This document shows, piece after piece, positions 1 through 64,000 of a DNA stretch of 64,000 bases (position 1 is the stretch's first letter; each line of letters starts with the position of its first letter). The notes beneath the pieces are model-generated. The model saw only the letters and a program-made list of their open reading frames with translations. It was not told where the DNA came from and ran no database searches. The translations under genes and the position numbers were made by a program. The stretch comes from Anianabacter salinae. Its GTDB lineage: Bacteria > Pseudomonadota > Alphaproteobacteria > Rhodobacterales > Rhodobacteraceae. The stretch lies in NCBI RefSeq assembly GCF_019061145.1, contig NZ_JAHQZS010000002.1:62001-126000 (forward strand), written 5' to 3'.

Positions 1-1333
1 TGTCGGTGACCTGCTTCATGCCGCGGTCTTCGACGATCTGCGCGGGGTCGCCGCCTTCCGTCCAGACGATCTCGAACAGGTCCTTGGCGATCTTGCCGCT
101 GATCTCGTCACGGCCCAGAAGGTCCAGGATCGCGCCGAGTTGCGCGGCCGAGACGGGGCTTTCGCTGATGCCGAGGTCGTCCTTCTTGAGCCGCCCGAAC
201 AGCTCGTTGATGACCCAGTTCGCGGCGGTCTTGCCGTCGCGGCCGCGCGCGACGTTCTCGAAGAACATCGCGCTTTCGACGTCCGCCGTCAGGACCGACG
301 CGTCGTATTCGGTCATGCCGTAATCCAGCACGAAACGCGCGCGCTTCTCGTCGGGCAGTTCGGGCAGGGACGCGGCGATGTCGTCGACCCAGGCCTGTTC
401 GATTTCCAGCGGCAGAAGATCGGGGCAGGGGAAGTAGCGGTAATCATGCGCCTCTTCCTTGGACCGCATCGACCGCGTCTCGCCCTTGTCGGGATCGTAG
501 AGGCGGGTTTCCTGCACCACCTCCTTGCCGTCCTCGATCAGGGCGATCTGGCGGCGGGCTTCGTACTCGATCGCGGCCTGGATGAAGCGCATCGAGTTCA
601 TGTTCTTGATCTCGCAGCGGGTGCCGAGATGGCTGAAATCCTGCGTCTCCTGATACCGCTCGTAATCGCCCGGACGGCAGACCGACACGTTCACGTCCGC
701 GCGCAGGTTGCCGTTCTGCATGTTGCCGTCACAGGTGCCGAGATAGCGCATGATCTGGCGCAGCTTGACGACATAGGCCGCCGCCTCTTCGGGGCCGCGG
801 ATGTCGGGGCGGCTGACGATTTCCATCAGCGCGACACCGGTGCGGTTCAGGTCCACGAAGGACATGTTGGGGTCCATGTCGTGGATCGACTTGCCCGCGT
901 CCTGTTCGATGTGGATGCGTTCGATCCGCACCAGGCGGGCGATGCCGGGAGCCATGTCCACCAGCACCTCGCCCTCGCCGACGATGGGGTGATACAGCTG
1001 GCTGATCTGGTAGCCTTGGGGCAGATCCGGGTAGAAGTAATTCTTGCGGTCGAAGGCCGAGCGCAGGTTGATCGACGCCTTGAGGCCGAGCCCGGTGCGC
1101 ACCGCCTGTTCGACGCAGAATTCGTTGATGACCGGCAGCATCCCCGGCATCGCGGCGTCCACGAAGGCAACGTTGGAATTCGGCTCGGCGCCGAACTGCG
1201 TCGAGGCACCCGAGAACAGCTTGGCCTTGGATGCGACCTGCGCATGGACTTCAAGGCCGATGACAAGCTCCCAGTCGTGCTTGGCGCCCTGGATGACTTT
1301 CGGTTTCGGCGGCTCATAGGTGAGGTCGAGCAT
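1..1333 (-). CDS. gatB: Asp-tRNA(Asn)/Glu-tRNA(Gln) amidotransferase subunit B (GatB), C-terminus cut by window edge
   Basis: GatB is the tRNA-binding and kinase subunit of the GatCAB complex, which converts Glu-tRNA(Gln) and Asp-tRNA(Asn) to the correctly amidated tRNAs in the cytoplasm. The N-terminus reads MLDLTYEPP and then the family hallmark [12 protein letters not shown]. Further conserved blocks visible are [25 protein letters not shown] and EIKNMNS (tRNA end and ATP binding). The last residues in the window fall in the YqeY-like tail domain. About 444 of a usual ~500 residues are present, so the remainder lies left of position 1. The start at 1333 is the only ATG in front of the conserved N-terminus. 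The next gene is divergent, with a 239-bp gap in which I see no further gene. Identification is secure. Confidence 0.96.
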
Positions 1334-1572
1334 GGGTGCGGCCTTTCGCTGATCGACAGCGTTCTAGGTCAGCGCGGTGCCGGGGGCAAGGCTGGCCAGG
1401 ACCCCGTTGAGGGGGGCGGCGCAGGTCCTTGGGGTGCCTGCGCGCTGCGTTTCAAGCGGCCGTTCCGGCAGACTCCCGCCGATGCGCAGCCAGCAGAGTC
1501 GCCCGGGGGCGCGTTTCGGGCTAAAGCCGACGTGCCGGGCGCAGAGGTCCGGTGCTTTCGCGATGACCCTTG

Positions 1573-2151
1573 ATGAAACCCCTCCTGATCGTTCTGTCCC
1601 TTGTGTGCGGCTTGTCCGCCTGTGCGTCTCCTGGTCCAAAGACGACCGAACCGGCCAAGCCGCCGGTGATGCGCTGGGATTTTCGCCCCGATGCGGCGAT
1701 CTGGACGACGGCGACGCTGGGCGCGCTTTCAACCCACGGCGAGGCGCTGCCGGGCATGATCCCCGCAGACATCACGGAATGGTGCCCCGATTATGCGAAC
1801 CGCAGCGCAAGCGACCGCGCCGCGTTCTGGGCGGGCCTGATGTCGGCGCTGGCCAAGCATGAAAGCACCTGGCGGCCCGAGGCCGTTGGCGGTGGCGGGC
1901 GCTGGTTCGGGTTGGTGCAGATCGATCCGCGGACGGCACGCGCCTATGGCTGCGCTGCGCAGTCGGGCGAGGCGTTGAAGGACCCGCAGGCGAACCTGTC
2001 CTGCGGTGTGCGGATCGCGGCGGCCCAAGTCTCGCGACGCGGCACCGTGTCGACCGGGATGCGCGACTGGGGCCCGTTCCATTCCGCCGAAAAGCGCGCC
2101 GAGATGTCCGCCTGGACCCGCGCGCAGGACTATTGCTCGGTCAAGAGCTGA
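1573..2151 (+). CDS. lipoprotein with lytic-transglycosylase-like (SLT) domain
   Basis: This is a 192-residue protein with a lipoprotein signal peptide. The lipobox LSAC puts the lipidated cysteine at residue 17, so the protein should be anchored in the inner or outer membrane facing the periplasm. The mature part has an SLT-like core: the segment AKHESTW with a candidate catalytic glutamate at residue 97, then GLVQIDPRTARAYGC and a later Cys that could pair with it. It resembles small Rhodobacteraceae transglycosylase lipoproteins that cleave peptidoglycan glycan strands. A TTG immediately before the ATG at 1573 is in frame, but the ATG is preferred. It stands alone between gatB (divergent) and the helicase gene 43 bp downstream. 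Function is inferred from motifs only. Confidence 0.72.
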   Translation: MKPLLIVLSLVCGLSACASPGPKTTEPAKPPVMRWDFRPDAAIWTTATLGALSTHGEALPGMIPADITEWCPDYANRSASDRAAFWAGLMSALAKHESTWRPEAVGGGGRWFGLVQIDPRTARAYGCAAQSGEALKDPQANLSCGVRIAAAQVSRRGTVSTGMRDWGPFHSAEKRAEMSAWTRAQDYCSVKS

Positions 2152-2194
2152 CCGCACTGGCCTCGCGGTCCCTCGCGCCTTATCTGCGGGGACG

Positions 2195-4657
2195 ATGAAC
2201 GATCCTTCCGCCTCGCCCCTGTTGCCGCCCCGCTTTGCCGACTGGTTCGCGCAGCGCGGCTGGGCGGCGCATCCCCATCAGATCGAGATGCTGGAGCGTG
2301 CGGACGACCCGTCACTGTTGCTGATCGCGCCGACGGGCGGCGGCAAGACGCTGGCGGGGTTCCTTCCTACGTTGGTGGACCTGTCGCAAGGCGACCACGA
2401 CGGGCTGCACACGCTCTATGTCTCACCGCTCAAGGCGCTGGCCGCCGACATCCGCCGCAACCTTGGCACGCCGATTGCCGAGATGGGGCTGAACATCCGC
2501 GTCGAGGACCGCACCGGCGACACCAGCGCCACGCAAAAGCGCCGCCAGCGGGTCGATTCGCCGCATATCCTGCTGACCACGCCCGAAAGCCTTGCGCTGC
2601 TGACCTCCTACGAGGACGCGCATCGCATCTTCGGGGGCGTGAAACGGATCATCGTCGATGAAATCCACGCGCTGGCGGAATCGAAGCGCGGCGACCAGTT
2701 GATGTTGGCGCTGTCGCGGGTGCAGGCGATGGCACCGGGTCTGCGGCGCGTCGGGCTGTCGGCCACAGTCGAGGACCCCGCCGCCATCGCGTCCTTCCTT
2801 GCGCGCCATCCCGATCCCTGTCCGATCCTGCACGCCGATCCGGGGCCGGAACCGGACATCGCCATGCTGGACACCGACGATCCGCCGCCCTGGGCCGGGG
2901 GCGGCGGGCGCTATGCGATCCCGGCGGTGCTGGAACAGGTCAAACGCCACAAGACGACGCTGATCTTCCACAACACCCGCGCGCAGGCCGAGATCTTCTT
3001 TCACGAGTTGTGGCTGCAGAACGAGGACGCGCTGCCCATCGGCATTCACCACGGATCGCTTGCCCGCGAACAGCGTGCGAAGGTCGAGGCGGCGATGGTC
3101 GCAGGAGAGTTGCGCGCCATCGTCTGCACCGGGTCGCTGGACCTTGGCATCGACTGGGGCGACGTGGACCTTGTGATCCAGGTCGGTGCGCCCAAGAACG
3201 TCAAGCGGCTGGTGCAGCGGATCGGGCGGGCAAATCACCGTTACAACGCGCCGTCCAAGGCGCTTCTGGTGCCCGCCAACCGTTTCGAGATTGTCGAATG
3301 CGTGGCTGCGCTGGGCGCGGTGCGCGACCACCAGCTTGACGGCGACCCGCGCGGGCCGGGGCCGCGCGACGTTCTGTGCCAGCACATCCTGATCCGCGCG
3401 GCGGCGGGGCCGTTCAAGGCAGAGGAACTGTTCCAAGAGGTCAAGACGGTCGGCGCCTATGCCCGGCTGAGCCGCGCCGCCTTTGACAACTGCCTCGATT
3501 TCGTCGCCACCGGTGGCTACGCGTTGCGCGCCTATGATCGCTGGCAGCGGCTGAAACAGCGGGATGATGGGCTTTGGGAGTTGCGCGATCCCCGCGCCAC
3601 CCGCCAGATCCGCATGAACCTTGGCACCATCCAGGACACCGATCTTCTGAAGGTGCGGATGCGCGGGCGGGGCGGCGCGCCGCTCGGCGAGATCGAGGAA
3701 GGCTTTGCCGCCACGCTGACCCCCGGCGACACGTTCCTCATCGGGGGCCGCGTCGTGCGCTACGAGGGCCTGCGCGAGATGACCGTCGAGGTCAGCAACC
3801 GCCCCGACAAGACGCCCAAGATCGCGACCTTCATGGGCACGAAATTCGCCACCTCGACGCAGCTGTCCGACCGCATCCTGCACATGTTCCGGCAAGAGGC
3901 GTGGCCCGAATTGCCCGGCCACACCGCCGAGTGGCTCGCGCTGCAGCGGCGGGTGTCGAAACTGCCCGAACGCGACCGCATCCTTGTGGAAAGCTTCCCT
4001 GACATGGGCCGCGAATACACCTGTGTCTACGGCTTTGCCGGGCGCAACGCGATGCAGACGCTGGGGCTCTTGCTGACGCAGCGGATGGAGGCGGCGGGGC
4101 TGAACCCGATGGGGTTCGTCGCCACCGATTACGCGGTGCTGATCTGGGGGCTGGACCGCGTGACCGATCCCGCGCCGCTGTTCGATGCGGTCGGCCTGCG
4201 CGCGGCGTTCGAGACATGGCTGGGCGGCAACGCGGTGATGAAGCGCACCTTCAAGGCCAGCGCCGTGATCGCGGGGCTGATCGACCGGCAGACCGGCGGG
4301 CAGAAGAAATCCGGCAAGCAGGCGACATTCTCGTCCGACATCCTCTATGACACGCTGCGCCGCTATGACCCCGATCATCTGATGCTCGACATCACCCGCG
4401 AGGAGGCGCTGAAGGGGCTGGTGGATTTCGGCCGCATCGAGGAGATGCTGGCGCGCACGCAAGGCCGGGTCGATCACCTGACCCTGTCGCGGGTCACGCC
4501 GCTGGCCGCGCCGCTGTTCCTTGAGCCGGGCCGTGTGCCGGTGGACGGCGCGGCGACCGAGCGGCTGCTGGCGGAAGAGGCGGAGCGGCTGATGACGACG
4601 GCGGGGCTGGATACGGTCGAGCCAAAGCCGGGGCGGGCGTGGCGCGTGCCCTACTAG
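2195..4657 (+). CDS. ligase-associated DEXH-box DNA helicase (Lhr family)
   Basis: This 820-residue superfamily 2 helicase is of the type usually encoded beside an ATP-dependent DNA ligase (Lhr-like). Walker A is APTGGGKT at residues 45-52 and Walker B is DEIH at 155-158. Motif III SATVED and motif VI-like QRIGRANHR follow, then the winged-helix and Lhr-specific C-terminal domains. Members unwind DNA or RNA:DNA hybrids 3' to 5' and take part in DNA damage responses. The start at 2195 is chosen because the protein then begins directly before the helicase core (FADWFAQRGWAAHPHQ); the frame is open further upstream but overlaps the preceding gene. The PdeM-type phosphoesterase follows after 40 bp, which is the family's standard partner. 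The ligase and exonuclease of the full cassette are absent from this window. Confidence 0.9.
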   Translation: MNDPSASPLLPPRFADWFAQRGWAAHPHQIEMLERADDPSLLLIAPTGGGKTLAGFLPTLVDLSQGDHDGLHTLYVSPLKALAADIRRNLGTPIAEMGLNIRVEDRTGDTSATQKRRQRVDSPHILLTTPESLALLTSYEDAHRIFGGVKRIIVDEIHALAESKRGDQLMLALSRVQAMAPGLRRVGLSATVEDPAAIASFLARHPDPCPILHADPGPEPDIAMLDTDDPPPWAGGGGRYAIPAVLEQVKRHKTTLIFHNTRAQAEIFFHELWLQNEDALPIGIHHGSLAREQRAKVEAAMVAGELRAIVCTGSLDLGIDWGDVDLVIQVGAPKNVKRLVQRIGRANHRYNAPSKALLVPANRFEIVECVAALGAVRDHQLDGDPRGPGPRDVLCQHILIRAAAGPFKAEELFQEVKTVGAYARLSRAAFDNCLDFVATGGYALRAYDRWQRLKQRDDGLWELRDPRATRQIRMNLGTIQDTDLLKVRMRGRGGAPLGEIEEGFAATLTPGDTFLIGGRVVRYEGLREMTVEVSNRPDKTPKIATFMGTKFATSTQLSDRILHMFRQEAWPELPGHTAEWLALQRRVSKLPERDRILVESFPDMGREYTCVYGFAGRNAMQTLGLLLTQRMEAAGLNPMGFVATDYAVLIWGLDRVTDPAPLFDAVGLRAAFETWLGGNAVMKRTFKASAVIAGLIDRQTGGQKKSGKQATFSSDILYDTLRRYDPDHLMLDITREEALKGLVDFGRIEEMLARTQGRVDHLTLSRVTPLAAPLFLEPGRVPVDGAATERLLAEEAERLMTTAGLDTVEPKPGRAWRVPY

Positions 4658-4697
4658 GGGCTTGCCCTGACGGTTCGGACAAGGCTAGGAACGAAGC

Positions 4698-5405
4698 ATG
4701 AACGGGTGCGAGATCACGTTGGCGGGCGTCCCGCTGGTGGCGCGCGGGACCGGCGCGCTGTGGTGGCCGGGCCGCGCGCTGCTGGTCGTGTCGGACCTGC
4801 ACCTGTGCAAATCCGAGCGGGTGGCGCGGCGGTCGGGCCAGATGCTGCCGCCCTACGAGACGCGCGATACGCTGGCGCGGCTCGACGCCGAGATCGAGGC
4901 GCTGGCCCCGAAAATCGTCGTCTGCCTTGGCGACAGTTTTGACGACCGCGCCGCGTCCGAGGCGTTGCCCGAAGCGGAACGCCTGTGGCTGATGCGGCTG
5001 ATGGCGGGGCGGCGCTGGGTCTGGATCGAGGGCAACCACGACCCCGGCCCGCTGGCGCTGGGCGGCACGCATCTGGCCGAACTGCCCGAGGCGCCGCTGA
5101 CCCTGCGCCACATCGCGCGGCCCAGCGCGTCAGGCGAGGTGTCGGGGCATTATCACCCAAAGGCGGTGCTGGCGGCGCGCGGGCGGCAGGTGTCGCGTCC
5201 CTGTTTCCTGCACGATGCCGACCGGATCGTGATGCCCGCGTTCGGCACCTATACGGGCGGCCTGCGCTGGGATGCGCCTGAGTTGCGCCGCCTCATGCGG
5301 CCCGAGGCGCATGCCGTGCTGACCGGTCCTACGCCGCACCGCGTGCCGATGCCGGGCGCTCAGGGGGCGGGGGGGAAGCCTGCTGCCTCGACCGAGTCTC
5401 GATAG
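4698..5405 (+). CDS. pdeM: ligase-associated DNA damage response phosphoesterase PdeM
   Basis: This is a 235-residue calcineurin-like metallophosphoesterase. All metal-binding blocks are visible: SDLHL (D33, H35), GDSFDD, GNHD and SGHYHPK. PdeM proteins are predicted endonucleases or phosphodiesterases working with Lhr-type helicases and ATP-dependent DNA ligases in DNA repair. The preceding helicase gene ends 40 bp upstream on the same strand, so the two probably form an operon. The last 46 bp overlap the 3' end of the convergent LytTR gene; the tail after PHRVPM is low-complexity Gly/Ala-rich and probably not part of the fold. The family assignment is firm; the exact substrate is unknown for this subgroup. 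Confidence 0.88.
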   Translation: MNGCEITLAGVPLVARGTGALWWPGRALLVVSDLHLCKSERVARRSGQMLPPYETRDTLARLDAEIEALAPKIVVCLGDSFDDRAASEALPEAERLWLMRLMAGRRWVWIEGNHDPGPLALGGTHLAELPEAPLTLRHIARPSASGEVSGHYHPKAVLAARGRQVSRPCFLHDADRIVMPAFGTYTGGLRWDAPELRRLMRPEAHAVLTGPTPHRVPMPGAQGAGGKPAASTESR

Positions 5406-6154
5406 GTCCGGCTGACCGGCAGGACCGTGCCGTCGGTCAGCCTCACGGTGGCCTTTTGCGGGCCCATGTCCGCGTGCCTGACGGCCGCGCGTGCCACCCA
5501 ATGCGAGCGGTGGATGCGCAGGCCGTCCAGCCCCTCGAGTTCCTCCAGCGCGTCCGAGAACCGCAAGAGCACCGTCTCGGGCCCGTGGTTCGTGCGCACC
5601 GTGACGTAGTGGCTGCGCGCGCTCAGGGCCAGGATGTGCGCATCACCGCAGGCCAGACGGGCAAGCAGGCGCGGCGCGGCGACAGGCGGTGGCGGAACGG
5701 GCGCCGGGACCGATGCCTCCTCGGACAGGATCATCACTGTGGCGGGTATGGCGCCTGTGCGGTGCAGGAACAGGCGCAGGGCCCCCAGCGCGGCGGACAC
5801 CAGGGCCACCGACATCACGATGCGGGGCACCTCGGGGCGGACCCCGAAGATCGACGCATCCAGCGCGATGACGATGGGGGTCATCAGAAGGAACATGCCG
5901 CCGGTCACGAACGCGACGCGCCGCGCCTCGGAGCGGCCTGGCACGATCTGCGCTGCAAGGACGCGCAGCATCGTCACGAACAGGATGGACAAGCCGATGA
6001 CCAATCCCCAGAACAGCGCGGACTGAATCAGGATGGATTTGTCGTAGGTTCCGAAGGGTCCGGCGATCACGAGGATCGGGGTCAGTCCCGCCCAGATCAG
6101 CAGGACCTCCTTCCGCAGGAGCGACGCCTTTACAATGGCCAACCAATTAAACAT
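5360..6154 (-). CDS. membrane-anchored LytTR-type DNA-binding regulator
   Basis: This is a 264-residue protein with four predicted membrane segments in the first ~135 residues (for example VLLIWAGLTPILVIAG and LFWGLVIGLSILFVTMLRVL). A proline-rich linker (PVPPPPVAAP) joins them to a C-terminal LytTR DNA-binding domain at about residues 165-260. LytTR hallmarks are ALSARSHYVTVRT, LLRFSDALEEL, IHRSHWVA and LPVSRTYRDSV. It should be a one-component membrane regulator that binds short direct repeats; its signal and targets are unknown. It is transcribed divergently from the thioesterase gene, with a 94-bp region between that contains a direct repeat. It overlaps the end of pdeM by 46 bp tail to tail. 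There is no strong ribosome binding site before the ATG. Confidence 0.83.
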   Translation of the reverse strand: MFNWLAIVKASLLRKEVLLIWAGLTPILVIAGPFGTYDKSILIQSALFWGLVIGLSILFVTMLRVLAAQIVPGRSEARRVAFVTGGMFLLMTPIVIALDASIFGVRPEVPRIVMSVALVSAALGALRLFLHRTGAIPATVMILSEEASVPAPVPPPPVAAPRLLARLACGDAHILALSARSHYVTVRTNHGPETVLLRFSDALEELEGLDGLRIHRSHWVARAAVRHADMGPQKATVRLTDGTVLPVSRTYRDSVEAAGFPPAP

Positions 6155-6176
6155 TGAGTCTTATCAACTTACCCGC

Positions 6177-6200
6177 GAGCATTTTGGTGCCTAGAGCATT
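6177..6200. promoter_or_regulatory. direct repeat in divergent promoter region, possible LytTR operator
   Basis: Two identical copies of GAGCATT, at 6177-6183 and 6194-6200, lie between the LytTR regulator gene and the divergent thioesterase gene. LytTR proteins bind pairs of short direct repeats, so this is a candidate autoregulatory site. The 10-bp gap between the copies is a little shorter than in well-studied LytTR sites. This is inference only. Confidence 0.3.
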
Positions 6201-6248
6201 CATGCATAATCGACAATAGGTTGTATGACATCTCTGGGAGGAGTCACG

Positions 6249-6677
6249 ATGCAGATTGTCTTCGATGGCTGGGAAAGCAAGTTGCGAACCAGCTTTGCGC
6301 GTCAAAGCATGATGGACACGCTTGGCGCGCAGATGGTCGATCTGGCACCGGGGCGGGTCACGCTTGCGGCGCCGATCCGCGAGAACGTGCGCCAGCAGCA
6401 CGGCTATGCCCATGCCGCGATGGCCTTTGCGCTGGGCGACAGCGCGGCGGGCTATTCTGCGTTGTCGCTGATGGCCGAGGCGGACGAGGTGCTGACCGCC
6501 GAAATGAAGATCAACCTTCTGGCTCCCGCCGATGGCGACCGGATGGAAGCGGTGGGCGAAGTGGTCAAGATGGGGCGGCGGCTGGTCGTGGTGACGGCCA
6601 CGGTGCGGGTCGCCAAGGGCGAGGTGTGGCGCGATATCGCCATCCTGCAGGGCACGATGGTGCCGATGTCGGGCTGA
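6249..6677 (+). CDS. PaaI-type hotdog-fold thioesterase
   Basis: This 142-residue single-domain hotdog protein resembles the PaaI/YigI acyl-CoA thioesterases. The visible core is the central-helix region QHGYAHAAMAFALGDSAAGY, followed by the strand pattern LTAEMKINLLAPADGD and the C-terminal DIAILQGTMVP. Such proteins hydrolyse acyl- or aryl-CoA thioesters in the cytoplasm as housekeeping or rescue enzymes; the substrate cannot be read here. I place the start at 6249 rather than at the upstream in-frame ATG at 6225 because GGGAGGAG sits 5-6 bp ahead of 6249. It is divergent from the LytTR gene and convergent with sdaA (15-bp gap). Confidence 0.82.
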   Translation: MQIVFDGWESKLRTSFARQSMMDTLGAQMVDLAPGRVTLAAPIRENVRQQHGYAHAAMAFALGDSAAGYSALSLMAEADEVLTAEMKINLLAPADGDRMEAVGEVVKMGRRLVVVTATVRVAKGEVWRDIAILQGTMVPMSG

Positions 6678-6692
6678 CAGGAGCCAACCGCA

Positions 6693-8066
6693 TCAGCAGT
6701 TGGGCACGTTCACCGCCAACCCGCCCAATGCGGTTTCCTTGTATTTCTCGCTCATGTCCGCGCCGGTCTGGCGCATCGTCTCGATGCAGGCATCCAGCGG
6801 CACAAGATGCTGGCCATCGCCGCGCAGGGCAAGCGAGGCGGCGCTGATGGCCTTGATCGCCCCAAGCGCGTTGCGCTCGATGCACGGCACCTGCACCAGC
6901 CCGCGCACCGGGTCGCAGGTCATGCCCAGATGATGCTCGAGCGCGATCTCGGCGGCGTTCTCGACCTGCTCGGGCGTGCCGCCCATGACAGCGGCCAATC
7001 CGGCGGCGGCCATGGCGGCGGCGCTGCCGACTTCGGCCTGGCAGCCGCATTCCGCTCCCGAGATCGAGGCGTTGTGCTTGACCAGCCCGCCGATCGCGGC
7101 AGCGGTCAGCAGGAAATCGGGCAGCCGGTCATGCGAGGCGCCCGGCACATGATCCAGCCAGTAACGGATCACCGCAGGCACGGTTCCGGCCGCGCCATTC
7201 GTGGGCGCGGTGACGACCTGCCCCCCGGCGGCGTTCTCCTCGTTCACCGCCATCGCATAGGTCGCGATCCAGTCGTTGATCTGGTGTGGCGCCGCAAGGT
7301 TCAGACCACGCTCTGATTGCAGGCGCTCGTGGATCGCGGCGGCGCGGCGGCGCACGTTCAGCCCGCCGGGCAATTGGCCCTCGGTCGACAGGCCCCGGTC
7401 CATGCAGTCGCGCATCACCTGCCACAGCTTGCGCACGCCGCCGTCGAGGTCCGAGGCAGAGCGACGGGACAGCTCGTTCGCGCGCTTGAGCTGGGCGATG
7501 GACTTGCCTTCGGAGGCGCACATCGCAAGCATCTCGGCGGCGGACTTGAACGGATAGGGGACGGGCGCGCCGCCGTCGGTGTCCTTGCCCTGCGCAAGCT
7601 CGTCTTCGGTGAGGACGAACCCGCCGCCGACCGAGAAATAGGTTTCCTGCAGGATCACGTCGCCCTGCGCGTCCGTCGCCATCAGGATCATCGCGTTGGC
7701 GTGGCCGGGAATGGGGCGGTCATAGTCAAAGACCAGATCGCCGCGCGGATCGAACACCAGCGGCGACAACCCGTCGGGCCTGACGGTGTTCTGCACCGAG
7801 ATGCGCGCCAGTTCGGCGTCGGCGGCCTCGGCGTCGTACTCCTCGGGCGTGAACCCTGCCAGCCCAAGGATCACCGCGCGGTCGGTGGCGTGGCCCTTGC
7901 CGGTGAAGGCCAGCGAGCCGTGCAGCGACGCGCGCAGCCCGTGCGCGGTGAAGGGCGAGGCGCGCAAGCGGTCGAGGAATCGCGCGGCCGCCACCATCGG
8001 CCCCATGGTGTGGGACGAGGACGGGCCGATGCCGACCTTGAACATCTCGAACACGCTGAGGAACAT
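6693..8066 (-). CDS. sdaA: L-serine ammonia-lyase (L-serine dehydratase), single-chain iron-sulfur type
   Basis: This 457-residue enzyme deaminates L-serine to pyruvate and ammonia using a [4Fe-4S] cluster. The N-terminal beta domain opens with [19 protein letters not shown]. The alpha domain carries the cluster-ligand region with cysteines in [21 protein letters not shown] and VPCIERN. Length and domain order match the E. coli SdaA/SdaB single-chain form. The start at 8066 is supported by GGAGAG a few bases upstream and by the conserved MFLSVFEMF beginning; the frame stays open for another 150 bp without homology. It stands alone, convergent with the thioesterase gene and divergent from rpiA. 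Confidence 0.95.
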
Positions 8067-8287
8067 CGCGACTCTCCGTTGGGGGCCTGTGTGGACGTGC
8101 GGCGCTTGCCAGAGGGTAGGGCGCCGGGCAACGCGTTGACACCCTCTGTCGCATGGTGCGCCCGCGCGGCGGGTTCCGAATGCGACCATCCGCGCACGGC
8201 AGGGGACATCGGGGCAGGGCAATTCGCCCCTCGCACCCCGCCGCCCCTTTGCCTATAAGCGGGCGAGACCTGAGGGGAGCCTGCGCC

Positions 8288-9076
8288 ATGTCCGGAGATC
8301 TGTCGCCCATCGACACCGCAAAGTTCGTCGCGGCGAAGCGCGCGGTGGAGTATGTCGAGGACGGCATGCGGGTCGGCCTTGGCACCGGGTCCACGGCGGC
8401 GTGGATGGTGCGCTGCCTGGCCGAGCGGATGCGCGAGGAAGGCCTGCGGATTCGCGGCGTGCCGACCTCGACCCGCACGGCAGAGCTGGCGCGCAAGCTG
8501 GGCATCCAGGTGATCTCTCTCGACGAGGCCAAGTGGCTTGATTTGACCATCGACGGCGCGGACGAATTCGATCCCAACCTCAACCTCATCAAGGGTGGCG
8601 GTGGCGCGCTGTTGCAGGAAAAGATCGTGGCCACGGCCTCGGACCAGATGATCGTCATCACCGACGCGTCCAAGCGTGTCGAGGCGCTGGGCAACTTTCC
8701 CCTGCCGGTCGAGGTGATCCCCTTTGGCTGGCAGACCACCAAGGCGCTGGTCGAGGAAACGCTGGCAGGGCTTGATGTGCTGGGCGACAAGGCCGCGCTG
8801 CGTCTGAACGGCGATGCGCCCTATGTGACGGACGAGGGCAACCACATCCTCGATCTGCACCTGCACCGCATCGGCAACCCGCGCCAGACCGCGCTGGTGC
8901 TGAACCAGATCCCCGGCGTCGTCGAGAACGGGCTGTTCATCGACATCTGCGACGTGGTGGTGATCGGCTATGGCGACGGGCGCGTCGAGGTGACCGACAT
9001 CAACGAAGGCACCCGCGAGCAAAGCCAGATCGAACTGGCCGAGAGCACGAACCTGTTCTCGGACCTCGGCGACTGA
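8288..9076 (+). CDS. rpiA: ribose-5-phosphate isomerase A
   Basis: RpiA interconverts ribose 5-phosphate and ribulose 5-phosphate in the non-oxidative pentose phosphate pathway. The 262-residue protein shows the substrate loop GLGTGSTA near residue 29, the catalytic DGADEFDPNLNLIKGGGGAL block and the KEKIV-like helix that follows. The ATG at 8288 has GAGGGGAG upstream. A TATAAG hexamer at 8254-8259 could be its -10 element, but no good -35 pairs with it. The gor gene follows after 17 bp on the same strand, so rpiA and gor are probably co-transcribed, which would link NADPH-generating pentose phosphate flow to glutathione reduction. Confidence 0.96.
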   Translation: MSGDLSPIDTAKFVAAKRAVEYVEDGMRVGLGTGSTAAWMVRCLAERMREEGLRIRGVPTSTRTAELARKLGIQVISLDEAKWLDLTIDGADEFDPNLNLIKGGGGALLQEKIVATASDQMIVITDASKRVEALGNFPLPVEVIPFGWQTTKALVEETLAGLDVLGDKAALRLNGDAPYVTDEGNHILDLHLHRIGNPRQTALVLNQIPGVVENGLFIDICDVVVIGYGDGRVEVTDINEGTREQSQIELAESTNLFSDLGD

Positions 9077-9093
9077 GAGCAGAAGGGCAGGGC

Positions 9094-10458
9094 ATGGCGA
9101 CTTTCGACTACGACCTCTTCGTGATCGGCGGCGGATCGGGCGGCGTGCGCGCGGCGCGCATTTCGGCCCAGCACGGCGCCAAGGTCGCGCTGGCCGAGGA
9201 ATACCGCATGGGCGGCACCTGCGTCATTCGGGGCTGCGTTCCGAAAAAGCTGATGGTGTTCGCCTCGACCTACGCCGAACATGCCCGCGAGGCGCGCGAC
9301 TACGGCTGGGATCTGAAAGAGGGCGCGTTCGACTGGCCGATGTTCATGGGCAAGCTGCGGGCGGAACTGAACCGGCTTGAAGGCATCTACCGCACCAACC
9401 TCGAAAAGCCGGGGGTCGAGATATTTGACGCCCGCGCGACGCTCGAGGATGCGCATACCGTCAAGCTGTCGTCGGGCAAGCTGTTCACGGCAAAGCACAT
9501 CCTGATCGCCACCGGCGGCTATCCATTCCTTCCCGGGGAAACGCCCGGGATCGAGCATGCGATCTCGTCGAATGACGTCTTCCTTCTGGAAGAGCAGCCG
9601 AAATCCATCCTGATCGTCGGCGGCGGCTATATCGCTTGCGAATTTGCCTGCATCTTCAACGGCCTCGGCACCGAAACGCATCAGTTCTATCGCGGCGCGC
9701 AAATCCTGCGCGGCTTTGACGACGAGGCGCGGGGGCACATCGCGGAATTGATGCGCGAGCGCGGGATCGACCTGCACACCGGCTGCGACGTGGCCGAGAT
9801 GAAAAAGCAGGACGACGGGCGCATCTGGGTCAAGGGCAGCGACGGGCGCACCGGGGTCTATGACCAGGTGCTTTATGCCACGGGGCGCAAGCCGAACAGC
9901 CACGGGCTTGGACTGGAAGAAATCGGCGTGAAGCTGGGCCGCTGGGGCCAGATCGAGGTGGATGCCTATTCGCAATCCTCCGTCCCCTCGATCTACGCTG
10001 TCGGAGACGTGACCGACCGTGTGAACCTTACCCCGGTGGCGATCCGCGAGGGTCATGCCTTTGCCGACACCGTCTTTGGCGGCGCCCCGACCAAGGCCGA
10101 TCACGACTGCATTCCCTCTGCCGTCTTCACCCAGCCCGAATACGGCTCGGTCGGTCTGACCGAGGAACAGGCGCGCGAGCGCGAAGAGATCGAGGTCTAC
10201 TGCGCGGCGTTCCGGCCCATGCAGAAAGCCTTTATCGGCCGTGAGGAACGGGTGCTGTTCAAGCTGGTCGTATCGGCCGCCAGCCGCAAGGTTCTGGGGT
10301 GCCATATCATCGCACCCGGCGCGGGCGAGATGATCCAGCTGGCGGGCGTCATCGTCAAGATGGGCGGCACCAAGGAAGATTTCGACCGCACCGTCGCGGT
10401 GCATCCGACCATGGCCGAAGAGATCGTGTTGATGAAGCAGCCCGTCAGGACCGCTTGA
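9094..10458 (+). CDS. gor: glutathione-disulfide reductase
   Basis: This 454-residue flavoprotein disulfide reductase has an FAD-binding GxGxxG region (VIGGGSGGVRAAR), the redox-active disulfide in GTCVIRGCVPKK (Cys43 and Cys48), an NAD(P)-binding domain (ILIVGGGYIACEFA) and the C-terminal catalytic His-Glu pair in VAVHPTMAEEIV. It reduces glutathione disulfide with NADPH in the cytoplasm. The VPKKLMVFAS context and overall length fit glutathione reductase better than lipoamide dehydrogenase. It sits 17 bp after rpiA and ends 73 bp before hflK. Confidence 0.95.
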   Translation: MATFDYDLFVIGGGSGGVRAARISAQHGAKVALAEEYRMGGTCVIRGCVPKKLMVFASTYAEHAREARDYGWDLKEGAFDWPMFMGKLRAELNRLEGIYRTNLEKPGVEIFDARATLEDAHTVKLSSGKLFTAKHILIATGGYPFLPGETPGIEHAISSNDVFLLEEQPKSILIVGGGYIACEFACIFNGLGTETHQFYRGAQILRGFDDEARGHIAELMRERGIDLHTGCDVAEMKKQDDGRIWVKGSDGRTGVYDQVLYATGRKPNSHGLGLEEIGVKLGRWGQIEVDAYSQSSVPSIYAVGDVTDRVNLTPVAIREGHAFADTVFGGAPTKADHDCIPSAVFTQPEYGSVGLTEEQAREREEIEVYCAAFRPMQKAFIGREERVLFKLVVSAASRKVLGCHIIAPGAGEMIQLAGVIVKMGGTKEDFDRTVAVHPTMAEEIVLMKQPVRTA

Positions 10459-10531
10459 TTTCCAAGGTTTCGTGCACAGGTGTGAGCGGACAGAAGGAAC
10501 TAAGTTGATGGGGAAAATGAGAGGCATCTGG

Positions 10532-11701
10532 ATGACGTCGAATAACGGCGGACCCTGGGGAGGCGGTGGAAACCGCGGCGGGGACGATGACGACCGTAAC
10601 AACGGCGGTGGGCGCAAGCCCGGGCCACAGGGCTCTGGAAACATCCCGGAAATCGATCAGATCGTCCGGAAGGGGCAGGAACAGCTGCGCGTTCTCATGG
10701 GCGGTCGCGGCGGTGGCAACAACGGCCCGCGCGGTGGCGGCGGCGGTGGCGGCGGGTTCAAGTTCACCCGCAACACGGTGCTTCTGGGCGCGCTTGGCGC
10801 CTTTGCGCTATGGCTTTTCGCCTCGCTCTATTCGGTTCGGCCCGAAGAACAGTCGGTCGAATTGTTCCTCGGCCAGTTCTCCGAGATCGGCGAGCCCGGC
10901 CTGAACTTCGCGCCCTGGCCTGTTGCGACCTACACGGTCGTGCCGGTCACCCGCGAACAGACCGAGACGATCGGCGCCGCCGGTGCGCGCGGCAACGACA
11001 GCGGCCTGATGCTGACCACGGACGAGAATGTCGTCGACCTCGATTTCCAGGTTGTCTGGAACATCTCGGACCCGGCGCTGTTCCTGTTCAACCTGCGCGA
11101 CCCTGATGCGACCGTGCGCGCGGTGTCTGAATCGGCCATGCGCGAGATCATCGCGGCGTCGGAACTGGCGCCGATCCTCAACCGTGACCGTGGCGCGATC
11201 GCCAACCGGGCCGAGGAGCTGATCCAGCAGACCCTGAACGAATACCAGTCGGGCATCCGGATCATCCGGGTCAACCTCGACAAGGCCGATCCGCCCGAAG
11301 AGGTGATCGACGCCTTCCGCGAGGTTCAGGCGGCGGAACAGGAACGCGACCGGCTGGAACGCCAGGCCGATGCCTATGCCAACCGGGTCCTTGCGGGCGC
11401 GCGCGGTGAAGCGGCACAGACGCTGGAGCAAGCCGAAGGCTACCGCGCCCGCGTCGTGAACGAGGCACAGGGTGAGGCAAGCCGTTTCGTGTCCATCCTG
11501 GGCGAGTACGAAGACGCGCCGGAAGTCACCCGCCGCCGTCTTTATATCGAGACGATGGAACAGGTGCTGGGCGACGTCGACAAGATTATCCTGGACGAAA
11601 GCGTGTCGTCAGGCGGTGCAGGCGGGCAGGGCGTCGTTCCCTATCTTCCGCTGAACGAGTTGCGCCGAACGACGGGCGCCCAGCAGTCGGAAGGGAACTG
11701 A
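10532..11701 (+). CDS. hflK: FtsH protease modulator HflK (SPFH family)
   Basis: HflK and HflC form a large membrane-anchored cage around the FtsH AAA protease, with the SPFH domains in the periplasm. The protein (389 residues from this start) has a glycine-rich cytoplasmic N-terminus, one membrane segment (TVLLGALGAFALWLFASLYSV), an SPFH/prohibitin domain and a coiled-coil region (AAEQERDRLERQADAYANRV). The start at 10532 is chosen because GAGAGG lies 7 bp upstream and homologues begin with an xxNxGGPWGGGGN-type sequence. An in-frame ATG at 10508 with AAGGA upstream is the alternative. hflC starts 3 bp after the stop. Confidence 0.94.
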   Translation: MTSNNGGPWGGGGNRGGDDDDRNNGGGRKPGPQGSGNIPEIDQIVRKGQEQLRVLMGGRGGGNNGPRGGGGGGGGFKFTRNTVLLGALGAFALWLFASLYSVRPEEQSVELFLGQFSEIGEPGLNFAPWPVATYTVVPVTREQTETIGAAGARGNDSGLMLTTDENVVDLDFQVVWNISDPALFLFNLRDPDATVRAVSESAMREIIAASELAPILNRDRGAIANRAEELIQQTLNEYQSGIRIIRVNLDKADPPEEVIDAFREVQAAEQERDRLERQADAYANRVLAGARGEAAQTLEQAEGYRARVVNEAQGEASRFVSILGEYEDAPEVTRRRLYIETMEQVLGDVDKIILDESVSSGGAGGQGVVPYLPLNELRRTTGAQQSEGN

Positions 11702-11704
11702 GCC

Positions 11705-12685
11705 ATGAACATGAAAACTCTGCTTTTGCCGCTCGTCGTGGCGCTTGCCTTCATCGGCCTGTCCTCGATCTTTGTCGTCGATGAGCGTGAGCGGGCGCTT
11801 GTCCTGCAATTCGGCCAGATCAAGGCCGTGAAGGAAGACCCGGGTGTCGGCTTCAAGATCCCGTTCATCCAGGAAGTCGTGAAATACGACGACCGCATCC
11901 TGTCGATCGACACGCCCGTGATCGAGGTGACGCCTTCGGATGACCGTCGTCTGGTCGTCGATGCCTTCGCCCGCTACCGGATCGCGGACGTGGTGCAGTT
12001 TCGCCAGGCGGTCGGTGTCGGCGGTCTTGCCGTCGCCGAGGACCGGCTTGCGTCGATCCTGAACTCGCAGATCAGGGAGGTTCTGGGTGCGGACCAGGTG
12101 ACGTCGAACACGATCCTGTCGTCCGAACGGGCCGCGCTGATGCTGCGCATCCGCGAGAACGCGCGGGTCTCGGCGCAGAATCTTGGCATCGACGTCGTCG
12201 ATGTGCGTCTCAAGCAGACGAACCTGCCCGACCAGAACCTTGACGCTACCTTCGCCCGGATGCGGGCCGAACGTCAGCGTGAGGCGACGGACGAAATCGC
12301 GCGCGGTGAAGAAGCCGCGCTCAGGATCCGGGCCCAGGCCGACCGTTCGGTGGTCGAACTGACATCGGATGCCAGCCGCGAAGCCGAGATCATCCGAGGC
12401 GAGGCTGATGCGGCGCGAAGCAACATCTACGCCGAAGCCTATGGTCAGGATGAGGAATTCTTTGAATTCTATCGCTCGCTGACGGCCTATTCGAACGCAA
12501 TCACCGGCTCGAACTCTAGCCTCGTGATTACGCCCAACAGCGCCTTCTTCAACTACCTCGCCGACCCCTACGGCGGGATTGCACCGCCCGACCGGGCGGC
12601 GCGTGGGGCAGGCTCTGCGGCTTCGGCCGACAGCGCGGCGGGCGATGCGGTCAACGTGCCTGCAGTCGACGGCGCATCGAACTGA
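11705..12685 (+). CDS. hflC: FtsH protease modulator HflC (SPFH family)
   Basis: This 326-residue partner of HflK is membrane-anchored by an N-terminal segment (LLLPLVVALAFIGLSSIFVV), followed by the SPFH domain opening with VDERERALVLQFGQI and a long helical region rich in Glu/Arg/Ala (RAERQREATDEIARGEEAALRIRAQAD, split here for length in the protein's residues ~190-215). The C-terminal extension after LADPYGGI is Ala/Ser-rich and variable. The gene is 3 bp after hflK and 10 bp before the DUF2065 gene, the same order as E. coli hflK-hflC-yjeT. Confidence 0.95.
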   Translation: MNMKTLLLPLVVALAFIGLSSIFVVDERERALVLQFGQIKAVKEDPGVGFKIPFIQEVVKYDDRILSIDTPVIEVTPSDDRRLVVDAFARYRIADVVQFRQAVGVGGLAVAEDRLASILNSQIREVLGADQVTSNTILSSERAALMLRIRENARVSAQNLGIDVVDVRLKQTNLPDQNLDATFARMRAERQREATDEIARGEEAALRIRAQADRSVVELTSDASREAEIIRGEADAARSNIYAEAYGQDEEFFEFYRSLTAYSNAITGSNSSLVITPNSAFFNYLADPYGGIAPPDRAARGAGSAASADSAAGDAVNVPAVDGASN

Positions 12686-12695
12686 GGCAGTCAGC

Positions 12696-12890
12696 GTGAC
12701 GCTGATCGTCTTCGCAATCGGCGCTGTCTGCGTCATCGAGGGGCTGGTGCTTGCACTGGCCCCTTCGCGTATCGAAAACCTGCTGCGCGCCTTCGCCGAC
12801 CTGCCCGTCGAAACCCGTCGCCTGATCGGCGCCGCGGCGCTTGCGACCGGGGTTTTCCTGATCGCTCTCGCGCGGTGGCTTGGTCTTTGA
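12696..12890 (+). CDS. DUF2065 (YjeT-like) small membrane protein
   Basis: This is a 64-residue protein with two hydrophobic helices (LIVFAIGAVCVIEGLVLALAP and IGAAALATGVFLIALARWLGL) joined by a short charged loop. It begins with GTG at 12696, and GAGG lies 8 bp upstream. DUF2065/YjeT proteins sit directly downstream of hflC in many proteobacteria, as here (10-bp gap), so a role beside the HflKC-FtsH complex is likely but unproven. The reading frame is open further upstream but overlaps hflC, so the GTG is preferred. Confidence 0.85.
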   Translation: MTLIVFAIGAVCVIEGLVLALAPSRIENLLRAFADLPVETRRLIGAAALATGVFLIALARWLGL

Positions 12891-13038
12891 TAGACTGCGC
12901 GCAGCGTTACAGACCCGTCACATGTAGTTGAGTGAGCGCGACAGCCTTTGAGTTGAGCTTCATGGCACCTATCTGAGATGTTGCCAGCGCGACACAGCAA
13001 AGCCGTCCTTTCGAGGCGGTATTGACAAGGAGTTCAGA

Positions 13039-14514
13039 GTGACACCTCAGGCAAAGACCATAGACACACCCATCGCGCATCCGCTCCGCGCGATCTGGGT
13101 TCTGATTATCGGGGCTGCGCTGGTCATGGCGCAAACCCTCTCGGCCGGGGCGCAAGAGCGTCCGGCCACCTTCGCGGACCTGGCCGACCAGGTCAGCCCC
13201 GCCGTCGTCAACATTACCACATCGACCAACGTCGCCGCCCCGGCCGGTGACATGCCGACGCTTCCCGAAGGCTCGCCCTTCGAGGAATTCTTCCGCGACT
13301 TCATGGAGCGTAACGGACCCGGCGTGCCGAACGACCGGCCGCGCCGCTCGTCCGCGCTTGGCTCGGGCTTCGTGATCTCGGAAGACGGCTTTATCGTCAC
13401 CAACAACCACGTCATCGAGACTGCAGACGAGATCACCATCGAGTTCTTCTCGGGCCGGACGCTGGACGCAACCGTGGTCGGCACCGATCCCACGACCGAC
13501 ATCGCCCTTCTCAAGGTCGAGTCGGACGAGCCGCTGCCCTTCGTCGAGTTCGGCGACAGCGAGGCGATGCGCGTGGGCGACTGGGTCATGGCGATGGGCA
13601 ACCCGCTTGGGCAGGGCTTTTCCGTCTCTGCCGGGATCGTCTCGGCTCGAGGCCGCGCCCTGTCGGGCAGCTATGACGACTTTCTGCAGACCGACGCCGC
13701 GATCAACCGGGGCAACTCGGGCGGTCCGTTGTTCAACCTCAACGGCGAGGTGATCGGCGTGAACACCGCGATCCTGTCGCCGAATGGCGGGTCCATCGGC
13801 ATCGGCTTTGCGATGGCATCGAACGTCGTCACCAACGTGGTCGACCAGCTTCAGGAATTCGGCGAGACGCGCCGGGGCTGGCTGGGTGTCCGCATCCAGG
13901 ACGTCACCGACGAGCTGGCCGAAGCGCTGGAGCTTGAGGAGGCGCGCGGTGCGCTTATCACCGACGTGCCCGAAGGCCCCGCCATGGACGCCGGCATGGA
14001 AGCGCGCGACGTGATCCTGTCGTTCAACGGCACCGAAGTCGAAGACACGCGCGAATTGGTGCGCATCGTCGGCAGTGCCAACGTCGGCGCGACCGTTCCG
14101 GTCGTCGTCTGGCGCGACGGCGAGGAAGTGACGCTGGACGTCACGCTTGGACGCCGCGAAGAGGCCGAGGGCATTCCCGCCGCACAGCCCGGCGCCGAAC
14201 CAGAAGAGCCGACGGAACTTAGCATGATGGGTCTGACCATCTCGTCCCTGACACCCGAACTGCGCGAGCAGCTTGGCCTCGACGAGGGGGCAGAGGGCCT
14301 GGTCGTGGTGGACGTCGACGCCGACTCGGAAGCCTATGAGAAAGGCCTTCGTGCAGGTGATCTGATAACCGAAGCGGGCCAGCAGCAGGTCGTTACGGTG
14401 GCGAACTTCGAGGACCGCATCGAAGAGGCGCGGGAGGCCGGGCGCAAGTCGCTTCTGCTTCTCATCCGCCGGGCGGGCGAGCCGCGTTTCGTGGCCCTGT
14501 CGATCGAAGAGTAA
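13039..14514 (+). CDS. Do-family (DegP/DegQ-like) periplasmic serine endoprotease
   Basis: This is a 491-residue HtrA protease with a signal peptide ending near AGAQ (residue ~38). The catalytic triad is visible: His124 in TNNHVIE, Asp154 in PTTDIALLKV and Ser227 in INRGNSGGPLF. Two PDZ domains follow (starting near RRGWLGVRIQDV and after LSMMGLTISSL). HtrA proteins degrade or chaperone misfolded periplasmic proteins. The start is GTG at 13039 with AAGGAG 6-7 bp upstream. It lies 148 bp after the hflKC-DUF2065 operon on the same strand, grouping envelope proteostasis genes. A strong terminator follows at 14539. DegP versus DegQ cannot be decided from sequence alone. Confidence 0.93.
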   Translation: MTPQAKTIDTPIAHPLRAIWVLIIGAALVMAQTLSAGAQERPATFADLADQVSPAVVNITTSTNVAAPAGDMPTLPEGSPFEEFFRDFMERNGPGVPNDRPRRSSALGSGFVISEDGFIVTNNHVIETADEITIEFFSGRTLDATVVGTDPTTDIALLKVESDEPLPFVEFGDSEAMRVGDWVMAMGNPLGQGFSVSAGIVSARGRALSGSYDDFLQTDAAINRGNSGGPLFNLNGEVIGVNTAILSPNGGSIGIGFAMASNVVTNVVDQLQEFGETRRGWLGVRIQDVTDELAEALELEEARGALITDVPEGPAMDAGMEARDVILSFNGTEVEDTRELVRIVGSANVGATVPVVVWRDGEEVTLDVTLGRREEAEGIPAAQPGAEPEEPTELSMMGLTISSLTPELREQLGLDEGAEGLVVVDVDADSEAYEKGLRAGDLITEAGQQQVVTVANFEDRIEEAREAGRKSLLLLIRRAGEPRFVALSIEE

Positions 14515-14538
14515 GAGCGGATTTCACTGTCCGAAGCT

Positions 14539-14563
14539 GGGCGCCCTTCGGGGCGCCCTTTTT
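14539..14563 (+). terminator. Rho-independent terminator after the degP-like gene
   Basis: A perfect 8-bp stem of GGGCGCCC on both sides encloses a TTCG tetraloop and is followed by TTTTT at 14559-14563. It starts 25 bp after the protease stop codon. The convergent lipoprotein gene ends at 14575, so it may also help insulate that gene, although no T-run exists on the other strand. Confidence 0.92.
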
Positions 14564-14574
14564 CGCTGCGCCGA

Positions 14575-15285
14575 TCAGAAGCGTCCGTAGGCGGGCAGCA
14601 TCCGCGGGCGGGCCTCCTCGGCCACCTCGACGATGGGTGGCGCGGTGCTGCCGCTGGTGAACTCGATGGCGTCCAGCTTGAACGCCGGTCCCGTCTCGGG
14701 CGTCACCGGAACCTCGGTGATCGGGCCCAGCCCCTCGGGCACCGGGCCGACCGCGACAAGCCCTAGCTTGCGCGCCGCCGCCGAGGACACGATCCCGCTG
14801 TCGAGCCCTTGCGGCTTTTGATAGGCGCGCACGGCGGCGCGGGTGCGGGCATCCATCTCGCCCGAGAACGGGCCACGGTAATATCCACGTGCATCGAGCG
14901 CCCGTTGCAGCGAGGCGACGAAATCGGGCGTCAGATCGCGGGTGCATGGGGTCTCGAACCACAACTCTCGCCGCTCTTTCACGATGCGCTGCTGGGTCTC
15001 GGTCTTGTAGACGGCGGGATAGATCACCGTGCCGTCGCTGCGCACCTCGGCGGGTTGAAGCAACACCTGTTCTGTGATCGTCTCGACGGTCGCGGGGGAC
15101 ACGTCGCGTCCATAGCAAGCGTCGGGGTTGCTGCCGGGCGGCGCTTCGGTCTTGAAGCGGGTGACTTCGGGTTCGGTGAAACTGGCGACGGCGGGAACGG
15201 TGCCGCCCATGCCTCCGGGACCGCAAGCGGCCAGCGCAAGGCAGGCTGCCCCCGCAAGGGGCGCAAGGCTCCGGGTCCGGATCAT
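14575..15285 (-). CDS. lipoprotein with peptidoglycan-binding domain
   Basis: This is a 236-residue protein with a lipoprotein signal peptide (lipobox LAAC, lipidated Cys at residue 21). Residues ~118-178 form a PG_binding_1 domain: the pattern FVASLQRALDARGYYRGPFSG then ARTRAAVRAYQ and a final ARKLGL. Such domains bind stem peptides of peptidoglycan, so this is probably an envelope-anchored structural or accessory protein. No catalytic domain is visible. The rest (DACYGRDVSPATVETITEQ and a C-terminal Pro/Glu-rich tail) is not recognised. It is convergent with the degP-like gene. Confidence 0.75.
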   Translation of the reverse strand: MIRTRSLAPLAGAACLALAACGPGGMGGTVPAVASFTEPEVTRFKTEAPPGSNPDACYGRDVSPATVETITEQVLLQPAEVRSDGTVIYPAVYKTETQQRIVKERRELWFETPCTRDLTPDFVASLQRALDARGYYRGPFSGEMDARTRAAVRAYQKPQGLDSGIVSSAAARKLGLVAVGPVPEGLGPITEVPVTPETGPAFKLDAIEFTSGSTAPPIVEVAEEARPRMLPAYGRF

Positions 15286-15602
15286 CTGCTCGACAGCCTC
15301 TTTCTCGGGCGTTTCAACGTCACACTACCGTGAAAGAACGGTTTGGGGAAGGGGGCCGAGGAACCGGGTTGGCTGCGCGCTGCGAAGACGGATTGCAGAG
15401 CCAACGTCCGGTCTCGAAGCGCGCAACCATGAAGTGCCTGCGGCGAGTCCTGACAGCCGCCGCATACTGGAGCCCTTCGGGAACATTCCACCAGCGGTGG
15501 CCGAGGGAAATTTCTATGTGGCTCTGGAAGGATCAGAGATGCCTGCGTAGCCAAGACCAACCAGCCTCCGGCAAACCCGACGCGATTCAGTTCCGTCGAA
15601 AA
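15286..15602. other. 317-bp intergenic region without a supported gene
   Basis: This stretch lies between the start of the peptidoglycan-binding lipoprotein gene and the 3' end of the tRNA gene, both on the minus strand. It must hold the lipoprotein promoter, but I could not pick a convincing -35/-10 pair. The open frames across it have no recognisable protein features. Confidence 0.5.
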
Positions 15603-15678
15603 TGGTAGGCCCGGAGGGACTCGAACCCCCAACCAAGGCGTTATGAGCGCCCTGCTCTAACCATTGAGCTACAGGCCC
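15603..15678 (-). tRNA. tRNA-Ile2 (anticodon CAU, lysidine-modified type)
   Basis: The minus strand folds into a full cloverleaf. The acceptor stem pairs GGGCCTG with CGGGCCT, the D arm is GCTC/GAGC, the anticodon stem is GGGCG/CGCCT with loop CTCATAA (anticodon CAT), and the T arm contains GGTTCGAGTCC. The CCA end is encoded (15603-15605). The anticodon arm context GAGCAGG..CTCATAA resembles E. coli tRNA-Ile2 (ileX), which reads AUA after TilS converts C34 to lysidine, rather than elongator or initiator tRNA-Met. tRNA-Met is the alternative. Confidence 0.88.
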
Positions 15679-15690
15679 GGCCTGCGCTCT

Positions 15691-15718
15691 TGGTTAGCAG
15701 AGCGGGGGGAGGGGTCAA
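15691..15718 (-). promoter_or_regulatory. sigma-70 type promoter of the tRNA gene
   Basis: On the minus strand TTGACC (15718-15713), a 16-bp spacer and TAACCA (15696-15691) precede the tRNA 5' end by about 12 bp. The -35 element starts just downstream of the stop codon of the upstream small gene, so the tRNA can be transcribed independently. Confidence 0.65.
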
Positions 15719-15722
15719 GCGT

Positions 15723-15965
15723 TCAGGACTCCCCGGCCTCGGCGCTCAGCATCGCGATCAACTCGCGTTCCTCCTCTGGCGTCATCTCTGGCGCGGCATC
15801 GGGCAGCGGGCCGTCGCCGTGCGCCATCGCCTCGGGCAGCCAGCTGTAGGGCCCATCCTCATGGGTCGCACCCATCTCTCCGGGCAACTCGCCCCCGGCG
15901 GGCAGCGCAAGGGTGGTCAGGGTCAGGGCAGCGGCGGCGGTCATCTTGGCGAATGTCGTGAACAT
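15723..15965 (-). CDS. small secreted protein of unknown function
   Basis: This encodes an 80-residue protein. An N-terminal signal peptide is evident ([20 protein letters not shown], then a likely cleavage after LPAGG). The mature part is short and acidic, ending in [19 protein letters not shown]. The start at 15965 has AGGAGG 6-8 bp upstream, a near-perfect ribosome binding site, which supports it as a real gene. I do not recognise a family. It lies between the tRNA gene (same strand) and purM (divergent). Confidence 0.6.
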
Positions 15966-16020
15966 TGTGTGCCTCCTGCCGTGACAACACGCAACACCGT
16001 GGATCGTTCCGTCTTGGCGA

Positions 16021-16049
16021 TTGCCGTCCGGGCGGGGATGGCGTATCGC
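16021..16049 (+). promoter_or_regulatory. candidate promoter for purMN
   Basis: TTGCCG at 16021-16026, a 17-bp spacer and TATCGC at 16044-16049 lie 39 bp before the purM start codon. Spacing is ideal and both hexamers are moderately good. Not confirmed by any second line of evidence. Confidence 0.45.
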
Positions 16050-16087
16050 GCGGGCGCGACCAGCCACCCAGGAAGGGATACCTGCCC

Positions 16088-17134
16088 ATGACCCGCAAGA
16101 ATGGCCTGACCTACGCCGAGGCGGGCGTCGACATCGACGCCGGGAACGCGCTGGTCGAGCGGATCAAGCCTGCGGCGAAATCCACCGACCGGCCCGGCGT
16201 GATGGCGGGGCTTGGCGGCTTCGGTGCCCTGTTCGACCTCAAGGCGGCGGGTTACGACGATCCGGTCCTCGTGGCGGCGACCGACGGCGTGGGCACCAAG
16301 TTGCGCATCGCCATCGACACCGGGGTCTACGGCGGCATCGGCGTGGATCTTGTGGCGATGTGCGCCAACGATCTGGTCTGTCAGGGCGCAGAGCCGCTGT
16401 TCTTTCTCGACTACTTCGCCACCGGCAAGCTTGAGGTCGAGGCGGCGGCGACGATCATCGAAGGCATCGCGCGGGGCTGCGCAGGGTCCGGCGCGGCGCT
16501 GATCGGCGGCGAGACGGCGGAAATGCCCGGAATGTATGCGCAGGGCGATTTCGACCTGGCGGGCTTTGCCGTCGGCGCGGTGAACCGGGGCGCTGAACTG
16601 CCTGCGGGCGTGTCAGAGGGCGACGTGCTTCTGGGCCTTGCCTCAAGCGGGGTGCATTCCAACGGCTATTCGCTGGTGCGCCGCATCGTCGAGCAGTCGG
16701 GGCTGGGCTGGGACGCGCCCGCGCCCTTCGCGGACGGCACGCTGGGCGAGGCGCTGCTGACGCCGACGCGGCTTTACGTGAAACCCGCTCTGGCGGCGAT
16801 CCGGGCGGGCGGCGTGCATGCGCTGGCGCATATCACAGGCGGCGGGCTGACCGAGAACCTGCCGCGCGTGCTGCCGGACGGGCTTGGCGCGCATATCGAC
16901 CTTGGCGCCTGGACGCTGCCGCCGGTGTTCGGCTGGCTGGCCAAAGAGGGCGGCCTTGAACAGGGCGAGATGCTCAAGACCTTCAACGCCGGCATCGGCA
17001 TGGTTCTGGCGGTGGACGCGGGCCAGGCGGACGAGATTGCGGGCCTGCTGGTCGAGGCGGGTGAGACGGTGCACCGGATCGGCCATGTCGCGGGCGGGCA
17101 GGGCGTTCACTACGACGGTGCCCTGACCGCATGA
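16088..17134 (+). CDS. purM: phosphoribosylformylglycinamidine cyclo-ligase (AIR synthetase)
   Basis: PurM converts FGAM to AIR with ATP, the fifth step of de novo purine synthesis. The 348-residue protein shows the family blocks [13 protein letters not shown] at the N-terminus, [35 protein letters not shown] and [11 protein letters not shown], and later [15 protein letters not shown] and [13 protein letters not shown]. Its last 4 bp overlap the purN start (ATGA), so the two are translationally coupled. Other purine genes (purC, purS, purQ) lie about 7 kb downstream in a separate operon. Confidence 0.97.
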
Positions 17135-17721
17135 AGCGTGTCGCCATCCTGATCTCGGGCGGCGGATCGAACATGCTGCGCCTTGTAGAAAGCATGACAG
17201 GCGATCACCCGGCGCGCCCCGTGCTGGTGGCCTCGAACGATCCCGCCGCGCGCGGGCTGGACCGGGCGCGGGCGCTTGGCATCTCGGCCGAGGCGGTGGA
17301 TCACCGCCCGTTCAAGGGCGACCGCGCCGCCTTCGAAGACAGCCTTCGCGCCGTGCTCGACGCCCATGCCCCGGACATCCTGTGCCTTGCGGGCTTCATG
17401 CGCATCCTGACGCCTGGGTTCATCGCTGCCTACGAGGGGAGGATGCTGAACATTCACCCCTCGCTTCTGCCAAAGTACAAGGGCCTGCACACCCACGTCC
17501 GCGCGCTTGAGGCGGGGGATGCGGAACATGGCTGCACGGTGCATCTGGTGACGCCGGAACTCGACGACGGGCCGATCCTGGGGCAGGCGCGGGTCCCGGT
17601 GATGGACGGCGACACGCCCGAAAGCCTTGCTGCCCGCGTGCTTGTGCAAGAGCACAGGCTCTATCCGATGGTCCTGCGCCGCTTTGCCGAGGGCGGCAGA
17701 GAGTTGCCTCTCTACACGTAA
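17131..17721 (+). CDS. purN: phosphoribosylglycinamide formyltransferase (GAR transformylase)
   Basis: PurN transfers a formyl group from 10-formyl-THF to GAR. The 196-residue protein begins [14 protein letters not shown] (phosphoribosyl loop) and contains [16 protein letters not shown] and [16 protein letters not shown], where the Asn and His are catalytic, plus [11 protein letters not shown] with the catalytic Asp. The start codon overlaps the purM stop. This is a textbook purMN pair. Confidence 0.97.
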
Positions 17722-17801
17722 CACTTTCACAACAGTATTTTTTGACCTATCAGGAGCGGCGCGGTGGGAAAAGTTGCAGCAGACAGGAATATTTCCGCTT
17801 C

Positions 17802-18959
17802 ATGATTACAATCACCACCACCGAGGGCCTGGCCGCCTTCTGCGAGACCGCCCGCAATCACCCCTACGTCACCGTCGATACCGAATTTCTTCGGGAACGG
17901 ACGTATTATTCCAAGCTGTGCCTCGTGCAACTTGCCGTGCCCGGCGACGACGAGGACAGCGCCGTTCTGGTCGATCCGCTGGTCGAGGGCCTGTCGCTGG
18001 CGCCGCTTTACGATCTGTTCCGCGACGAGAGCGTGACCAAGGTGTTCCACGCCGCCCGTCAGGACCTCGAGATTTTCTATATCGAGGGCGGGATCATCCC
18101 CGCGCCGCTGTTCGACACGCAAGTTGCCGCGATGGTCTGCGGGTTCGGCGAACAGGTCGGATACGAGACGCTGGTGCGCAAGATCGCCAAGGCGAGCGTC
18201 GACAAGTCGTCGCGCTTTACCGACTGGTCGCGCCGTCCGCTGTCGGATGCGCAAAAGACCTATGCGCTGGCAGACGTGACGCATCTGCGCGACGTCTACG
18301 AATATCTCGCGGCCGAGCTTGAGCGCAGCGGGCGCACGGCTTGGGTCGAGGAAGAGCTTTCGATCCTCACCGATCCCGAGACCTACATCGCCCGCCCCGA
18401 AGAAGCGTGGGAGCGGATCAAGACCCGCACCAACTCGGGCAAGTTCCTGGCCGTGGTCAAGGAACTCGCGCGGTTCCGCGAGACCTATGCGCAGGACAAG
18501 AACGTGCCGCGCAACCGGGTGTTCAAGGACGACGCGCTGGTCGAGATCGCGGGCGCCAAGCCCCGCAACGCGGCCGATCTGTCCAAGCTGCGGCTTCTGC
18601 TGCGCGAGGCGCGGCGCGGTGATATCGCGGACGGCATCATCGCCGCCGTCGAGGCTGGCCTCGCGACGCCCGCAGACAAGCAGCCCAAGGTAGACGATGG
18701 CCGCGACAAGATGCAGGTGAACCCGGCACTGGCCGATCTCTTGCGTGTCCTGCTCAAGGCGCGGGCCGAGGATTCGGGCGTGGCGCAAAAGCTGATCGCG
18801 ACATCGGCCGATCTTGATGCGATCGCCGCAGGGCGCCGCGATGCGATGGCGCTGCGGGGCTGGCGGTCCGAGGTGTTCGGGCAGGACGCCTTGCGCCTGT
18901 GCGATGGCAAGCTGGCGCTGCGGGCCAGGGGCAGCCGCGTCGAGGTCGTCGAGCTTTAG
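17802..18959 (+). CDS. rnd: ribonuclease D
   Basis: This is a 385-residue 3'-5' exoribonuclease that trims tRNA and other structured RNA 3' ends. DEDDy motifs are visible: TVDTEFLRER (Exo I), VFHAARQDLEIF (Exo II) and TYALADVTHLRDVY (Exo III with Tyr and Asp). An HRDC domain follows at about residues 205-285 (AWERIKTRTNSGKFLAVVKE then LAVVKELARFRETYAQ), with a second HRDC-like helix set near the C-terminus. The start at 17802 sits before MITITTTEGLAAF; GAGCGG/AGGAAT upstream are weak ribosome binding sites. It stands 80 bp after purN. Confidence 0.94.
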   Translation: MITITTTEGLAAFCETARNHPYVTVDTEFLRERTYYSKLCLVQLAVPGDDEDSAVLVDPLVEGLSLAPLYDLFRDESVTKVFHAARQDLEIFYIEGGIIPAPLFDTQVAAMVCGFGEQVGYETLVRKIAKASVDKSSRFTDWSRRPLSDAQKTYALADVTHLRDVYEYLAAELERSGRTAWVEEELSILTDPETYIARPEEAWERIKTRTNSGKFLAVVKELARFRETYAQDKNVPRNRVFKDDALVEIAGAKPRNAADLSKLRLLLREARRGDIADGIIAAVEAGLATPADKQPKVDDGRDKMQVNPALADLLRVLLKARAEDSGVAQKLIATSADLDAIAAGRRDAMALRGWRSEVFGQDALRLCDGKLALRARGSRVEVVEL

Positions 18960-18965
18960 GCGCCT

Positions 18966-19430
18966 CTAGCGGCGCGTGCCAAGCGCGTTTTGCGCCGCGA
19001 CCACCTGGATCTGGCTGACGCCCTCAAGCGTCTGGTCCGACACGAATCGCGCCACGATCACCTCGCGCGAGGGCTGCGGCCCTTGCGCCGTGGTCGTCAC
19101 CGGCGGATTGATCCGGAACTGATAGGACAGGATGCCGTCGATGGGCCGCTCGTCGGCAACCGGGATCAGCTCGCCGTCGAAATAGCCCTGACGGACCGGC
19201 AGCCCGGTCGCGCGCAGGATCGCGCCGCCCGGCACCTGTTCGACCGCGAAGGCCGTGACCTGGTTGACCAGCGGGCGCGGGTCCTGCGCCGCGATGTCGG
19301 CACGGCGAAGGTCCGGGTTGGTGACGGCCTCGCTGCCGCCGAACCAGTTGCGCGGATTGAGCCGCGAGCCGGAGGAACAGCCAGCGACGATCATGACAAG
19401 AAGGCTGGCAAGAAGGATGGTGGTGCGCAT
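18966..19430 (-). CDS. lipoprotein of unknown function
   Basis: This is a 154-residue predicted lipoprotein with lipobox VAGC (Cys at residue 18) after a hydrophobic signal. The mature domain contains WFGGSEAV and alternating beta-type segments (for example VTAFAVEQVPGGAILRATG and LSYQFRINPPVTT), which suggests a small beta-sandwich. I do not recognise a named family. An in-frame GTG 3 bp upstream of the ATG at 19430 is the only near alternative. It converges on rnd with a 6-bp gap and is divergent from sufE. Confidence 0.68.
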   Translation of the reverse strand: MRTTILLASLLVMIVAGCSSGSRLNPRNWFGGSEAVTNPDLRRADIAAQDPRPLVNQVTAFAVEQVPGGAILRATGLPVRQGYFDGELIPVADERPIDGILSYQFRINPPVTTTAQGPQPSREVIVARFVSDQTLEGVSQIQVVAAQNALGTRR

Positions 19431-19450
19431 CACTGCCCCCAGTGGATCAT

Positions 19451-19492
19451 TTCCGGTGGACTACCGGAAACCTGCGGGCTTGAAAAGCCCGC
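19451..19492. repeat. two tandem hairpins between divergent genes
   Basis: TTCCGGT (19451-19457) pairs with ACCGGAA (19463-19469), and GCGGGCT (19474-19480) pairs with AGCCCGC (19486-19492). They lie between the lipoprotein start and sufE. They could be operators, RNA structures in the sufE leader, or small intergenic repeats; nothing distinguishes these. Confidence 0.45.
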
Positions 19493-19555
19493 CCCGCCGG
19501 GGTGGACCTTGCGCGCCGGGGCGCCTACCTGAAACCCGTGCGAAAAGGAGCGAAG

Positions 19556-19984
19556 ATGGCCAGCGAAGCCTTTGAAGAGATCGTCGAGACCTTCGAGTTC
19601 CTCGAAGACTGGGAAGACCGCTATCGCCACGTCATCGACATGGGCAAGGCGATGGACCCGCTTGAAGAGGGATTTCGCGTGCCGTCCACCAAGGTCGAGG
19701 GCTGCGCAAGCCAGGTTTGGCTGGTGCCCGAGGTCGATGGCGACGGGCCAAGCGCCGTGCTGCGGTTTCGCGGCGACAGCGACGCGATGATCGTGCGCGG
19801 GCTGATCGCCATCCTGATCGCGCTCTATTCCGGTCAGACGGCGCGCGCGGCGCAAGGTATCGACGCGCAGGCGGAACTTGGCCGACTGGGCTTGCAGGAC
19901 CACCTGTCGGCGCAGCGCTCGAACGGGCTGCGGGCGATGATCGAACGCGTGCGGATGATCGCCGCCGAGGCCGCGTCGCACTAG
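19556..19984 (+). CDS. sufE: SufE-family cysteine desulfurase sulfur acceptor
   Basis: This 142-residue protein accepts persulfide sulfur from the SufS cysteine desulfurase and passes it to the Fe-S assembly scaffold. The acceptor cysteine is Cys50 in STKVEGCASQVWL. Conserved N-terminal EDRYRHVIDMGK and the GLIAILIALYSGQTA helix also match. The start at 19556 has AAGGAG 6 bp upstream. No other suf genes are in this window. Its last 4 bp overlap the convergent DUF1638 gene. Confidence 0.93.
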   Translation: MASEAFEEIVETFEFLEDWEDRYRHVIDMGKAMDPLEEGFRVPSTKVEGCASQVWLVPEVDGDGPSAVLRFRGDSDAMIVRGLIAILIALYSGQTARAAQGIDAQAELGRLGLQDHLSAQRSNGLRAMIERVRMIAAEAASH

Positions 19985-20628
19985 CGCGCGGCCCAGCCTT
20001 CCAGAGCGGTGGCAAGATCGCCGTAGCCGGTGAACCGCCGCTCATATGCCAGCCCAAGCCGCGCGGCACAGTCGCGCGCCCTTGCGTCCAGCGCCGCGTC
20101 GTCGGTCTGCGCCTGATACACCAGTTTCTCGTAATGACCGAAGTAGCTGTCCCGCAAATCGGGGTGCCGGTCGAGGCCGAGCGGGCGCCATACGAAGGCG
20201 TCGAATTGCCGGGCCAGAAAATCGGTGAGATAGAAGGCGCGGAATTCATCTTCGGCGCGGGCAGCAAAGACGGCGTTGCCCTCGAAGAAGGAATAGCAGT
20301 GCGGGCCTTCGATCATCTCGGCGCCAGCGGCGTCGCACACCGCCTGCAACCGCCCGCCCGTGCCGCAATCGGCATAGACGACCTTGACCGCGTCGTAGCT
20401 GCCACCGTGGCGGGCAATCGCCTCTGACACGGCGTCGGGGATCGCATCGGGCGTGTTGTGCAGGATCGCGGGCAGGCAGGTCACGTCCATGTGGGTCCAG
20501 CCATTCAGACGGATCAGCGCGAGGATCTCGCGCGCCAGCGCGCCGCAGGCGATCAGCAGGACCTTGCCGCGCCCGGTCGGGGCAAGACCGTCGGTGGTCA
20601 GCGTTGCGTCATCCGGCAGGCCCGTCAC
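19981..20628 (-). CDS. DUF1638 protein
   Basis: This 215-residue protein matches the DUF1638 pattern: GKVLLIACGALAREI at the start, CLPAILHNTP, VVYADCGTGGRL and GPHCYSFFEGN with conserved cysteines and a histidine that could bind metal. The start is GTG at 20628, whose GTGA overlaps the stop of the upstream 59-residue membrane protein, implying coupled translation. The frame is open for 69 bp further upstream but overlaps that gene. DUF1638 genes are often neighbours of corrinoid methyltransferase genes, and the corrinoid protein gene is upstream here, so a role in corrinoid-dependent methyl transfer or its reactivation is a fair inference. The biochemical role is unknown to me. Confidence 0.8.
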   Translation of the reverse strand: MTGLPDDATLTTDGLAPTGRGKVLLIACGALAREILALIRLNGWTHMDVTCLPAILHNTPDAIPDAVSEAIARHGGSYDAVKVVYADCGTGGRLQAVCDAAGAEMIEGPHCYSFFEGNAVFAARAEDEFRAFYLTDFLARQFDAFVWRPLGLDRHPDLRDSYFGHYEKLVYQAQTDDAALDARARDCAARLGLAYERRFTGYGDLATALEGWAAR

Positions 20629-20804
20629 CGGCGCATCGCAAGCCGTAACGCCAGCGCCAGCGCAAGGGCCCCGACTGCGGCCCCCGATGCGGCCCACGCG
20701 GGCAACGCGCCGGTTCCGGCGATCACCGTGCCGATGGCAATCGTTGCGCCTGCGGCCAAGACGGCGGCAAGGACGATGAACAGCAGATAGCGATTGGGTG
20801 TCAT
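20625..20804 (-). CDS. small two-helix membrane protein upstream of DUF1638
   Basis: This is a short gene of 59 codons. It starts ATG at 20804 with AGGAGG 8 bp upstream (20812-20817) and ends with TGA at 20625. The product begins MTPNRYLLFIVLAAVLAAGA and is almost entirely two hydrophobic helices ending in RLAMRR. The strong ribosome binding site and the exact GTGA overlap with the DUF1638 start support it as real. The family is unknown; a membrane partner of DUF1638 is a guess. Confidence 0.65.
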   Translation of the reverse strand: MTPNRYLLFIVLAAVLAAGATIAIGTVIAGTGALPAWAASGAAVGALALALALRLAMRR

Positions 20805-20869
20805 TCAGGCAGCCTCCTGCCCTTGAATATGGGCATCCCGCGCGCGCGGCTCAAGCCGGGGCGAGGGGC

Positions 20870-20891
20870 GGGCGGGGCCAAGGCCCCGCCC
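20870..20891 (-). terminator. strong GC hairpin just after the corrinoid-protein gene
   Basis: GGGCGGGGCC (20870-20879) and GGCCCCGCCC (20882-20891) form a perfect 10-bp stem with only AA between them, 9 bp past the corrinoid-protein stop codon. There is no T-run, so it is either a weak terminator or a 3'-end stabiliser that lowers expression of the downstream membrane protein and DUF1638. Confidence 0.5.
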
Positions 20892-20900
20892 TGCGACCCG

Positions 20901-21602
20901 TCAGCCTGCGGCGAGCTGGTTGTGCTTGCGCGCGATGAACTGCTTGGCGGTTTCCACCGCAACGGCGGCGTCGCGGCAATAAGCGTCGGCCCCGATGGCG
21001 CGGCCGAATTCCTCGTTCAGGGGGGCACCGCCCACCAGCACGATGTAATCGTCGCGGATGCCCTGTTCCTTCATCGTGTCGATCACGACCTTCATGTAGG
21101 GCATCGTCGTGGTCAGCAGCGCCGACATGCCAAGGATGTCCGCATCTTCCGCCTTGAGCGCGTCGAGGTACTTCTCGACCGCGTTGTTGATCCCGAGATC
21201 GACCACCTCGAACCCGGCGCCTTCCATCATCATCGACACAAGGTTCTTGCCGATGTCGTGGATGTCACCCTTGACGGTGCCGATCACCATCTTGCCCATC
21301 TTGGGCGCGCCGGTTTCGACCAGCAGCGGCTTGAGGATGGCCATGCCGCCCTTCATCGCGTTGGCGGCCAGCAAGACCTCGGGGACGAACAGGATGCCGT
21401 CGCGGAAATCGTCGCCGACCACCTTCATGCCGGACACCAGCGCTTCGGTCAGGATGCGGTAGGGCGTCCAGCCGCGTTCCAGAAGGATGTTGACGCTTTC
21501 CTCGATCTCTTCCTTGAGGCCGTCGTAGAGGTCATCGTGCATCTGCGACACAAGCTCGCCGTCGTCGAGGTCGCTCAGGATCAGGTCGTCTTCGTCAGCC
21601 AT
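20901..21602 (-). CDS. corrinoid (B12)-binding protein, split methionine synthase module
   Basis: This 233-residue protein has a helical cap domain (residues ~15-100, LVSGMKVVGDDFRDGILFVPE) and a Rossmann B12-binding domain. The lower-ligand motif DxHxxG is Asp113-His115-Gly118 in KGDIHDIGKN, followed by GFEVVDLGINNAVEKY and ALLTTTMPYMK, and VGGAPLNEEF. It matches the cobalamin module of MetH and the MtbC/MttC-type methyltransferase carriers. The homocysteine methyltransferase gene lies 1.3 kb away on the same strand, so the pair probably forms a split, cobalamin-dependent methionine synthase. No folate-binding or reactivation domain is present in either. Confidence 0.88.
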   Translation of the reverse strand: MADEDDLILSDLDDGELVSQMHDDLYDGLKEEIEESVNILLERGWTPYRILTEALVSGMKVVGDDFRDGILFVPEVLLAANAMKGGMAILKPLLVETGAPKMGKMVIGTVKGDIHDIGKNLVSMMMEGAGFEVVDLGINNAVEKYLDALKAEDADILGMSALLTTTMPYMKVVIDTMKEQGIRDDYIVLVGGAPLNEEFGRAIGADAYCRDAAVAVETAKQFIARKHNQLAAG

Positions 21603-21655
21603 GTCAGCTCTCCGAAATGGCGCATCGCTGCGCCTTGGTTTGTTCGTTCATGTGG

Positions 21656-21686
21656 GCATTTGCGGGTCGGCACGCGAGCATTTGCG
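21656..21686. promoter_or_regulatory. 9-bp direct repeat upstream of the corrinoid-protein gene
   Basis: GCATTTGCG occurs identically at 21656-21664 and 21678-21686, exactly 22 bp (two helical turns) apart, in the region between the corrinoid gene and the radical SAM gene. The spacing suits a regulator that binds one DNA face. No known consensus is claimed. Confidence 0.4.
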
Positions 21687-21756
21687 ACATAGCCGCGATC
21701 ATCCCCGACTCCCGGCCAATTCTGCAGGGCAGGCGGGCCGTGACCCCGTGACAAAT

Positions 21757-21771
21757 GTTCTTCTTTCGTTC
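21757..21771 (+). promoter_or_regulatory. LexA (SOS) box of alphaproteobacterial type
   Basis: GTTC (21757-21760), seven bases, then GTTC (21768-21771) exactly matches the GTTC-N7-GTTC LexA site of alphaproteobacteria. It ends 12 bp before the radical SAM start codon, in position to block its transcription or leader. The pattern is eight fixed bases and can occur by chance, but the location is specific. Confidence 0.55.
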
Positions 21772-21783
21772 ACGTTTGGCGGC

Positions 21784-22872
21784 ATGAGTGAATCCGAGTC
21801 GCATACCCTCGATCCCAAACGCCGCAAGGGGCGCGGTGTTTCCACCAACCGCACCAACCGGTTCGAGAAAACGTCGCGCGTGGCCGTGCATGACGGCTGG
21901 GACATCGACGACGATCTGCCGCCTTTCCGCACCGAAGTTTCCGACGAGGTGCCGCGCAGCGTCATCACCCGCAACACCTCGCCCGATATCGGCTTTGACC
22001 GCTCGATCAATCCCTACCGGGGGTGCGAACACGGCTGCGTCTACTGTTTCGCGCGGCCCAGCCACGCGTTCCTCGGGCTGTCGCCGGGCTTGGATTTCGA
22101 GACGCGGCTGATCGCCCGGCCCGAGGCCCCGCGGGTGCTGGCCGACGAGCTGCGGGCGAAGAAATACCGCCCCGCGACCATCGCCATCGGCACCAATACC
22201 GACCCCTACCAGCCGATCGAGGGCGACAGGCGCGTGATGCGTGGCATCCTCGAGGTGCTTCAGGCGCACCGCCATCCTGTCGCCATCGTGACCAAGGGCA
22301 CGCTGATTGAGCGCGACATCGACATCCTGTCGGACATGGCCGCGCAGGGCCTTGCGCGGGTCGGCATTTCCGTCACCACGCTCGACCGCGACCTGGCGCG
22401 CAAGATGGAACCGCGTGTGCCGGGGCCGGAACGCCGCCTTGCGACGATCCGCAAGCTGGCCGATGCGGGCATTCCGGTGCGCGTCATGGCCTCGCCGATG
22501 ATCCCCGGCCTGACCGACCACGAGCTGGAGGCGATCCTGCAGCGCGGCGCGGTCTCCGGGGCCACGACGGCCAGCTACATCATGCTGCGCCTGCCGCGCG
22601 AGGTGGCCGAGTTGTTCCGCGATTGGCTGGCCGAGGCGGTGCCGGGGCAGGCGGACAAGGTCATGGCGCGGGTGCGCGCGGTCCATGGCGGGCGCGACTA
22701 TGACCCCGAATGGGGCAAGCGGATGACGGGCGAGGGGGCCTTTGCCAATCTCTTGAAACGCCGGTTCGACGTGGCTGCCGCGCGGCTGGGACTGACCCGG
22801 GACGAGGCGCCGCTGCGCACCGACCTGTTCCGTGTGCCGCCCCGGGTGGGCGATCAGTTGTCGCTGTTCTGA
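21784..22872 (+). CDS. PA0069-family radical SAM protein (spore-photoproduct-lyase-like group)
   Basis: This 362-residue radical SAM enzyme has the cluster motif CxxxCxxC at Cys81, Cys85 and Cys88 in CEHGCVYCFARP. Downstream are NPYRG before the motif, IAIGTNTDPYQPIEG, ISVTTLDRDLARKMEP and RVMASPMIPGLTD. It belongs to the COG1533 group that includes SplB, so a DNA-repair-related reaction is plausible but unproven. The start at 21784 (MSESESHTLDPKRRKGRG) matches homologues. A LexA-type box lies immediately upstream. It is transcribed between, and opposite to, the two split methionine synthase genes, and converges with the homocysteine methyltransferase gene. Confidence 0.88.
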   Translation: MSESESHTLDPKRRKGRGVSTNRTNRFEKTSRVAVHDGWDIDDDLPPFRTEVSDEVPRSVITRNTSPDIGFDRSINPYRGCEHGCVYCFARPSHAFLGLSPGLDFETRLIARPEAPRVLADELRAKKYRPATIAIGTNTDPYQPIEGDRRVMRGILEVLQAHRHPVAIVTKGTLIERDIDILSDMAAQGLARVGISVTTLDRDLARKMEPRVPGPERRLATIRKLADAGIPVRVMASPMIPGLTDHELEAILQRGAVSGATTASYIMLRLPREVAELFRDWLAEAVPGQADKVMARVRAVHGGRDYDPEWGKRMTGEGAFANLLKRRFDVAAARLGLTRDEAPLRTDLFRVPPRVGDQLSLF

Positions 22873-22907
22873 CAGGGTCATCGGGATCGCTCCCTTGTCT
22901 TGCGGGG

Positions 22908-23927
22908 TCACGCGCGGCGACGGCGGCGCCCCCGGTCGGGGCGCGGCTCGTTCGCGGCGTCGCCTGTGCCGTCGCTGGCCGACGAATAGCCGCCCAGCCG
23001 CTCGGCGATGATCTCGAGCGTCGGGCGCTCGCCGCGCGGGCGCGTTTCCAGCGCCTCGCGCATCTTCGCCAGATGCTCGGGCATGGTGCCGCAGCATCCG
23101 CCGATGATCGTCGCGCCGGAATCGCGGGCAAGGACGGCATAGTCGGCCATCAACTCGGGCGTGCCGTCGTAGTGGATGTGGCCGTCCACGTATTTCGGGA
23201 TACCGGCGTTGCCCTTGGCGATCAGCGGCGTCTCTGGCCCCAGCGCCGAGAACCCCAGCACGGTGCGCAGCAAATCGGACGCGCCGACGCCGCAGTTGGC
23301 CCCGAAGGCCAGCGGCGGATGCTTCAGCTTGCCGACCATCTCGACCATCGCGGACGAGGTGACGCCCATCATCGTGCGGCCTGCTGTGTCAAAACTCATC
23401 GTGCCGCACCAGGGCATGCCCGCCAGCGCGGCGGCCTCGGCGGCGGCCTTGTATTCCTCGGGGGCGCTGATCGTCTCGCCCCACAGAACGTCCGCGCCGC
23501 CTTCTTTCAGGCCCTCGGCCTGTTCGTGGAACATCTCGACCGCGATCTCGTGGGTCAGCGTGCCCATCGGCGCGAATATCTCGCCGGTGGGGCCGACAGA
23601 GCCCGCCACGATCACCGTACGGCCCGAAGCATCCGCCACCTCGCGTCCGATCTCGGCGGACATGCGCGAGAGTTCCCGCGCCCGCTTCTCGGCGCCGTGC
23701 AGCTTGAGCCGCGAGGCGTTGCCGCCAAAGCTGTTGGTCAGGAACAGATCGCTCCCCGCGTCCACCGCGCCCTTGTAGAGCGCATGGATTTTCTCGGGGT
23801 GTTCCTCGTTCCACATCTCGGGCGCATCGCCCGAGGCAAGGCCCATGTTGAACAGGTTGGTGCCGGTGGCGCCATCGGCCAGAAGCCAGTCGCGGGTTTC
23901 AAGAAGCTTGCTGAGCGCGTTCGTCAT
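22908..23927 (-). CDS. homocysteine S-methyltransferase (betaine-homocysteine-methyltransferase-like), split methionine synthase module
   Basis: This is a 339-residue Pfam S-methyl_trans barrel. It shows the N-terminal WLLADGATGTNLFNMGL, the zinc ligands in FGANCG and IIGGCCGTMPEH, and LFLTNSFGGN. It binds homocysteine-Zn and would accept the methyl group from the corrinoid protein encoded 1.3 kb away. The family also includes betaine-homocysteine methyltransferases, so betaine or dimethylsulfoniopropionate as donor is an alternative. The C-terminus ends in an Arg-rich tail (RPDRGRRRRRA). The start at 23927 is chosen because homology begins there; the frame is open 72 bp further. It carries no corrinoid or pterin domain. 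Confidence 0.9.
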   Translation of the reverse strand: MTNALSKLLETRDWLLADGATGTNLFNMGLASGDAPEMWNEEHPEKIHALYKGAVDAGSDLFLTNSFGGNASRLKLHGAEKRARELSRMSAEIGREVADASGRTVIVAGSVGPTGEIFAPMGTLTHEIAVEMFHEQAEGLKEGGADVLWGETISAPEEYKAAAEAAALAGMPWCGTMSFDTAGRTMMGVTSSAMVEMVGKLKHPPLAFGANCGVGASDLLRTVLGFSALGPETPLIAKGNAGIPKYVDGHIHYDGTPELMADYAVLARDSGATIIGGCCGTMPEHLAKMREALETRPRGERPTLEIIAERLGGYSSASDGTGDAANEPRPDRGRRRRRA

Positions 23928-23949
23928 GGGGGCAGGTCCAAATGCAATG

Positions 23950-24020
23950 GGCCGGGAAATCCCGGCCTGTTGCCGCCCGTGTCGCACGCGCCCATGCATG
24001 ACGCAAATTCATAAACGTCA
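23950..24020 (-). promoter_or_regulatory. palindrome and spaced inverted repeat in the methyltransferase leader
   Basis: GGCCGGGAAATCCCGGCC (23950-23967) is a palindromic hairpin 23 bp before the methyltransferase start. TGACG (23999-24003) and CGTCA (24016-24020) form an inverted repeat upstream. Either could be a regulator site or leader structure for this methionine gene. No known SAM, SAH or cobalamin riboswitch fold was recognised. Confidence 0.35.
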
Positions 24021-24071
24021 TAATGATGCTGAGGCGCGACTCAACTATAGCGCCCCAGCCTGCAGGTGTGG

Positions 24072-24092
24072 CGCCCGGCGCAAGGCCGGGCG
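24072..24092 (-). terminator. hairpin after the ATPase zeta subunit gene
   Basis: CGCCCGGC (24072-24079) and GCCGGGCG (24085-24092) form a perfect 8-bp stem with a 5-nt loop, 9 bp beyond the stop codon of the zeta gene. No T-run follows, so termination is uncertain. Confidence 0.45.
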
Positions 24093-24101
24093 ACGACCGC
24101 G

Positions 24102-24416
24102 TTACAGTTCTTCCATCAGCTGCGCCTTTGCGACGGCCATCAGCTCGACCATCTTGGCGCGGATCTCGGCCTCGGGCACCCGGTCGCCCAGATCGCCCGC
24201 AACCTTGCGATAGACGTCCTCGTCGCCGGCTTCCTCGAAATCGGCCTTGATGACCTCGCGGGCATAGGCTGCGGCATCGTCATCGGACTTGCCCAGTTTC
24301 TCGGCGGCCCAGAGGCCGAGCAGCTTGTTGCGCCGCGCCTCGGCCTTGAACTGCATCTCGGCGTCGTGGGCGTACTTGTTCTCGAAGGCGTTTTCGCGGT
24401 CCTTGAACGTCGACAT
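24102..24416 (-). CDS. F1-ATPase inhibitor subunit zeta (DUF1476)
   Basis: This 104-residue protein has the full zeta/DUF1476 pattern: STFKDRENAFENKYAHDAE, ARRNKLLGLWAAEKLG, YAREVIKADFEEAGDEDVY and the C-terminal EIRAKMVELMAVAKAQLMEEL helix. In Paracoccus denitrificans this protein binds the F1 motor and blocks ATP hydrolysis, acting as the alphaproteobacterial counterpart of epsilon or mitochondrial IF1. The start at 24416 gives the family's usual N-terminus. It is divergent from purC, which fits the alphaproteobacterial neighbourhood. Confidence 0.93.
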   Translation of the reverse strand: MSTFKDRENAFENKYAHDAEMQFKAEARRNKLLGLWAAEKLGKSDDDAAAYAREVIKADFEEAGDEDVYRKVAGDLGDRVPEAEIRAKMVELMAVAKAQLMEEL

Positions 24417-24448
24417 CGGTCTTCCCTTCCTCAATCCCGTTGGGTCCA

Positions 24449-24477
24449 CATATGCCCACGGGCCCCCGTCGCCGCAA
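24449..24477 (-). promoter_or_regulatory. candidate promoter for the zeta subunit gene
   Basis: On the minus strand TTGCGG (24477-24472), a 17-bp spacer and CATATG (24454-24449) lie about 33 bp before the start codon. Spacing is optimal; the -10 is imperfect. Confidence 0.4.
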
Positions 24478-24517
24478 GGAAAAGGTCAGGCGAAAAGTGC
24501 TGCGGCACTGGCGCTTC

Positions 24518-24546
24518 TTGCGACGGCGGGCGCCTTGGCCTATAGC
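24518..24546 (+). promoter_or_regulatory. sigma-70 type promoter of the purC operon
   Basis: TTGCGA (24518-24523), a 17-bp spacer and TATAGC (24541-24546) lie about 50 bp before the purC start codon. This is the best promoter match in the 180-bp divergent region and would drive purC, the HNH gene, purS, the dehydrogenase and purQ. Confidence 0.6.
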
Positions 24547-24596
24547 GGCGGCAGAAGGGTCGCATGCAAAGCGCGTGCGCCCGAATTGGAGTTTCC

Positions 24597-25358
24597 ATGG
24601 CCAGGCGCAAGAAAGTCTACGAGGGCAAGGCGAAGATCCTCTATGAAGGCCCCGAGCCCGGAACGCTCGTCCAGTACTTCAAGGACGACGCGACCGCCTT
24701 CAACGCCGAAAAGAAGGACATCATCGACGGAAAGGGCGTGCTGAACAACCGGCTGTCCGAGTACTTCATGACGGGCCTGAACAACATCGGCGTGCCGACG
24801 CATTTCATCCGCCGCATCAACATGCGCGAACAGCTGATCCGCTCGGTCGAGATCATCCCGCTGGAAGTCGTGGTGCGCAACACCGCCGCTGGCTCGATGT
24901 CCAAGCGGCTTGGCATCGCCGAGGGCACGCAGCTGCCCCGCCCGATCATCGAGTTCTACTACAAGGACGACAAGCTGGGCGACCCGCTGGTGACCGAAGA
25001 GCATATCATCGCCTTCGGCTGGGCCACGCAGCAGGATCTTGACGACATGGTCGCGCTTGCCCTGCGGGTGAACGATTTCATGTCCGGCGTGATGATGGCC
25101 GTCGGGATCAAGCTGGTCGATTTCAAGATCGAGATCGGCCGGATCTGGGACAACGACTATCAGCGTCTTGTCGTCGCCGACGAGATCAGCCCCGACAGCT
25201 GCCGCCTGTGGGACATGGAGACCGGCCAGAAGCTGGACAAGGACGTGTTCCGCCGCGATCTGGGCAACCTTGTCGACGCCTATACCGAAGTCGCGCGGCG
25301 TCTGGGCGTGCTGCCCTCGAACGTCACGCATCACACCAAACCGACCCTGATCAACTAG
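24597..25358 (+). CDS. purC: phosphoribosylaminoimidazole-succinocarboxamide synthase (SAICAR synthetase)
   Basis: PurC joins CAIR and aspartate with ATP in purine synthesis. The 253-residue protein shows [14 protein letters not shown] at the N-terminus, [17 protein letters not shown] and [14 protein letters not shown], with [16 protein letters not shown] near the C-terminus. The ATG at 24597 follows AATTGGAG, a usable ribosome binding site. Downstream, where purS normally follows closely, an unrelated AT-rich gene intervenes. Confidence 0.96.
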
Positions 25359-25369
25359 CGAAGTATTTT

Positions 25370-26191
25370 GTGGGTGAGAAGAGGCGGCGACTAGATCGCT
25401 TCAAGGATTCTAATCCATTCTGTTGTTTCTGTGGGGGTGCTCACCCCACAGAAACAATTGAGCACGCTCCACCAAAGGCAATGTTCTTAGAGGCCAGACG
25501 TGCGTCTGGATTAGAAGTACCAGCATGCCGCCACTGTAACCAACGTTTCTCGGGGTTCGACGCGTTCTTCGCGCTAATTGTTTTAACCATGGCGAGTGGT
25601 TCGCACGTCCAGTTTGAGAAAAGACTGCATGGATTGGTTGGCTCGGCATTAAGGCGGTTTCCGACCTCCGTTTACGAAATCGTAAACAATGCGCGCAAAG
25701 TCTGGATACGAGAGGGCAATCTTCTTGTCCCCAAGGTGCACATCAAATTCGAGAATAGGGAGATTCCCTTCTGTATATCGTTTGTGAGTGCGCGAATTGC
25801 AGTGGCAATCATGTACAAGTCTGCTGGCTTGGTCCTAAAAACTGGCACAAGGATGAGAGTTAGGTGGCAAACAAACATTCAGCCATTTGACGAGATTTTC
25901 TTTGAGAGATTTCTGCGAACGTTACCGGATTATGTCTCCCTTTCACAGGGTGCTTGGAAACAATCCGATCAATTTGAGAGCAGATTCTTAGTTGATGAGA
26001 TCAAGCATGCTGGGGTTTTCGCCCTAAATTTTCACCGCACCGTTCAGGCAATTGTCATTGTTAACTTTGAAGAAGACGATTTTGAGGGGGATGAAGCTTG
26101 GCTGACGTTTCAAGTGGACGGTGAGGGCTTGACTCCAGTCGGCGGCTCGTTTCCACCGGACATATGGGTTTCACCGAGAGAGAAAAAATGA
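25370..26191 (+). CDS. HNH-endonuclease-like zinc-finger protein inserted in the purine operon
   Basis: This is a 273-residue protein if it starts at GTG 25370, the likeliest start (no good ribosome binding site; the frame runs back into purC). The N-terminus has paired CxxC zinc motifs: CCFCGG near residue 15 and PACRHCN near residue 50, with IEHAPPKAMF between, as in HNH nucleases whose metal-binding His follows EH.xPK. The remaining ~200 residues are an unrecognised domain. The whole gene is visibly AT-richer, with different codon use (many A/T third positions) from all neighbours, so it was probably acquired by horizontal transfer. Its stop overlaps the purS ATG (ATGA), so it is translated as part of the operon. 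Nuclease or defence activity is inferred only. Confidence 0.72.
   Translation: MGEKRRRLDRFKDSNPFCCFCGGAHPTETIEHAPPKAMFLEARRASGLEVPACRHCNQRFSGFDAFFALIVLTMASGSHVQFEKRLHGLVGSALRRFPTSVYEIVNNARKVWIREGNLLVPKVHIKFENREIPFCISFVSARIAVAIMYKSAGLVLKTGTRMRVRWQTNIQPFDEIFFERFLRTLPDYVSLSQGAWKQSDQFESRFLVDEIKHAGVFALNFHRTVQAIVIVNFEEDDFEGDEAWLTFQVDGEGLTPVGGSFPPDIWVSPREKK
25423..25457 (+). repeat. perfect 14-bp inverted repeat inside the HNH-like gene
   Basis: TTGTTTCTGTGGGG (25423-25436) and CCCCACAGAAACAA (25444-25457) are exact inverse complements with a 7-nt loop. The repeat lies about 53 bp into the HNH-like gene, across the codons of its first CxxC motif. It would form a strong mRNA hairpin close to the translation start. 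Confidence 0.85.
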
Positions 26192-26418
26192 AGGCACGCG
26201 TCACCGTCATGCTGAAAAGCGGTGTTCTTGACCCCCAGGGCGAGGCCGTGCGCCACGCGCTTGGCGCCTTGGGGTTTTCCGGTGTTCAGGGCGTCCGGCA
26301 GGGCAAGGTGATCGAGCTTGATCTTGCGGACGGCACGACCGAAGCGCAGGTCGGCGAGATGTGCGAAAAGCTGCTCGCGAACACGGTCATCGAAAGCTAC
26401 CGCGTCGAGGTTCTGTAG
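26188..26418 (+). CDS. purS: phosphoribosylformylglycinamidine synthase subunit PurS
   Basis: PurS is the small structural subunit of the PurLQS FGAM synthetase and bridges PurL and PurQ. The 76-residue protein shows KARVTVMLKSGVLDPQGEAV, then GFSGVQGVRQGKVIELDL and the C-terminal NTVIESYRVEVL. Its start codon overlaps the HNH-like stop. An AGAGAG stretch a few bases upstream lies within the end of the HNH-like gene, so PurS synthesis is now coupled to translation of that gene. Confidence 0.96.
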   Translation: MKARVTVMLKSGVLDPQGEAVRHALGALGFSGVQGVRQGKVIELDLADGTTEAQVGEMCEKLLANTVIESYRVEVL

Positions 26419-26421
26419 CCC

Positions 26422-27459
26422 ATGCGCGCCGCCGTCCTGAGGGCCTATAACGAAGACCTGTCCATCGAGGACGTGGCGATGCCCGTCTGTCCCGAGGATG
26501 GCGTCGTCCTCAAGGTGCTGGCCTGCGGGATCTGCCGGTCGGACTGGCACGGCTGGGTGGGCGAGCATCCGCGCGTCAAGCCGGGGCAGATCGGCGGCCA
26601 TGAATACTGCGGCGAGGTGATCGAGGCCGGACCATCCGCCACCTTCGCCGTCGGCGACCGGGTGATCGCGCCGTTCATCCTGGCCTGCGGGTCTTGCCCC
26701 GCCTGCCAGTCGGGCGCGCAGAACACCTGTTCCGACCAGCGCCTGCCGGGGTTCATCGAGCCGGGCGCCTTTGCCGAATACGTCGCCGTGCCGCGCGACC
26801 ACAACCTTGCGCTTTTGCCCGAAGGCATGTCGCCCGCGCTGGCGGCGGGGCTTGGGTGCCGCGTCACGACGGCCTGGCACGCGCTGACGGGCCGCGCGGC
26901 GCTGCAGGCGGGTGAATGGCTTGCGGTGCACGGCACCGGCGGCATCGGGCTGTCCTGCCTGATCCTTGGCCGCGCGCTGGGCGCGCGGGTGATCGTCGTC
27001 GATATCGTGCCCGAAAAGCTGGATCATGCGCTGGCGCTGGGCGCCGAGGCGGCGGTCGATGCGCGGCAGGGCGGCACTGCCGAGGCGATCCGCGAGATCA
27101 CTGGCGGCGGCGCGCATGTCTCGGTCGAGGCGCTGGGCATCCCCGTGACCACAAACGCGTCCATCGAGTGCCTGCGCCCGCTGGGGCGTCATGTGCAGGT
27201 CGGCATGCCCGTGGGACATACAGCGCACATGGAAATCAACATGAACGCCGTCTACATGAGCAACCTTGCCCTTTACGGCACGCGCGGGATGCCGTCGTGG
27301 CGCTATCCGTCGCTGCTGTCGCTGATCGCGTCGGGCCGGGTCGATGTCTCGCCGCTGATCGCGCGCGAGGTGGCGCTGTCGGACGTGTCGGCAGAACTGC
27401 GCGCGTTCAACGGACCGACTGCGCCCGGTGTGGCCGTCGTCACCGATTTCACCAGGTAG
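26422..27459 (+). CDS. zinc-dependent medium-chain alcohol dehydrogenase
   Basis: This 345-residue MDR dehydrogenase has the catalytic zinc site in ACGICRSDWHG (Cys38) and GGHEYCG. Structural zinc cysteines occur in CGSCPACQSGAQNTC. The nucleotide-binding Rossmann motif is GTGGIGLSCLI with VVDIVPEKLDHA after it. It oxidises an unknown alcohol with NAD(P). It lies 3 bp after purS and 12 bp before purQ, so it is co-transcribed with purine genes although it has no known step in that pathway. Its base composition matches the neighbours, so unlike the HNH gene it looks like a long-standing resident. Confidence 0.87.
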   Translation: MRAAVLRAYNEDLSIEDVAMPVCPEDGVVLKVLACGICRSDWHGWVGEHPRVKPGQIGGHEYCGEVIEAGPSATFAVGDRVIAPFILACGSCPACQSGAQNTCSDQRLPGFIEPGAFAEYVAVPRDHNLALLPEGMSPALAAGLGCRVTTAWHALTGRAALQAGEWLAVHGTGGIGLSCLILGRALGARVIVVDIVPEKLDHALALGAEAAVDARQGGTAEAIREITGGGAHVSVEALGIPVTTNASIECLRPLGRHVQVGMPVGHTAHMEINMNAVYMSNLALYGTRGMPSWRYPSLLSLIASGRVDVSPLIAREVALSDVSAELRAFNGPTAPGVAVVTDFTR

Positions 27460-27471
27460 GAGGCCAGTCCG

Positions 27472-28140
27472 ATGCGCGCTGCCGTTCTCGTGTTTCCCGG
27501 GTCCAACTGCGACCGCGATCTTGCCGTCGCCCTGCGCGGCGCGGGCGCCGAGGTCACGATGGTCTGGCACAAGGACACCGCCTTGCCGCAGGGCACGGAC
27601 CTTGTGGCGATCCCCGGCGGGTTCTCGTTCGGCGACTATCTGCGCTGCGGCGCCATCGCGGCCCGCGCGCCGATCTTCGATGCGGTGCGCCGCTTTGCCG
27701 AAGGCGGCGGCCACGTCATCGGCATCTGCAACGGGTTTCAGGTGCTGCTCGAGGCTGGGCTTCTGCCGGGCGCGCTGATGCGCAACGCGGGCCTCAAGTT
27801 CATCTGCAAGCCGCTGGCGCTGACCGTCGAGACGGCAGAGAGCGTCTATACCGCCGCTTACGGGGCGGGCGCGCAGGTCGTGTTCCCGGTCGCCCATCAC
27901 GACGGCAACTACCAGGCGGATGCCGAAACGCTGGCCCGGATCGAGGGCGAGGGGCGCGTCGCGTTCCGCTATGTCGACACCCCGAACGGGTCGGCGAACG
28001 GGATCGCGGGCATCCTGAGCGCAAATCGCAGGGTGCTGGGCCTGATGCCCCATCCCGAGCGGGCGGCGGACCCTGCACAGGGTATGACGGACGGATCGGC
28101 GCTTTTCCGCGCGCTTGCCGGTGCGTTCGAGACGGCCTGA
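27472..28140 (+). CDS. purQ: phosphoribosylformylglycinamidine synthase subunit PurQ
   Basis: PurQ is the glutaminase subunit of FGAM synthetase. The 222-residue class I glutamine amidotransferase has the nucleophile Cys86 in GICNGFQVL, and His/Glu in GLMPHPERA near the C-terminus; [10 protein letters not shown] and [12 protein letters not shown] are also conserved. AGGAGG lies about 10 bp ahead of the ATG, beginning inside the dehydrogenase stop. The purL gene is not in this window. Confidence 0.97.
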
Positions 28141-28177
28141 GCTTGAGGCGCGGCCCCACCGCGCGTAAATTCAATCC

Positions 28178-29938
28178 ATGTCGGATCAGGACACCCCTGC
28201 CGCAGGCCAGCCCGCACAACGGCTGAGCTGGCGCACCCGGATCGGCGTCGTCGCCTTCGTGGCGGTGGCGATCGCGGTCGTGTGGGTGACAAACGCCATC
28301 CTGACCGAACGCTATACCGCCTCGACCAAGACCCGCGCCGAGGTGCGCCAGGCGCTCTATGTCGGCAATCTCATCAGCGAGCTGCAGCGCAACTCGGTGG
28401 TGCCGCTCTTGCTGTCGCGCGACCCGGCGCTGATCAACGCGCTCAATTCGGGCGACTTCAGCCAGACCTCGCAGCGGCTGATCCAGTATCTCGAGGAAAT
28501 CGGCGCGGCGTCCTTTTCGCTTCACGACGCATCGGGACGCATCGTGGCGGCGACCGACCGGTCGCAACTGGGCACGCTGAATCGCCAAAGGCCTTTCTTC
28601 GTGGACGCGTTGCGGTCTTCGGACACCGTGTTCACCACCTACCAGAACGACAGCGGCGGTTTCGAATTCGCCTATTCGCGGCGGGTGCAGGACGGCGGGC
28701 AGCTGCTGGGCGTGATCGTGGTCAAGGTCGATTTGCGCAAGTTCGAGCAAAGCTGGGCCGGGATTGCGGATGCCGTCCTGCTGACCAACAGCGAGGGGCG
28801 GATCATCCTTGCGACAGAGCCGCGCTGGCGCGGGCTGACCGTTGACGAGGCTCTCGAGGCGCGCTCGGCGCCGTCGGCGATCCTGCGCGCGATCCAGGCC
28901 ACCGCCGACTGGACGGCGCTGCCGGCGGACGCGTTCTTTACCGGCGAGGCGCTCATGCGGCTGGAATCGCGGGTGCCGTTCCAGGGCTGGCGCATGGTGT
29001 CATTCACCACCTACGCCAGCGTGCGAGAGCGGGTGAACAGCGTCCTTGCGCTCGAAATCATGGGCTTCGCGATCCTTCTGGCGGGCTGGTTCTTCCTGAC
29101 ATCGCGCCGCGCGCTGTCGCGGCTGAGCTTTTTCCAGCGGGAATCCGCCGAACTGCGCAAGCTGAACGCGGCGCTCCAGCGCGAGATCGCCGAGCGTGAG
29201 CGGGTGGAAAAGAACCTCGAAGTGGCCGAGCAGACGCTGGCGCAATCGTCGAAACTGGCGGCGCTTGGTGAGATGTCGGCGGCGGTCAGTCACGAGTTGA
29301 ACCAGCCGCTGGCGGCGATGAAGACCTATCTGGCGGGCGCCAAGCTGCTGCTGCAGCGCCGCCGCCCCGACGAGGCGCTGTCATCGTTCCAGCGTATCGA
29401 CGATCTGATTGAGCGCATGGGCGCGATCACCCGGCAGCTGAAATCCTATGCCCGCAAGGGCGGGGACGCGCTGGAAGAGGTGGACGCGCGCGACTGCGTG
29501 TCCTCGGCGCTGTCGATGATGGAGCCACAGCTCAAGGCCCGAAAGGTTTCGATCAACCGCTCGCTCCCGCGCGAGCCGGTGATGGTCCTTGTCGACCGGC
29601 TGCGCTTTGAACAGGTGCTAATCAACCTGTTCCGCAATGCGTTGGACGCGATCCGCGATGTGGACGATCCGCAGATCGACATCCTGCTGACGGCCGGGGC
29701 CAACGCGGTCGTGACCGTGCGCGACAACGGCCACGGGATCGAAGACCTCGTATCCCTGTTCGAGCCGTTCTACACCACCAAGCAGCCCGGCGACGGCGTC
29801 GGGCTGGGGCTTGCGATCTCGTCGGGGATCGTCACCGACCTTGGCGGTCGTCTGACCGCGCGGAACGGACGCAAGGGCGGCGCCGTTTTCGAGGTGGAGC
29901 TTCCGCGACTGAACCGTGAGCTTGAAGCGGCCGAATAG
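28178..29938 (+). CDS. dctB: DctB-type sensor histidine kinase
   Basis: This is a 586-residue membrane histidine kinase. Two membrane segments (residues ~26-42 and ~291-310) enclose a periplasmic double-PDC sensor of about 250 residues. A coiled coil (LREIAERERVEKNLE region) leads to the dimerisation domain with phospho-acceptor His372 in AAVSHELNQPLAA. ATP-binding boxes N (NLFRNALDAI), G1 (DNGHGIED) and G2 (GVGLGLAIS) are clear. DctB senses C4-dicarboxylates and phosphorylates DctD, encoded 30 bp downstream. No dicarboxylate transporter gene is in the window, so the ligand assignment rests on family resemblance. Confidence 0.88.
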   Translation: MSDQDTPAAGQPAQRLSWRTRIGVVAFVAVAIAVVWVTNAILTERYTASTKTRAEVRQALYVGNLISELQRNSVVPLLLSRDPALINALNSGDFSQTSQRLIQYLEEIGAASFSLHDASGRIVAATDRSQLGTLNRQRPFFVDALRSSDTVFTTYQNDSGGFEFAYSRRVQDGGQLLGVIVVKVDLRKFEQSWAGIADAVLLTNSEGRIILATEPRWRGLTVDEALEARSAPSAILRAIQATADWTALPADAFFTGEALMRLESRVPFQGWRMVSFTTYASVRERVNSVLALEIMGFAILLAGWFFLTSRRALSRLSFFQRESAELRKLNAALQREIAERERVEKNLEVAEQTLAQSSKLAALGEMSAAVSHELNQPLAAMKTYLAGAKLLLQRRRPDEALSSFQRIDDLIERMGAITRQLKSYARKGGDALEEVDARDCVSSALSMMEPQLKARKVSINRSLPREPVMVLVDRLRFEQVLINLFRNALDAIRDVDDPQIDILLTAGANAVVTVRDNGHGIEDLVSLFEPFYTTKQPGDGVGLGLAISSGIVTDLGGRLTARNGRKGGAVFEVELPRLNRELEAAE

Positions 29939-29968
29939 GCGCAACCGTTGTGAATGAGGACAGGCCAG

Positions 29969-31294
29969 ATGGCACAAGCCATGAAAATCGCGATCGTCGA
30001 TGACGAAAAGGACATGCGGCAGTCGATCGGCCAATGGCTGAGCCTGTCGGGCTTCGAGACCGAGACCTTTCCGGGGGCCGAGGATGCGCTGAAGGCCGTG
30101 GGCGCCGATTATCCCGGCATCGTGATCTCGGACATCAAAATGCCCGGCATGGACGGCATGGCGTTCCTGAAAAAGCTGATGAGCCAGGATTCGTCGCTTC
30201 CGGTCATCATGATAACCGGTCACGGCGATGTGCCGATGGCGGTCGAGGCGATGCGCGTGGGCGCGTTCGACTTCCTCGAAAAGCCGTTCAATCCCGCCAA
30301 GATGACCGAGATGGTCAAGACCGCGACCCAGCGGCGGCGCATCGCTCTCGACAACCGGGCGCTGCGGCGCGAGTTGTCGGACGGGTCCACCCTGATGAAA
30401 AAGCTGATCGGCACCTCGCCGGTGATGGACCGCCTGCGCGAGGATATCCTCGATCTCGGCCAGTCCGACGCGCATGTCCTGATCGACGGCGAGACGGGCA
30501 CCGGCAAGACGCTGGTGGCCCATGCGCTGCACGCGGTGGGCGCCAAGGCAGGGCGCAAGTTCGTGCTTCTGTCCTGCGCCGCCCACGGAGAGGACGAGCT
30601 GTCGCGCAAGCTGTTCGGCCCGCTCGAGGACGGTCTGCACGCGCTGGAGGACGCGCGCGGCGGCACCGTCGTGCTGGAGGACATCGAGGCGTTGCCAGAG
30701 GCGCTTCAGGCCAAGCTGCTGACCTGGATCAACGACCAGGGCACCCCGCCCGAGACGCGGATCATCGCGATTTCCAACCTGCAGGAGCAGGGCAAGACCT
30801 GCGAGGACCGGCTGCGCCCCGATCTCTATTACCGGCTTGCGACGATGAAGATCACGGTCCCGCCGCTGCGTTCGCGCGGCGAGGATACGCTGACGCTGTT
30901 CACCCATTTCGGTGACATCTTTGCCGACGAATACGGCTGCGACGCCCCCAAGGTCGCCGCGCAAGAGGCCGCACAACTGCTGCAGGCACCCTGGCCGGGG
31001 AACATCCGCCAGCTCATCAACGTGGCCGAACGCGCCGTGCTGCAAAGCCGCCGGGGTTCGGGCACCATCGCGTCGCTGTTGATGGAAGGCGGCGACGACG
31101 TGCAGCCGGTGATGACGACCGAAGGCAAGCCGCTCAAGGAATACGTCGAGGCGTTCGAGCGGATGCTGATCGACAACACGATGCGCCGCCACAAGGGGTC
31201 CATCGTGGCGGTAATGGATGAATTGTGCCTGCCGCGCCGGACCCTGAACGAGAAGATGGCCAAGTATAACCTGCAGCGCTCTGATTATCTGTAG
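29969..31294 (+). CDS. dctD: DctD-type response regulator (NtrC family) lacking GAFTGA
   Basis: This 441-residue protein has a receiver domain (phospho-acceptor Asp55 in IVISDIKMPG), an AAA+ domain with Walker A GETGTGKT, and a Fis-type helix-turn-helix at the C-terminus (LCLPRRTLNEKM). The sigma-54 contact motif GAFTGA is absent: where it should be the sequence reads LFGPLEDGLHALED. The Walker B is also altered (VVLEDIEAL instead of LFLDEIE). Regulators without GAFTGA, such as Rhodobacter capsulatus NtrC, work without sigma-54. The start at 29969 is used because MAQAMKIAIVDDE is the usual beginning; an in-frame ATG lies 15 bp upstream. Confidence 0.88.
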   Translation: MAQAMKIAIVDDEKDMRQSIGQWLSLSGFETETFPGAEDALKAVGADYPGIVISDIKMPGMDGMAFLKKLMSQDSSLPVIMITGHGDVPMAVEAMRVGAFDFLEKPFNPAKMTEMVKTATQRRRIALDNRALRRELSDGSTLMKKLIGTSPVMDRLREDILDLGQSDAHVLIDGETGTGKTLVAHALHAVGAKAGRKFVLLSCAAHGEDELSRKLFGPLEDGLHALEDARGGTVVLEDIEALPEALQAKLLTWINDQGTPPETRIIAISNLQEQGKTCEDRLRPDLYYRLATMKITVPPLRSRGEDTLTLFTHFGDIFADEYGCDAPKVAAQEAAQLLQAPWPGNIRQLINVAERAVLQSRRGSGTIASLLMEGGDDVQPVMTTEGKPLKEYVEAFERMLIDNTMRRHKGSIVAVMDELCLPRRTLNEKMAKYNLQRSDYL

Positions 31295-31839
31295 GGGGCG
31301 GCACCCGACCATACGCAATGACGCCTCGCCGCGATTGGTGCCGAATCGGCGTCTTTCGTGGCGCAACGGAAGAACTGGGCCGGTTGGGGAAACAAAAAAC
31401 AGCCGGTTCCGCGCGGTGGCCGCCTGTCGACTTGGGGGCATTTTCAGCATTGTCATTGGACGCTCATGGCGCGTATGGTCTGACTTACGGGTCCACGACA
31501 TGACGGTCGAGGCCCACGGATTTCCCTGAACGTGGGGCATCGCGGCGCGGCCCAAGGGTCGCCCTGCGCCCATGATCAGACCGGAAAGCGGCCCCAAGGG
31601 GCCGACGCTTTGCCCGAACCGCACCCAATCGCGGACCGGGCTCCCCGAACGGGCGGTGCCTCGATGCATCGCCGGAGAAGAAACGCGATGAGGCTGCGAG
31701 GCGACATCAGGACCGACAGGCAGGCCGTATCCCGGCCCGCGACGGCCCGCGCCCCCCGTGCCCACGCCCAAGCAAAACACCTCACAGACTGGCTCGCGCC
31801 CCCGGGTGACGGGTCTGATCTGGTGTGGTCAAGGATACA
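31295..31839 (+). other. 545-bp gap: dctD terminator, candidate rne promoter and long leader
   Basis: No credible protein gene is seen here. GACGCC (31320-31325) and GGCGTC (31348-31353) with an inner CGATT/AATCG stem then TTT form a likely dctD terminator. TTGTCA (31450-31455), an 18-bp spacer and TATGGT (31474-31479) form a candidate promoter, which would give rne a leader of about 350 nt. A hairpin pairs GGCCCC (31590-31595) with GGGGCC (31598-31603), extended by AAAGC/GCTTT, inside that leader. Confidence 0.5.
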
Positions 31840-34533
31840 ATGGCCAAGAAAATGCTCATCGATGCCACCCACGCGGAAGAGACCCGCGTCGTGGTGGTGG
31901 ACGGAAACAAGGTCGAGGATTTCGATTTTGAATCCGAGAACAAACGCCAGCTTGCCGGCAACATCTATCTAGCCAAGGTCACGCGAGTCGAGCCGTCGCT
32001 TCAGGCGGCTTTCGTGGATTACGGCGGCAACCGGCACGGGTTCCTGGCGTTCTCGGAAATCCACCCCGATTACTATCAGATTCCGGTCGCCGACCGCGAA
32101 GCCCTGATGGCCGAGGAACGCGCCTACGCCGAAGCCATGCAGCGCGACGAGGACGAGGCCGAGAAATCGCCTCGCCGCCGCCGCACCCGCGGCAAGCCCA
32201 AGGCCGCACAGGCCACGAGCGACGATGCCGTGCAGACCCGCGACGCGGGCAGCACCGACATTCCCGGCATGGATGTCGTCGATCTGGGCGAGGATGCGGA
32301 CGACAACGATGCGCCTGCCGACTTCATCGCGTCCGATGCCCTCGCGCCGGTCGATACCGACACCGATGCGCAGGACGACGCGGGCGACGACCGCAAGGAA
32401 GACGCCGGAAGCGGCGATGACGACGGGTTCCGCGACGCCTCGCGCCACGACGAAGAGATCGAATCGGTCGCCGACGAGGACCTGACAGAGGAAATCCGTC
32501 AGCCGCGCAAGCCGCGTCCGCGCAAGTACAAGATCCAGGAAGTCATCAAGGTCCGGCAGATCCTGCTGGTGCAGGTCGTCAAGGAAGAACGCGGCAACAA
32601 GGGCGCGGCGCTGACCACGTACCTGTCGCTGGCGGGCCGTTACTGCGTGTTGATGCCCAACACCGCGCGCGGCGGCGGCATCAGCCGCAAGATCACCAAC
32701 GCCGTGGACCGCAAGAAGCTCAAGGAAATCGCGAACGAACTGGCGGTGCCGGAAGGCGCTGGCCTCATCATCCGCACCGCAGGGTCGGAACGCACCAAAT
32801 CCGAGATCAAGCGCGACTACGAATACCTGCAGCGCATGTGGGAACAGATCCGCGAGTTGACGCTGAAATCCATCGCGCCCGCGAAGATCTACGAGGAAGG
32901 CGATCTGATCAAACGGTCGATCCGCGACCTCTACAACCGCGACATCGACGAGGTCTGGGTGGAAGGCGAGGGCGGATACCGCACCGCCAAGGACTTCATG
33001 AAGATGATCATGCCGTCCCACGCCAAGAACGTGAAGCACTACACCGACCCGATGCCGCTGTTCGCGCGCTTTCAGGTCGAGACGTATCTGGGTGGAATGT
33101 TCAACCCGACCGTGCAGCTCAAATCCGGCGGTTACATCGTGATCGGCGTGACCGAGGCGCTGGTGGCGATCGACGTGAACTCGGGCCGCTCCACCAAGGA
33201 AGGCTCGATCGAGGATACCGCCCTCAAGACCAACCTCGAAGCGGCGGAAGAAGTCGCGCGGCAACTGCGTCTGCGTGACCTTGCGGGCCTGATCGTCATC
33301 GACTTCATCGACATGGAAGAGCGCAAGAACAACGCTGCCGTCGAGAAGAAGTTCAAGGACAAGCTCAAGGTCGACCGCGCGCGCATCCAGGTCGGCCGCA
33401 TCTCTGGCTTCGGCCTGATGGAGATGTCGCGCCAGCGCCTGCGCCCCGGCATGCTCGAGGCGACGACGCAGCCCTGCACCCATTGCCACGGCACCGGTCT
33501 GATCCGGTCGGACGACAGCCTTGCGCTGACAATCCTGCGCCAGCTTGAAGAAGAAGGCGTGCGCCGCCGGTCGCGCGAGGTGCTGCTCAAGGCACCCGTC
33601 GGGATCGTCAACTACATCGTCAACATGAAGCGCGAGCATCTGGCGCAGATCGAGACCCGCTATGGCATGGCCGTGCGGATCGAAGCCGATCCGTCGCTGG
33701 TCGCGCCCGATTTCTCGATCGAGAAGTTCAAGACCGCCACGCGCCCGGTGCCCGAGGTCACGCATGTGATTTCGGCTGATGCCGCGCTGATGTCCGACCC
33801 CGAGGACGACGACGAGGATATCGTCGAGACCGAGGACGAGGCAGAGGCCGAGGTTCAGCAGGCACGGCCCGCGCCCGCAGCGGAAGACGACACCGGCGCG
33901 CCAAAGAAAAAGCGTCGTCGTCGCAGGCGTCGCCGGGGCGGCAGCCGTGACGGACAGGACGCGCAGGGCGACGACCAGTCCAATGGCGATGACGCTGACA
34001 GCGACCAGGACGACGAGGGCGGACAGGACGATCGGCCCGCGCAGCCTGCCGAAGCCGCAGATGCCGAGGCGGACGAGAAGCCCAAGCGCCGCCGCCGGTC
34101 GCGCCGCAAGCCGTCCGAAGCTGATGAGGCGGTTGCAGAGGCACCCTCTGGCGACGCCGCGCCTGCGCAGGACACTGTTGCCGAGGCGCCGGAAGCGGCA
34201 GTCGAGGCTGCGCCCGAGGAGAAGCCCAAGCGCCGCAGCCGGAGCCGCAAGAAGCCCGTCGAGGACACCGCAGAGCCAGCGGCTGACACGCCCGCCGAAC
34301 CTGCCCCGGTTGCCGAAGACGCCAAGGCCGCTGCCGAAGCGGAAGCCGAGCCTGCTGCGCCAGAGCCAGCACCAGAGCCGGAGGCCGAAGCGCCAGCACC
34401 AGAGCCGGAGCCGGAGCATGTGCCCGAAGCCAAGCCGGAATCGAAGCCAGAGCCTGCGATGGCCGAGGCCGAGGATACGGCCGAGGATGACGGCAAGCCC
34501 AAGAAACGCGGCTGGTGGTCGCTTGGCCGCTAA
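31840..34533 (+). CDS. rne: ribonuclease E
   Basis: This 897-residue endoribonuclease is the degradosome core. The N-terminal part carries the S1 domain (GNIYLAKVTRVEPSLQAAFVD), which is interrupted after residue ~90 by a ~130-residue Asp/Glu-rich and basic insert, a feature of alphaproteobacterial RNase E. The S1 domain resumes near KYKIQEVIKVRQ. The catalytic DNase I-like region includes IDVNSGRST and IVIDFIDM with the magnesium-binding Asp residues, followed by the zinc-link CTHCHGTG. The C-terminal ~250 residues are disordered, Ala/Glu/Pro-rich, with repeated basic boxes (KPKRRRRSRRKP-like), and end GWWSLGR. The start at 31840 follows AAGGA. A long leader region precedes it, compatible with autoregulation. 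Confidence 0.95.
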   Translation: MAKKMLIDATHAEETRVVVVDGNKVEDFDFESENKRQLAGNIYLAKVTRVEPSLQAAFVDYGGNRHGFLAFSEIHPDYYQIPVADREALMAEERAYAEAMQRDEDEAEKSPRRRRTRGKPKAAQATSDDAVQTRDAGSTDIPGMDVVDLGEDADDNDAPADFIASDALAPVDTDTDAQDDAGDDRKEDAGSGDDDGFRDASRHDEEIESVADEDLTEEIRQPRKPRPRKYKIQEVIKVRQILLVQVVKEERGNKGAALTTYLSLAGRYCVLMPNTARGGGISRKITNAVDRKKLKEIANELAVPEGAGLIIRTAGSERTKSEIKRDYEYLQRMWEQIRELTLKSIAPAKIYEEGDLIKRSIRDLYNRDIDEVWVEGEGGYRTAKDFMKMIMPSHAKNVKHYTDPMPLFARFQVETYLGGMFNPTVQLKSGGYIVIGVTEALVAIDVNSGRSTKEGSIEDTALKTNLEAAEEVARQLRLRDLAGLIVIDFIDMEERKNNAAVEKKFKDKLKVDRARIQVGRISGFGLMEMSRQRLRPGMLEATTQPCTHCHGTGLIRSDDSLALTILRQLEEEGVRRRSREVLLKAPVGIVNYIVNMKREHLAQIETRYGMAVRIEADPSLVAPDFSIEKFKTATRPVPEVTHVISADAALMSDPEDDDEDIVETEDEAEAEVQQARPAPAAEDDTGAPKKKRRRRRRRRGGSRDGQDAQGDDQSNGDDADSDQDDEGGQDDRPAQPAEAADAEADEKPKRRRRSRRKPSEADEAVAEAPSGDAAPAQDTVAEAPEAAVEAAPEEKPKRRSRSRKKPVEDTAEPAADTPAEPAPVAEDAKAAAEAEAEPAAPEPAPEPEAEAPAPEPEPEHVPEAKPESKPEPAMAEAEDTAEDDGKPKKRGWWSLGR

Positions 34534-34550
34534 GCGGACCTGAGACTGAA

Positions 34551-34588
34551 CAAGGCGCCCCCGGCCACCCGGCTTTGGGGGCGCCTTG
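34551..34588 (+). terminator. rne terminator hairpin
   Basis: CAAGGCGCCCCC (34551-34562) and GGGGGCGCCTTG (34577-34588) form a perfect 12-bp stem with a 14-nt loop, 17 bp after the rne stop codon. There is no T-run after the stem. Confidence 0.65.
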
Positions 34589-34696
34589 CATTCCGGGGCC
34601 TGCGATGTTTCGGCGCGATCACCAAACCCTCATCCGCCATGTGGTGACGCAGGCCGGAACTTGCGTTATCGGCAAAGGGCACAGACAAGAGGCCAC

Positions 34697-35449
34697 ATGT
34701 TCGGCATCGAGATCCTTGACGCGAGCCTTCTGCCCGCGATGACCGTCGCCCTGCTCGGGGGGCTCCTGTCGTTCCTCAGCCCTTGCGTCCTGCCCATCGT
34801 GCCGCCGTATCTGGCCTACATGGGTGGCATCAGCATGAGCGAGATGTCCGAGGACGAGGCGCCGCGCGGCAAGGTCATGGGCGCCGCTCTGTTCTTCGTG
34901 CTGGGCCTGTCGACGGTGTTCCTGTTCCTGGGCTTCACCGCCTCGGCTATCGGGTCGTTCTTTCTGCAGAATCAGGACTGGTTCGTCACCATCGCGGGGA
35001 TCATCGTGATGGTGTTCGGCGCGCATTTCGTCGGTGTATACCGCATCGGCATCCTTGACCGCGAGGTGCGGATGGATGCGGGCGACCGCGGCGGATCGGC
35101 GTTCGGCGCCTATGTGCTTGGCCTTGCCTTCGCCTTTGGTTGGACGCCGTGCATCGGCCCGCAGCTTGGTGCGATCCTGTCGCTGGCCGCGTCCGAGGCG
35201 AACCTGGCCAAGGGCACGATGCTGCTGGGGGTCTATGCGCTGGGTCTTGGCATCCCGTTCCTGCTGGTCGCCGCGTTCTTCCCGCGCCTCAGGGGTCTGA
35301 TGGGGTGGATGAAGCGGCACATGGAGCGGATCGAGCGCATCATGGGCCTTCTGCTGTGGACGGTCGGGCTGATGATGCTGACGGGGCAGTTCACGGCGTT
35401 TTCGTGGTGGCTGCTGGAGCAGTTCCCGGCGCTGTCGGCTCTGGGCTGA
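34697..35449 (+). CDS. ccdA: cytochrome c biogenesis protein CcdA
   Basis: This 250-residue polytopic membrane protein has six or so helices and two conserved cysteine motifs, LSPCVLPIVPPYL near residue 30 and FGWTPCIGPQLGA near residue 155. CcdA (DsbD-like) passes reducing equivalents from cytoplasmic thioredoxin to periplasmic thiol carriers used in cytochrome c maturation. It has no thioredoxin domain, which separates it from full-length DsbD. The start at 34697 is preceded by AAGAGG. It stands alone between rne and the hydrolase gene. Confidence 0.92.
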   Translation: MFGIEILDASLLPAMTVALLGGLLSFLSPCVLPIVPPYLAYMGGISMSEMSEDEAPRGKVMGAALFFVLGLSTVFLFLGFTASAIGSFFLQNQDWFVTIAGIIVMVFGAHFVGVYRIGILDREVRMDAGDRGGSAFGAYVLGLAFAFGWTPCIGPQLGAILSLAASEANLAKGTMLLGVYALGLGIPFLLVAAFFPRLRGLMGWMKRHMERIERIMGLLLWTVGLMMLTGQFTAFSWWLLEQFPALSALG

Positions 35450-35486
35450 GGGCGCTTCCGCCCTTTGGGGCGGCCTGGCGTCACGT

Positions 35487-35512
35487 TGGGTATTTGGACC
35501 AGGAAGAAGCAG
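35487..35512 (+). repeat. short interspersed motif (GGTATTTGGACC type)
   Basis: TGGGTATTTGGACCAGGAAG follows the ccdA gene in a 127-bp gap. A close relative (GAGGTATTTGTGGACCAAAG) occurs at 49549-49568 and a more distant one (GAAGTATTTTGTGGGTGAGA) at 25360-25379. Short motifs of this kind are familiar at gene ends in Rhodobacteraceae. Confidence 0.45.
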
Positions 35513-35576
35513 GAGCGGGCTCAATCGCTGCGACGATCGGCTTAATTTCGCCGGATTGTTTCGATAGCCTGCCAGC

Positions 35577-36866
35577 ATGGATGGACGCGGTCAGATGCCG
35601 GAACGGGACCACCGCCCAGTGGCGCGGCGCCGGGTGTTCTACATTCCCGGCTATGATCCGATTCATCCCCGCCGCTACCGCGAGCTGTATCGCAAGGAAA
35701 GTGCCGCTCAGGCCGCGATTTCCGGCTACGAGATCGCATTGAAGCCCAAGACGACGGGCGGGCGTTATGGCTGGCACGTCGAGGCGAAGATGGACGGCAC
35801 CGCCAGCGCGGCAGATGTCGAGGTGCTGGTCTGGTCCGACATCGTGCGCGAGTCGATGGAGGCCGGGATCGCCGCGACCTATGGCCAGCTTGCCCGCACG
35901 GCCTGGACCTATATCGCGACCGGAACGCTGTTCCGGCTGATGCGGCTGCGCAAGGGGCCGGTGATCGCCGCGCTTTACCCGGTGGGCATGCTGATCCTGC
36001 AACTGCTGCTGGCCGTGCTGGCGGGATGGGCCGCCTTCGCGCTTGTCTCGACCGCAGGTCATGCGCTGGCGGACTGGACGGGCGCTGATGCGGGGGGGCT
36101 GGCGCTGGTGGCGGCGCGGCTGGGGCTGGGGGCGGCTTGCGCCTTGCTTGCGGGATGGGGCGCGCTGCGCTGGTTCAAGGCGCATGACAACCGGTTCTTC
36201 GCCTATTACCTGATGCACGACTACGCCTTCTCGGCCCGTTGGGGTGGCGCGAACCCGCCCGCGCTGGAGCAGCGGATGACCGCGTTCGGCGATGCCATCG
36301 CGGCGGCGATGACGTCCGAAGTCGACGAGGTGCTTGTCGTCGGCCATTCCTCGGGCGCGCATCTTGCGGTGTCGATCCTGGCCGACCTGATCCGGGGCGG
36401 GCGGGTGCCGCGCGAGGGTCCGGCGCTGGCCTTCCTGTCGCTGGGGCAGGTGGTGCCGATGCTGTCCTTCCTGCCGCGCGCTGACCGGCTGCGCGGCGAT
36501 CTGCACTATCTGTCCGCCAGCGAGGCGCTGACCTGGATCGACATCACCGCGCCCGGCGACGGCTGCGCCTTTGCCCTGTGCGATCCGGTGGCGGTCACGG
36601 GCGTCGCGCCTCAGGATCAGCGCTGGCCGCTGGTCATTTCGGCGGCGTTCACCCAGACGCTGGCGCCCGAGACATGGGCGCGGCTGCGCTGGCGGTTCTT
36701 TCGGCTGCATTTCCAGTATCTCTGCGCCTTCGACCGGCCCGGTGACTACGACTATTTCCGCATCACCGCGGGTGCGCAGACGCTGGCCGAGCGCTACGAC
36801 GGGCGGATGACCTCGCCCAGCCGGATCACGGCGGCGGCGTCGCGCTATACCTCGATCCCCACATGA
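35577..36866 (+). CDS. alpha/beta-hydrolase-like protein with internal membrane segments
   Basis: This 429-residue protein has a nucleophile-elbow motif GHSSGAHLAVS (GxSxG) near residue 257. It begins RRRVFYIPGYDPIHPRRY, as in hydrolase-like proteins that bind the oxyanion near an HG/PGxD loop. Two hydrophobic helices (~residues 130-155 and ~172-200) precede the hydrolase core, so it is probably attached to the inner membrane. No specific family is recognised. Its stop overlaps the P450 start (ATGA), so the two are translated together. Start 35577 or the in-frame ATG at 35595 are both possible. Confidence 0.65.
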   Translation: MDGRGQMPERDHRPVARRRVFYIPGYDPIHPRRYRELYRKESAAQAAISGYEIALKPKTTGGRYGWHVEAKMDGTASAADVEVLVWSDIVRESMEAGIAATYGQLARTAWTYIATGTLFRLMRLRKGPVIAALYPVGMLILQLLLAVLAGWAAFALVSTAGHALADWTGADAGGLALVAARLGLGAACALLAGWGALRWFKAHDNRFFAYYLMHDYAFSARWGGANPPALEQRMTAFGDAIAAAMTSEVDEVLVVGHSSGAHLAVSILADLIRGGRVPREGPALAFLSLGQVVPMLSFLPRADRLRGDLHYLSASEALTWIDITAPGDGCAFALCDPVAVTGVAPQDQRWPLVISAAFTQTLAPETWARLRWRFFRLHFQYLCAFDRPGDYDYFRITAGAQTLAERYDGRMTSPSRITAAASRYTSIPT

Positions 36867-38218
36867 CGCCGCCCAAGCCGCCCTCGCGCGCGGGGCGCGT
36901 GTCGCTCTGGCGCTACCTGCGCCTGTTTAGGCAGGACATCCTGTCGGCGCAGCCCGCGCGGCTGTATCGCGCCTGGATGGCCGAATTCCGCACGCCGTTC
37001 TTCCGGTCCTATCTGGTGAACGAGCCTGCGCTGGTGGACGAAGTGCTCAAGGCCCGCCCGATGGAGTTTCCCAAGTCCGACCGCATCGGCGAGGGGCTGC
37101 GCCCGCTCCTCGGCAACTCGGTGTTCCTGACCAACGGCGAGACATGGCTGCGCCAGCGCCGGATCATCGACCCGGCCTTCGAGGGCGGGCGCCTGCGCGA
37201 CACCTATCCGGCGATGCTGGCGGCGGGCGAGGCTGCGGTGGCGCGGCTGCACGGGCAGGGCGGCACTGTCGAGATCGAGGAGGAGATGAGCCATGCGGCG
37301 GCGGACGTGATCTTTCGCACGCTGTTCTCGATCCCGATCGAGCATCGGCTGGCCTCCGAGGTGTTCCACCGCTTCCGCGACTACCAGCGCACGCAGCCGA
37401 TCCTGAACCTTGCCGCCTTCCTGCCGTTGCCGCGCTGGGTGCCGCGCCTGCACCGGCGGCGCACGCGGGCGGCCGCGGCAGCCATCCGCGCGCTGATAAC
37501 CCGGCTGACGACAGAGCGGATGGCCGAGATCGCGGCAGGCCGCGCGCCGGATGATCTGGCGACCAAGATCATGACGACCGCCGATCCGCAGACCGGCGAG
37601 CGGTTCACCACCGCCGAGATGGTCGACCAGGTGGCGATCTTTTTTCTGGCCGGGCACGAGACCAGCGCCTCGGCTCTGGGCTGGGCGCTTTATCTTCTGG
37701 CGCTTCATCCAGAGGTGCAGGAGCGTGTCGCGGACGAGGTCGCGGCCTTGCCGGACCGCCCCGCGTTCAGTGACCTGTCGAAGCTGCGCATGACCCGCGA
37801 CGTGTTCCGTGAGACGCTGCGGCTGTATCCGCCCGTCCCGATGATGGTGCGCGAGACGACCCGGCGCGAGCGGTTTCGCGGCCGCGACGTGCCGACTGGC
37901 GCGCAGATCGTTCTCAGCCCGTGGCACCTGCACCGGCATGAACGGCTGTGGGACCGGCCCGACGATTTCGACCCTGACCGCTATGGCACCGAGAACGGCA
38001 AGTCCTGCCTGCGCGACGCCTACATGCCGTTCTCGGCCGGGGCGCGGGTTTGCACCGGCGCCGGGTTCGCGATGGTCGAGGGGCCGCTTCTGCTGGCGCT
38101 TCTGGTGCGGGCGTTCCGGTTCGACAGGGTTCCGGGCGACGATCCGGTGCCGGTCGCCTACCTGACCGTGCGCGCCCGCGACGGCATCCGCCTGAACGTG
38201 ACGCCCCGCACGGGCTGA
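36863..38218 (+). CDS. cytochrome P450
   Basis: This 451-residue class-I-like bacterial P450 has all signature motifs: the I-helix oxygen-activation segment FFLAGHETSASA, the K-helix ExxR in FRETLRLYP, PxR-region FDPDRY and the heme-binding loop FSAGARVCTGAGFA with the cysteine ligand. It resembles the CYP family E-class group I-type rather than the CYP101-like proteins. Substrate is unknown. The gene overlaps the preceding hydrolase gene by 4 bp. No ferredoxin or reductase is encoded beside it, so electron transfer partners must come from elsewhere. Confidence 0.9.
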   Translation: MTPPKPPSRAGRVSLWRYLRLFRQDILSAQPARLYRAWMAEFRTPFFRSYLVNEPALVDEVLKARPMEFPKSDRIGEGLRPLLGNSVFLTNGETWLRQRRIIDPAFEGGRLRDTYPAMLAAGEAAVARLHGQGGTVEIEEEMSHAAADVIFRTLFSIPIEHRLASEVFHRFRDYQRTQPILNLAAFLPLPRWVPRLHRRRTRAAAAAIRALITRLTTERMAEIAAGRAPDDLATKIMTTADPQTGERFTTAEMVDQVAIFFLAGHETSASALGWALYLLALHPEVQERVADEVAALPDRPAFSDLSKLRMTRDVFRETLRLYPPVPMMVRETTRRERFRGRDVPTGAQIVLSPWHLHRHERLWDRPDDFDPDRYGTENGKSCLRDAYMPFSAGARVCTGAGFAMVEGPLLLALLVRAFRFDRVPGDDPVPVAYLTVRARDGIRLNVTPRTG

Positions 38219-38271
38219 CCTGCCACCGCATTCGATTGCACGTTCCTTGGGCGGTTCACGGGGCAGTTTGT

Positions 38272-38317
38272 GTTAACGCTAACTGTTTTGTCCGCAGGGG
38301 GCTTTCAAAGCGTTTTG
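38272..38317 (+). promoter_or_regulatory. LacI-type operator(s) before the glycogen operon
   Basis: GTTAACGCTAAC (38272-38283) is a 10/12 palindrome centred on CG, and CAAAGCGTTTTG (38306-38317) is a second 10/12 palindrome of the same type. Both lie within 90 bp of the glgP start. LacI-family regulators bind such CG-centred palindromes. No LacI gene is in the window. Confidence 0.45.
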
Positions 38318-38357
38318 GAACGCGCTACGCCTTTGCGACAGTAATGAGGACCGACGC

Positions 38358-40751
38358 TTGAGCGCCACAGCACCGACCGCCGATGACCTGCAAGCCGCGA
38401 TCCTGCGGCACCTGACCTTCACCCTTGGCAAGGACGCCGCGCATGCCAGCCGCTATGACTGGCGCATGGCGCTCAGCTATGCCCTGCGCGACCTGATCGT
38501 CGAGCCGTGGTTTTCGGCCACGCGCGTCACTTATGGTGAGGACCGCAAGCGCGTCTATTACCTGTCGCTGGAATTCCTGATCGGGCGGCTGCTTGAAGAT
38601 GTGTCGATCAACCTTGGCCTGCGTGACGTGTCCGCAAAGGCGCTGGCGGCACTGGGGCAGGATCTGGGCGCGGTGATCGAGGATGAACCGGACGCGGCGC
38701 TGGGCAACGGCGGGCTGGGGCGGCTGGCGGCCTGTTTCATGGAATCGATGGCGACGATGGGCGTGCCCGCGATGGGCTATGGCATCCGCTATGAACACGG
38801 GCTGTTCCGCCAGCGCTTCGAGGCCGGCCAGCAGGTCGAGACGCCCGAGGACTGGCTCAAGCAAAAACATCCGTGGGAATTCGAGCGCCCGGAAGTGGTC
38901 TACGAGATCGGGTTCAAGGGGCATGTCTCGGACGAGGGCGGGCGCCGTGTCTGGCATCCGTCCGAGAGCGTCGTCGCCTCGGCCCATGACACGCCCATTG
39001 TCGGATGGCAGGGACGCTGGGCGAATACATTGCGGCTTTGGGCGGCCACGCCGACGACAATGTTCGACCTCGACCGGTTCAACGCGGGCGATTACGCCGC
39101 TGCCGCCGAGCCCGAGGCTCTGGCGCGCACGATCAGCCGGGTGCTCTATCCCGACGACACCACCGAGGCGGGCAAGGAACTGCGGCTGAAGCAGGAGTAT
39201 TTCCTGGTGTCCTCCGCCGTGCAGGACATCCTGCGCCGCTACCGGTCCGGCCACGGCGACATCCGCAAGCTGGCCGATCACGTCGCGATCCAGATGAACG
39301 ACACGCACCCTGCGCTGGCGGGGCCGGAACTGATCCGCATCCTTGTCGACCATGACGGTCTGGCCTTTGACGAGGCGGCACGGATCGCCGAGGCGGTACT
39401 GGGCTACACCAACCACACGCTGTTGCCCGAGGCGCTGGAACGCTGGACGACATGGATGATCGGCAACGTGCTGCCGCGCCATATGGAGATCATCGGAGCG
39501 CTGGACGCCCGGCACGCCGCCGCGCACCCCTGCCGCCCGCCGGGAACGGCAATCATCGAGAACGACCAGGTCAAGATGGGCGAATTGGCGTTCATCACCT
39601 CGCACAAGGTCAACGGCGTCTCGGCGCTGCACACCGAACTGGTCAAGGACACCGTGTTTGCGGACCTGCATGCGCTGCATCCGGGGCGGATCGTGAACCA
39701 GACCAACGGCATCACGCCGCGCCGCTGGCTGAAGCTGGCCAACCCCGCGTTGTCGGCGCTGGTGACGGACACCATCGGCGACGGGTGGGAGGCTGATCTG
39801 GACCGGCTGGAGGCGCTTGAGCCGCATCTGGACGACGCCGGTTTCCTTGACGCCTACGGCGCGGCGAAGCGGTCGAACAAGGTCGCGCTGGCCGCGTGGG
39901 TCAAGGACGAGATGGGCGAGACGCTGGACCCCGAAGCGATCTTTGACGTGCAGATCAAGCGGGTCCACGAATACAAGCGCCAGCTTCTGAACATCCTTGA
40001 AACCATCGGGCTCTGGCACCGGATGCGCGCCGCGCCGCAGGACGACTGGGTGCCGCGCGTCAAGATCTTCGGCGGCAAGGCTGCGCCGGGATACGCCGTG
40101 GCCAAGCAGATCATCCGCCTGATTAACGACGTGGGGCGCGTCGTGAACGCCGATCCCGCGATCAAGGGGCGGCTGAAGGTGCTGTATCCGGCGAACTACA
40201 ACGTGTCGATGGCCGAGCGGCTGATCCCGGCATCGGACCTGTCCGAACAAATCTCGACCGCCGGCAAGGAAGCGTCGGGCACCGGAAACATGAAATTCGC
40301 CCTGAACGGAGCGCCGACCATCGGCACGCTGGACGGCGCGAACGTCGAAATCCGCGACCGGGTCGGGGCGGACAATTTCTTCCTGTTCGGAATGACCGCG
40401 CCCGAAGTCGTTGCGCGCCGCAATGTGCCGGATCATGCGCGCCAGGCCATCGAGGCGAGCGAGGACCTGCAAGTGGTGCTGCAACTTCTGGCCGAGGGCC
40501 GGTTCTCGCCGGAAGAGCCCGAGCGCTATCACGGATTGCTCGACCAGCTGTGGAACCACGACCATTTCCTCGTGGCGTCGGATTACGCATCTTACGCGGC
40601 GGCACAACGCGAGGTGGACAGCGCATGGCGTGACCGTGCAGGCTGGCTGCGAATGGCGGCGGCGAATACGGCTCGGGTGGGGTTCTTTTCCTCGGACCGG
40701 ACGATCCGGGGCTACATGAAAGACATCTGGTCTGTGAAGGCTGCGCTGTAA
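38358..40751 (+). CDS. glgP: glycogen phosphorylase
   Basis: GlgP releases glucose 1-phosphate from glycogen ends using PLP. The 797-residue protein shows [28 protein letters not shown] and the PLP-lysine block [15 protein letters not shown]. The start is TTG at 38358: GAGGA lies 7 bp upstream and the frame before it has no homology. It begins a run of seven same-strand carbohydrate genes, with only 25 bp to glgB. Confidence 0.95.
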
Positions 40752-40776
40752 CGGAACGACGACACCGGAGGACGCG

Positions 40777-42987
40777 ATGGCGGCCAAGGCGACAACGAAC
40801 AAGACGGAAGGCGCTGTGCCCGTGAACCCGGAGGCAGCGCGCGCGATCGCCGCCGGGGCGCATGGTGATCCGTTCTCGGTTCTGGGGCCACACAGGGTGG
40901 GGCGCAGCAAGATCGTGCGCGCCTTCGTGCCGGACGCAACGGCGATGACGTTGATCGCGGGCGGCAAGGACATCGCAATGGACCCGCTTGAGGGGCTGCC
41001 GGGGTTCTTCACCGGCAAGCCGGGCCGCGCGAGCGCCTACCGCCTGCGCATCACAACGCCGGATGCGACCTGGGAGGCCGACGATCCCTACCGCTTTGGC
41101 CCGATCATGGGCGAGATGGACGAATACCTTTTGGGCGAGGGCACGCACCGCCACGTCTGGCAGGTGCTGGGCGCACACCCCATGACGCATGAGGGGGCCG
41201 AGGGCGTCGGCTTCGCCGTCTGGGCGCCCAACGCGGAACGGGTGTCGGTGGTCGGCAACTTCAACACCTGGGACGGGCGGCGTCATCCGATGCGGCGGCG
41301 CGGCTCGACCGGCGTGTGGGAGCTGTTCATTCCCGGCCTGACCGAGGGCGAGCATTACAAGTTCGAAATCCGCGGTGCGGGCGGCCAGATGGTGCCTCTC
41401 AAGGCCGATCCGGTGGGGTTCGGCGCCGAACACCCGCCCGCCACCGCCAGCGTCGTGCGCCGTATCGGCACCCATGACTGGCAGGACAAGGGCTGGCTCG
41501 ACATCCGGCACGAGGCGCACCGCGTCGATGCGCCGATCTCGGTGTACGAGGTTCACCTCGGCAGTTGGCGCAAGGCCGATGGCGGTGCCCGGCCGCTCAG
41601 CTATGTGGAACTGGCCGACCAGCTTGTCGGCTATGCCGCCGACATGGGGTTCACCCATATCGAGCTGATGCCGGTGGGAGAGCATCCCTTTGACGGCAGC
41701 TGGGGGTATCAGCCGGTGGGCCTGTTCGCGCCGACGATCCGCCACGGGACACCCGCCGAATATGCCGCCTTCGTCGATGCGGCGCACGCGCGCGGGCTGG
41801 GGATCATCATGGACTGGGTGCCGGGGCACTTCCCATCGGATGCGCATGGGCTGGCGCGGTTCGACGGCACGGCGCTTTATGAACACGCCGACCCGCGCGA
41901 GGGGTTTCACCAGGACTGGAACACGCTGATCTACAACTTTGGCCGCACCGAGGTGGCCAACTACCTGATGTCCAACGCCTTGTATTGGCTCGAGGAATTT
42001 CACGTCGACGGGCTGCGCGTCGATGCGGTCGCCTCGATGCTGTACCGCGACTACAGCCGCAAGGCCGGGGAATGGGTGCCGAACAAGGACGGCGGGCGCG
42101 AGAATTACGAGGCGATTGATCTTCTCAAGACGATGAACACCGTCGTCTATGGCGAAATTCCCGGCATCCTGACCGTGGCCGAGGAATCCACCGCCTTTCC
42201 CGGCGTGTCACGGCCCGTCGATCACGGCGGGCTTGGCTTTGGGTTCAAGTGGAACATGGGGTGGATGAACGACACCCTGCGGTACATGGAGAAGGACCCG
42301 ATCCACCGCCGTCACCACCACCATGACCTGACCTTCGGACTGACCTACGCGTTCTCGGAAAACTACATCCTGCCGATCAGCCATGACGAGGTGGTGCACG
42401 GCAAAGGCAGCATGATCGCCAAGATGCCCGGCTCCGACTGGGAGAAATTCGCCAACTTGCGCGCCTACTACGGTTTCATGTGGACGCACCCGGGCAAGAA
42501 GCTTCTGTTCATGGGGCAGGAGTTTGCCCAGTGGGACGAATGGAACCACGGCCGGTCACTGGACTGGCATCTTCTGGACGGCGCGCCGCACCGGGGCATC
42601 CAGAGCCTCGTGCGCGACCTCAACCACCTATATCGCGGCACGCCCGCGCTGCATGTGAACGACACGCGGCCCGAAGGCTTTGGCTGGCTTGAACTCAACG
42701 ATGCCGACCGGTCGGTCTATGCCTGGATGCGAAAGGGCGGGCCGGGCGACAAGCCTGCGGTGATCGCTCTCAACATGACGCCCGTGCCGCGTGACGGCTA
42801 TCGCATCGGCTTTCCGGGCGGCGGGCACTGGCGCGAGGCGCTGAACACGGACGCCGAGGTCTACGGCGGCGGCAACCGGGGCAACGGGGGCGGCATTGCC
42901 ACCGAGAACGTGCCGTGGATGGGGCAGGAGCAGTCGGCGGAGATCGTCATTCCGCCGCTCTCGGCCGTGATTTTCGTGCAGGACTGA
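40777..42987 (+). CDS. glgB: 1,4-alpha-glucan branching enzyme
   Basis: GlgB moves short alpha-1,4 chains to alpha-1,6 positions. The 736-residue GH13 protein has an N-terminal carbohydrate-binding module ([18 protein letters not shown]), and catalytic residues in [14 protein letters not shown] (nucleophile Asp), TVAEEST (acid Glu) and [15 protein letters not shown] (Asp). It is the second gene of the operon. Confidence 0.96.
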
Positions 42988-43014
42988 CCTGCAGGGACAA
43001 AAAGGGGGGACGAC

Positions 43015-44286
43015 ATGCAACCGACGCCGAACACGAGGCTTTCCAGCCGGGCCATGGCCTTTGTCCTTGCGGGCGGCCGGGGGAGCCGTCTCAAGGAACT
43101 GACGGACCGCCGGGCCAAACCTGCCGTCTACTTTGGCGGCAAGACCCGGATCATCGACTTTGCGCTGTCGAACGCGGTCAATTCGGGTATCCGCAAGATG
43201 GCCATCGCGACGCAATACAAGGCGCATTCGCTGATCCGGCATTGCCAGCGCGGCTGGAACTTCTTTCGCGCCGAGCGGAACGAATACCTCGACATCCTGC
43301 CCGCGTCGCAGCGCGTGGACGAGAACAAGTGGTACATGGGCACCGCCGATGCCGTGACCCAGAACATCGACATCGTCGATGACTACGGCGTCGACTACGT
43401 CATCATCCTGGCGGGCGACCACATCTACAAGATGGACTACGAGGTGATGCTGCGTCAGCACGTCGAGACCGGCGCCGATGTGACCGTCGGCTGCCTGACC
43501 GTGCCCCGCGCCGAGGCGTCGGCCTTTGGCGTGATGGCGGTCGACAAGACCCGGCGGATCACAAGCTTTCTGGAAAAGCCCAAGGACCCGCCCGCGATGC
43601 CGGGCGATCCCGACAATGCGCTGGCGTCGATGGGTATCTATGTCTTCAACTGGCCGTTCCTGCGCGATCTTCTGATCCGCGACGCCGAGGACCCCAATTC
43701 CAGCCACGATTTCGGCCATGACCTGATCCCCGACATCGTCAAGAACGGCAAGGCGATGGCGCATCTGTTCTCGGAAAGCTGTGTGACCAGCGGGATCGAG
43801 GATGAACCCTACTGGCGCGACGTGGGCACCATCGACGCGTTCTGGCAGGCCAACATCGACCTGACCGATTTCACGCCCAAGCTGGACCTCTACGACAACA
43901 GTTGGCCGATCTGGACCTACGCCGAGATCAACCCGCCCGCCAAGTTCATCCACGACGAGGACGGCAGGCGCGGCTCGGCGATCTCGTCGCTGGTGTCGGG
44001 CAACTGTATCATTTCGGGCTCGGAAATCCGCAACTCGCTGCTGTTCACCGGCTGCCGGACGCACAGTTTCTCGGAACTGTCGTCGGTGGTGGCGCTGCCT
44101 TACGTTACGGTGAACCGGCAGGCGCGGCTGAAGAACTGCGTGATCGACAGGGGCGTGGACATCCCGCAGGGGCTGATCGTCGGGGAAGACCCCGAGGAAG
44201 ACGCCAAGTGGTTCCGCCGCACCGACAGCGGCATCGTCCTCGTCACGCAGGACATGATCGCCGCGCGTGCGGCTGCGAAAGGATAA
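43015..44286 (+). CDS. glgC: glucose-1-phosphate adenylyltransferase
   Basis: GlgC makes ADP-glucose, the committed precursor for glycogen. The 423-residue protein shows the nucleotide loop [33 protein letters not shown], the substrate segment [10 protein letters not shown] and a C-terminal left-handed beta-helix ([18 protein letters not shown]). Bacterial GlgC is allosterically controlled; the effector cannot be read here. glgA follows after 9 bp. Confidence 0.97.
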
Positions 44287-44295
44287 CACGCGCAG

Positions 44296-45744
44296 ATGAC
44301 CCGCAACGTCCTGTCCGTCGCCTCGGAATGCGCGCCGCTTCTCAAGACCGGGGGGCTGGCCGATGTCGTCGGCGCGCTTCCCGGCGCGCTGGCCCGGCAC
44401 GGCTGGTCGATGCGGGTGCTGATGCCGGCTTACCGGGGGCTGCTGCCGCGTCTTGGCGGCGGCACCGCGCTGTGGTCGGGCGATCTGCAGGGCGGCAAGG
44501 CGCGCATCGTCGCGGCGGAGGCGTCCGGCACCCGGATGCTGCTGCTCGACGCGCCGCATCTCTATGACCGCGAGGGCGGCCCCTATGCCGGGGCCAAGGG
44601 CGATCACCCCGACAACCCGCAGCGCTTTGCCGCGCTGTGCAAGGCGGCACGGCTTGTCGCCGAGGGCGGCCTGTCGGATGGCTGGCAGCCCGAGATCCTG
44701 CACGCCCATGACTGGCAGGCGGGGCTTGCGCCCGCCTACCTGCGTTATGCCGGGGCGTCCCCGGTCAAGACCGTGATGACCGTGCACAACATCGCGTTCC
44801 AGGGCATCGCGGGCGCCGACCTTCTGGGGGGGCTGGGCCTGCCGGTGGCGGAATTCCACGCTGACGCGCTGGAATACTACGGCAACGTGTCGGCGCTGAA
44901 GGCCGGGCTGGTGACGGCGGATGCGATCACCACCGTGTCGCCGACCTATGCGTCCGAGTTGATGCGCCCGGAGTTCGGCATGGGGCTGGAAGGCATCATC
45001 TCGAAGCGCGCGGATTGCCTGCACGGCATCCTCAACGGCATCGACACCAGTGTCTGGTCGCCCGCCGCCGATCCCGAGATCGTCGCTTATGACGCCAGGA
45101 CGCTGAAGAAAAAGGCGCAGAACCGCGCGCGTCTTCTGGACGAGTTCGGCCTTGGCGATGTGCCGGGGCCGCTGGTCGTGGTGGTCAGCCGCCTGACTAC
45201 GCAGAAGGGCATCGACCTGATCCCCGAGGTTCTGCCCGAATTCATCCTGGCGGGCGGCGGTCTGGTCGTCCTCGGCTCCGGCGATGCCGGGCTGGAAGAG
45301 GCGATGCGCCGGGCGGCGGGCCGCTTCCCGGGCCGTGTCGGCGTCAAGATCGGCTATGACGAGGCCCTGTCGCACCGCATCTTCGCGGGCGGCGATGCGG
45401 TGCTGGTGCCCTCGCGGTTCGAACCTTGCGGGCTGACGCAGATGATGGGGCTCAGCTATGGCACCGTGCCCGTCGTGGCCGCGACGGGCGGGCTGGCCGA
45501 TACGGTGATCCACGCCAACCCGATGGCGCTTGCCGCGAAAGCGGCGACGGGGATCACCTTTCACCCGACAGACGCGACCGCCCTGGGCGATGCGCTGCGG
45601 CGGCTGGTGCAGCTTCATGGCGATACGGCGCAATGGCAGATGGTGCAGAAGAACGGCATGAAGCAGCCCGTCGACTGGAACGCCTCGTCCGCCGCCTATG
45701 CCCGTCTGTATGAAAGCCTGCTGTCCGAAAGTCCCGCCGCGTGA
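44296..45744 (+). CDS. glgA: glycogen synthase (GT5)
   Basis: GlgA extends alpha-1,4 glucan from ADP-glucose. The 482-residue protein has the ADP-glucose-binding KTGGLADVVGALPGAL at its N-terminus and the C-terminal PSRFEPCGLTQM block with TGGLADTV. Its end overlaps the glgX start by 4 bp (GTGA), so the two are translationally coupled. Confidence 0.97.
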   Translation: MTRNVLSVASECAPLLKTGGLADVVGALPGALARHGWSMRVLMPAYRGLLPRLGGGTALWSGDLQGGKARIVAAEASGTRMLLLDAPHLYDREGGPYAGAKGDHPDNPQRFAALCKAARLVAEGGLSDGWQPEILHAHDWQAGLAPAYLRYAGASPVKTVMTVHNIAFQGIAGADLLGGLGLPVAEFHADALEYYGNVSALKAGLVTADAITTVSPTYASELMRPEFGMGLEGIISKRADCLHGILNGIDTSVWSPAADPEIVAYDARTLKKKAQNRARLLDEFGLGDVPGPLVVVVSRLTTQKGIDLIPEVLPEFILAGGGLVVLGSGDAGLEEAMRRAAGRFPGRVGVKIGYDEALSHRIFAGGDAVLVPSRFEPCGLTQMMGLSYGTVPVVAATGGLADTVIHANPMALAAKAATGITFHPTDATALGDALRRLVQLHGDTAQWQMVQKNGMKQPVDWNASSAAYARLYESLLSESPAA

Positions 45745-47861
45745 ACGCAGTGCCGTCCGACATCAAATCCAGCCTCAAGCAGCATCCGCTGGCGTCCGGT
45801 CGCCCCGATCCGCTGGGCGCGACCTTTGATGGCGAGGGCGTGAACTTTGCCGTCTTCTCGGCCCATGCGCAGTTGGTGGAATTGTGCCTGTTCACCGAGG
45901 ATGGCCGCAAGGAGCGCGCGCGCATCCCGCTGACCGAGCGCGACGGCGATGTCTGGCACGTCTACGTGCGCGGCCTGACGCCCGGCACCCGTTATGGCTA
46001 CCGCGTGCACGGCCCCTACGAGCCCGAGGCGGGGCACCGGTTCAACCCCAACAAGCTGCTGCTGGACCCCTATGCCAAGAAGCTGGACGGACGCCTGAAA
46101 TGGTCGGACGCGCTGATGGGCTACAAGGTCGGCTCGAACCGGGCCGATCTGTCCTTCGACACCCGCGACAGCGCCTTTGCCATGCCGAAATCGGTCGTGG
46201 TGGACCCGTCCTTCAACTGGGGCAACGACACGCCCCCGCGCGTGCCGCGGTCGGAAACCGTGATCTACGAAGCGCACGCCAAGGGCCTGACCGAGACGCA
46301 CCCGCGCGTCGATCCGGCGGTTCAGGGCACCTACATGGGCGTCTGTTCGGAGCCGATGCTGGACCACCTGACGCGGCTGGGCGTCACCGCGGTCGAATTG
46401 CTGCCGGTGCATGCCTTTCTCGACGACCGGTTCCTGATCCAGAAGGGCTTGCGCAACTATTGGGGCTACCAGTCCATCGGCTTTTTCGCGCCCGAACCGC
46501 GTTACATGGCGCAGGGCGAGATCTGGGAGTTCCAGACGATGGTGCGCCGCCTTCATTCGGCGGGCATCGAGGTGATCCTCGACGTGGTCTACAACCACTC
46601 GGGCGAGGGCAACGAGATGGGGCCGACGCTGGCCTTTCGCGGGCTGGACAACGCCAGTTATTACCGGCTGCTCGATGGGCGCCATTACATCAACGACACC
46701 GGCACCGGGAACACGCTGAACGTCAAGCATCCCGCCGTGCTGCGAATGGTGATGGACAGTTTGCGCTACTGGGTCGAGGTGATGCACGTCGACGGCTTCC
46801 GGTTTGATCTTGCCACCACGCTGGCGCGCGAGGCGGACGGGTTCGATCCGCATGGCGGGTTTCTCGACACGATCCGGCAGGACCCTGTCCTGTCCCGCGT
46901 CAAGCTGATCGCCGAGCCGTGGGACATCGGGCCGGGCGGCTACCAGGTCGGAAGCTGGCCGCATCCGTTTCTTGAGTGGAACGACAAGTACCGAGACGGG
47001 GTTCGGCGGTTCTGGCGGGGCGGGGATCTTTTGACCTCGGACCTGTCCAAGCGCATCCTCGGCAGCGCCGACGAGTTCGACCATTCGGGCCGCGCCGCCA
47101 CCGCGTCGGTGAATTTCCTGACCGCGCATGACGGCTTCACGTTGCAGGATGTGGTCAGCTATTCCAAGAAGCACAACGCCGCCAACGGCGAGGACAACCG
47201 CGACGGCCATTCCGAGAATTTCTCGGACAATTTCGGCGTCGAGGGTCCGGCAGACGATCCCGGCATCACCGCGCGCCGCCTGCAGCGCAAGCGCAACATG
47301 CTGGCGACGCTGTTCCTGAGCCAGGGCACGCCGATGCTGCTGGCTGGCGACGAATTCGGCAACAGCCAGGGCGGCAACAACAACGCCTATGCCCAGGACA
47401 ACGAGACCGGCTGGCTGGACTGGTCGGACCCCGACGATGCGCTGACCGATTTCGTGGCCAAGCTGACGCGGATACGGCGCGAGCATCCAGTGCTAAGGCA
47501 ACGGCTGTTCCTGCACTCGCGCCCGCGCCGCAAGGACGGCATCCCCGACGTGGTCTGGCGCCTGCCGGACGGCACCGCGCCCGAGCCGCGCGACTGGCAC
47601 AATCCCGGCTGGAAAGCGCTGTGCGTCGAAATCCGCACCTCTTACGGGACGCCAGACTATGCCGCCTCGGATGACGTGATCTTCGCGGTGTTCAACGCAG
47701 GCGGTGAGGTCGAGGTGACCTTGCCGGTCCTTCCCGACGGCCTTGTGTGGGAAAACATCCTTGATACGGCGGAACCCGAAGCCGGGCCGAATTGCGTTAC
47801 ATCGGACATTGTGCGCGTGCCGTCCGAGGCCGTGCTGGCCTATGCGCGCACCCAAATCTGA
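45741..47861 (+). CDS. glgX: glycogen debranching enzyme
   Basis: GlgX hydrolyses alpha-1,6 branches of phosphorylase limit dextrin. The 706-residue GH13 protein shows EAHAKGLTETHP, catalytic DGFRFDLATTLAR (nucleophile), KLIAEPWDIG (acid) and TAHDGFTLQD. The start is GTG at 45741, inside the glgA stop overlap. It lies 13 bp before pgm. Confidence 0.96.
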   Translation: MNAVPSDIKSSLKQHPLASGRPDPLGATFDGEGVNFAVFSAHAQLVELCLFTEDGRKERARIPLTERDGDVWHVYVRGLTPGTRYGYRVHGPYEPEAGHRFNPNKLLLDPYAKKLDGRLKWSDALMGYKVGSNRADLSFDTRDSAFAMPKSVVVDPSFNWGNDTPPRVPRSETVIYEAHAKGLTETHPRVDPAVQGTYMGVCSEPMLDHLTRLGVTAVELLPVHAFLDDRFLIQKGLRNYWGYQSIGFFAPEPRYMAQGEIWEFQTMVRRLHSAGIEVILDVVYNHSGEGNEMGPTLAFRGLDNASYYRLLDGRHYINDTGTGNTLNVKHPAVLRMVMDSLRYWVEVMHVDGFRFDLATTLAREADGFDPHGGFLDTIRQDPVLSRVKLIAEPWDIGPGGYQVGSWPHPFLEWNDKYRDGVRRFWRGGDLLTSDLSKRILGSADEFDHSGRAATASVNFLTAHDGFTLQDVVSYSKKHNAANGEDNRDGHSENFSDNFGVEGPADDPGITARRLQRKRNMLATLFLSQGTPMLLAGDEFGNSQGGNNNAYAQDNETGWLDWSDPDDALTDFVAKLTRIRREHPVLRQRLFLHSRPRRKDGIPDVVWRLPDGTAPEPRDWHNPGWKALCVEIRTSYGTPDYAASDDVIFAVFNAGGEVEVTLPVLPDGLVWENILDTAEPEAGPNCVTSDIVRVPSEAVLAYARTQI

Positions 47862-47865
47862 CTAG

Positions 47866-49506
<1,641 letters not shown>

Positions 49507-49520
49507 AGGCGGGCGTCGGT

Positions 49521-49570
49521 GGGGGGCTCTGCCCCCCACACCCCCCGGAGGTATTTGTGGACCAAAGATG
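49521..49570 (+). repeat. GC-rich intergenic hairpin with interspersed motif
   Basis: GGGGGGC (49521-49527) and GCCCCCC (49531-49537) form a perfect 7-bp stem with a TCT loop, followed by CCGGAGGTATTTGTGGACCA. This matches a type of intergenic repeat common at gene ends in this group. Its last bases touch the amylosucrase start. Confidence 0.6.
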
Positions 49571-51472
49571 ACAGGTGCGGGCTTGGCAGAGACGGCTGTT
49601 GCGAGCGATCAGAGGCTTTTCGAGATGCGGCTGGCGCGCAGCCGGGACGATCTGTTCGGGATGCTGGAGCGGCTTTATGGCCAGCGCGGTGATTATGAGG
49701 CGTTTCGCGGCAAGCTGATGACGGCGCTGCGCAAGGCCTGGGAAGCGCGGCCGGAGGATCTGAAGTGGCTGGACCTTGCGCGCGATCTGGAGCCGGACTG
49801 GTTCCAGCGCGAGGGGCAGGTCGGCTATGTGTTCTACATCGACCGTTTCGCAGGGACGCTGAAGGGCGTGCTCGACCGGCTGGATTACCTTGAAGACCTC
49901 GGCGTCACCTACGTGCATTTCATGCCTTGCCTCAAGCCGCGCAAGGGCGACAGCGACGGTGGCTATTCGGTCGCCGACTATCGCAGCATCAATCCCGCCT
50001 ACGGCACGATGCAGGAGTTCGAGGAGGTGGCGGCGGCGCTGCGGGCGCGCGGCATCTCGGTCTGCATCGACATGGTCCTGAACCACACCGCGCGCGAACA
50101 TGCCTGGGCCCGCAAGGCGCGCAAGGGCGATGCGCGCTACCGCGACTATTACCTGACCTTTGAGACCGACAAGCTGCCGCGTGCCTATGAGGAATACCTC
50201 GTCGAGGTGTTTCCCGACACCGCGCCCGGCAGCTTTAGCTATGACGCTGATATGGGGCGCTGGGTCTGGACCACGTTCAACACCCATCAGTGGGATCTCA
50301 ACTGGGCGAACCCTGCCGTGTTCCTCGAAATGGTCGAGGTGATGCTGTATCTCGCCAATCGCGGCGCCGAGGTGCTGCGGCTGGATGCGGTCGCGTTCAT
50401 GTGGAAGCGCCTTGGCACACGCTGCCAGTCCGAACCCGAGGTGCACATGATCCTGCAGGCGCTGCGCGCCGCCTGCCGGATCGCCGCGCCCGCCGTGATC
50501 CACCTGGAAGAAGCGATCGTGTCGCCGGGCGAGATGATCCCATACCTTGGCGCGGGCGAGCATACCGGCAAGGAGGGCAACCTTGCCTATCACAACAGCC
50601 TGATGGTGCAGTTCTGGTCGGCGCTGGCGGCGCGCGACACCGCCCTGATGACCCATGTGATGCGCACGCATTTCCCGCCCGTGGTGCAGAACGCGACCTA
50701 TGCCACCTATATCCGCTGCCATGACGACATCGGCTGGGCGGTCACCGACGAGGACGCGGCGGCGGTGGGGCTGTCGGGGCCTGCGCACCGGGCCTTCCTG
50801 TCGGAATTCTACGAGGGCGGGTTTCCGGGCAGTTTCGCGAAGGGCGCCCTGTTTCAGGTCAACGAGGAGACCGGCGACAAGCGGATCTCGGGGTCTTTCG
50901 CGTCGCTGGCGGGGCTGGAGGCGGCGCTCGAGGCGGGCGATGTGCGCGGCGTCGATCTGGCGATCGACCGCATCCTGACGGGCCATGCGCTGATCGCGTC
51001 CTATGGCGGTATTCCGTTGATCTACATGGGGGACGAGCTGGGCCTTCTGAATGACTACGGCTATGCGGACGTGCCTGCCCATGCCCATGACAGCCGCTGG
51101 GTGCACCGCCCCGCGATGGACTGGGAGGCAGCGGCGGGCGCAGCGGCGGAAGGGACCGGCGTTGCGGCGCGCATCCACCGGGGCGTGCGGCAGATCATGG
51201 CGGCGCGGGCGCGTCTGGCGCCGCTGCATGGCGGGAACGCGACGCTGGTTCAGGACACCGGCAGCCGGGCGCTGTTCGCCTTCACCCGCGAGGCACCGGC
51301 GGGGGCGGTGCTGTGCCTGTTCAACTTCACCGAAGGGTGGCATTCGGTCTCGGCCGACTGGTGCCGCGACAATGGCGTGCGGCTGTTCCGGGACGGGTTG
51401 TCGGGCAGCGGTGTCGAGACCGGGAACGGGCGCGTCGCGCTGCCGCCCTATGCGCGGCTTTGGTTGATGTGA
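49568..51472 (+). CDS. amylosucrase (GH13_4)
   Basis: Amylosucrase transfers glucosyl units from sucrose to an alpha-1,4 glucan and releases fructose. The 634-residue protein shows YVFYIDRFAGTLKGV, VHFMPCLKPRKGDSDGGYSVADY, nucleophile Asp in VLRLDAVAFMW, acid Glu in VIHLEEAIVSPG and third carboxylate in CHDDIGW. Residues around the second half (DYGYADVPAHAHDSRWVHRP) match amylosucrases rather than general alpha-amylases. The first ATG (49568) has its nearest Shine-Dalgarno 16 bp away, inside a repeat, so the ATG at 49625 with AGAGG upstream is a serious alternative. It follows pgm by 61 bp. Confidence 0.88.
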   Translation: MTGAGLAETAVASDQRLFEMRLARSRDDLFGMLERLYGQRGDYEAFRGKLMTALRKAWEARPEDLKWLDLARDLEPDWFQREGQVGYVFYIDRFAGTLKGVLDRLDYLEDLGVTYVHFMPCLKPRKGDSDGGYSVADYRSINPAYGTMQEFEEVAAALRARGISVCIDMVLNHTAREHAWARKARKGDARYRDYYLTFETDKLPRAYEEYLVEVFPDTAPGSFSYDADMGRWVWTTFNTHQWDLNWANPAVFLEMVEVMLYLANRGAEVLRLDAVAFMWKRLGTRCQSEPEVHMILQALRAACRIAAPAVIHLEEAIVSPGEMIPYLGAGEHTGKEGNLAYHNSLMVQFWSALAARDTALMTHVMRTHFPPVVQNATYATYIRCHDDIGWAVTDEDAAAVGLSGPAHRAFLSEFYEGGFPGSFAKGALFQVNEETGDKRISGSFASLAGLEAALEAGDVRGVDLAIDRILTGHALIASYGGIPLIYMGDELGLLNDYGYADVPAHAHDSRWVHRPAMDWEAAAGAAAEGTGVAARIHRGVRQIMAARARLAPLHGGNATLVQDTGSRALFAFTREAPAGAVLCLFNFTEGWHSVSADWCRDNGVRLFRDGLSGSGVETGNGRVALPPYARLWLM

Positions 51473-51488
51473 GGGGCGGCAGCGGGGC

Positions 51489-51563
51489 GTGTCCCGCCCT
51501 ACAGGGCGGCGGATCCTTGATGCCTTTACCTGGGGAGGCGGGACAAGTCCCGCCCTACGGGCG
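51489..51563. repeat. paired GTCCCGCCCTAC repeats between convergent genes
   Basis: GTCCCGCCCTAC occurs at 51491-51502 and 51547-51558, each with flanking GGCGGG or GGGCGG that pairs with it into a hairpin. They sit between the amylosucrase and the convergent amidotransferase and look like a small REP-type element. Confidence 0.6.
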
Positions 51564-52265
51564 CTTGTGTTCGAAGAATGCGGCGATCCAGCGGGCCAGC
51601 GTGTCGGTGTCGGCGGGGTCGGCCAGCGAGGCGCGGGCGGCTGCGGTCACGTCCTCGGGCAGCTTGTCCTTCAGATGGTCGGTCAGCGCGGCGATGAAGC
51701 CGGGCGTCATCTCGGGGTGATACTCGGTGGTGAAGACGCTGTCCCCCAGCCGGAAGCCGCCGATGGCGCAGCCGGGCGCGGTAAGCACCACCTCGGCGCC
51801 GGGGGGCGCGCGCAGCACCTGCTCGCCGTGCGCCGCGTATTGCCGCACCGACGGGGGCGCACCGTCCATCCAGGGGGCGGGCGCGGTCACTTGCGTCTCG
51901 ACCGTGCCCAGCACGAAGGGGCCCGGGTTGTCGCCGACCGCGCCGCCGAGCGCCTGCGCGATGGCCTGATGGCCAAAGCAGGCCCCGAACAGCGGCACGC
52001 CTGCATTGTGTCCCTTGCGCAGCAGATCCATCAGCCGCAGCGTCCAGTCCTCGCCCGAGCGCACAGAGGCGGGGCTGCCGGTGACGATGACGCCGTCGAA
52101 GGACGAAAGATCGCCCGGAAACACGCCGTCCTTCACCGCGAAGACCTCGAACGTCCAGTCCGGGCGCAGGGGGGCGAGCAGGGCGCGCCACTTGTCGCCG
52201 TCGCGGGGATGGCGGCGCGCGAAATCGGACTCGTCGGTGTTCGCCATCAGGATCGCGATCTTCAT
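51555..52265 (-). CDS. class I glutamine amidotransferase-like hydrolase
   Basis: This 236-residue GATase1 protein resembles GMP synthase-type stand-alone amidotransferases. The nucleophile Cys is in FGACFGHQAIA, and the catalytic His/Glu pair in EYHPEM. It has no synthetase domain. The N-terminus MKIAILMANTDESDFA matches its family. It is divergent from the P450 and glutamine-synthetase-like genes. In the aniline and isopropylamine pathways comparable proteins handle gamma-glutamyl amides, so it may cleave such an amide here; that is inference. Confidence 0.82.
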   Translation of the reverse strand: MKIAILMANTDESDFARRHPRDGDKWRALLAPLRPDWTFEVFAVKDGVFPGDLSSFDGVIVTGSPASVRSGEDWTLRLMDLLRKGHNAGVPLFGACFGHQAIAQALGGAVGDNPGPFVLGTVETQVTAPAPWMDGAPPSVRQYAAHGEQVLRAPPGAEVVLTAPGCAIGGFRLGDSVFTTEYHPEMTPGFIAALTDHLKDKLPEDVTAAARASLADPADTDTLARWIAAFFEHKRP

Positions 52266-52288
52266 CGGGGCCTCCGGGTGAAAACGGG

Positions 52289-52318
52289 TTGCCAGCCCCC
52301 TGAATAGGGTGGTTAGAC
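52289..52318 (+). promoter_or_regulatory. candidate promoter for the P450 gene
   Basis: TTGCCA (52289-52294), an 18-bp spacer and TTAGAC (52313-52318) lie 30 bp before the P450 start codon. A palindromic operator follows immediately (52322-52339). The hexamers are only moderate matches. Confidence 0.4.
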
Positions 52319-52321
52319 TGA

Positions 52322-52339
52322 TCGTTGCAAGTGAAACGA
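52322..52339. promoter_or_regulatory. 18-bp palindrome, candidate operator shared by divergent genes
   Basis: TCGTTGCAAGTGAAACGA is self-complementary at 14 of 18 positions. It lies in the 82-bp region between the divergent amidotransferase and P450 genes, just past the candidate -10 element. A TetR- or GntR-like regulator could bind it; none is encoded beside it. Confidence 0.5.
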
Positions 52340-52347
52340 GTTTGCCG

Positions 52348-53604
52348 ATGACGCTCTGGACGCCCAACGACGACGGCCACGCCGACCTGACCAGCCACGA
52401 CGCCTTTGCGTCCGGCCCGCCGCACGCGACCTTTGCGCGGATGCGGGCCGAGGCGCCGGTTTGCTGGACCGGGTATGCAGGCGGGCAGGGGTTCTGGTCG
52501 GTCACGCGTCATGCCGACATCACCGCGATGCTGCGCGACTACGCGACGTTCTCCAGCGCGCGGGGCATCCGGATGGAGGACCAGACCTACGAGGAATACC
52601 TCGCGCGGCGCACGTTTCAGGAAACCGACCCGCCCGAGCATACCCATGTGCGCAAGAAGGTGATGCGCGCCTTCTCGCGCCCCGTGGTCGCCGGGTTCGA
52701 GGATGACATCCGCGCGTTGTCGGTCGATATTCTGGACTACGCGCTGCAAGACACCGAGTTCGACGCCACCAAGGCTATCGCGCGGGAATTGCCGATGCGG
52801 ATGCTGGGCCGCATTCTGGGCGTGCCCGAGGCCGATCTGCCCTGGCTGGTGCAGAAGGGCGACGCGCTGATCGCCAACACCGATCCCGATTTCACCGACC
52901 ATGTGCTCGACAAGCTGGACACCGACGAATTCCGCATGATGCCGTTCAACTCGCCTGCCGGGGCCGAGCTTTACGCCTATGCGCGCGAGTTGATGGCGGA
53001 CAAGGCGGCGCGCGGCGACACCGACGGCATCCTGCACATGATCCTTGCGCCTGATGAGGATGGCGAGACCATCAGCGAGACCGAGTTTCGCAACTTCTTT
53101 TGCCTTCTGGTCGCCGCAGGGAACGACACCACGCGCTATTCCATCGCCGCCGGGATGCAGGCGCTGGCGCGCCAGCCGGGGCTGCTGGACCAGGTCGCCA
53201 GCGGGGCGGTCGATGACACGATGGCCGACGAATTCATCCGCTGGGCCACGCCCGCTACCTATTTCCGCCGCACGGCCGCGCGCGATATTGAGGTGCATGG
53301 CCAGACGATCCGCGCGGGCGACAAGGTGCTCTTGTGGTTCGCTTCGGCCAACCGCGACGATGCGGTCTTTGAAGATCCCTTGACCGTCGATCCGGGGCGC
53401 AAGCCCAACCCGCACCTGTCCTTTGGGCAGGGCGGCCCGCATGTCTGCCTTGGCATGCACCTTGCGCGGCTCGAGGTGCGAGTGCTGTTTCAGGAATTGA
53501 CGAAACGTATTGCGGGGATCGAGATGGCGGGCACCGAGAAATTCCTGCGCTCCAACTTCGTGGGCGGGATCAAGTCGCTTCCCGTGCGCGTCACACTCCG
53601 CTGA
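52348..53604 (+). CDS. cytochrome P450 (CYP124/125-like heme motif)
   Basis: This 418-residue bacterial P450 has the I-helix segment LLVAAGNDTTRYS, with Asn where AG.ET/DT types have Gly-His or Gly-Glu, ExxR-region DEFIRWATP, and the heme loop FGQGGPHVCLGMHLARLE. The GGPHxCLG form is seen in CYP124/CYP125-type enzymes. Start at 52348 matches the family length. The glutamine-synthetase-like gene follows after 11 bp on the same strand, so they are probably co-transcribed. Redox partners are not encoded nearby. Confidence 0.9.
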   Translation: MTLWTPNDDGHADLTSHDAFASGPPHATFARMRAEAPVCWTGYAGGQGFWSVTRHADITAMLRDYATFSSARGIRMEDQTYEEYLARRTFQETDPPEHTHVRKKVMRAFSRPVVAGFEDDIRALSVDILDYALQDTEFDATKAIARELPMRMLGRILGVPEADLPWLVQKGDALIANTDPDFTDHVLDKLDTDEFRMMPFNSPAGAELYAYARELMADKAARGDTDGILHMILAPDEDGETISETEFRNFFCLLVAAGNDTTRYSIAAGMQALARQPGLLDQVASGAVDDTMADEFIRWATPATYFRRTAARDIEVHGQTIRAGDKVLLWFASANRDDAVFEDPLTVDPGRKPNPHLSFGQGGPHVCLGMHLARLEVRVLFQELTKRIAGIEMAGTEKFLRSNFVGGIKSLPVRVTLR

Positions 53605-53615
53605 AGGATGCCCCG

Positions 53616-54908
53616 ATGAAAGACCGCCTGCGCGCGATGTTCTGCGATCACCTGTCGATCCTGCGGGGGAAATACCTGCCGGGGAGCAAGATCGGCGATG
53701 GCGGCACGCGTTTTGCCCAGCCGACGTTCTCGGTGCATTACGACAAGGACCTGCTGCTCGATGCGCCCGGAACAGGCGTGCGGGGCGGCCTGCCCGACAT
53801 GGAACTGCGCTGGGCGGGGGCCGAGATCCGCGACGGGTGGGAGCCGTCGACGAAGGTGGTCCTGGGTGATCTGTTCGGTGCGGACGGCGCGCCTTTGCCG
53901 CTGTGTCCGCGCGGGGCGCTGAAGCGCGCGGTCGCCGGGTGGGAGGCCAAGGGCCTGACGCCCAAGATCGGGATTGAGCTGGAATGTTTCGCGCTTCAGG
54001 CGGACGAGCGCGGCGTGCTGCGCCCCTATGACACCCCCGGCGCCGTGGTTTATGGCACCGGCAACTTCACCGATCCGTTGCGCTTCACCGATGCGATCTG
54101 GGAACGCGCCGAGGATCTGGGCTTCGAGCTGGAGCTGATGACAGCGGAATACGATGCGCCCGAGTTCGAGTTCACGTTGAAGTTCGACGACGCGGTCAAG
54201 GCGGTGGACGACATTGTCCTGTTCCGCCAGATGGCGCGCGAGATCGCGCTGGATCACGGTATCCTGTTGTCCTTCATGCCGAAACCCGTGGCCGAAGCCG
54301 GGGGGGCGGGGATGCACATCAACCTGTCATTCACCGATGCCGAGGGGCGCAATGCCGTCTCGACCGGGCCCGTCGGCGGGCCGGAAAACATGAGCGATCT
54401 GGCAAAGGGCTGCATCGCGGGCTGGATGCGGCATCACAAGGGCATGGCCGGGCTGATCGCGCCCACGGTCAACAGCTACCAACGGCTGCAACCTGCGGCC
54501 TTGTCAGGCTACTGGTGCAACTGGGGCGGCGACCACCGCGGCGTCACGGCGCGGGTGTCGGGCGAGGGCGGCGCCAAGGCGCGACTGGAACACCGGATGG
54601 CCGACGCCTCGGCCAATCCCTACACCGCTGTCGCCACGGTGCTTCAGGCGGCGCGTCTTGGGGTCGAGGGCGGCTATGATCTGCCGCCGATGGAAGGCGG
54701 CGATTGTTTCGACCGCACCGATGCCAAGGTCAGCGTCGCCGAAGACCTGCGCCGCGCCATCGACGATCTGGAGGCGGATACCGCCCTGTCGCAGGCCGTC
54801 GGCGCCGATCTGGTGGCGCATCATGCGTTCATGAAGCGCAAGGAGGTGCGCAAGACCCGCGAGATGGAAGGCGATGCGCTGCGCGATTTCTACGTTCACT
54901 TCATCTGA
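53616..54908 (+). CDS. glutamine-synthetase-family ligase (PuuA/gamma-glutamylamide-like)
   Basis: This 430-residue protein has the glutamine synthetase catalytic fold: IGIELECFALQ (metal Glu), TAEYDAPEFEF (metal/substrate Glu), GGAGMHINLSF (HxN), APTVNSYQRL and GGDHRGVTARV, and ARLEHRMADASANPY. The tyrosine adenylylation segment of true GlnA is not evident, and it resembles gamma-glutamylamine ligases such as PuuA. It probably joins glutamate to an amine. It follows a P450 by 11 bp and is opposite a glutaminase-like gene, which suggests an amine catabolic module. Confidence 0.86.
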   Translation: MKDRLRAMFCDHLSILRGKYLPGSKIGDGGTRFAQPTFSVHYDKDLLLDAPGTGVRGGLPDMELRWAGAEIRDGWEPSTKVVLGDLFGADGAPLPLCPRGALKRAVAGWEAKGLTPKIGIELECFALQADERGVLRPYDTPGAVVYGTGNFTDPLRFTDAIWERAEDLGFELELMTAEYDAPEFEFTLKFDDAVKAVDDIVLFRQMAREIALDHGILLSFMPKPVAEAGGAGMHINLSFTDAEGRNAVSTGPVGGPENMSDLAKGCIAGWMRHHKGMAGLIAPTVNSYQRLQPAALSGYWCNWGGDHRGVTARVSGEGGAKARLEHRMADASANPYTAVATVLQAARLGVEGGYDLPPMEGGDCFDRTDAKVSVAEDLRRAIDDLEADTALSQAVGADLVAHHAFMKRKEVRKTREMEGDALRDFYVHFI

Positions 54909-54938
54909 CAGGTCGTTCGGGAAGCGCGCATATTTACA

Positions 54939-54961
54939 ACAGGACCGAGATTTCGGCCTGT
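54939..54961. repeat. hairpin between the ligase gene and the T1SS operon
   Basis: ACAGG (54939-54943) with CCTGT (54957-54961), plus CCGA (54945-54948) with TCGG (54953-54956), form a hairpin with one bulged A, 31 bp after the ligase stop. It lacks a T-run. It could be a weak terminator or a regulatory site of the secretion operon. Confidence 0.4.
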
Positions 54962-55029
54962 GGATATATCGCGGCGGCTGTCTGCGGGCTAAACTAGGCT
55001 GCGACCAAGCGCGTGACGCACTGCGGGGT

Positions 55030-56412
55030 ATGTCTGTGCGAGTAACACTTTCCAGCCTGTCGTTGGTATTGGCCCTTTTCACACCAGTCACGGTCGGCGC
55101 GGAACCCTTGGCGAGCGCCGTGGCTGCGGCAGTCACGTCGAACCCGGCGGCCCGCGCCGCCGAGGCGGACGTGCGCGCCTCGGTTGCCGACCTCGCCCGC
55201 CTGCGGTCCGAATACGAGCCGACGGTCAACCTGTTCGGCGAAGTCGGCGGCCAGATTGTCGACAACCCGTCCTCGCTTGCCCCGAACGAGAACAACCGGC
55301 TCAAGCTGGCGCGCCAGATCGGCGTCGGCGTCGAGTTCACCCTGTTCGACGGCTATCGTCGCTCGAACCTTGTCTACCGAAATTCCGTGCGCATCGACGG
55401 CGCGATCTATCGCCGCCTCGACGCTGCCGAAACGCTCGCCCTGACGGCGGTCGAGGCGTATATCGACGTTGTGCGCCTGCATCGGCTTGTCGCGCTGGCG
55501 CGTGACAATGTGGTGCAGCATCAACAGCTTGCGCGGCAGGTCCGCGATCTGGTCGATGGCGGGCGACTTCCGGCGAGCGACGGGTTCCTTGTCGACGACC
55601 GCATTCTTGCTGCGCAAAGCGCCGTGCTGGATGTCGAGCGCTCGCTGTCCGACGCCAAGGCGCGGTACGAGCGTGTCGTCGGTCATTTGCCATCGGGCGC
55701 GATGTCGGTGCCGTACCCGCGCGGTGTGCCGCGCCACCTTGACGCCTACCTGTCCGAGGCTGTCGCCGCATCCAACAAGGTTGCCGCCGCCGGGGCGCGG
55801 GCGCGAGAGCCGCTGTATGACAAGAACGTCGCGCTGGCGCGCCGTTTGCCCCGTGTGACGCTGAACGCAGGCGTGGCCCACGGGATCGATCGCAGCGGGT
55901 CTTTCGGCTCGGACACCGACGCCTTCGTCGGGCTGCGGTTCAACTGGCAGCTCTATGGCGGCGGGCGCGATGCCGAGGAAGCCTATTTCGACGCCGAGGC
56001 CGCACAGGCCGCCTATGAGGCAGAGACCATCGCCCGCGAGGTGCGCGAGATCGCGGCGCGGGCGTGGAACGGCTATCAGACGGCAATCGAGCGGCGCGAT
56101 CTTCTGGCGCGGCAGGTGCGCGCCAACCAGCAGATCGTTCGGCAGTACCGCGATGAGGTCGAGGCGGCCAAGCGCAGCCTGATCGACGTTCTCGAGGCCG
56201 AGCGCACGCTGTTCAACATCCGTTTCCAGGAGATCAGCGCCGACTCTGCCGTGACCTTCGGCGCCTACCGCCTGCTGGCCGCGAAAAGCGCGCTGGCCGA
56301 TCACTTCGGGCTGTCGCGGGCTGCCGTGGCACTGGCGCCGGGCTTTGAGGACCGCGCGCAGGGTGCCCCCACCGGCGCCGTCTTCAACACATCGGTTCCG
56401 CCGCTCGAATGA
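55030..56412 (+). CDS. TolC-family outer membrane protein of a type I secretion system
   Basis: This 460-residue protein has a signal peptide (cleavage near VGAEP) and two OEP/TolC repeats with long coiled-coil helices (for example DRILAAQSAVLDVERSLSDAKA and REVREIAARAWNGYQTAIERRD). The TolC-type DVLEAERTLFN motif is near the C-terminus. It forms the outer membrane duct. Its stop overlaps the start of the ABC transporter gene (ATGA). The start at 55030 is the ATG before the signal peptide. Confidence 0.88.
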   Translation: MSVRVTLSSLSLVLALFTPVTVGAEPLASAVAAAVTSNPAARAAEADVRASVADLARLRSEYEPTVNLFGEVGGQIVDNPSSLAPNENNRLKLARQIGVGVEFTLFDGYRRSNLVYRNSVRIDGAIYRRLDAAETLALTAVEAYIDVVRLHRLVALARDNVVQHQQLARQVRDLVDGGRLPASDGFLVDDRILAAQSAVLDVERSLSDAKARYERVVGHLPSGAMSVPYPRGVPRHLDAYLSEAVAASNKVAAAGARAREPLYDKNVALARRLPRVTLNAGVAHGIDRSGSFGSDTDAFVGLRFNWQLYGGGRDAEEAYFDAEAAQAAYEAETIAREVREIAARAWNGYQTAIERRDLLARQVRANQQIVRQYRDEVEAAKRSLIDVLEAERTLFNIRFQEISADSAVTFGAYRLLAAKSALADHFGLSRAAVALAPGFEDRAQGAPTGAVFNTSVPPLE

Positions 56413-58619
56413 CCAGCGATCCCTCCGCCCCCGTCGCGGCCGCCACGACATCGGGCGGACCTGCGGTGCTGGGATCGGAGAGCGAGGTTTCCCCCGATAC
56501 GCCACGCGGGCTGGCGTTTGCCGTGATCGGCTGGATGGCGGCGCATCACGGGCACCCTTTCACCGCGTCCGCCGTCGCCGCGCGGGTGCCGACCGATTTC
56601 GCGGCCCATGACCGAGGCGCGCTGATCCGGGGGCTGGGGGCGGTGGGCCTGCGCGCCCGCACGGTCGAGCGGGATCTGGCCCGCCTGGACCCCGCCGTGT
56701 TCCCCGTCATCGCCATCACCCGCAAAGGTCAGCCGCTGATCGTCGCGGGCCGGGCCGAGGGGCGGCGCATGTGGCGCATCGTCGATCCCTCCGAGGGCGC
56801 GCACGCGCAGGACATCGGCCAGCGCGCGTTGCGCCGCAGGCTGAGCGGCCCCTTGATCCTTGCCGCGCCCGAGGGCGACGGGGCACCGCGACTGTCCACC
56901 GATCCGGGCGGCCGGGCGCGCCACTGGTTCTGGGGGCCGTTCTGGGGCGGATGGGACGCCTGGGCGCAGGTGATCCTTGCGGTGCTGGTGGTGAACCTTC
57001 TGAACCTCGCGCTGCCGCTGTTCGTGATGAACGTCTACGACCGGGTGATCCCGAACCTGGCCTTCGTGACCCTCACGACGCTGGCCATCGGCGTCGGCAT
57101 CGCCATCGCGCTTGATTTCTGCGTGCGGATGATCCGCTCGGTGGTGCTGGAACGGGTGACGCGGCGGGTGGACCTGCGCGTCGGCGCTGCGCTGTTCCGG
57201 CAGGCGATGTCGGTGGAACTGCTCTCGCGCCCCGGCGGCGCGGCGGGCATCGCCAGCACGATCCGCGATTTCGACACGGTGCGAGATTTCTTTGCCTCGG
57301 CCAGCTTCGTCGCGGTGATCGACCTTGCCTTCGTCGGCATCTTCCTTGGCGTCTTGTGGTACATCGTCGGCCCGCTGGCGCTGGTGCCCGCGCTGGCGGT
57401 GCCGGTCGTGCTGCTGCTGGGCCTGATCGCGCAGATGCCGATGCGGCGCAGCGTCGACAAGGGGCAGGCGGTGGCGACCCGGCGTCACACCGTGCTGGTG
57501 GAGTCGCTGATGGGCATCGGCACGATCAAGTCACTGGGTGCCGAGCCCGCGATGCAGCGCGAATGGGAGAGTGCCGTCGCCGCCTCGGCCCGGCTGGGCG
57601 GGCAGACACGGTTCTGGTCGAACGTCGCGCTGAACGGCACGCAGCTGGTGCAGCAGGCGGTCAGCGTCGGGATCATCGTATGGGGCGTGTTCCTGGTGTC
57701 GGACGGGCGCATCACCATCGGCGCGCTGATCGCCGCCAACATCCTTGCGGGCCGCGTTCTGGCGCCGCTGGCCAACATCGCGCAGACGCTGTTCCGCGCG
57801 CATTACGCGGTGCGCTCGATGCGGGCGATCACCGATTTCATGGCGCTGCCGGTGGAAGGCGGAGGAGCCGTGCGCAGCGCGGCGCGCGTCCGGCAGGGCG
57901 CGGTCGAGCTGAAGGGTGTCAAATACACCTATCCCGGCGCCAAGGTGCCCGCGCTGGACGGCGTGGACCTGTCCGTGTCCCCGGGCGAGTGCGTCGCGCT
58001 GGTTGGCCCGGTCGGGTCGGGCAAGACCACCACGGGCATGCTGTTCAACGGCCTCTTGCGCCCGACCGAGGGCGTGGTGCTGGTCGACGGGCAAGAGCTG
58101 TCACATTACGATCCGGCGGAACTGCGCGCCGGGATCGGCTATCTGCCGCAGGATGCAGAGCTGTTCACCGGCACCGTGCGCGAGAACCTGTCGATCGGGC
58201 GCCCCGGCGCCTCGGACGACGATCTGGCGCGCGCGCTGTGGTATGCGGGCATGGACCGCTTCGTGGCCGAGCATCCCGACGGGCTGGGCGCGCATGTCGG
58301 CGAAAAGGGCAACCGGCTGTCAGGCGGCCAGCGGCAGGGCCTGTCGCTTGCGAGGATCGTGCTGCGCCGTCCGCGCCTGATGTTCCTCGACGAGCCGACC
58401 AACGCGATGGACCAGCGGATGGAGGCGACTGTGACGGAACGCCTGCGCACGCTGCATACAGAGGGGCTTGGCCTTGTGTTGTGCACGCACCGCCAGTCGC
58501 TTGCCGCCATCGCGCCGCGCCTTGTCGTGTTCGACCGGGGCCGCAAGCTGCTGGACGGGCCCTATGCCGAGGTCGTGCAGCGGCTTCAGGGCGCCGCCAA
58601 ATCAATCGAGGCGCAGTGA
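56409..58619 (+). CDS. type I secretion ABC transporter (ATPase plus permease)
   Basis: This 736-residue exporter has a peptidase-C39-like N-terminal domain that lacks the catalytic Cys (GWMAAHHGHPFTASA) and so probably only docks substrate, as in LapB-type systems. A six-helix membrane domain and an ATP-binding cassette follow, with Walker A GPVGSGKTT, signature LSGGQRQGLSLA and Walker B LMFLDEPTNAMD. It exports an unfolded substrate through the TolC duct. It overlaps the tolC-like gene by 4 bp and its stop overlaps the hlyD-like start by one base (TGATG). Confidence 0.92.
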   Translation: MTSDPSAPVAAATTSGGPAVLGSESEVSPDTPRGLAFAVIGWMAAHHGHPFTASAVAARVPTDFAAHDRGALIRGLGAVGLRARTVERDLARLDPAVFPVIAITRKGQPLIVAGRAEGRRMWRIVDPSEGAHAQDIGQRALRRRLSGPLILAAPEGDGAPRLSTDPGGRARHWFWGPFWGGWDAWAQVILAVLVVNLLNLALPLFVMNVYDRVIPNLAFVTLTTLAIGVGIAIALDFCVRMIRSVVLERVTRRVDLRVGAALFRQAMSVELLSRPGGAAGIASTIRDFDTVRDFFASASFVAVIDLAFVGIFLGVLWYIVGPLALVPALAVPVVLLLGLIAQMPMRRSVDKGQAVATRRHTVLVESLMGIGTIKSLGAEPAMQREWESAVAASARLGGQTRFWSNVALNGTQLVQQAVSVGIIVWGVFLVSDGRITIGALIAANILAGRVLAPLANIAQTLFRAHYAVRSMRAITDFMALPVEGGGAVRSAARVRQGAVELKGVKYTYPGAKVPALDGVDLSVSPGECVALVGPVGSGKTTTGMLFNGLLRPTEGVVLVDGQELSHYDPAELRAGIGYLPQDAELFTGTVRENLSIGRPGASDDDLARALWYAGMDRFVAEHPDGLGAHVGEKGNRLSGGQRQGLSLARIVLRRPRLMFLDEPTNAMDQRMEATVTERLRTLHTEGLGLVLCTHRQSLAAIAPRLVVFDRGRKLLDGPYAEVVQRLQGAAKSIEAQ

Positions 58620-59941
58620 TGTTCGGACGCGGACCGGAAGCGGAGTTCCTCAACGACATCGCCGCCGCAGAGGCGGGGACGGCGGGGCGCGGCGCATGGG
58701 CGTTTCTGTTGCTGATCGTCGGCGGGCTGGCCGCGTTCGGCTGGTGGGCGGCGACCTATGAGATCGAGGAATTGACGCGCGGCATGGGCCGGGTGATCCC
58801 GTCGTCGCAGGTGCAGATCGTGCAGGCCCCCGAGGGCGGTGTCGTCCGTGCCATCGCGGTGGCCGAGGGCGACACGGTGGCGCAAGGCGATGTGCTCATC
58901 ACCGTCGACGACACCACGGTTCTGGCCGAGCAGGGCGAGTTCCTTGAACGCCGCGCTGCGCTGGAGGCCGAGCGCATCCGCCTGTCCGCCGAGGCCGAGG
59001 AGGCGGACGCGCCCGACTTTCCCGCCGCGCTGCGCGCGCAGGTGCCCCGTGCCGTCGCCGCCGAGGCCGAGGTTTTTGCCTCGCGCCGCCGCCAGCTTGC
59101 GCAAGAGATCGAGGTTCTGGAGAACCGGCTCGACCAGCGCCGTGCGGACCTGCAGGAGTTGCAGGCGACCCGCGCGCGCGCCGAGGCGGTGCTTGGCCCC
59201 CTGCGCGACGAGATCACCCTGACCGAGGACATGGCCACGCGCGGCGTCGTGCCCGAGATCGAGCTGTTGCGCCTGCGTGCACGGCTTGCCGAACTGACCG
59301 GCGATCTTGCGGTGACCGACGCCGCGCTGCCCCGCACCCGCGCCGCCATTTCCGAGGCCGAGAACGAGATCACCGCCGCGCGGTCGGGCTATGTGCTGGC
59401 CGCGCGGGAACGCCTTGCGCGGCTGGAGCTGGAGCTTGCGGTGGTGCAAGAGGCGCTGTCGGCGGCGACCGAGCGCGTCACCCGCACCGAGATCCGCGCG
59501 CCGGTGGACGGGGTGGTGAACCGTCTTGCCATCTCGACGCTGGGCGCCGTGGTGCAGGCCGGATCGCAACTGGCCGAGATCGTGCCCGCCGATGACGGGC
59601 TTCTGATCGAGGCGGACCTGCGCCCGCAGGACGTTGCCTTCATCGGCCCCGGAGAGCCTGCGTCGGTCACGATCACCGCCTATGATCCGCTGATCTATGG
59701 CAAGTTGTCCGGCGAGGTGCTGCGCATCGGTGCCAATTCCATCGACACGGGCGAAGGCGAGACATTCTTTCGCGTCGTGGTGCGAACCGACCGCCAGACG
59801 CTTGGCACCGAGGCGAGCCCGCTGCCGATCATCGCGGGCATGGTGGCGACGGTCGAGATCCAGACGGGCCGCCGGACGGTGCTGTCTTATCTGGCCAAGC
59901 CCATCCTGCGCGCAAGGGCCGAGGCGTTCCGCGAACGCTAG
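58619..59941 (+). CDS. HlyD-family membrane fusion (adaptor) protein
   Basis: This 440-residue periplasmic adaptor links the ABC exporter and outer membrane duct. One N-terminal membrane helix (WAFLLLIVGGLAAFGWWAA) precedes the lipoyl-type GMGRVIPSSQVQIVQAPEGGVV, a long coiled-coil (EIEVLENRLDQRRADLQEL) and the beta-barrel segment RAPVDGVVNRLAIST. It has the family length and order. It completes the T1SS operon. The next gene is convergent. Confidence 0.92.
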   Translation: MFGRGPEAEFLNDIAAAEAGTAGRGAWAFLLLIVGGLAAFGWWAATYEIEELTRGMGRVIPSSQVQIVQAPEGGVVRAIAVAEGDTVAQGDVLITVDDTTVLAEQGEFLERRAALEAERIRLSAEAEEADAPDFPAALRAQVPRAVAAEAEVFASRRRQLAQEIEVLENRLDQRRADLQELQATRARAEAVLGPLRDEITLTEDMATRGVVPEIELLRLRARLAELTGDLAVTDAALPRTRAAISEAENEITAARSGYVLAARERLARLELELAVVQEALSAATERVTRTEIRAPVDGVVNRLAISTLGAVVQAGSQLAEIVPADDGLLIEADLRPQDVAFIGPGEPASVTITAYDPLIYGKLSGEVLRIGANSIDTGEGETFFRVVVRTDRQTLGTEASPLPIIAGMVATVEIQTGRRTVLSYLAKPILRARAEAFRER

Positions 59942-59950
59942 CCTTCCTTG

Positions 59951-62200
59951 CTACTTAGACGTCGCCGTATAGACGCCGTCCCAGTCCGGCCCCGGCGGCA
60001 CGGCGCGGAATTCGGCGATCCGGGCGCGGTAGAGATCGAGGTATCCCGTCAGCCCCATCGCCTCGGCGCCTGCCGTTTCCATCCCGCACATGGCAGCTTC
60101 GGCGGCGTCCCAGCGCTGATCGCGATAGGCGGCCAGCATGTCGCGGTTGGTTTCCAGCAGGCTGACGGTCGCCGGATCGGCCATCAGTGTGTGATCCCCG
60201 AGCAGGGCGAAGATGCGCACCGGTTCCTGCTTGCCCTTCACCCGCAGAAGATCGAGCTCCATCACCGCCATGTCATGCTCGACTTCGCGCGCGGTCGACT
60301 CTCCCAGCACGATGCCGACGCCGTAGGGCTTTGATTGCCCCTCCAGCCGCGAGGCAAGGTTCACCGTGTCGCCAAGCGCGGTATAGTCAAAGCGGGTGTC
60401 GGACCCCATGTTGCCCACGACACAGGAGCCGGTGTTCAGCCCGACACCGACATCAATGCGGTGCACCGTCTCGCCGTCAGTGGCCTCGGCGAGGCGGAGC
60501 GTGTTCAGCTCTTCGACCGCCTTGCGCATGGCGATCGCGGCGCGGCATCCGGCGCGGGCGTGCTGCGGGATGTCCAGCGGCGCGTTCCAGAACGCCATGA
60601 CCGCATCGCCCATGAACTTGTCGATGGTGCCGCCCTCGTCGAGGATCGCGTCCGACAGCACGGTGAGAAAGCGGTTCATCAGCACGGTCAGCCCCTGCGG
60701 GTCGTCCTTGAAGCTTTCCGAGATCGCCGTGAACCCGCGCACGTCGCTGAACAGGAGCGTCAGCTCTTTCGTCTCGCCGCCAAGGCGCAGGCTGCCGGGG
60801 TTGTCCTGCAGCCGCTCGATCAGCGCGGGCGAGACGTATTGTCCGAAGGCGCCCCGGATCTCGCGGCGCTGGCGTTCCTCGCGCAGGTAGTTCGCCGTCG
60901 TCATGATGCCTGCGATCAGCAACGTCGCCAGCACCGGATAGGTCGGGTCGATCAGCATCCGCGCACGCTCGAACGCGAGCCATGTTGTCGTGACATAGGC
61001 CGCCAGCACCAGCAGCGTCGACAGGATCACCCAGCGCGCCGCCATGTTGGGCACCAGCAGGACGGTCAGAAGGCCAAGGATCGCGGTGGTCAGCAACTCG
61101 ACCGAGATGGCGTAGTTCGGGCGATCCAAGAGCGTGCTGGACAGGATGTTCTCCAGGAGTTGCGCATGCACCTCGACCCCGGCCATGGCGACGCCAAGAG
61201 GCGTGGCGCGGTAATCCTCGAGGCCGATGGCGGAGGTGCCGACAAGGACAAGATGCCCGGCCAGCCGCCCCTCGGGCAGTCGGTTCAGGATCACGTCGGC
61301 GGCGCTGACATAGCGCGCGCGCGCGCTGTGCGACAGGTAGGGCCGCACCGACCCGGTGGCATCGGTGCGGATCAGCTGGCGGGCCACCACGATCCCGTCC
61401 ACGCCCGCCTCGTTGCTGCGGATGGCAAAGCTTTGCCCGCCGGTCGCGACGCGCAGCAACTCGGGCGTCAGGCCAAGGCGCAGCGTCTCGCCCGCCAGCA
61501 TCACCAGCGGCACGCGGCGGTAGACGCCGTCAGTGTCGGGCCGGACCGAGAACACACCGCGCCCGGCAGCGGCGGCTTCGAGGGCTGGCAGGTTCTCGAC
61601 CAGATCGGGAAAGCGCGAGAGGAACGGACGCGGATCGGGACCTAGCAGCGCGTGCGGCACATCACGCGGCACGGCGCTTTGCCCGCCCGCCCCTGCGACG
61701 CGGATGCTGGTCTGGCCGAGGATCACGCGGCCCCGCCCGATCGCTTCGGCAAAGATGTCGTCGTTCGACGGCAGGCCCGACAGCGCGTCGCGGATCGCAG
61801 GGTCGAGCGCCTCGTTGTCGCTTGCGATCAGGCCGGGGGACAGCCGGTCGGGTTCCGAGAAAAGCACGTCGAAGGCGATCGCGGCGGCCCCGCCCGCAGT
61901 GGCGTTGTCGACAAGCTGCGCCAGCCTGGTGCGCGGCCACGGCCATTGCCCCAACTCGGCGATAGAGGCGTCGTCGATGTCGATGATCGTCACCGGGGCG
62001 GGCGCCACCTCGCGCGGCTTGACGCGCTGGAAGGTGTCGAAGGCAAGGTTGCGCAGGATCGAAACCGGCGTCGGGTCGAGGATGCGAATCGTCAGGAGCA
62101 ATGCCAGCATGACCAGCCCGGCCATCCGGCTCCAGCCGTTCGAAATCAGATTTCGGCCCACGCGACCGTCCCTCGCCCATCCATTTACCCAGCGTTTCAC
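59951..62200 (-). CDS. CHASE2-domain class III adenylate/guanylate cyclase
   Basis: This ~749-residue membrane protein begins with a membrane segment (MAGLVMLALLLTIRIL) and an extracytoplasmic CHASE2 domain (PAPVTIIDIDDASIAELGQWPWPR). Three more helices follow at about 350-430 and a class III cyclase domain covers the last ~200 residues, with LFSDVRGFTAISE (metal Asp), GDAVMAFW (metal Asp), GVGLNTGSCVVGNMG and the nucleotide-binding FDYTALGDTVNLASRL. The domain order is sensor-membrane-cyclase. The GTG at 62200 is my best start (a TTG at 62254 and the ATG at 62125 are alternatives); no strong ribosome binding site is seen. It is divergent from the adhesin gene and convergent with hlyD-like. 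Confidence 0.85.
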   Translation of the reverse strand: MKRWVNGWARDGRVGRNLISNGWSRMAGLVMLALLLTIRILDPTPVSILRNLAFDTFQRVKPREVAPAPVTIIDIDDASIAELGQWPWPRTRLAQLVDNATAGGAAAIAFDVLFSEPDRLSPGLIASDNEALDPAIRDALSGLPSNDDIFAEAIGRGRVILGQTSIRVAGAGGQSAVPRDVPHALLGPDPRPFLSRFPDLVENLPALEAAAAGRGVFSVRPDTDGVYRRVPLVMLAGETLRLGLTPELLRVATGGQSFAIRSNEAGVDGIVVARQLIRTDATGSVRPYLSHSARARYVSAADVILNRLPEGRLAGHLVLVGTSAIGLEDYRATPLGVAMAGVEVHAQLLENILSSTLLDRPNYAISVELLTTAILGLLTVLLVPNMAARWVILSTLLVLAAYVTTTWLAFERARMLIDPTYPVLATLLIAGIMTTANYLREERQRREIRGAFGQYVSPALIERLQDNPGSLRLGGETKELTLLFSDVRGFTAISESFKDDPQGLTVLMNRFLTVLSDAILDEGGTIDKFMGDAVMAFWNAPLDIPQHARAGCRAAIAMRKAVEELNTLRLAEATDGETVHRIDVGVGLNTGSCVVGNMGSDTRFDYTALGDTVNLASRLEGQSKPYGVGIVLGESTAREVEHDMAVMELDLLRVKGKQEPVRIFALLGDHTLMADPATVSLLETNRDMLAAYRDQRWDAAEAAMCGMETAGAEAMGLTGYLDLYRARIAEFRAVPPGPDWDGVYTATSK

Positions 62201-62331
62201 AAGCGATTGAGGCGGGTAAAGGGAAGAACCGACGCACGCGAAAGAATTGTGCAAGCGTGATGCGCTTCGCTTTGTTTGAAACGCAATTATGCGGTAATGT
62301 TGCCAGATTGCTGGGGAAAGCTGATCTCATC

Positions 62332-64000
62332 ATGAAGACATTCATCAACCCGGGGGCGGGACCTGTCGACATTGTGCTGATGGCCAATGCCGAAGGCGTC
62401 ACCGTGCCGGAAGCCAGTCTTCTGTTTCGGGCCGCGTTCACCCGCGACGGCCCGGATCTTGTGCTTGAAAATCCCGGTCATTCGGACATCCGCATCGTCG
62501 GCTATTTCTCGGCGCCGGAACCTGCCGATCTGGTGACAAGCGATGGCGCGGTGCTGCGCGGTCCTGTGGTCGAACGGCTGGCGGGCCCCGAGGCGCCGGG
62601 CCAGTATGCGCAGGCCGGGGCTATTCAGGGTGCCAACCCCATCGGACAGGTCGAGACGATCAATGGCGACGGCTCCGTGCAACGCGCCGATGGCACGGTC
62701 GAGAACCTGTCGCTTGGCACGCTGGTCTACGAGAATGACGTGGTGCAGACCGGAAACGGCGCGACCGTCGCGATCACCTTTGTCGATGGCACGATCTTCT
62801 CGCTGGCCTCGGGCTCGCGGATGCTGCTGGACGAATTGATCTACGATCCCGACGGCAGCGACAATTCGGGCGTGTTCAACCTGATCGAGGGCAGCTTCGT
62901 CTTTATCGCGGGGCAGGCGGCCAAGACCGGCGGGATGGAGGTCAACACTCCCACCGCCACCATGGGCATCCGCGGCACCACCGTGAAGGTCGATATTCAA
63001 ACCGTCAACGGCGTGACCGAGGTCATGGTGTCGCTGAACACCGACCCCGATGGCGGTGTCGGGTCGATCGAATTGCGCGATCTCGACGGCAATCTCATTG
63101 CCACGATCACCGCGACAGATACGGCTTGGGTCGTCTCACCGATCGAGGGCGAAACCCGAGAGATCGCGCGCGATCCCGGCGATCTGGCGAATGATGCCGA
63201 CCTGCTGTCCGAGGCGCTGACTGCCTTCCAGCTTGCGACCCAGCGGTTCGGGCAATCTGGCACCTTCATCACGCTGGATGGCAACGCAGGAGACGGGCCC
63301 GCGACGCCGCCCCCGATCGAGGATATCGGCGAGCCGCCCCCGCCGCCCCCGCCGCCCGCCGATGATCTGAACGACGGCGGCGGCGATGACGACAGCGATG
63401 GCGGGCAGGGCGGCGACACCGTCATCAACGTGAACGATGCACCCGTTGGCACCGACTTTGTCCTTGCGATGAACGAGGACACGACCGCGCGAGGGCAGCT
63501 AGCCGCGACCGACGCGGACGGTGATGCGCTGTCCTTTGCGCTGGCGCAGGGCGCTGCCAGCGGTCTTGTCGTGCTGCAGTCCAACGGCGCGTTCACCTAT
63601 ACGCCGAATGCCGACTTCCAGGGCACCGACAGCTTTACCTACACCGTCAGCGACGGCGAGTTGACCGACACGCGCACGGTGACGTTCACCGTAGCCGGGG
63701 TCAACGACGCGCCTGTGGCGCAGGATGTGACGCTGACCCCCACAGGGGACGCGATCGAGAATGCAGGGTTCGACGATGGCCTTCAGGGCTGGAGCGTCGA
63801 GAACACGTTTCGGGTCGAGGGGGCGACTTCCAGCAGCAGCACGTCGACAGCCAACCTGAACGGCAGCGTGACGGCGCTTGGCAACGCCGCGCCTGCGGGG
63901 GACGATATCACAGCGGCCTCCCTGACGATTGGCGGTTCGGTGTCTTCGCAGTCCACAGGATACGGCCCGCTTCTGGTCAGTTCGGGATTTACCGTCGCGG
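62332..64000 (+). CDS. large FecR-domain/tandem-repeat adhesin, likely T1SS substrate (cut by window edge)
   Basis: The reading frame from ATG 62332 stays open to the right edge, giving at least 556 residues. Residues ~104-222 are a FecR domain: VVQTGNGATVAITFVDGT, MLLDELIYDPDG and MGIRGTTVKV. A proline run (PPPPPPPP) follows near residues 330-345 with an acidic Gly/Asp-rich linker. Residues ~365-465 form a tandem-95/cadherin-like repeat (NEDTTARGQLAATDADGD, FTYTPNADFQGTDSFTYTVSDG) and a further beta-rich domain. There is no Sec signal peptide at the start, which fits a T1SS-exported protein whose signal lies at the unseen C-terminus. The T1SS genes 55030-59941 are its likely exporter. Confidence 0.85.
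   Translation, partial: MKTFINPGAGPVDIVLMANAEGVTVPEASLLFRAAFTRDGPDLVLENPGHSDIRIVGYFSAPEPADLVTSDGAVLRGPVVERLAGPEAPGQYAQAGAIQGANPIGQVETINGDGSVQRADGTVENLSLGTLVYENDVVQTGNGATVAITFVDGTIFSLASGSRMLLDELIYDPDGSDNSGVFNLIEGSFVFIAGQAAKTGGMEVNTPTATMGIRGTTVKVDIQTVNGVTEVMVSLNTDPDGGVGSIELRDLDGNLIATITATDTAWVVSPIEGETREIARDPGDLANDADLLSEALTAFQLATQRFGQSGTFITLDGNAGDGPATPPPIEDIGEPPPPPPPPADDLNDGGGDDDSDGGQGGDTVINVNDAPVGTDFVLAMNEDTTARGQLAATDADGDALSFALAQGAASGLVVLQSNGAFTYTPNADFQGTDSFTYTVSDGELTDTRTVTFTVAGVNDAPVAQDVTLTPTGDAIENAGFDDGLQGWSVENTFRVEGATSSSSTSTANLNGSVTALGNAAPAGDDITAASLTIGGSVSSQSTGYGPLLVSSGFTVA

Follow-up and report, generated by a model that had tools for sequence, protein, structure and literature searches.

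Three adjacent genes encode an amidotransferase-like protein, a P450 and a ligase

Three adjacent genes were found in the stretch of Anianabacter salinae DNA analysed here (64,000 nucleotides, referred to as the window). The reverse strand encodes a class I glutamine-amidotransferase-like protein (GATase) of 236 amino acids (51555..52265; PF00117, 55.2 bits). The forward strand encodes a cytochrome P450 of 418 residues (52348..53604, counted from the conserved ATG; PF00067, 74.6 bits) and, 11 bp further on, a glutamine-synthetase-family ligase (GSL) of 430 residues (53616..54908; PF00120, 234.7 bits). The coordinates, the 11-bp spacing, the 82-bp gap between the divergent GATase and P450 genes and the three family assignments made in the original prediction were all reproduced. 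A GTG at 52309 is an alternative start for the P450. The neighbours of the trio in the window are glycogen genes and type I secretion genes.

The catalytic triad of the GATase is in place (Cys96, His183 and Glu185), and its top PDB match was plant gamma-glutamyl peptidase 1 (9k7i, E 4.3e-18). The class I triad and the relation to gamma-glutamyl peptidase 1 both fit a gamma-glutamyl hydrolase role, and we propose that this protein is a gamma-glutamyl-amide hydrolase freeing the oxidised amine; by analogy with aniline degradation, it may instead empty excess gamma-glutamyl amide. The P450 has its catalytic residues in place (Cys367, the I-helix AGNDTT and the ExxR pair Glu295/Arg298), and its closest solved chains were CYP125MRCA, CYP126 and CYP124. 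It is a candidate oxygenase acting on a gamma-glutamyl arylethylamide.

The ligase scored below the cut-offs of every glutamine synthetase or gamma-glutamylputrescine synthetase model that it matched: 150.9 against 429.15 (TIGR00653) and 194.9 against 469.6 (TIGR03105) for the GlnA models, and 178 against 650 for the gamma-glutamylputrescine synthetase model. Alignment to the GlnA of the same genome indicated that the Glu of GFEAP is replaced by Leu in GSL and that the FDGSS motif is absent; we take these two elements of GlnA to be its ammonium site. GSL thus combines a GS-fold catalytic domain (PF00120) with loss of the GlnA ammonium-site residues, as expected of the glutamyl organic amide synthetase (GoaS) class. 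Lacking these residues, the ligase is probably not a plain glutamine synthetase, in line with the original prediction, and we propose that it is a gamma-glutamyl arylethylamide synthetase of the GoaS type. A GlnA-like gene and two further GS-family genes are present elsewhere in the genome.

The trio is a conserved unit in related genomes

Among 198 genomes sampled from the family, the ligase was found in 44, the P450 in 43 and the GATase in 38. The trio is contiguous in 31 of the 198, with the GATase gene divergent in 29 and downstream on the same strand in two; of the 42 genomes having both ligase and P450, 40 have them side by side in the same orientation. The linkage anticipated by the original prediction is therefore borne out, and the trio is a conserved unit whose arrangement is not due to chance.

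Outside the family, the ligase was detected in 8 of 385 genomes of the class. Ring-cleavage or HpaH-type genes were present in six of these eight stretches. In four of the six, they share a same-strand run with genes for the P450, the ligase, a ferredoxin and a reductase, and in three of these four an aromatic amino acid decarboxylase gene is present as well. Related P450-ligase pairs adjoin genes of homoprotocatechuate type in Streptomyces and in further alphaproteobacterial families; in Streptomyces canus and on Novosphingobium plasmids, the genes beside such pairs encode ring-cleavage enzymes, FAH-family proteins and aldehyde dehydrogenases. In Ruegeria TM1040, the trio is close to paaABCD. 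Genes in the relatives' stretches were called by codon-usage scoring and tblastn, a procedure that missed some genes (for example at loci L073 and L163).

In 50 of 76 loci from relatives, the ligase gene is followed by a 2Fe-2S ferredoxin gene, and at the f37 loci a ferredoxin reductase is also part of the cluster. In the window, the trio has no ferredoxin gene next to it; the genome encodes ferredoxins at 46% and 44% identity away from the trio. The P450 is probably ferredoxin-dependent.

The divergent gap (52266..52347) had been described as containing a near-palindrome. Its top inverted repeat (52322-52339) was matched or bettered by 130 of 500 shuffled sequences and is not conserved; it was rejected as an operator. 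An AT-rich element, TTTACATATTTA (up to 2 mismatches), occurs in 52 of 65 divergent gaps; the window's gap is among the 65 and does not contain it at this threshold. No 8-mer was common to the 82-bp gap and the IclR-TctC gap of the same genome.

The trio is linked to homoprotocatechuate genes

Downstream of the trio on the same contig, a cluster that extends from 13.6 kb to 24.3 kb beyond it (C8, 130540-141202) encodes a class III aminotransferase, IclR, the Tct transporter TctCBA, HpaF, MarR, HpaE, HpaD, an HpaG-like protein and HpaH. Three of these proteins scored over curated cut-offs (HpaE 753.1/638.35, HpaD 415.9/321.4, HpaH 379.3/351.5). Genes of these kinds are joined to the trio in relatives. 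In genome G072, a single-strand run encodes IclR, the aminotransferase, TctBAC, GATase, P450 and ligase, and continues with HpaF, HpaE, HpaD, an aromatic amino acid decarboxylase, an HpaG-like protein and HpaH. In G003, a contiguous 17-kb stretch comprises the trio, a ferredoxin gene, the aminotransferase gene, IclR, TctCBA, an aldehyde dehydrogenase gene and an hpa set.

Co-occurrence was assessed in the 198 family genomes by tests that ignore kinship. On that basis, ligase carriers had HpaD more often than the remaining genomes (37/44 vs 28/154, p 1e-15), as well as HpaH (40/44 vs 39/154, p 2e-15), the decarboxylase (39/44 vs 54/154, p 1e-10) and the aminotransferase (42/44 vs 44/154, p 2e-16). 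HpaD or HpaH was encoded within 25 kb of the trio in 10 of 41 carriers (binomial p 4e-10, kinship ignored), a count that leaves out the 3 carriers having neither gene. The aminotransferase-Tct-hpa cluster was also found without the trio, and 37 of 77 loci, covering 5-20 kb each with some genes missed, showed no hpa, decarboxylase, aminotransferase or homogentisate-type genes. Homogentisate-type genes adjoin 13 of the 77 loci and also the hpa cluster of A. salinae. At the f37 loci, the decarboxylase encoded beside the P450 most resembles a DOPA decarboxylase; dopamine would in that case arise without any P450. Collectively, the data indicated that the link between the trio and the homoprotocatechuate pathway is well supported.

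The lower genes HpaF, E, D, G and H of the 4-hydroxyphenylacetate/homoprotocatechuate pathway (HpaBC, HpaD-I) are thus present downstream of the trio and linked to it in relatives. The difference from that pathway lies in its upper part: no HpaB (PF03241) match was found at E 1e-20 in the A. salinae genome (completeness 95%), where an amine would be the source of homoprotocatechuate, by way of the trio and the aminotransferase. HpaB is absent from 39 of the 44 carriers, so that in most of them the trio would be expected to deliver a 3,4-dihydroxy product. HpaB was neither enriched nor depleted in carriers (5/44 vs 14/154, p 0.77, kinship ignored). In the 82 genomes that encode HpaD or HpaH, HpaB was present in 5 of 41 with the trio and 8 of 41 without, and 33 of the 82 had neither HpaB nor the trio. 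These counts give no statistical sign of the P450 replacing HpaB, and the claim was dropped in that form. At locus L164, a true HpaB (TIGR02309, 544.7 over 480.2) is encoded downstream of a related trio, a few genes away, which speaks against a simple exchange of P450 for HpaB.

Relation to known glutamylation pathways

The idea behind the original prediction, that oxidation depends on glutamylation and that a P450 takes the place of the oxygenase, is supported, but its suggestion that such a route had not been described was too strong, since the design is known. According to PMC6776027, the isopropylamine (Ipu) pathway uses a gamma-glutamyl ligase together with a P450 and its ferredoxin and reductase; an amidotransferase has been proposed to free the oxidised amine. 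The pathway is known from Pseudomonas sp. KIE171 and from Paenarthrobacter aurescens TC1. Ligase, P450 and amidotransferase are encoded together in the window, as they are on pTC1 of the latter, where the set consists of GATase, P450, ferredoxin, ferredoxin reductase and ipuC. The window proteins are however not close orthologues (31% identity to IpuC, 28% to its P450). The GATase adjacent on pTC1 is of another type without a meaningful match to the window GATase, which aligned to a second pTC1 GATase at 27% over 135 amino acids. Furthermore, the Ipu substrate is aliphatic and no homoprotocatechuate genes were found in the pTC1 stretch examined. The substrate class appears to differ here, and the design would be put to a use that looks new.

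The original prediction had also drawn a parallel with aniline catabolism. In the aniline and 1-naphthylamine systems (AtdA1-A5, NpaA1-A5), as outlined in PMC11335346, the oxygenase needs a gamma-glutamyl arylamide made by a GS-like ligase, and a GATase-like protein hydrolyses this amide. The parallel holds as an analogy. It fails for the remaining parts: the oxygenase of those systems is a Rieske dioxygenase, the substrate an arylamine and the lower pathway made of catechol/naphthalene genes, whereas no Rieske dioxygenase and reductase were found by the window trio, no such family recurs among the clustered neighbours, and the neighbours are suggestive of arylethylamine/homoprotocatechuate catabolism. 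Putrescine utilisation (PuuA, PuuD) also proceeds by glutamylation, glutamate being removed later. The window GATase differs in belonging to PF00117 and not to the PuuD family named for S. lunaelactis.

Discussion

We propose, at even confidence, that the trio is a glutamyl-tagging oxidation module for an arylethylamine, most likely tyramine, whose product enters the homoprotocatechuate route. Our inferences on the substrate amine, the reaction of the P450, the sequence of steps and the GATase's role are as follows. The ligase would join L-glutamate to the arylethylamine (most likely tyramine) to give a gamma-glutamyl amide, and the P450, fed by a ferredoxin, would bring the ring of this amide to the oxidation state of dopamine (3,4-dihydroxy). 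Hydrolysis of the gamma-glutamyl amide by the GATase-like protein would return glutamate. Dopamine would then be transaminated and the resulting aldehyde oxidised to 3,4-dihydroxyphenylacetate (homoprotocatechuate), the ring of which would be cleaved by the products of the downstream hpa genes.

The gene neighbourhood fixes only the class of the product, and the same module could carry out other arylethylamine chemistry: the P450 may O-demethylate gamma-glutamyl-3-methoxytyramine or hydroxylate gamma-glutamyl-phenethylamine, the product passing to the aminotransferase and the homoprotocatechuate/homogentisate route. The HpaB gene near the related trio at L164, the DOPA decarboxylase-like protein of the f37 loci and the homogentisate-type genes point in this direction. 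Phenethylamine would nevertheless require two hydroxylations, most carriers lack HpaB and nothing found pointed to methoxy compounds; we consider this reading rather unlikely. Oxidation of a small alkylamine by an Ipu-like aliphatic route, with proximity to aromatic genes a by-product of catabolic clustering, would account for the gene set shared with pTC1. Given the low identities to the Ipu proteins, the unmatched adjacent GATase and the strong link of the trio to hpa, decarboxylase and aminotransferase genes, we find it improbable.

Degradation of an aniline-type arylamine, in which the P450 would stand in for the Rieske dioxygenase, would follow the order of chemistry described in PMC11335346, glutamylation preceding oxidation with a GATase-like partner. 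No catechol ortho/meta cluster of the aniline type or Rieske component was found beside the trio at the clustered loci, and the linked lower pathway serves 3,4-dihydroxyphenylacetate, with its two-carbon side chain. For the latter reason this was rejected as the main reading, and we give it very little credence. It is equally hard to see the three genes as neighbours without joint function, the ligase being a glutamine synthetase or acting on polyamines. The family assignment of the ligase agrees with that view; the conserved ligase-P450 adjacency, the loss of the ammonium-site motifs and the other GS-family genes of the genome argue against it.

Extending the tyramine reading, we tentatively suggest, with somewhat less than even confidence, that there is a widespread bacterial route in which the P450 hydroxylates tyramine to dopamine only while it is tethered to glutamate. 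Such a route would lead from tyrosine/tyramine via gamma-glutamyl-tyramine, gamma-glutamyl-dopamine and dopamine to homoprotocatechuate without 4-hydroxyphenylacetate 3-hydroxylase. Word searches of an open-access library listed no paper on a glutamyl-tyramine P450 route.

If this proposal is correct, the glutamyl-tag strategy would reach beyond small alkylamines and anilines and include tyramine-type amines, a catecholamine may serve bacteria as an intermediate of catabolism, and the P450, with a removable tag determining its substrate, could be useful for making catechols. About one in five of the sampled genera of the family (44/198) would have a hidden entry from biogenic aromatic amines to ring cleavage, encoded by genes that are annotated today merely as 'glutamine synthetase', 'P450' and 'amidotransferase'.

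A conserved ligase, P450 and amidotransferase unit

All three genes of the original prediction were found exactly where it had placed them in the 3.64-Mb genome (window at 62001-126000 of contig C8): a class I amidotransferase (GATase; 51555-52265, minus strand), a P450 (52348-53604, plus strand) and a glutamine-synthetase-family ligase (53616-54908, plus strand). Each scored above its Pfam cut-off and catalytic motifs were intact.

Analysis of 198 Rhodobacteraceae genomes identified the ligase in 44 (E 1e-60), the P450 in 43 (E 1e-80) and the GATase in 38 (E 1e-40). The proposed linkage was borne out in these relatives; ligase and P450 were same-strand neighbours in 40 of the 42 genomes having both. 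The whole trio was adjacent in 31/198 genomes, 29 with the divergent arrangement and two (G024, G164) with the GATase downstream. On top of these, six genomes (G033, G045, G072, G123, G139, G146) contained a same-strand version led by a 29-35% identical GATase, and G087 had ligase and GATase without P450. At loci L048 and L049, the GATase follows the ligase in the same orientation, with Tct transporter genes upstream and an IclR-aminotransferase pair downstream; this order is a reshuffled version of the same gene set.

The near-palindrome described in the divergent gap was no better than chance level. An AT-rich element was conserved in 52 of 65 divergent gaps and absent from the window's. This element was near TTTACATATTTA, with a TTARTATA-like second half. 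It may be a candidate GntR operator, since a GntR gene was present in the stretch for 37 of the 52 loci; none adjoins the trio in the window.

Protein families and relation to known systems

The ligase fell far short of the cut-offs set by the curated models of GlnA, type III glutamine synthetase and gamma-glutamylputrescine synthetase. Alignment with the GlnA-like protein of the same genome showed that the GlxE, E..(P/Q).(F/H)E, MH, SY.RL and E.R positions are kept, that Leu replaces the Glu of GFEAP and that FDGSS is missing; GFEAP Glu and FDGSS belong to the ammonium site of glutamine synthetase. Their loss is as expected for the GoaS class of ligases, named in PMC11335346. The nearest solved chains to the P450 were CYP125MRCA, CYP126 and CYP124. 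Its B-C-loop residues R75, D78, Q79, R87 and R88 were at least 97% conserved among 75 related P450s (the window's included), and our guess is that they hold the glutamyl carboxylates. The best solved relative of the GATase was plant gamma-glutamyl peptidase 1.

The route type had not been recognised as described, but its architecture is already known from isopropylamine degradation (PMC6776027). The isopropylamine system on the Paenarthrobacter aurescens TC1 plasmid pTC1 has this same architecture, with a ligase and P450 28-31% identical to those of the window. Open-access literature searched by word returned no report of a glutamyl-tyramine P450 route.

The trio tracks the homoprotocatechuate lower pathway

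Co-occurrence was tested with one genome per genus, counted as independent. HpaD was found in 37/44 ligase carriers vs 28/154 non-carriers, HpaH in 40/44 vs 39/154, the decarboxylase in 39/44 vs 54/154 and the aminotransferase in 42/44 vs 44/154. HpaB (5/44 vs 14/154) is a useful control: the lower pathway tracks the trio, whereas this classical hydroxylase does so in neither direction. Of the 41 carriers compared, 10 had HpaD (HpaH in four genomes) at most 25 kb away; G069, G154 and G180, which have neither gene, were left out, and G145 was measured from its P450.

Neighbouring proteins were clustered across 77 loci, all distinct once 4 duplicates had been removed from a set of 40 fetched regions and 41 named contigs. 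A ferredoxin neighboured the trio in 47/77 loci, and lay within 400 bp in 50/76 by tblastn. Clustering also recovered GntR (41/77), IclR (29), class III aminotransferase (28), aldehyde dehydrogenase (27), TctC (22), HpaD (13), HpaI-like and HpaG-like proteins (11 each), HpaH and aromatic amino acid decarboxylase (9 each). At least one hpa, decarboxylase or aminotransferase gene was present in 39/77 loci; 37/77 had no such gene, nor a homogentisate-type one, within the stretch examined. Locus L067 of G072 encodes on one strand IclR, aminotransferase, TctB, TctA, TctC, GATase, P450, ligase, HpaF, HpaE, HpaD, decarboxylase, HpaG-like and HpaH. HpaH, HpaD and HpaE exceeded curated cut-offs, HpaF exceeded PF02962, HpaG only the general PF01557, and the decarboxylase was closest to DOPA and tyrosine decarboxylases.

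In the window's genome, aminotransferase, IclR, TctCBA, HpaF, MarR, HpaE, HpaD, HpaG-like and HpaH genes lie 13.6 kb to 24.3 kb beyond the ligase, followed by copper ATPase, HmgA and FAH. A decarboxylase gene is elsewhere on C8 (271921-273294), and HpaB was not found in this genome. Stretches L115:15309-19900 and L116:1-3556 hold the copper ATPase, HmgA and FAH with a metallohydrolase, an FAD monooxygenase (PRK08132 subfamily, above cut-off) and a 67-aa protein. The metallohydrolase, monooxygenase and 67-aa protein recur at L045, L050, L055, L059 and L060, there next to the decarboxylase, HpaI-like and GntR genes and the trio.

Beside the trio, 43015-51472 is a glycogen block (ADP-glucose pyrophosphorylase, glycogen synthase, debranching enzyme, phosphoglucomutase, glycosidase-like protein; named by eye). 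On the other side, 55069-62125 encodes a TolC-like outer membrane protein, an LssB-type ABC transporter (above TIGR03375 cut-off), an HlyD adaptor (above TIGR01843 cut-off) and, on the minus strand, a CHASE2-like/adenylate-cyclase-like protein named by eye. These type I secretion genes appear to have been inserted into a pre-existing cluster, because the nearest relative (G126, L034) keeps the trio next to the same glycogen genes with the aminotransferase-IclR-Tct set a few kb on.

Related loci outside the family

The ligase was present in at least 9/385 class genomes, our own and 8 from four other families, a lower bound because at most four candidates were scored per genome. Four of these loci (f37) encode on one strand an HpaE-like dehydrogenase, LigB-type dioxygenase, HpaG-like and ADC-family proteins, a decarboxylase (3/4 loci), P450, ligase, ferredoxin and ferredoxin reductase; the GATase had no match at these four. 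At L159, the sole f37 locus profiled, the best models were HpaD_Fe and HpaE, both below cut-off (131.4/315.95; 512.4/638.35), and the decarboxylase gave a 672-bit match to DOPA decarboxylase. L163 and L166 have HpaD and HpaH; L164 and L165 have neither within the stretch, the latter having a decarboxylase.

Ligase (35%) and P450 (41%) adjoin an annotated 3,4-dihydroxyphenylacetate 2,3-dioxygenase on a Streptomyces canus plasmid, and P450 (55%) and ligase (50%) adjoin ring-cleavage and FAH-family genes on a Novosphingobium EMRT-2 plasmid. S. lunaelactis has the ligase but not the P450; ring-cleavage/FAH-type genes are close by, as is a protein annotated as a member of the gamma-glutamyl-GABA hydrolase family. 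Homoprotocatechuate is not always the context of the module, since two loci differ: the Ruegeria TM1040 trio is close to paaABCD, and on a Sagittula stellata plasmid (L133:5920-9227) ligase, GATase, P450 (41%) and an AraC regulator lie amid further genes for aromatic degradation. The Sagittula locus may represent a branch of the module with a different substrate, and Novosphingobium humi plasmids are seemingly similar to it, with GATase and P450 matches near each other.

A proposed route through a glutamyl-tagged arylethylamine

The simplest scheme using every linked gene is as follows. The decarboxylase would produce an arylethylamine, to which the ligase would attach a glutamate tag; the ferredoxin-driven P450 would oxidise the ring of the tagged amine and the GATase would take the tag off. 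The aminotransferase, whose nearest solved relatives are omega-transaminases, and the aldehyde dehydrogenase would then yield 3,4-dihydroxyphenylacetate, the ring of which Hpa enzymes would cleave. We placed the GATase step before the aminotransferase because the latter needs a free amino group.

The chemistry may be different: the P450 may O-demethylate a methoxytyramine, or another arylethylamine may be the substrate. The presence of HpaB beside the related trio at L164 and of a DOPA-type decarboxylase beside the P450 in f37 leaves room for such alternatives. Tyramine is the amine substrate we prefer, because one ring hydroxylation would suffice to produce the 3,4-dihydroxy pattern required by HpaD, and HpaB is lacking in most carriers.
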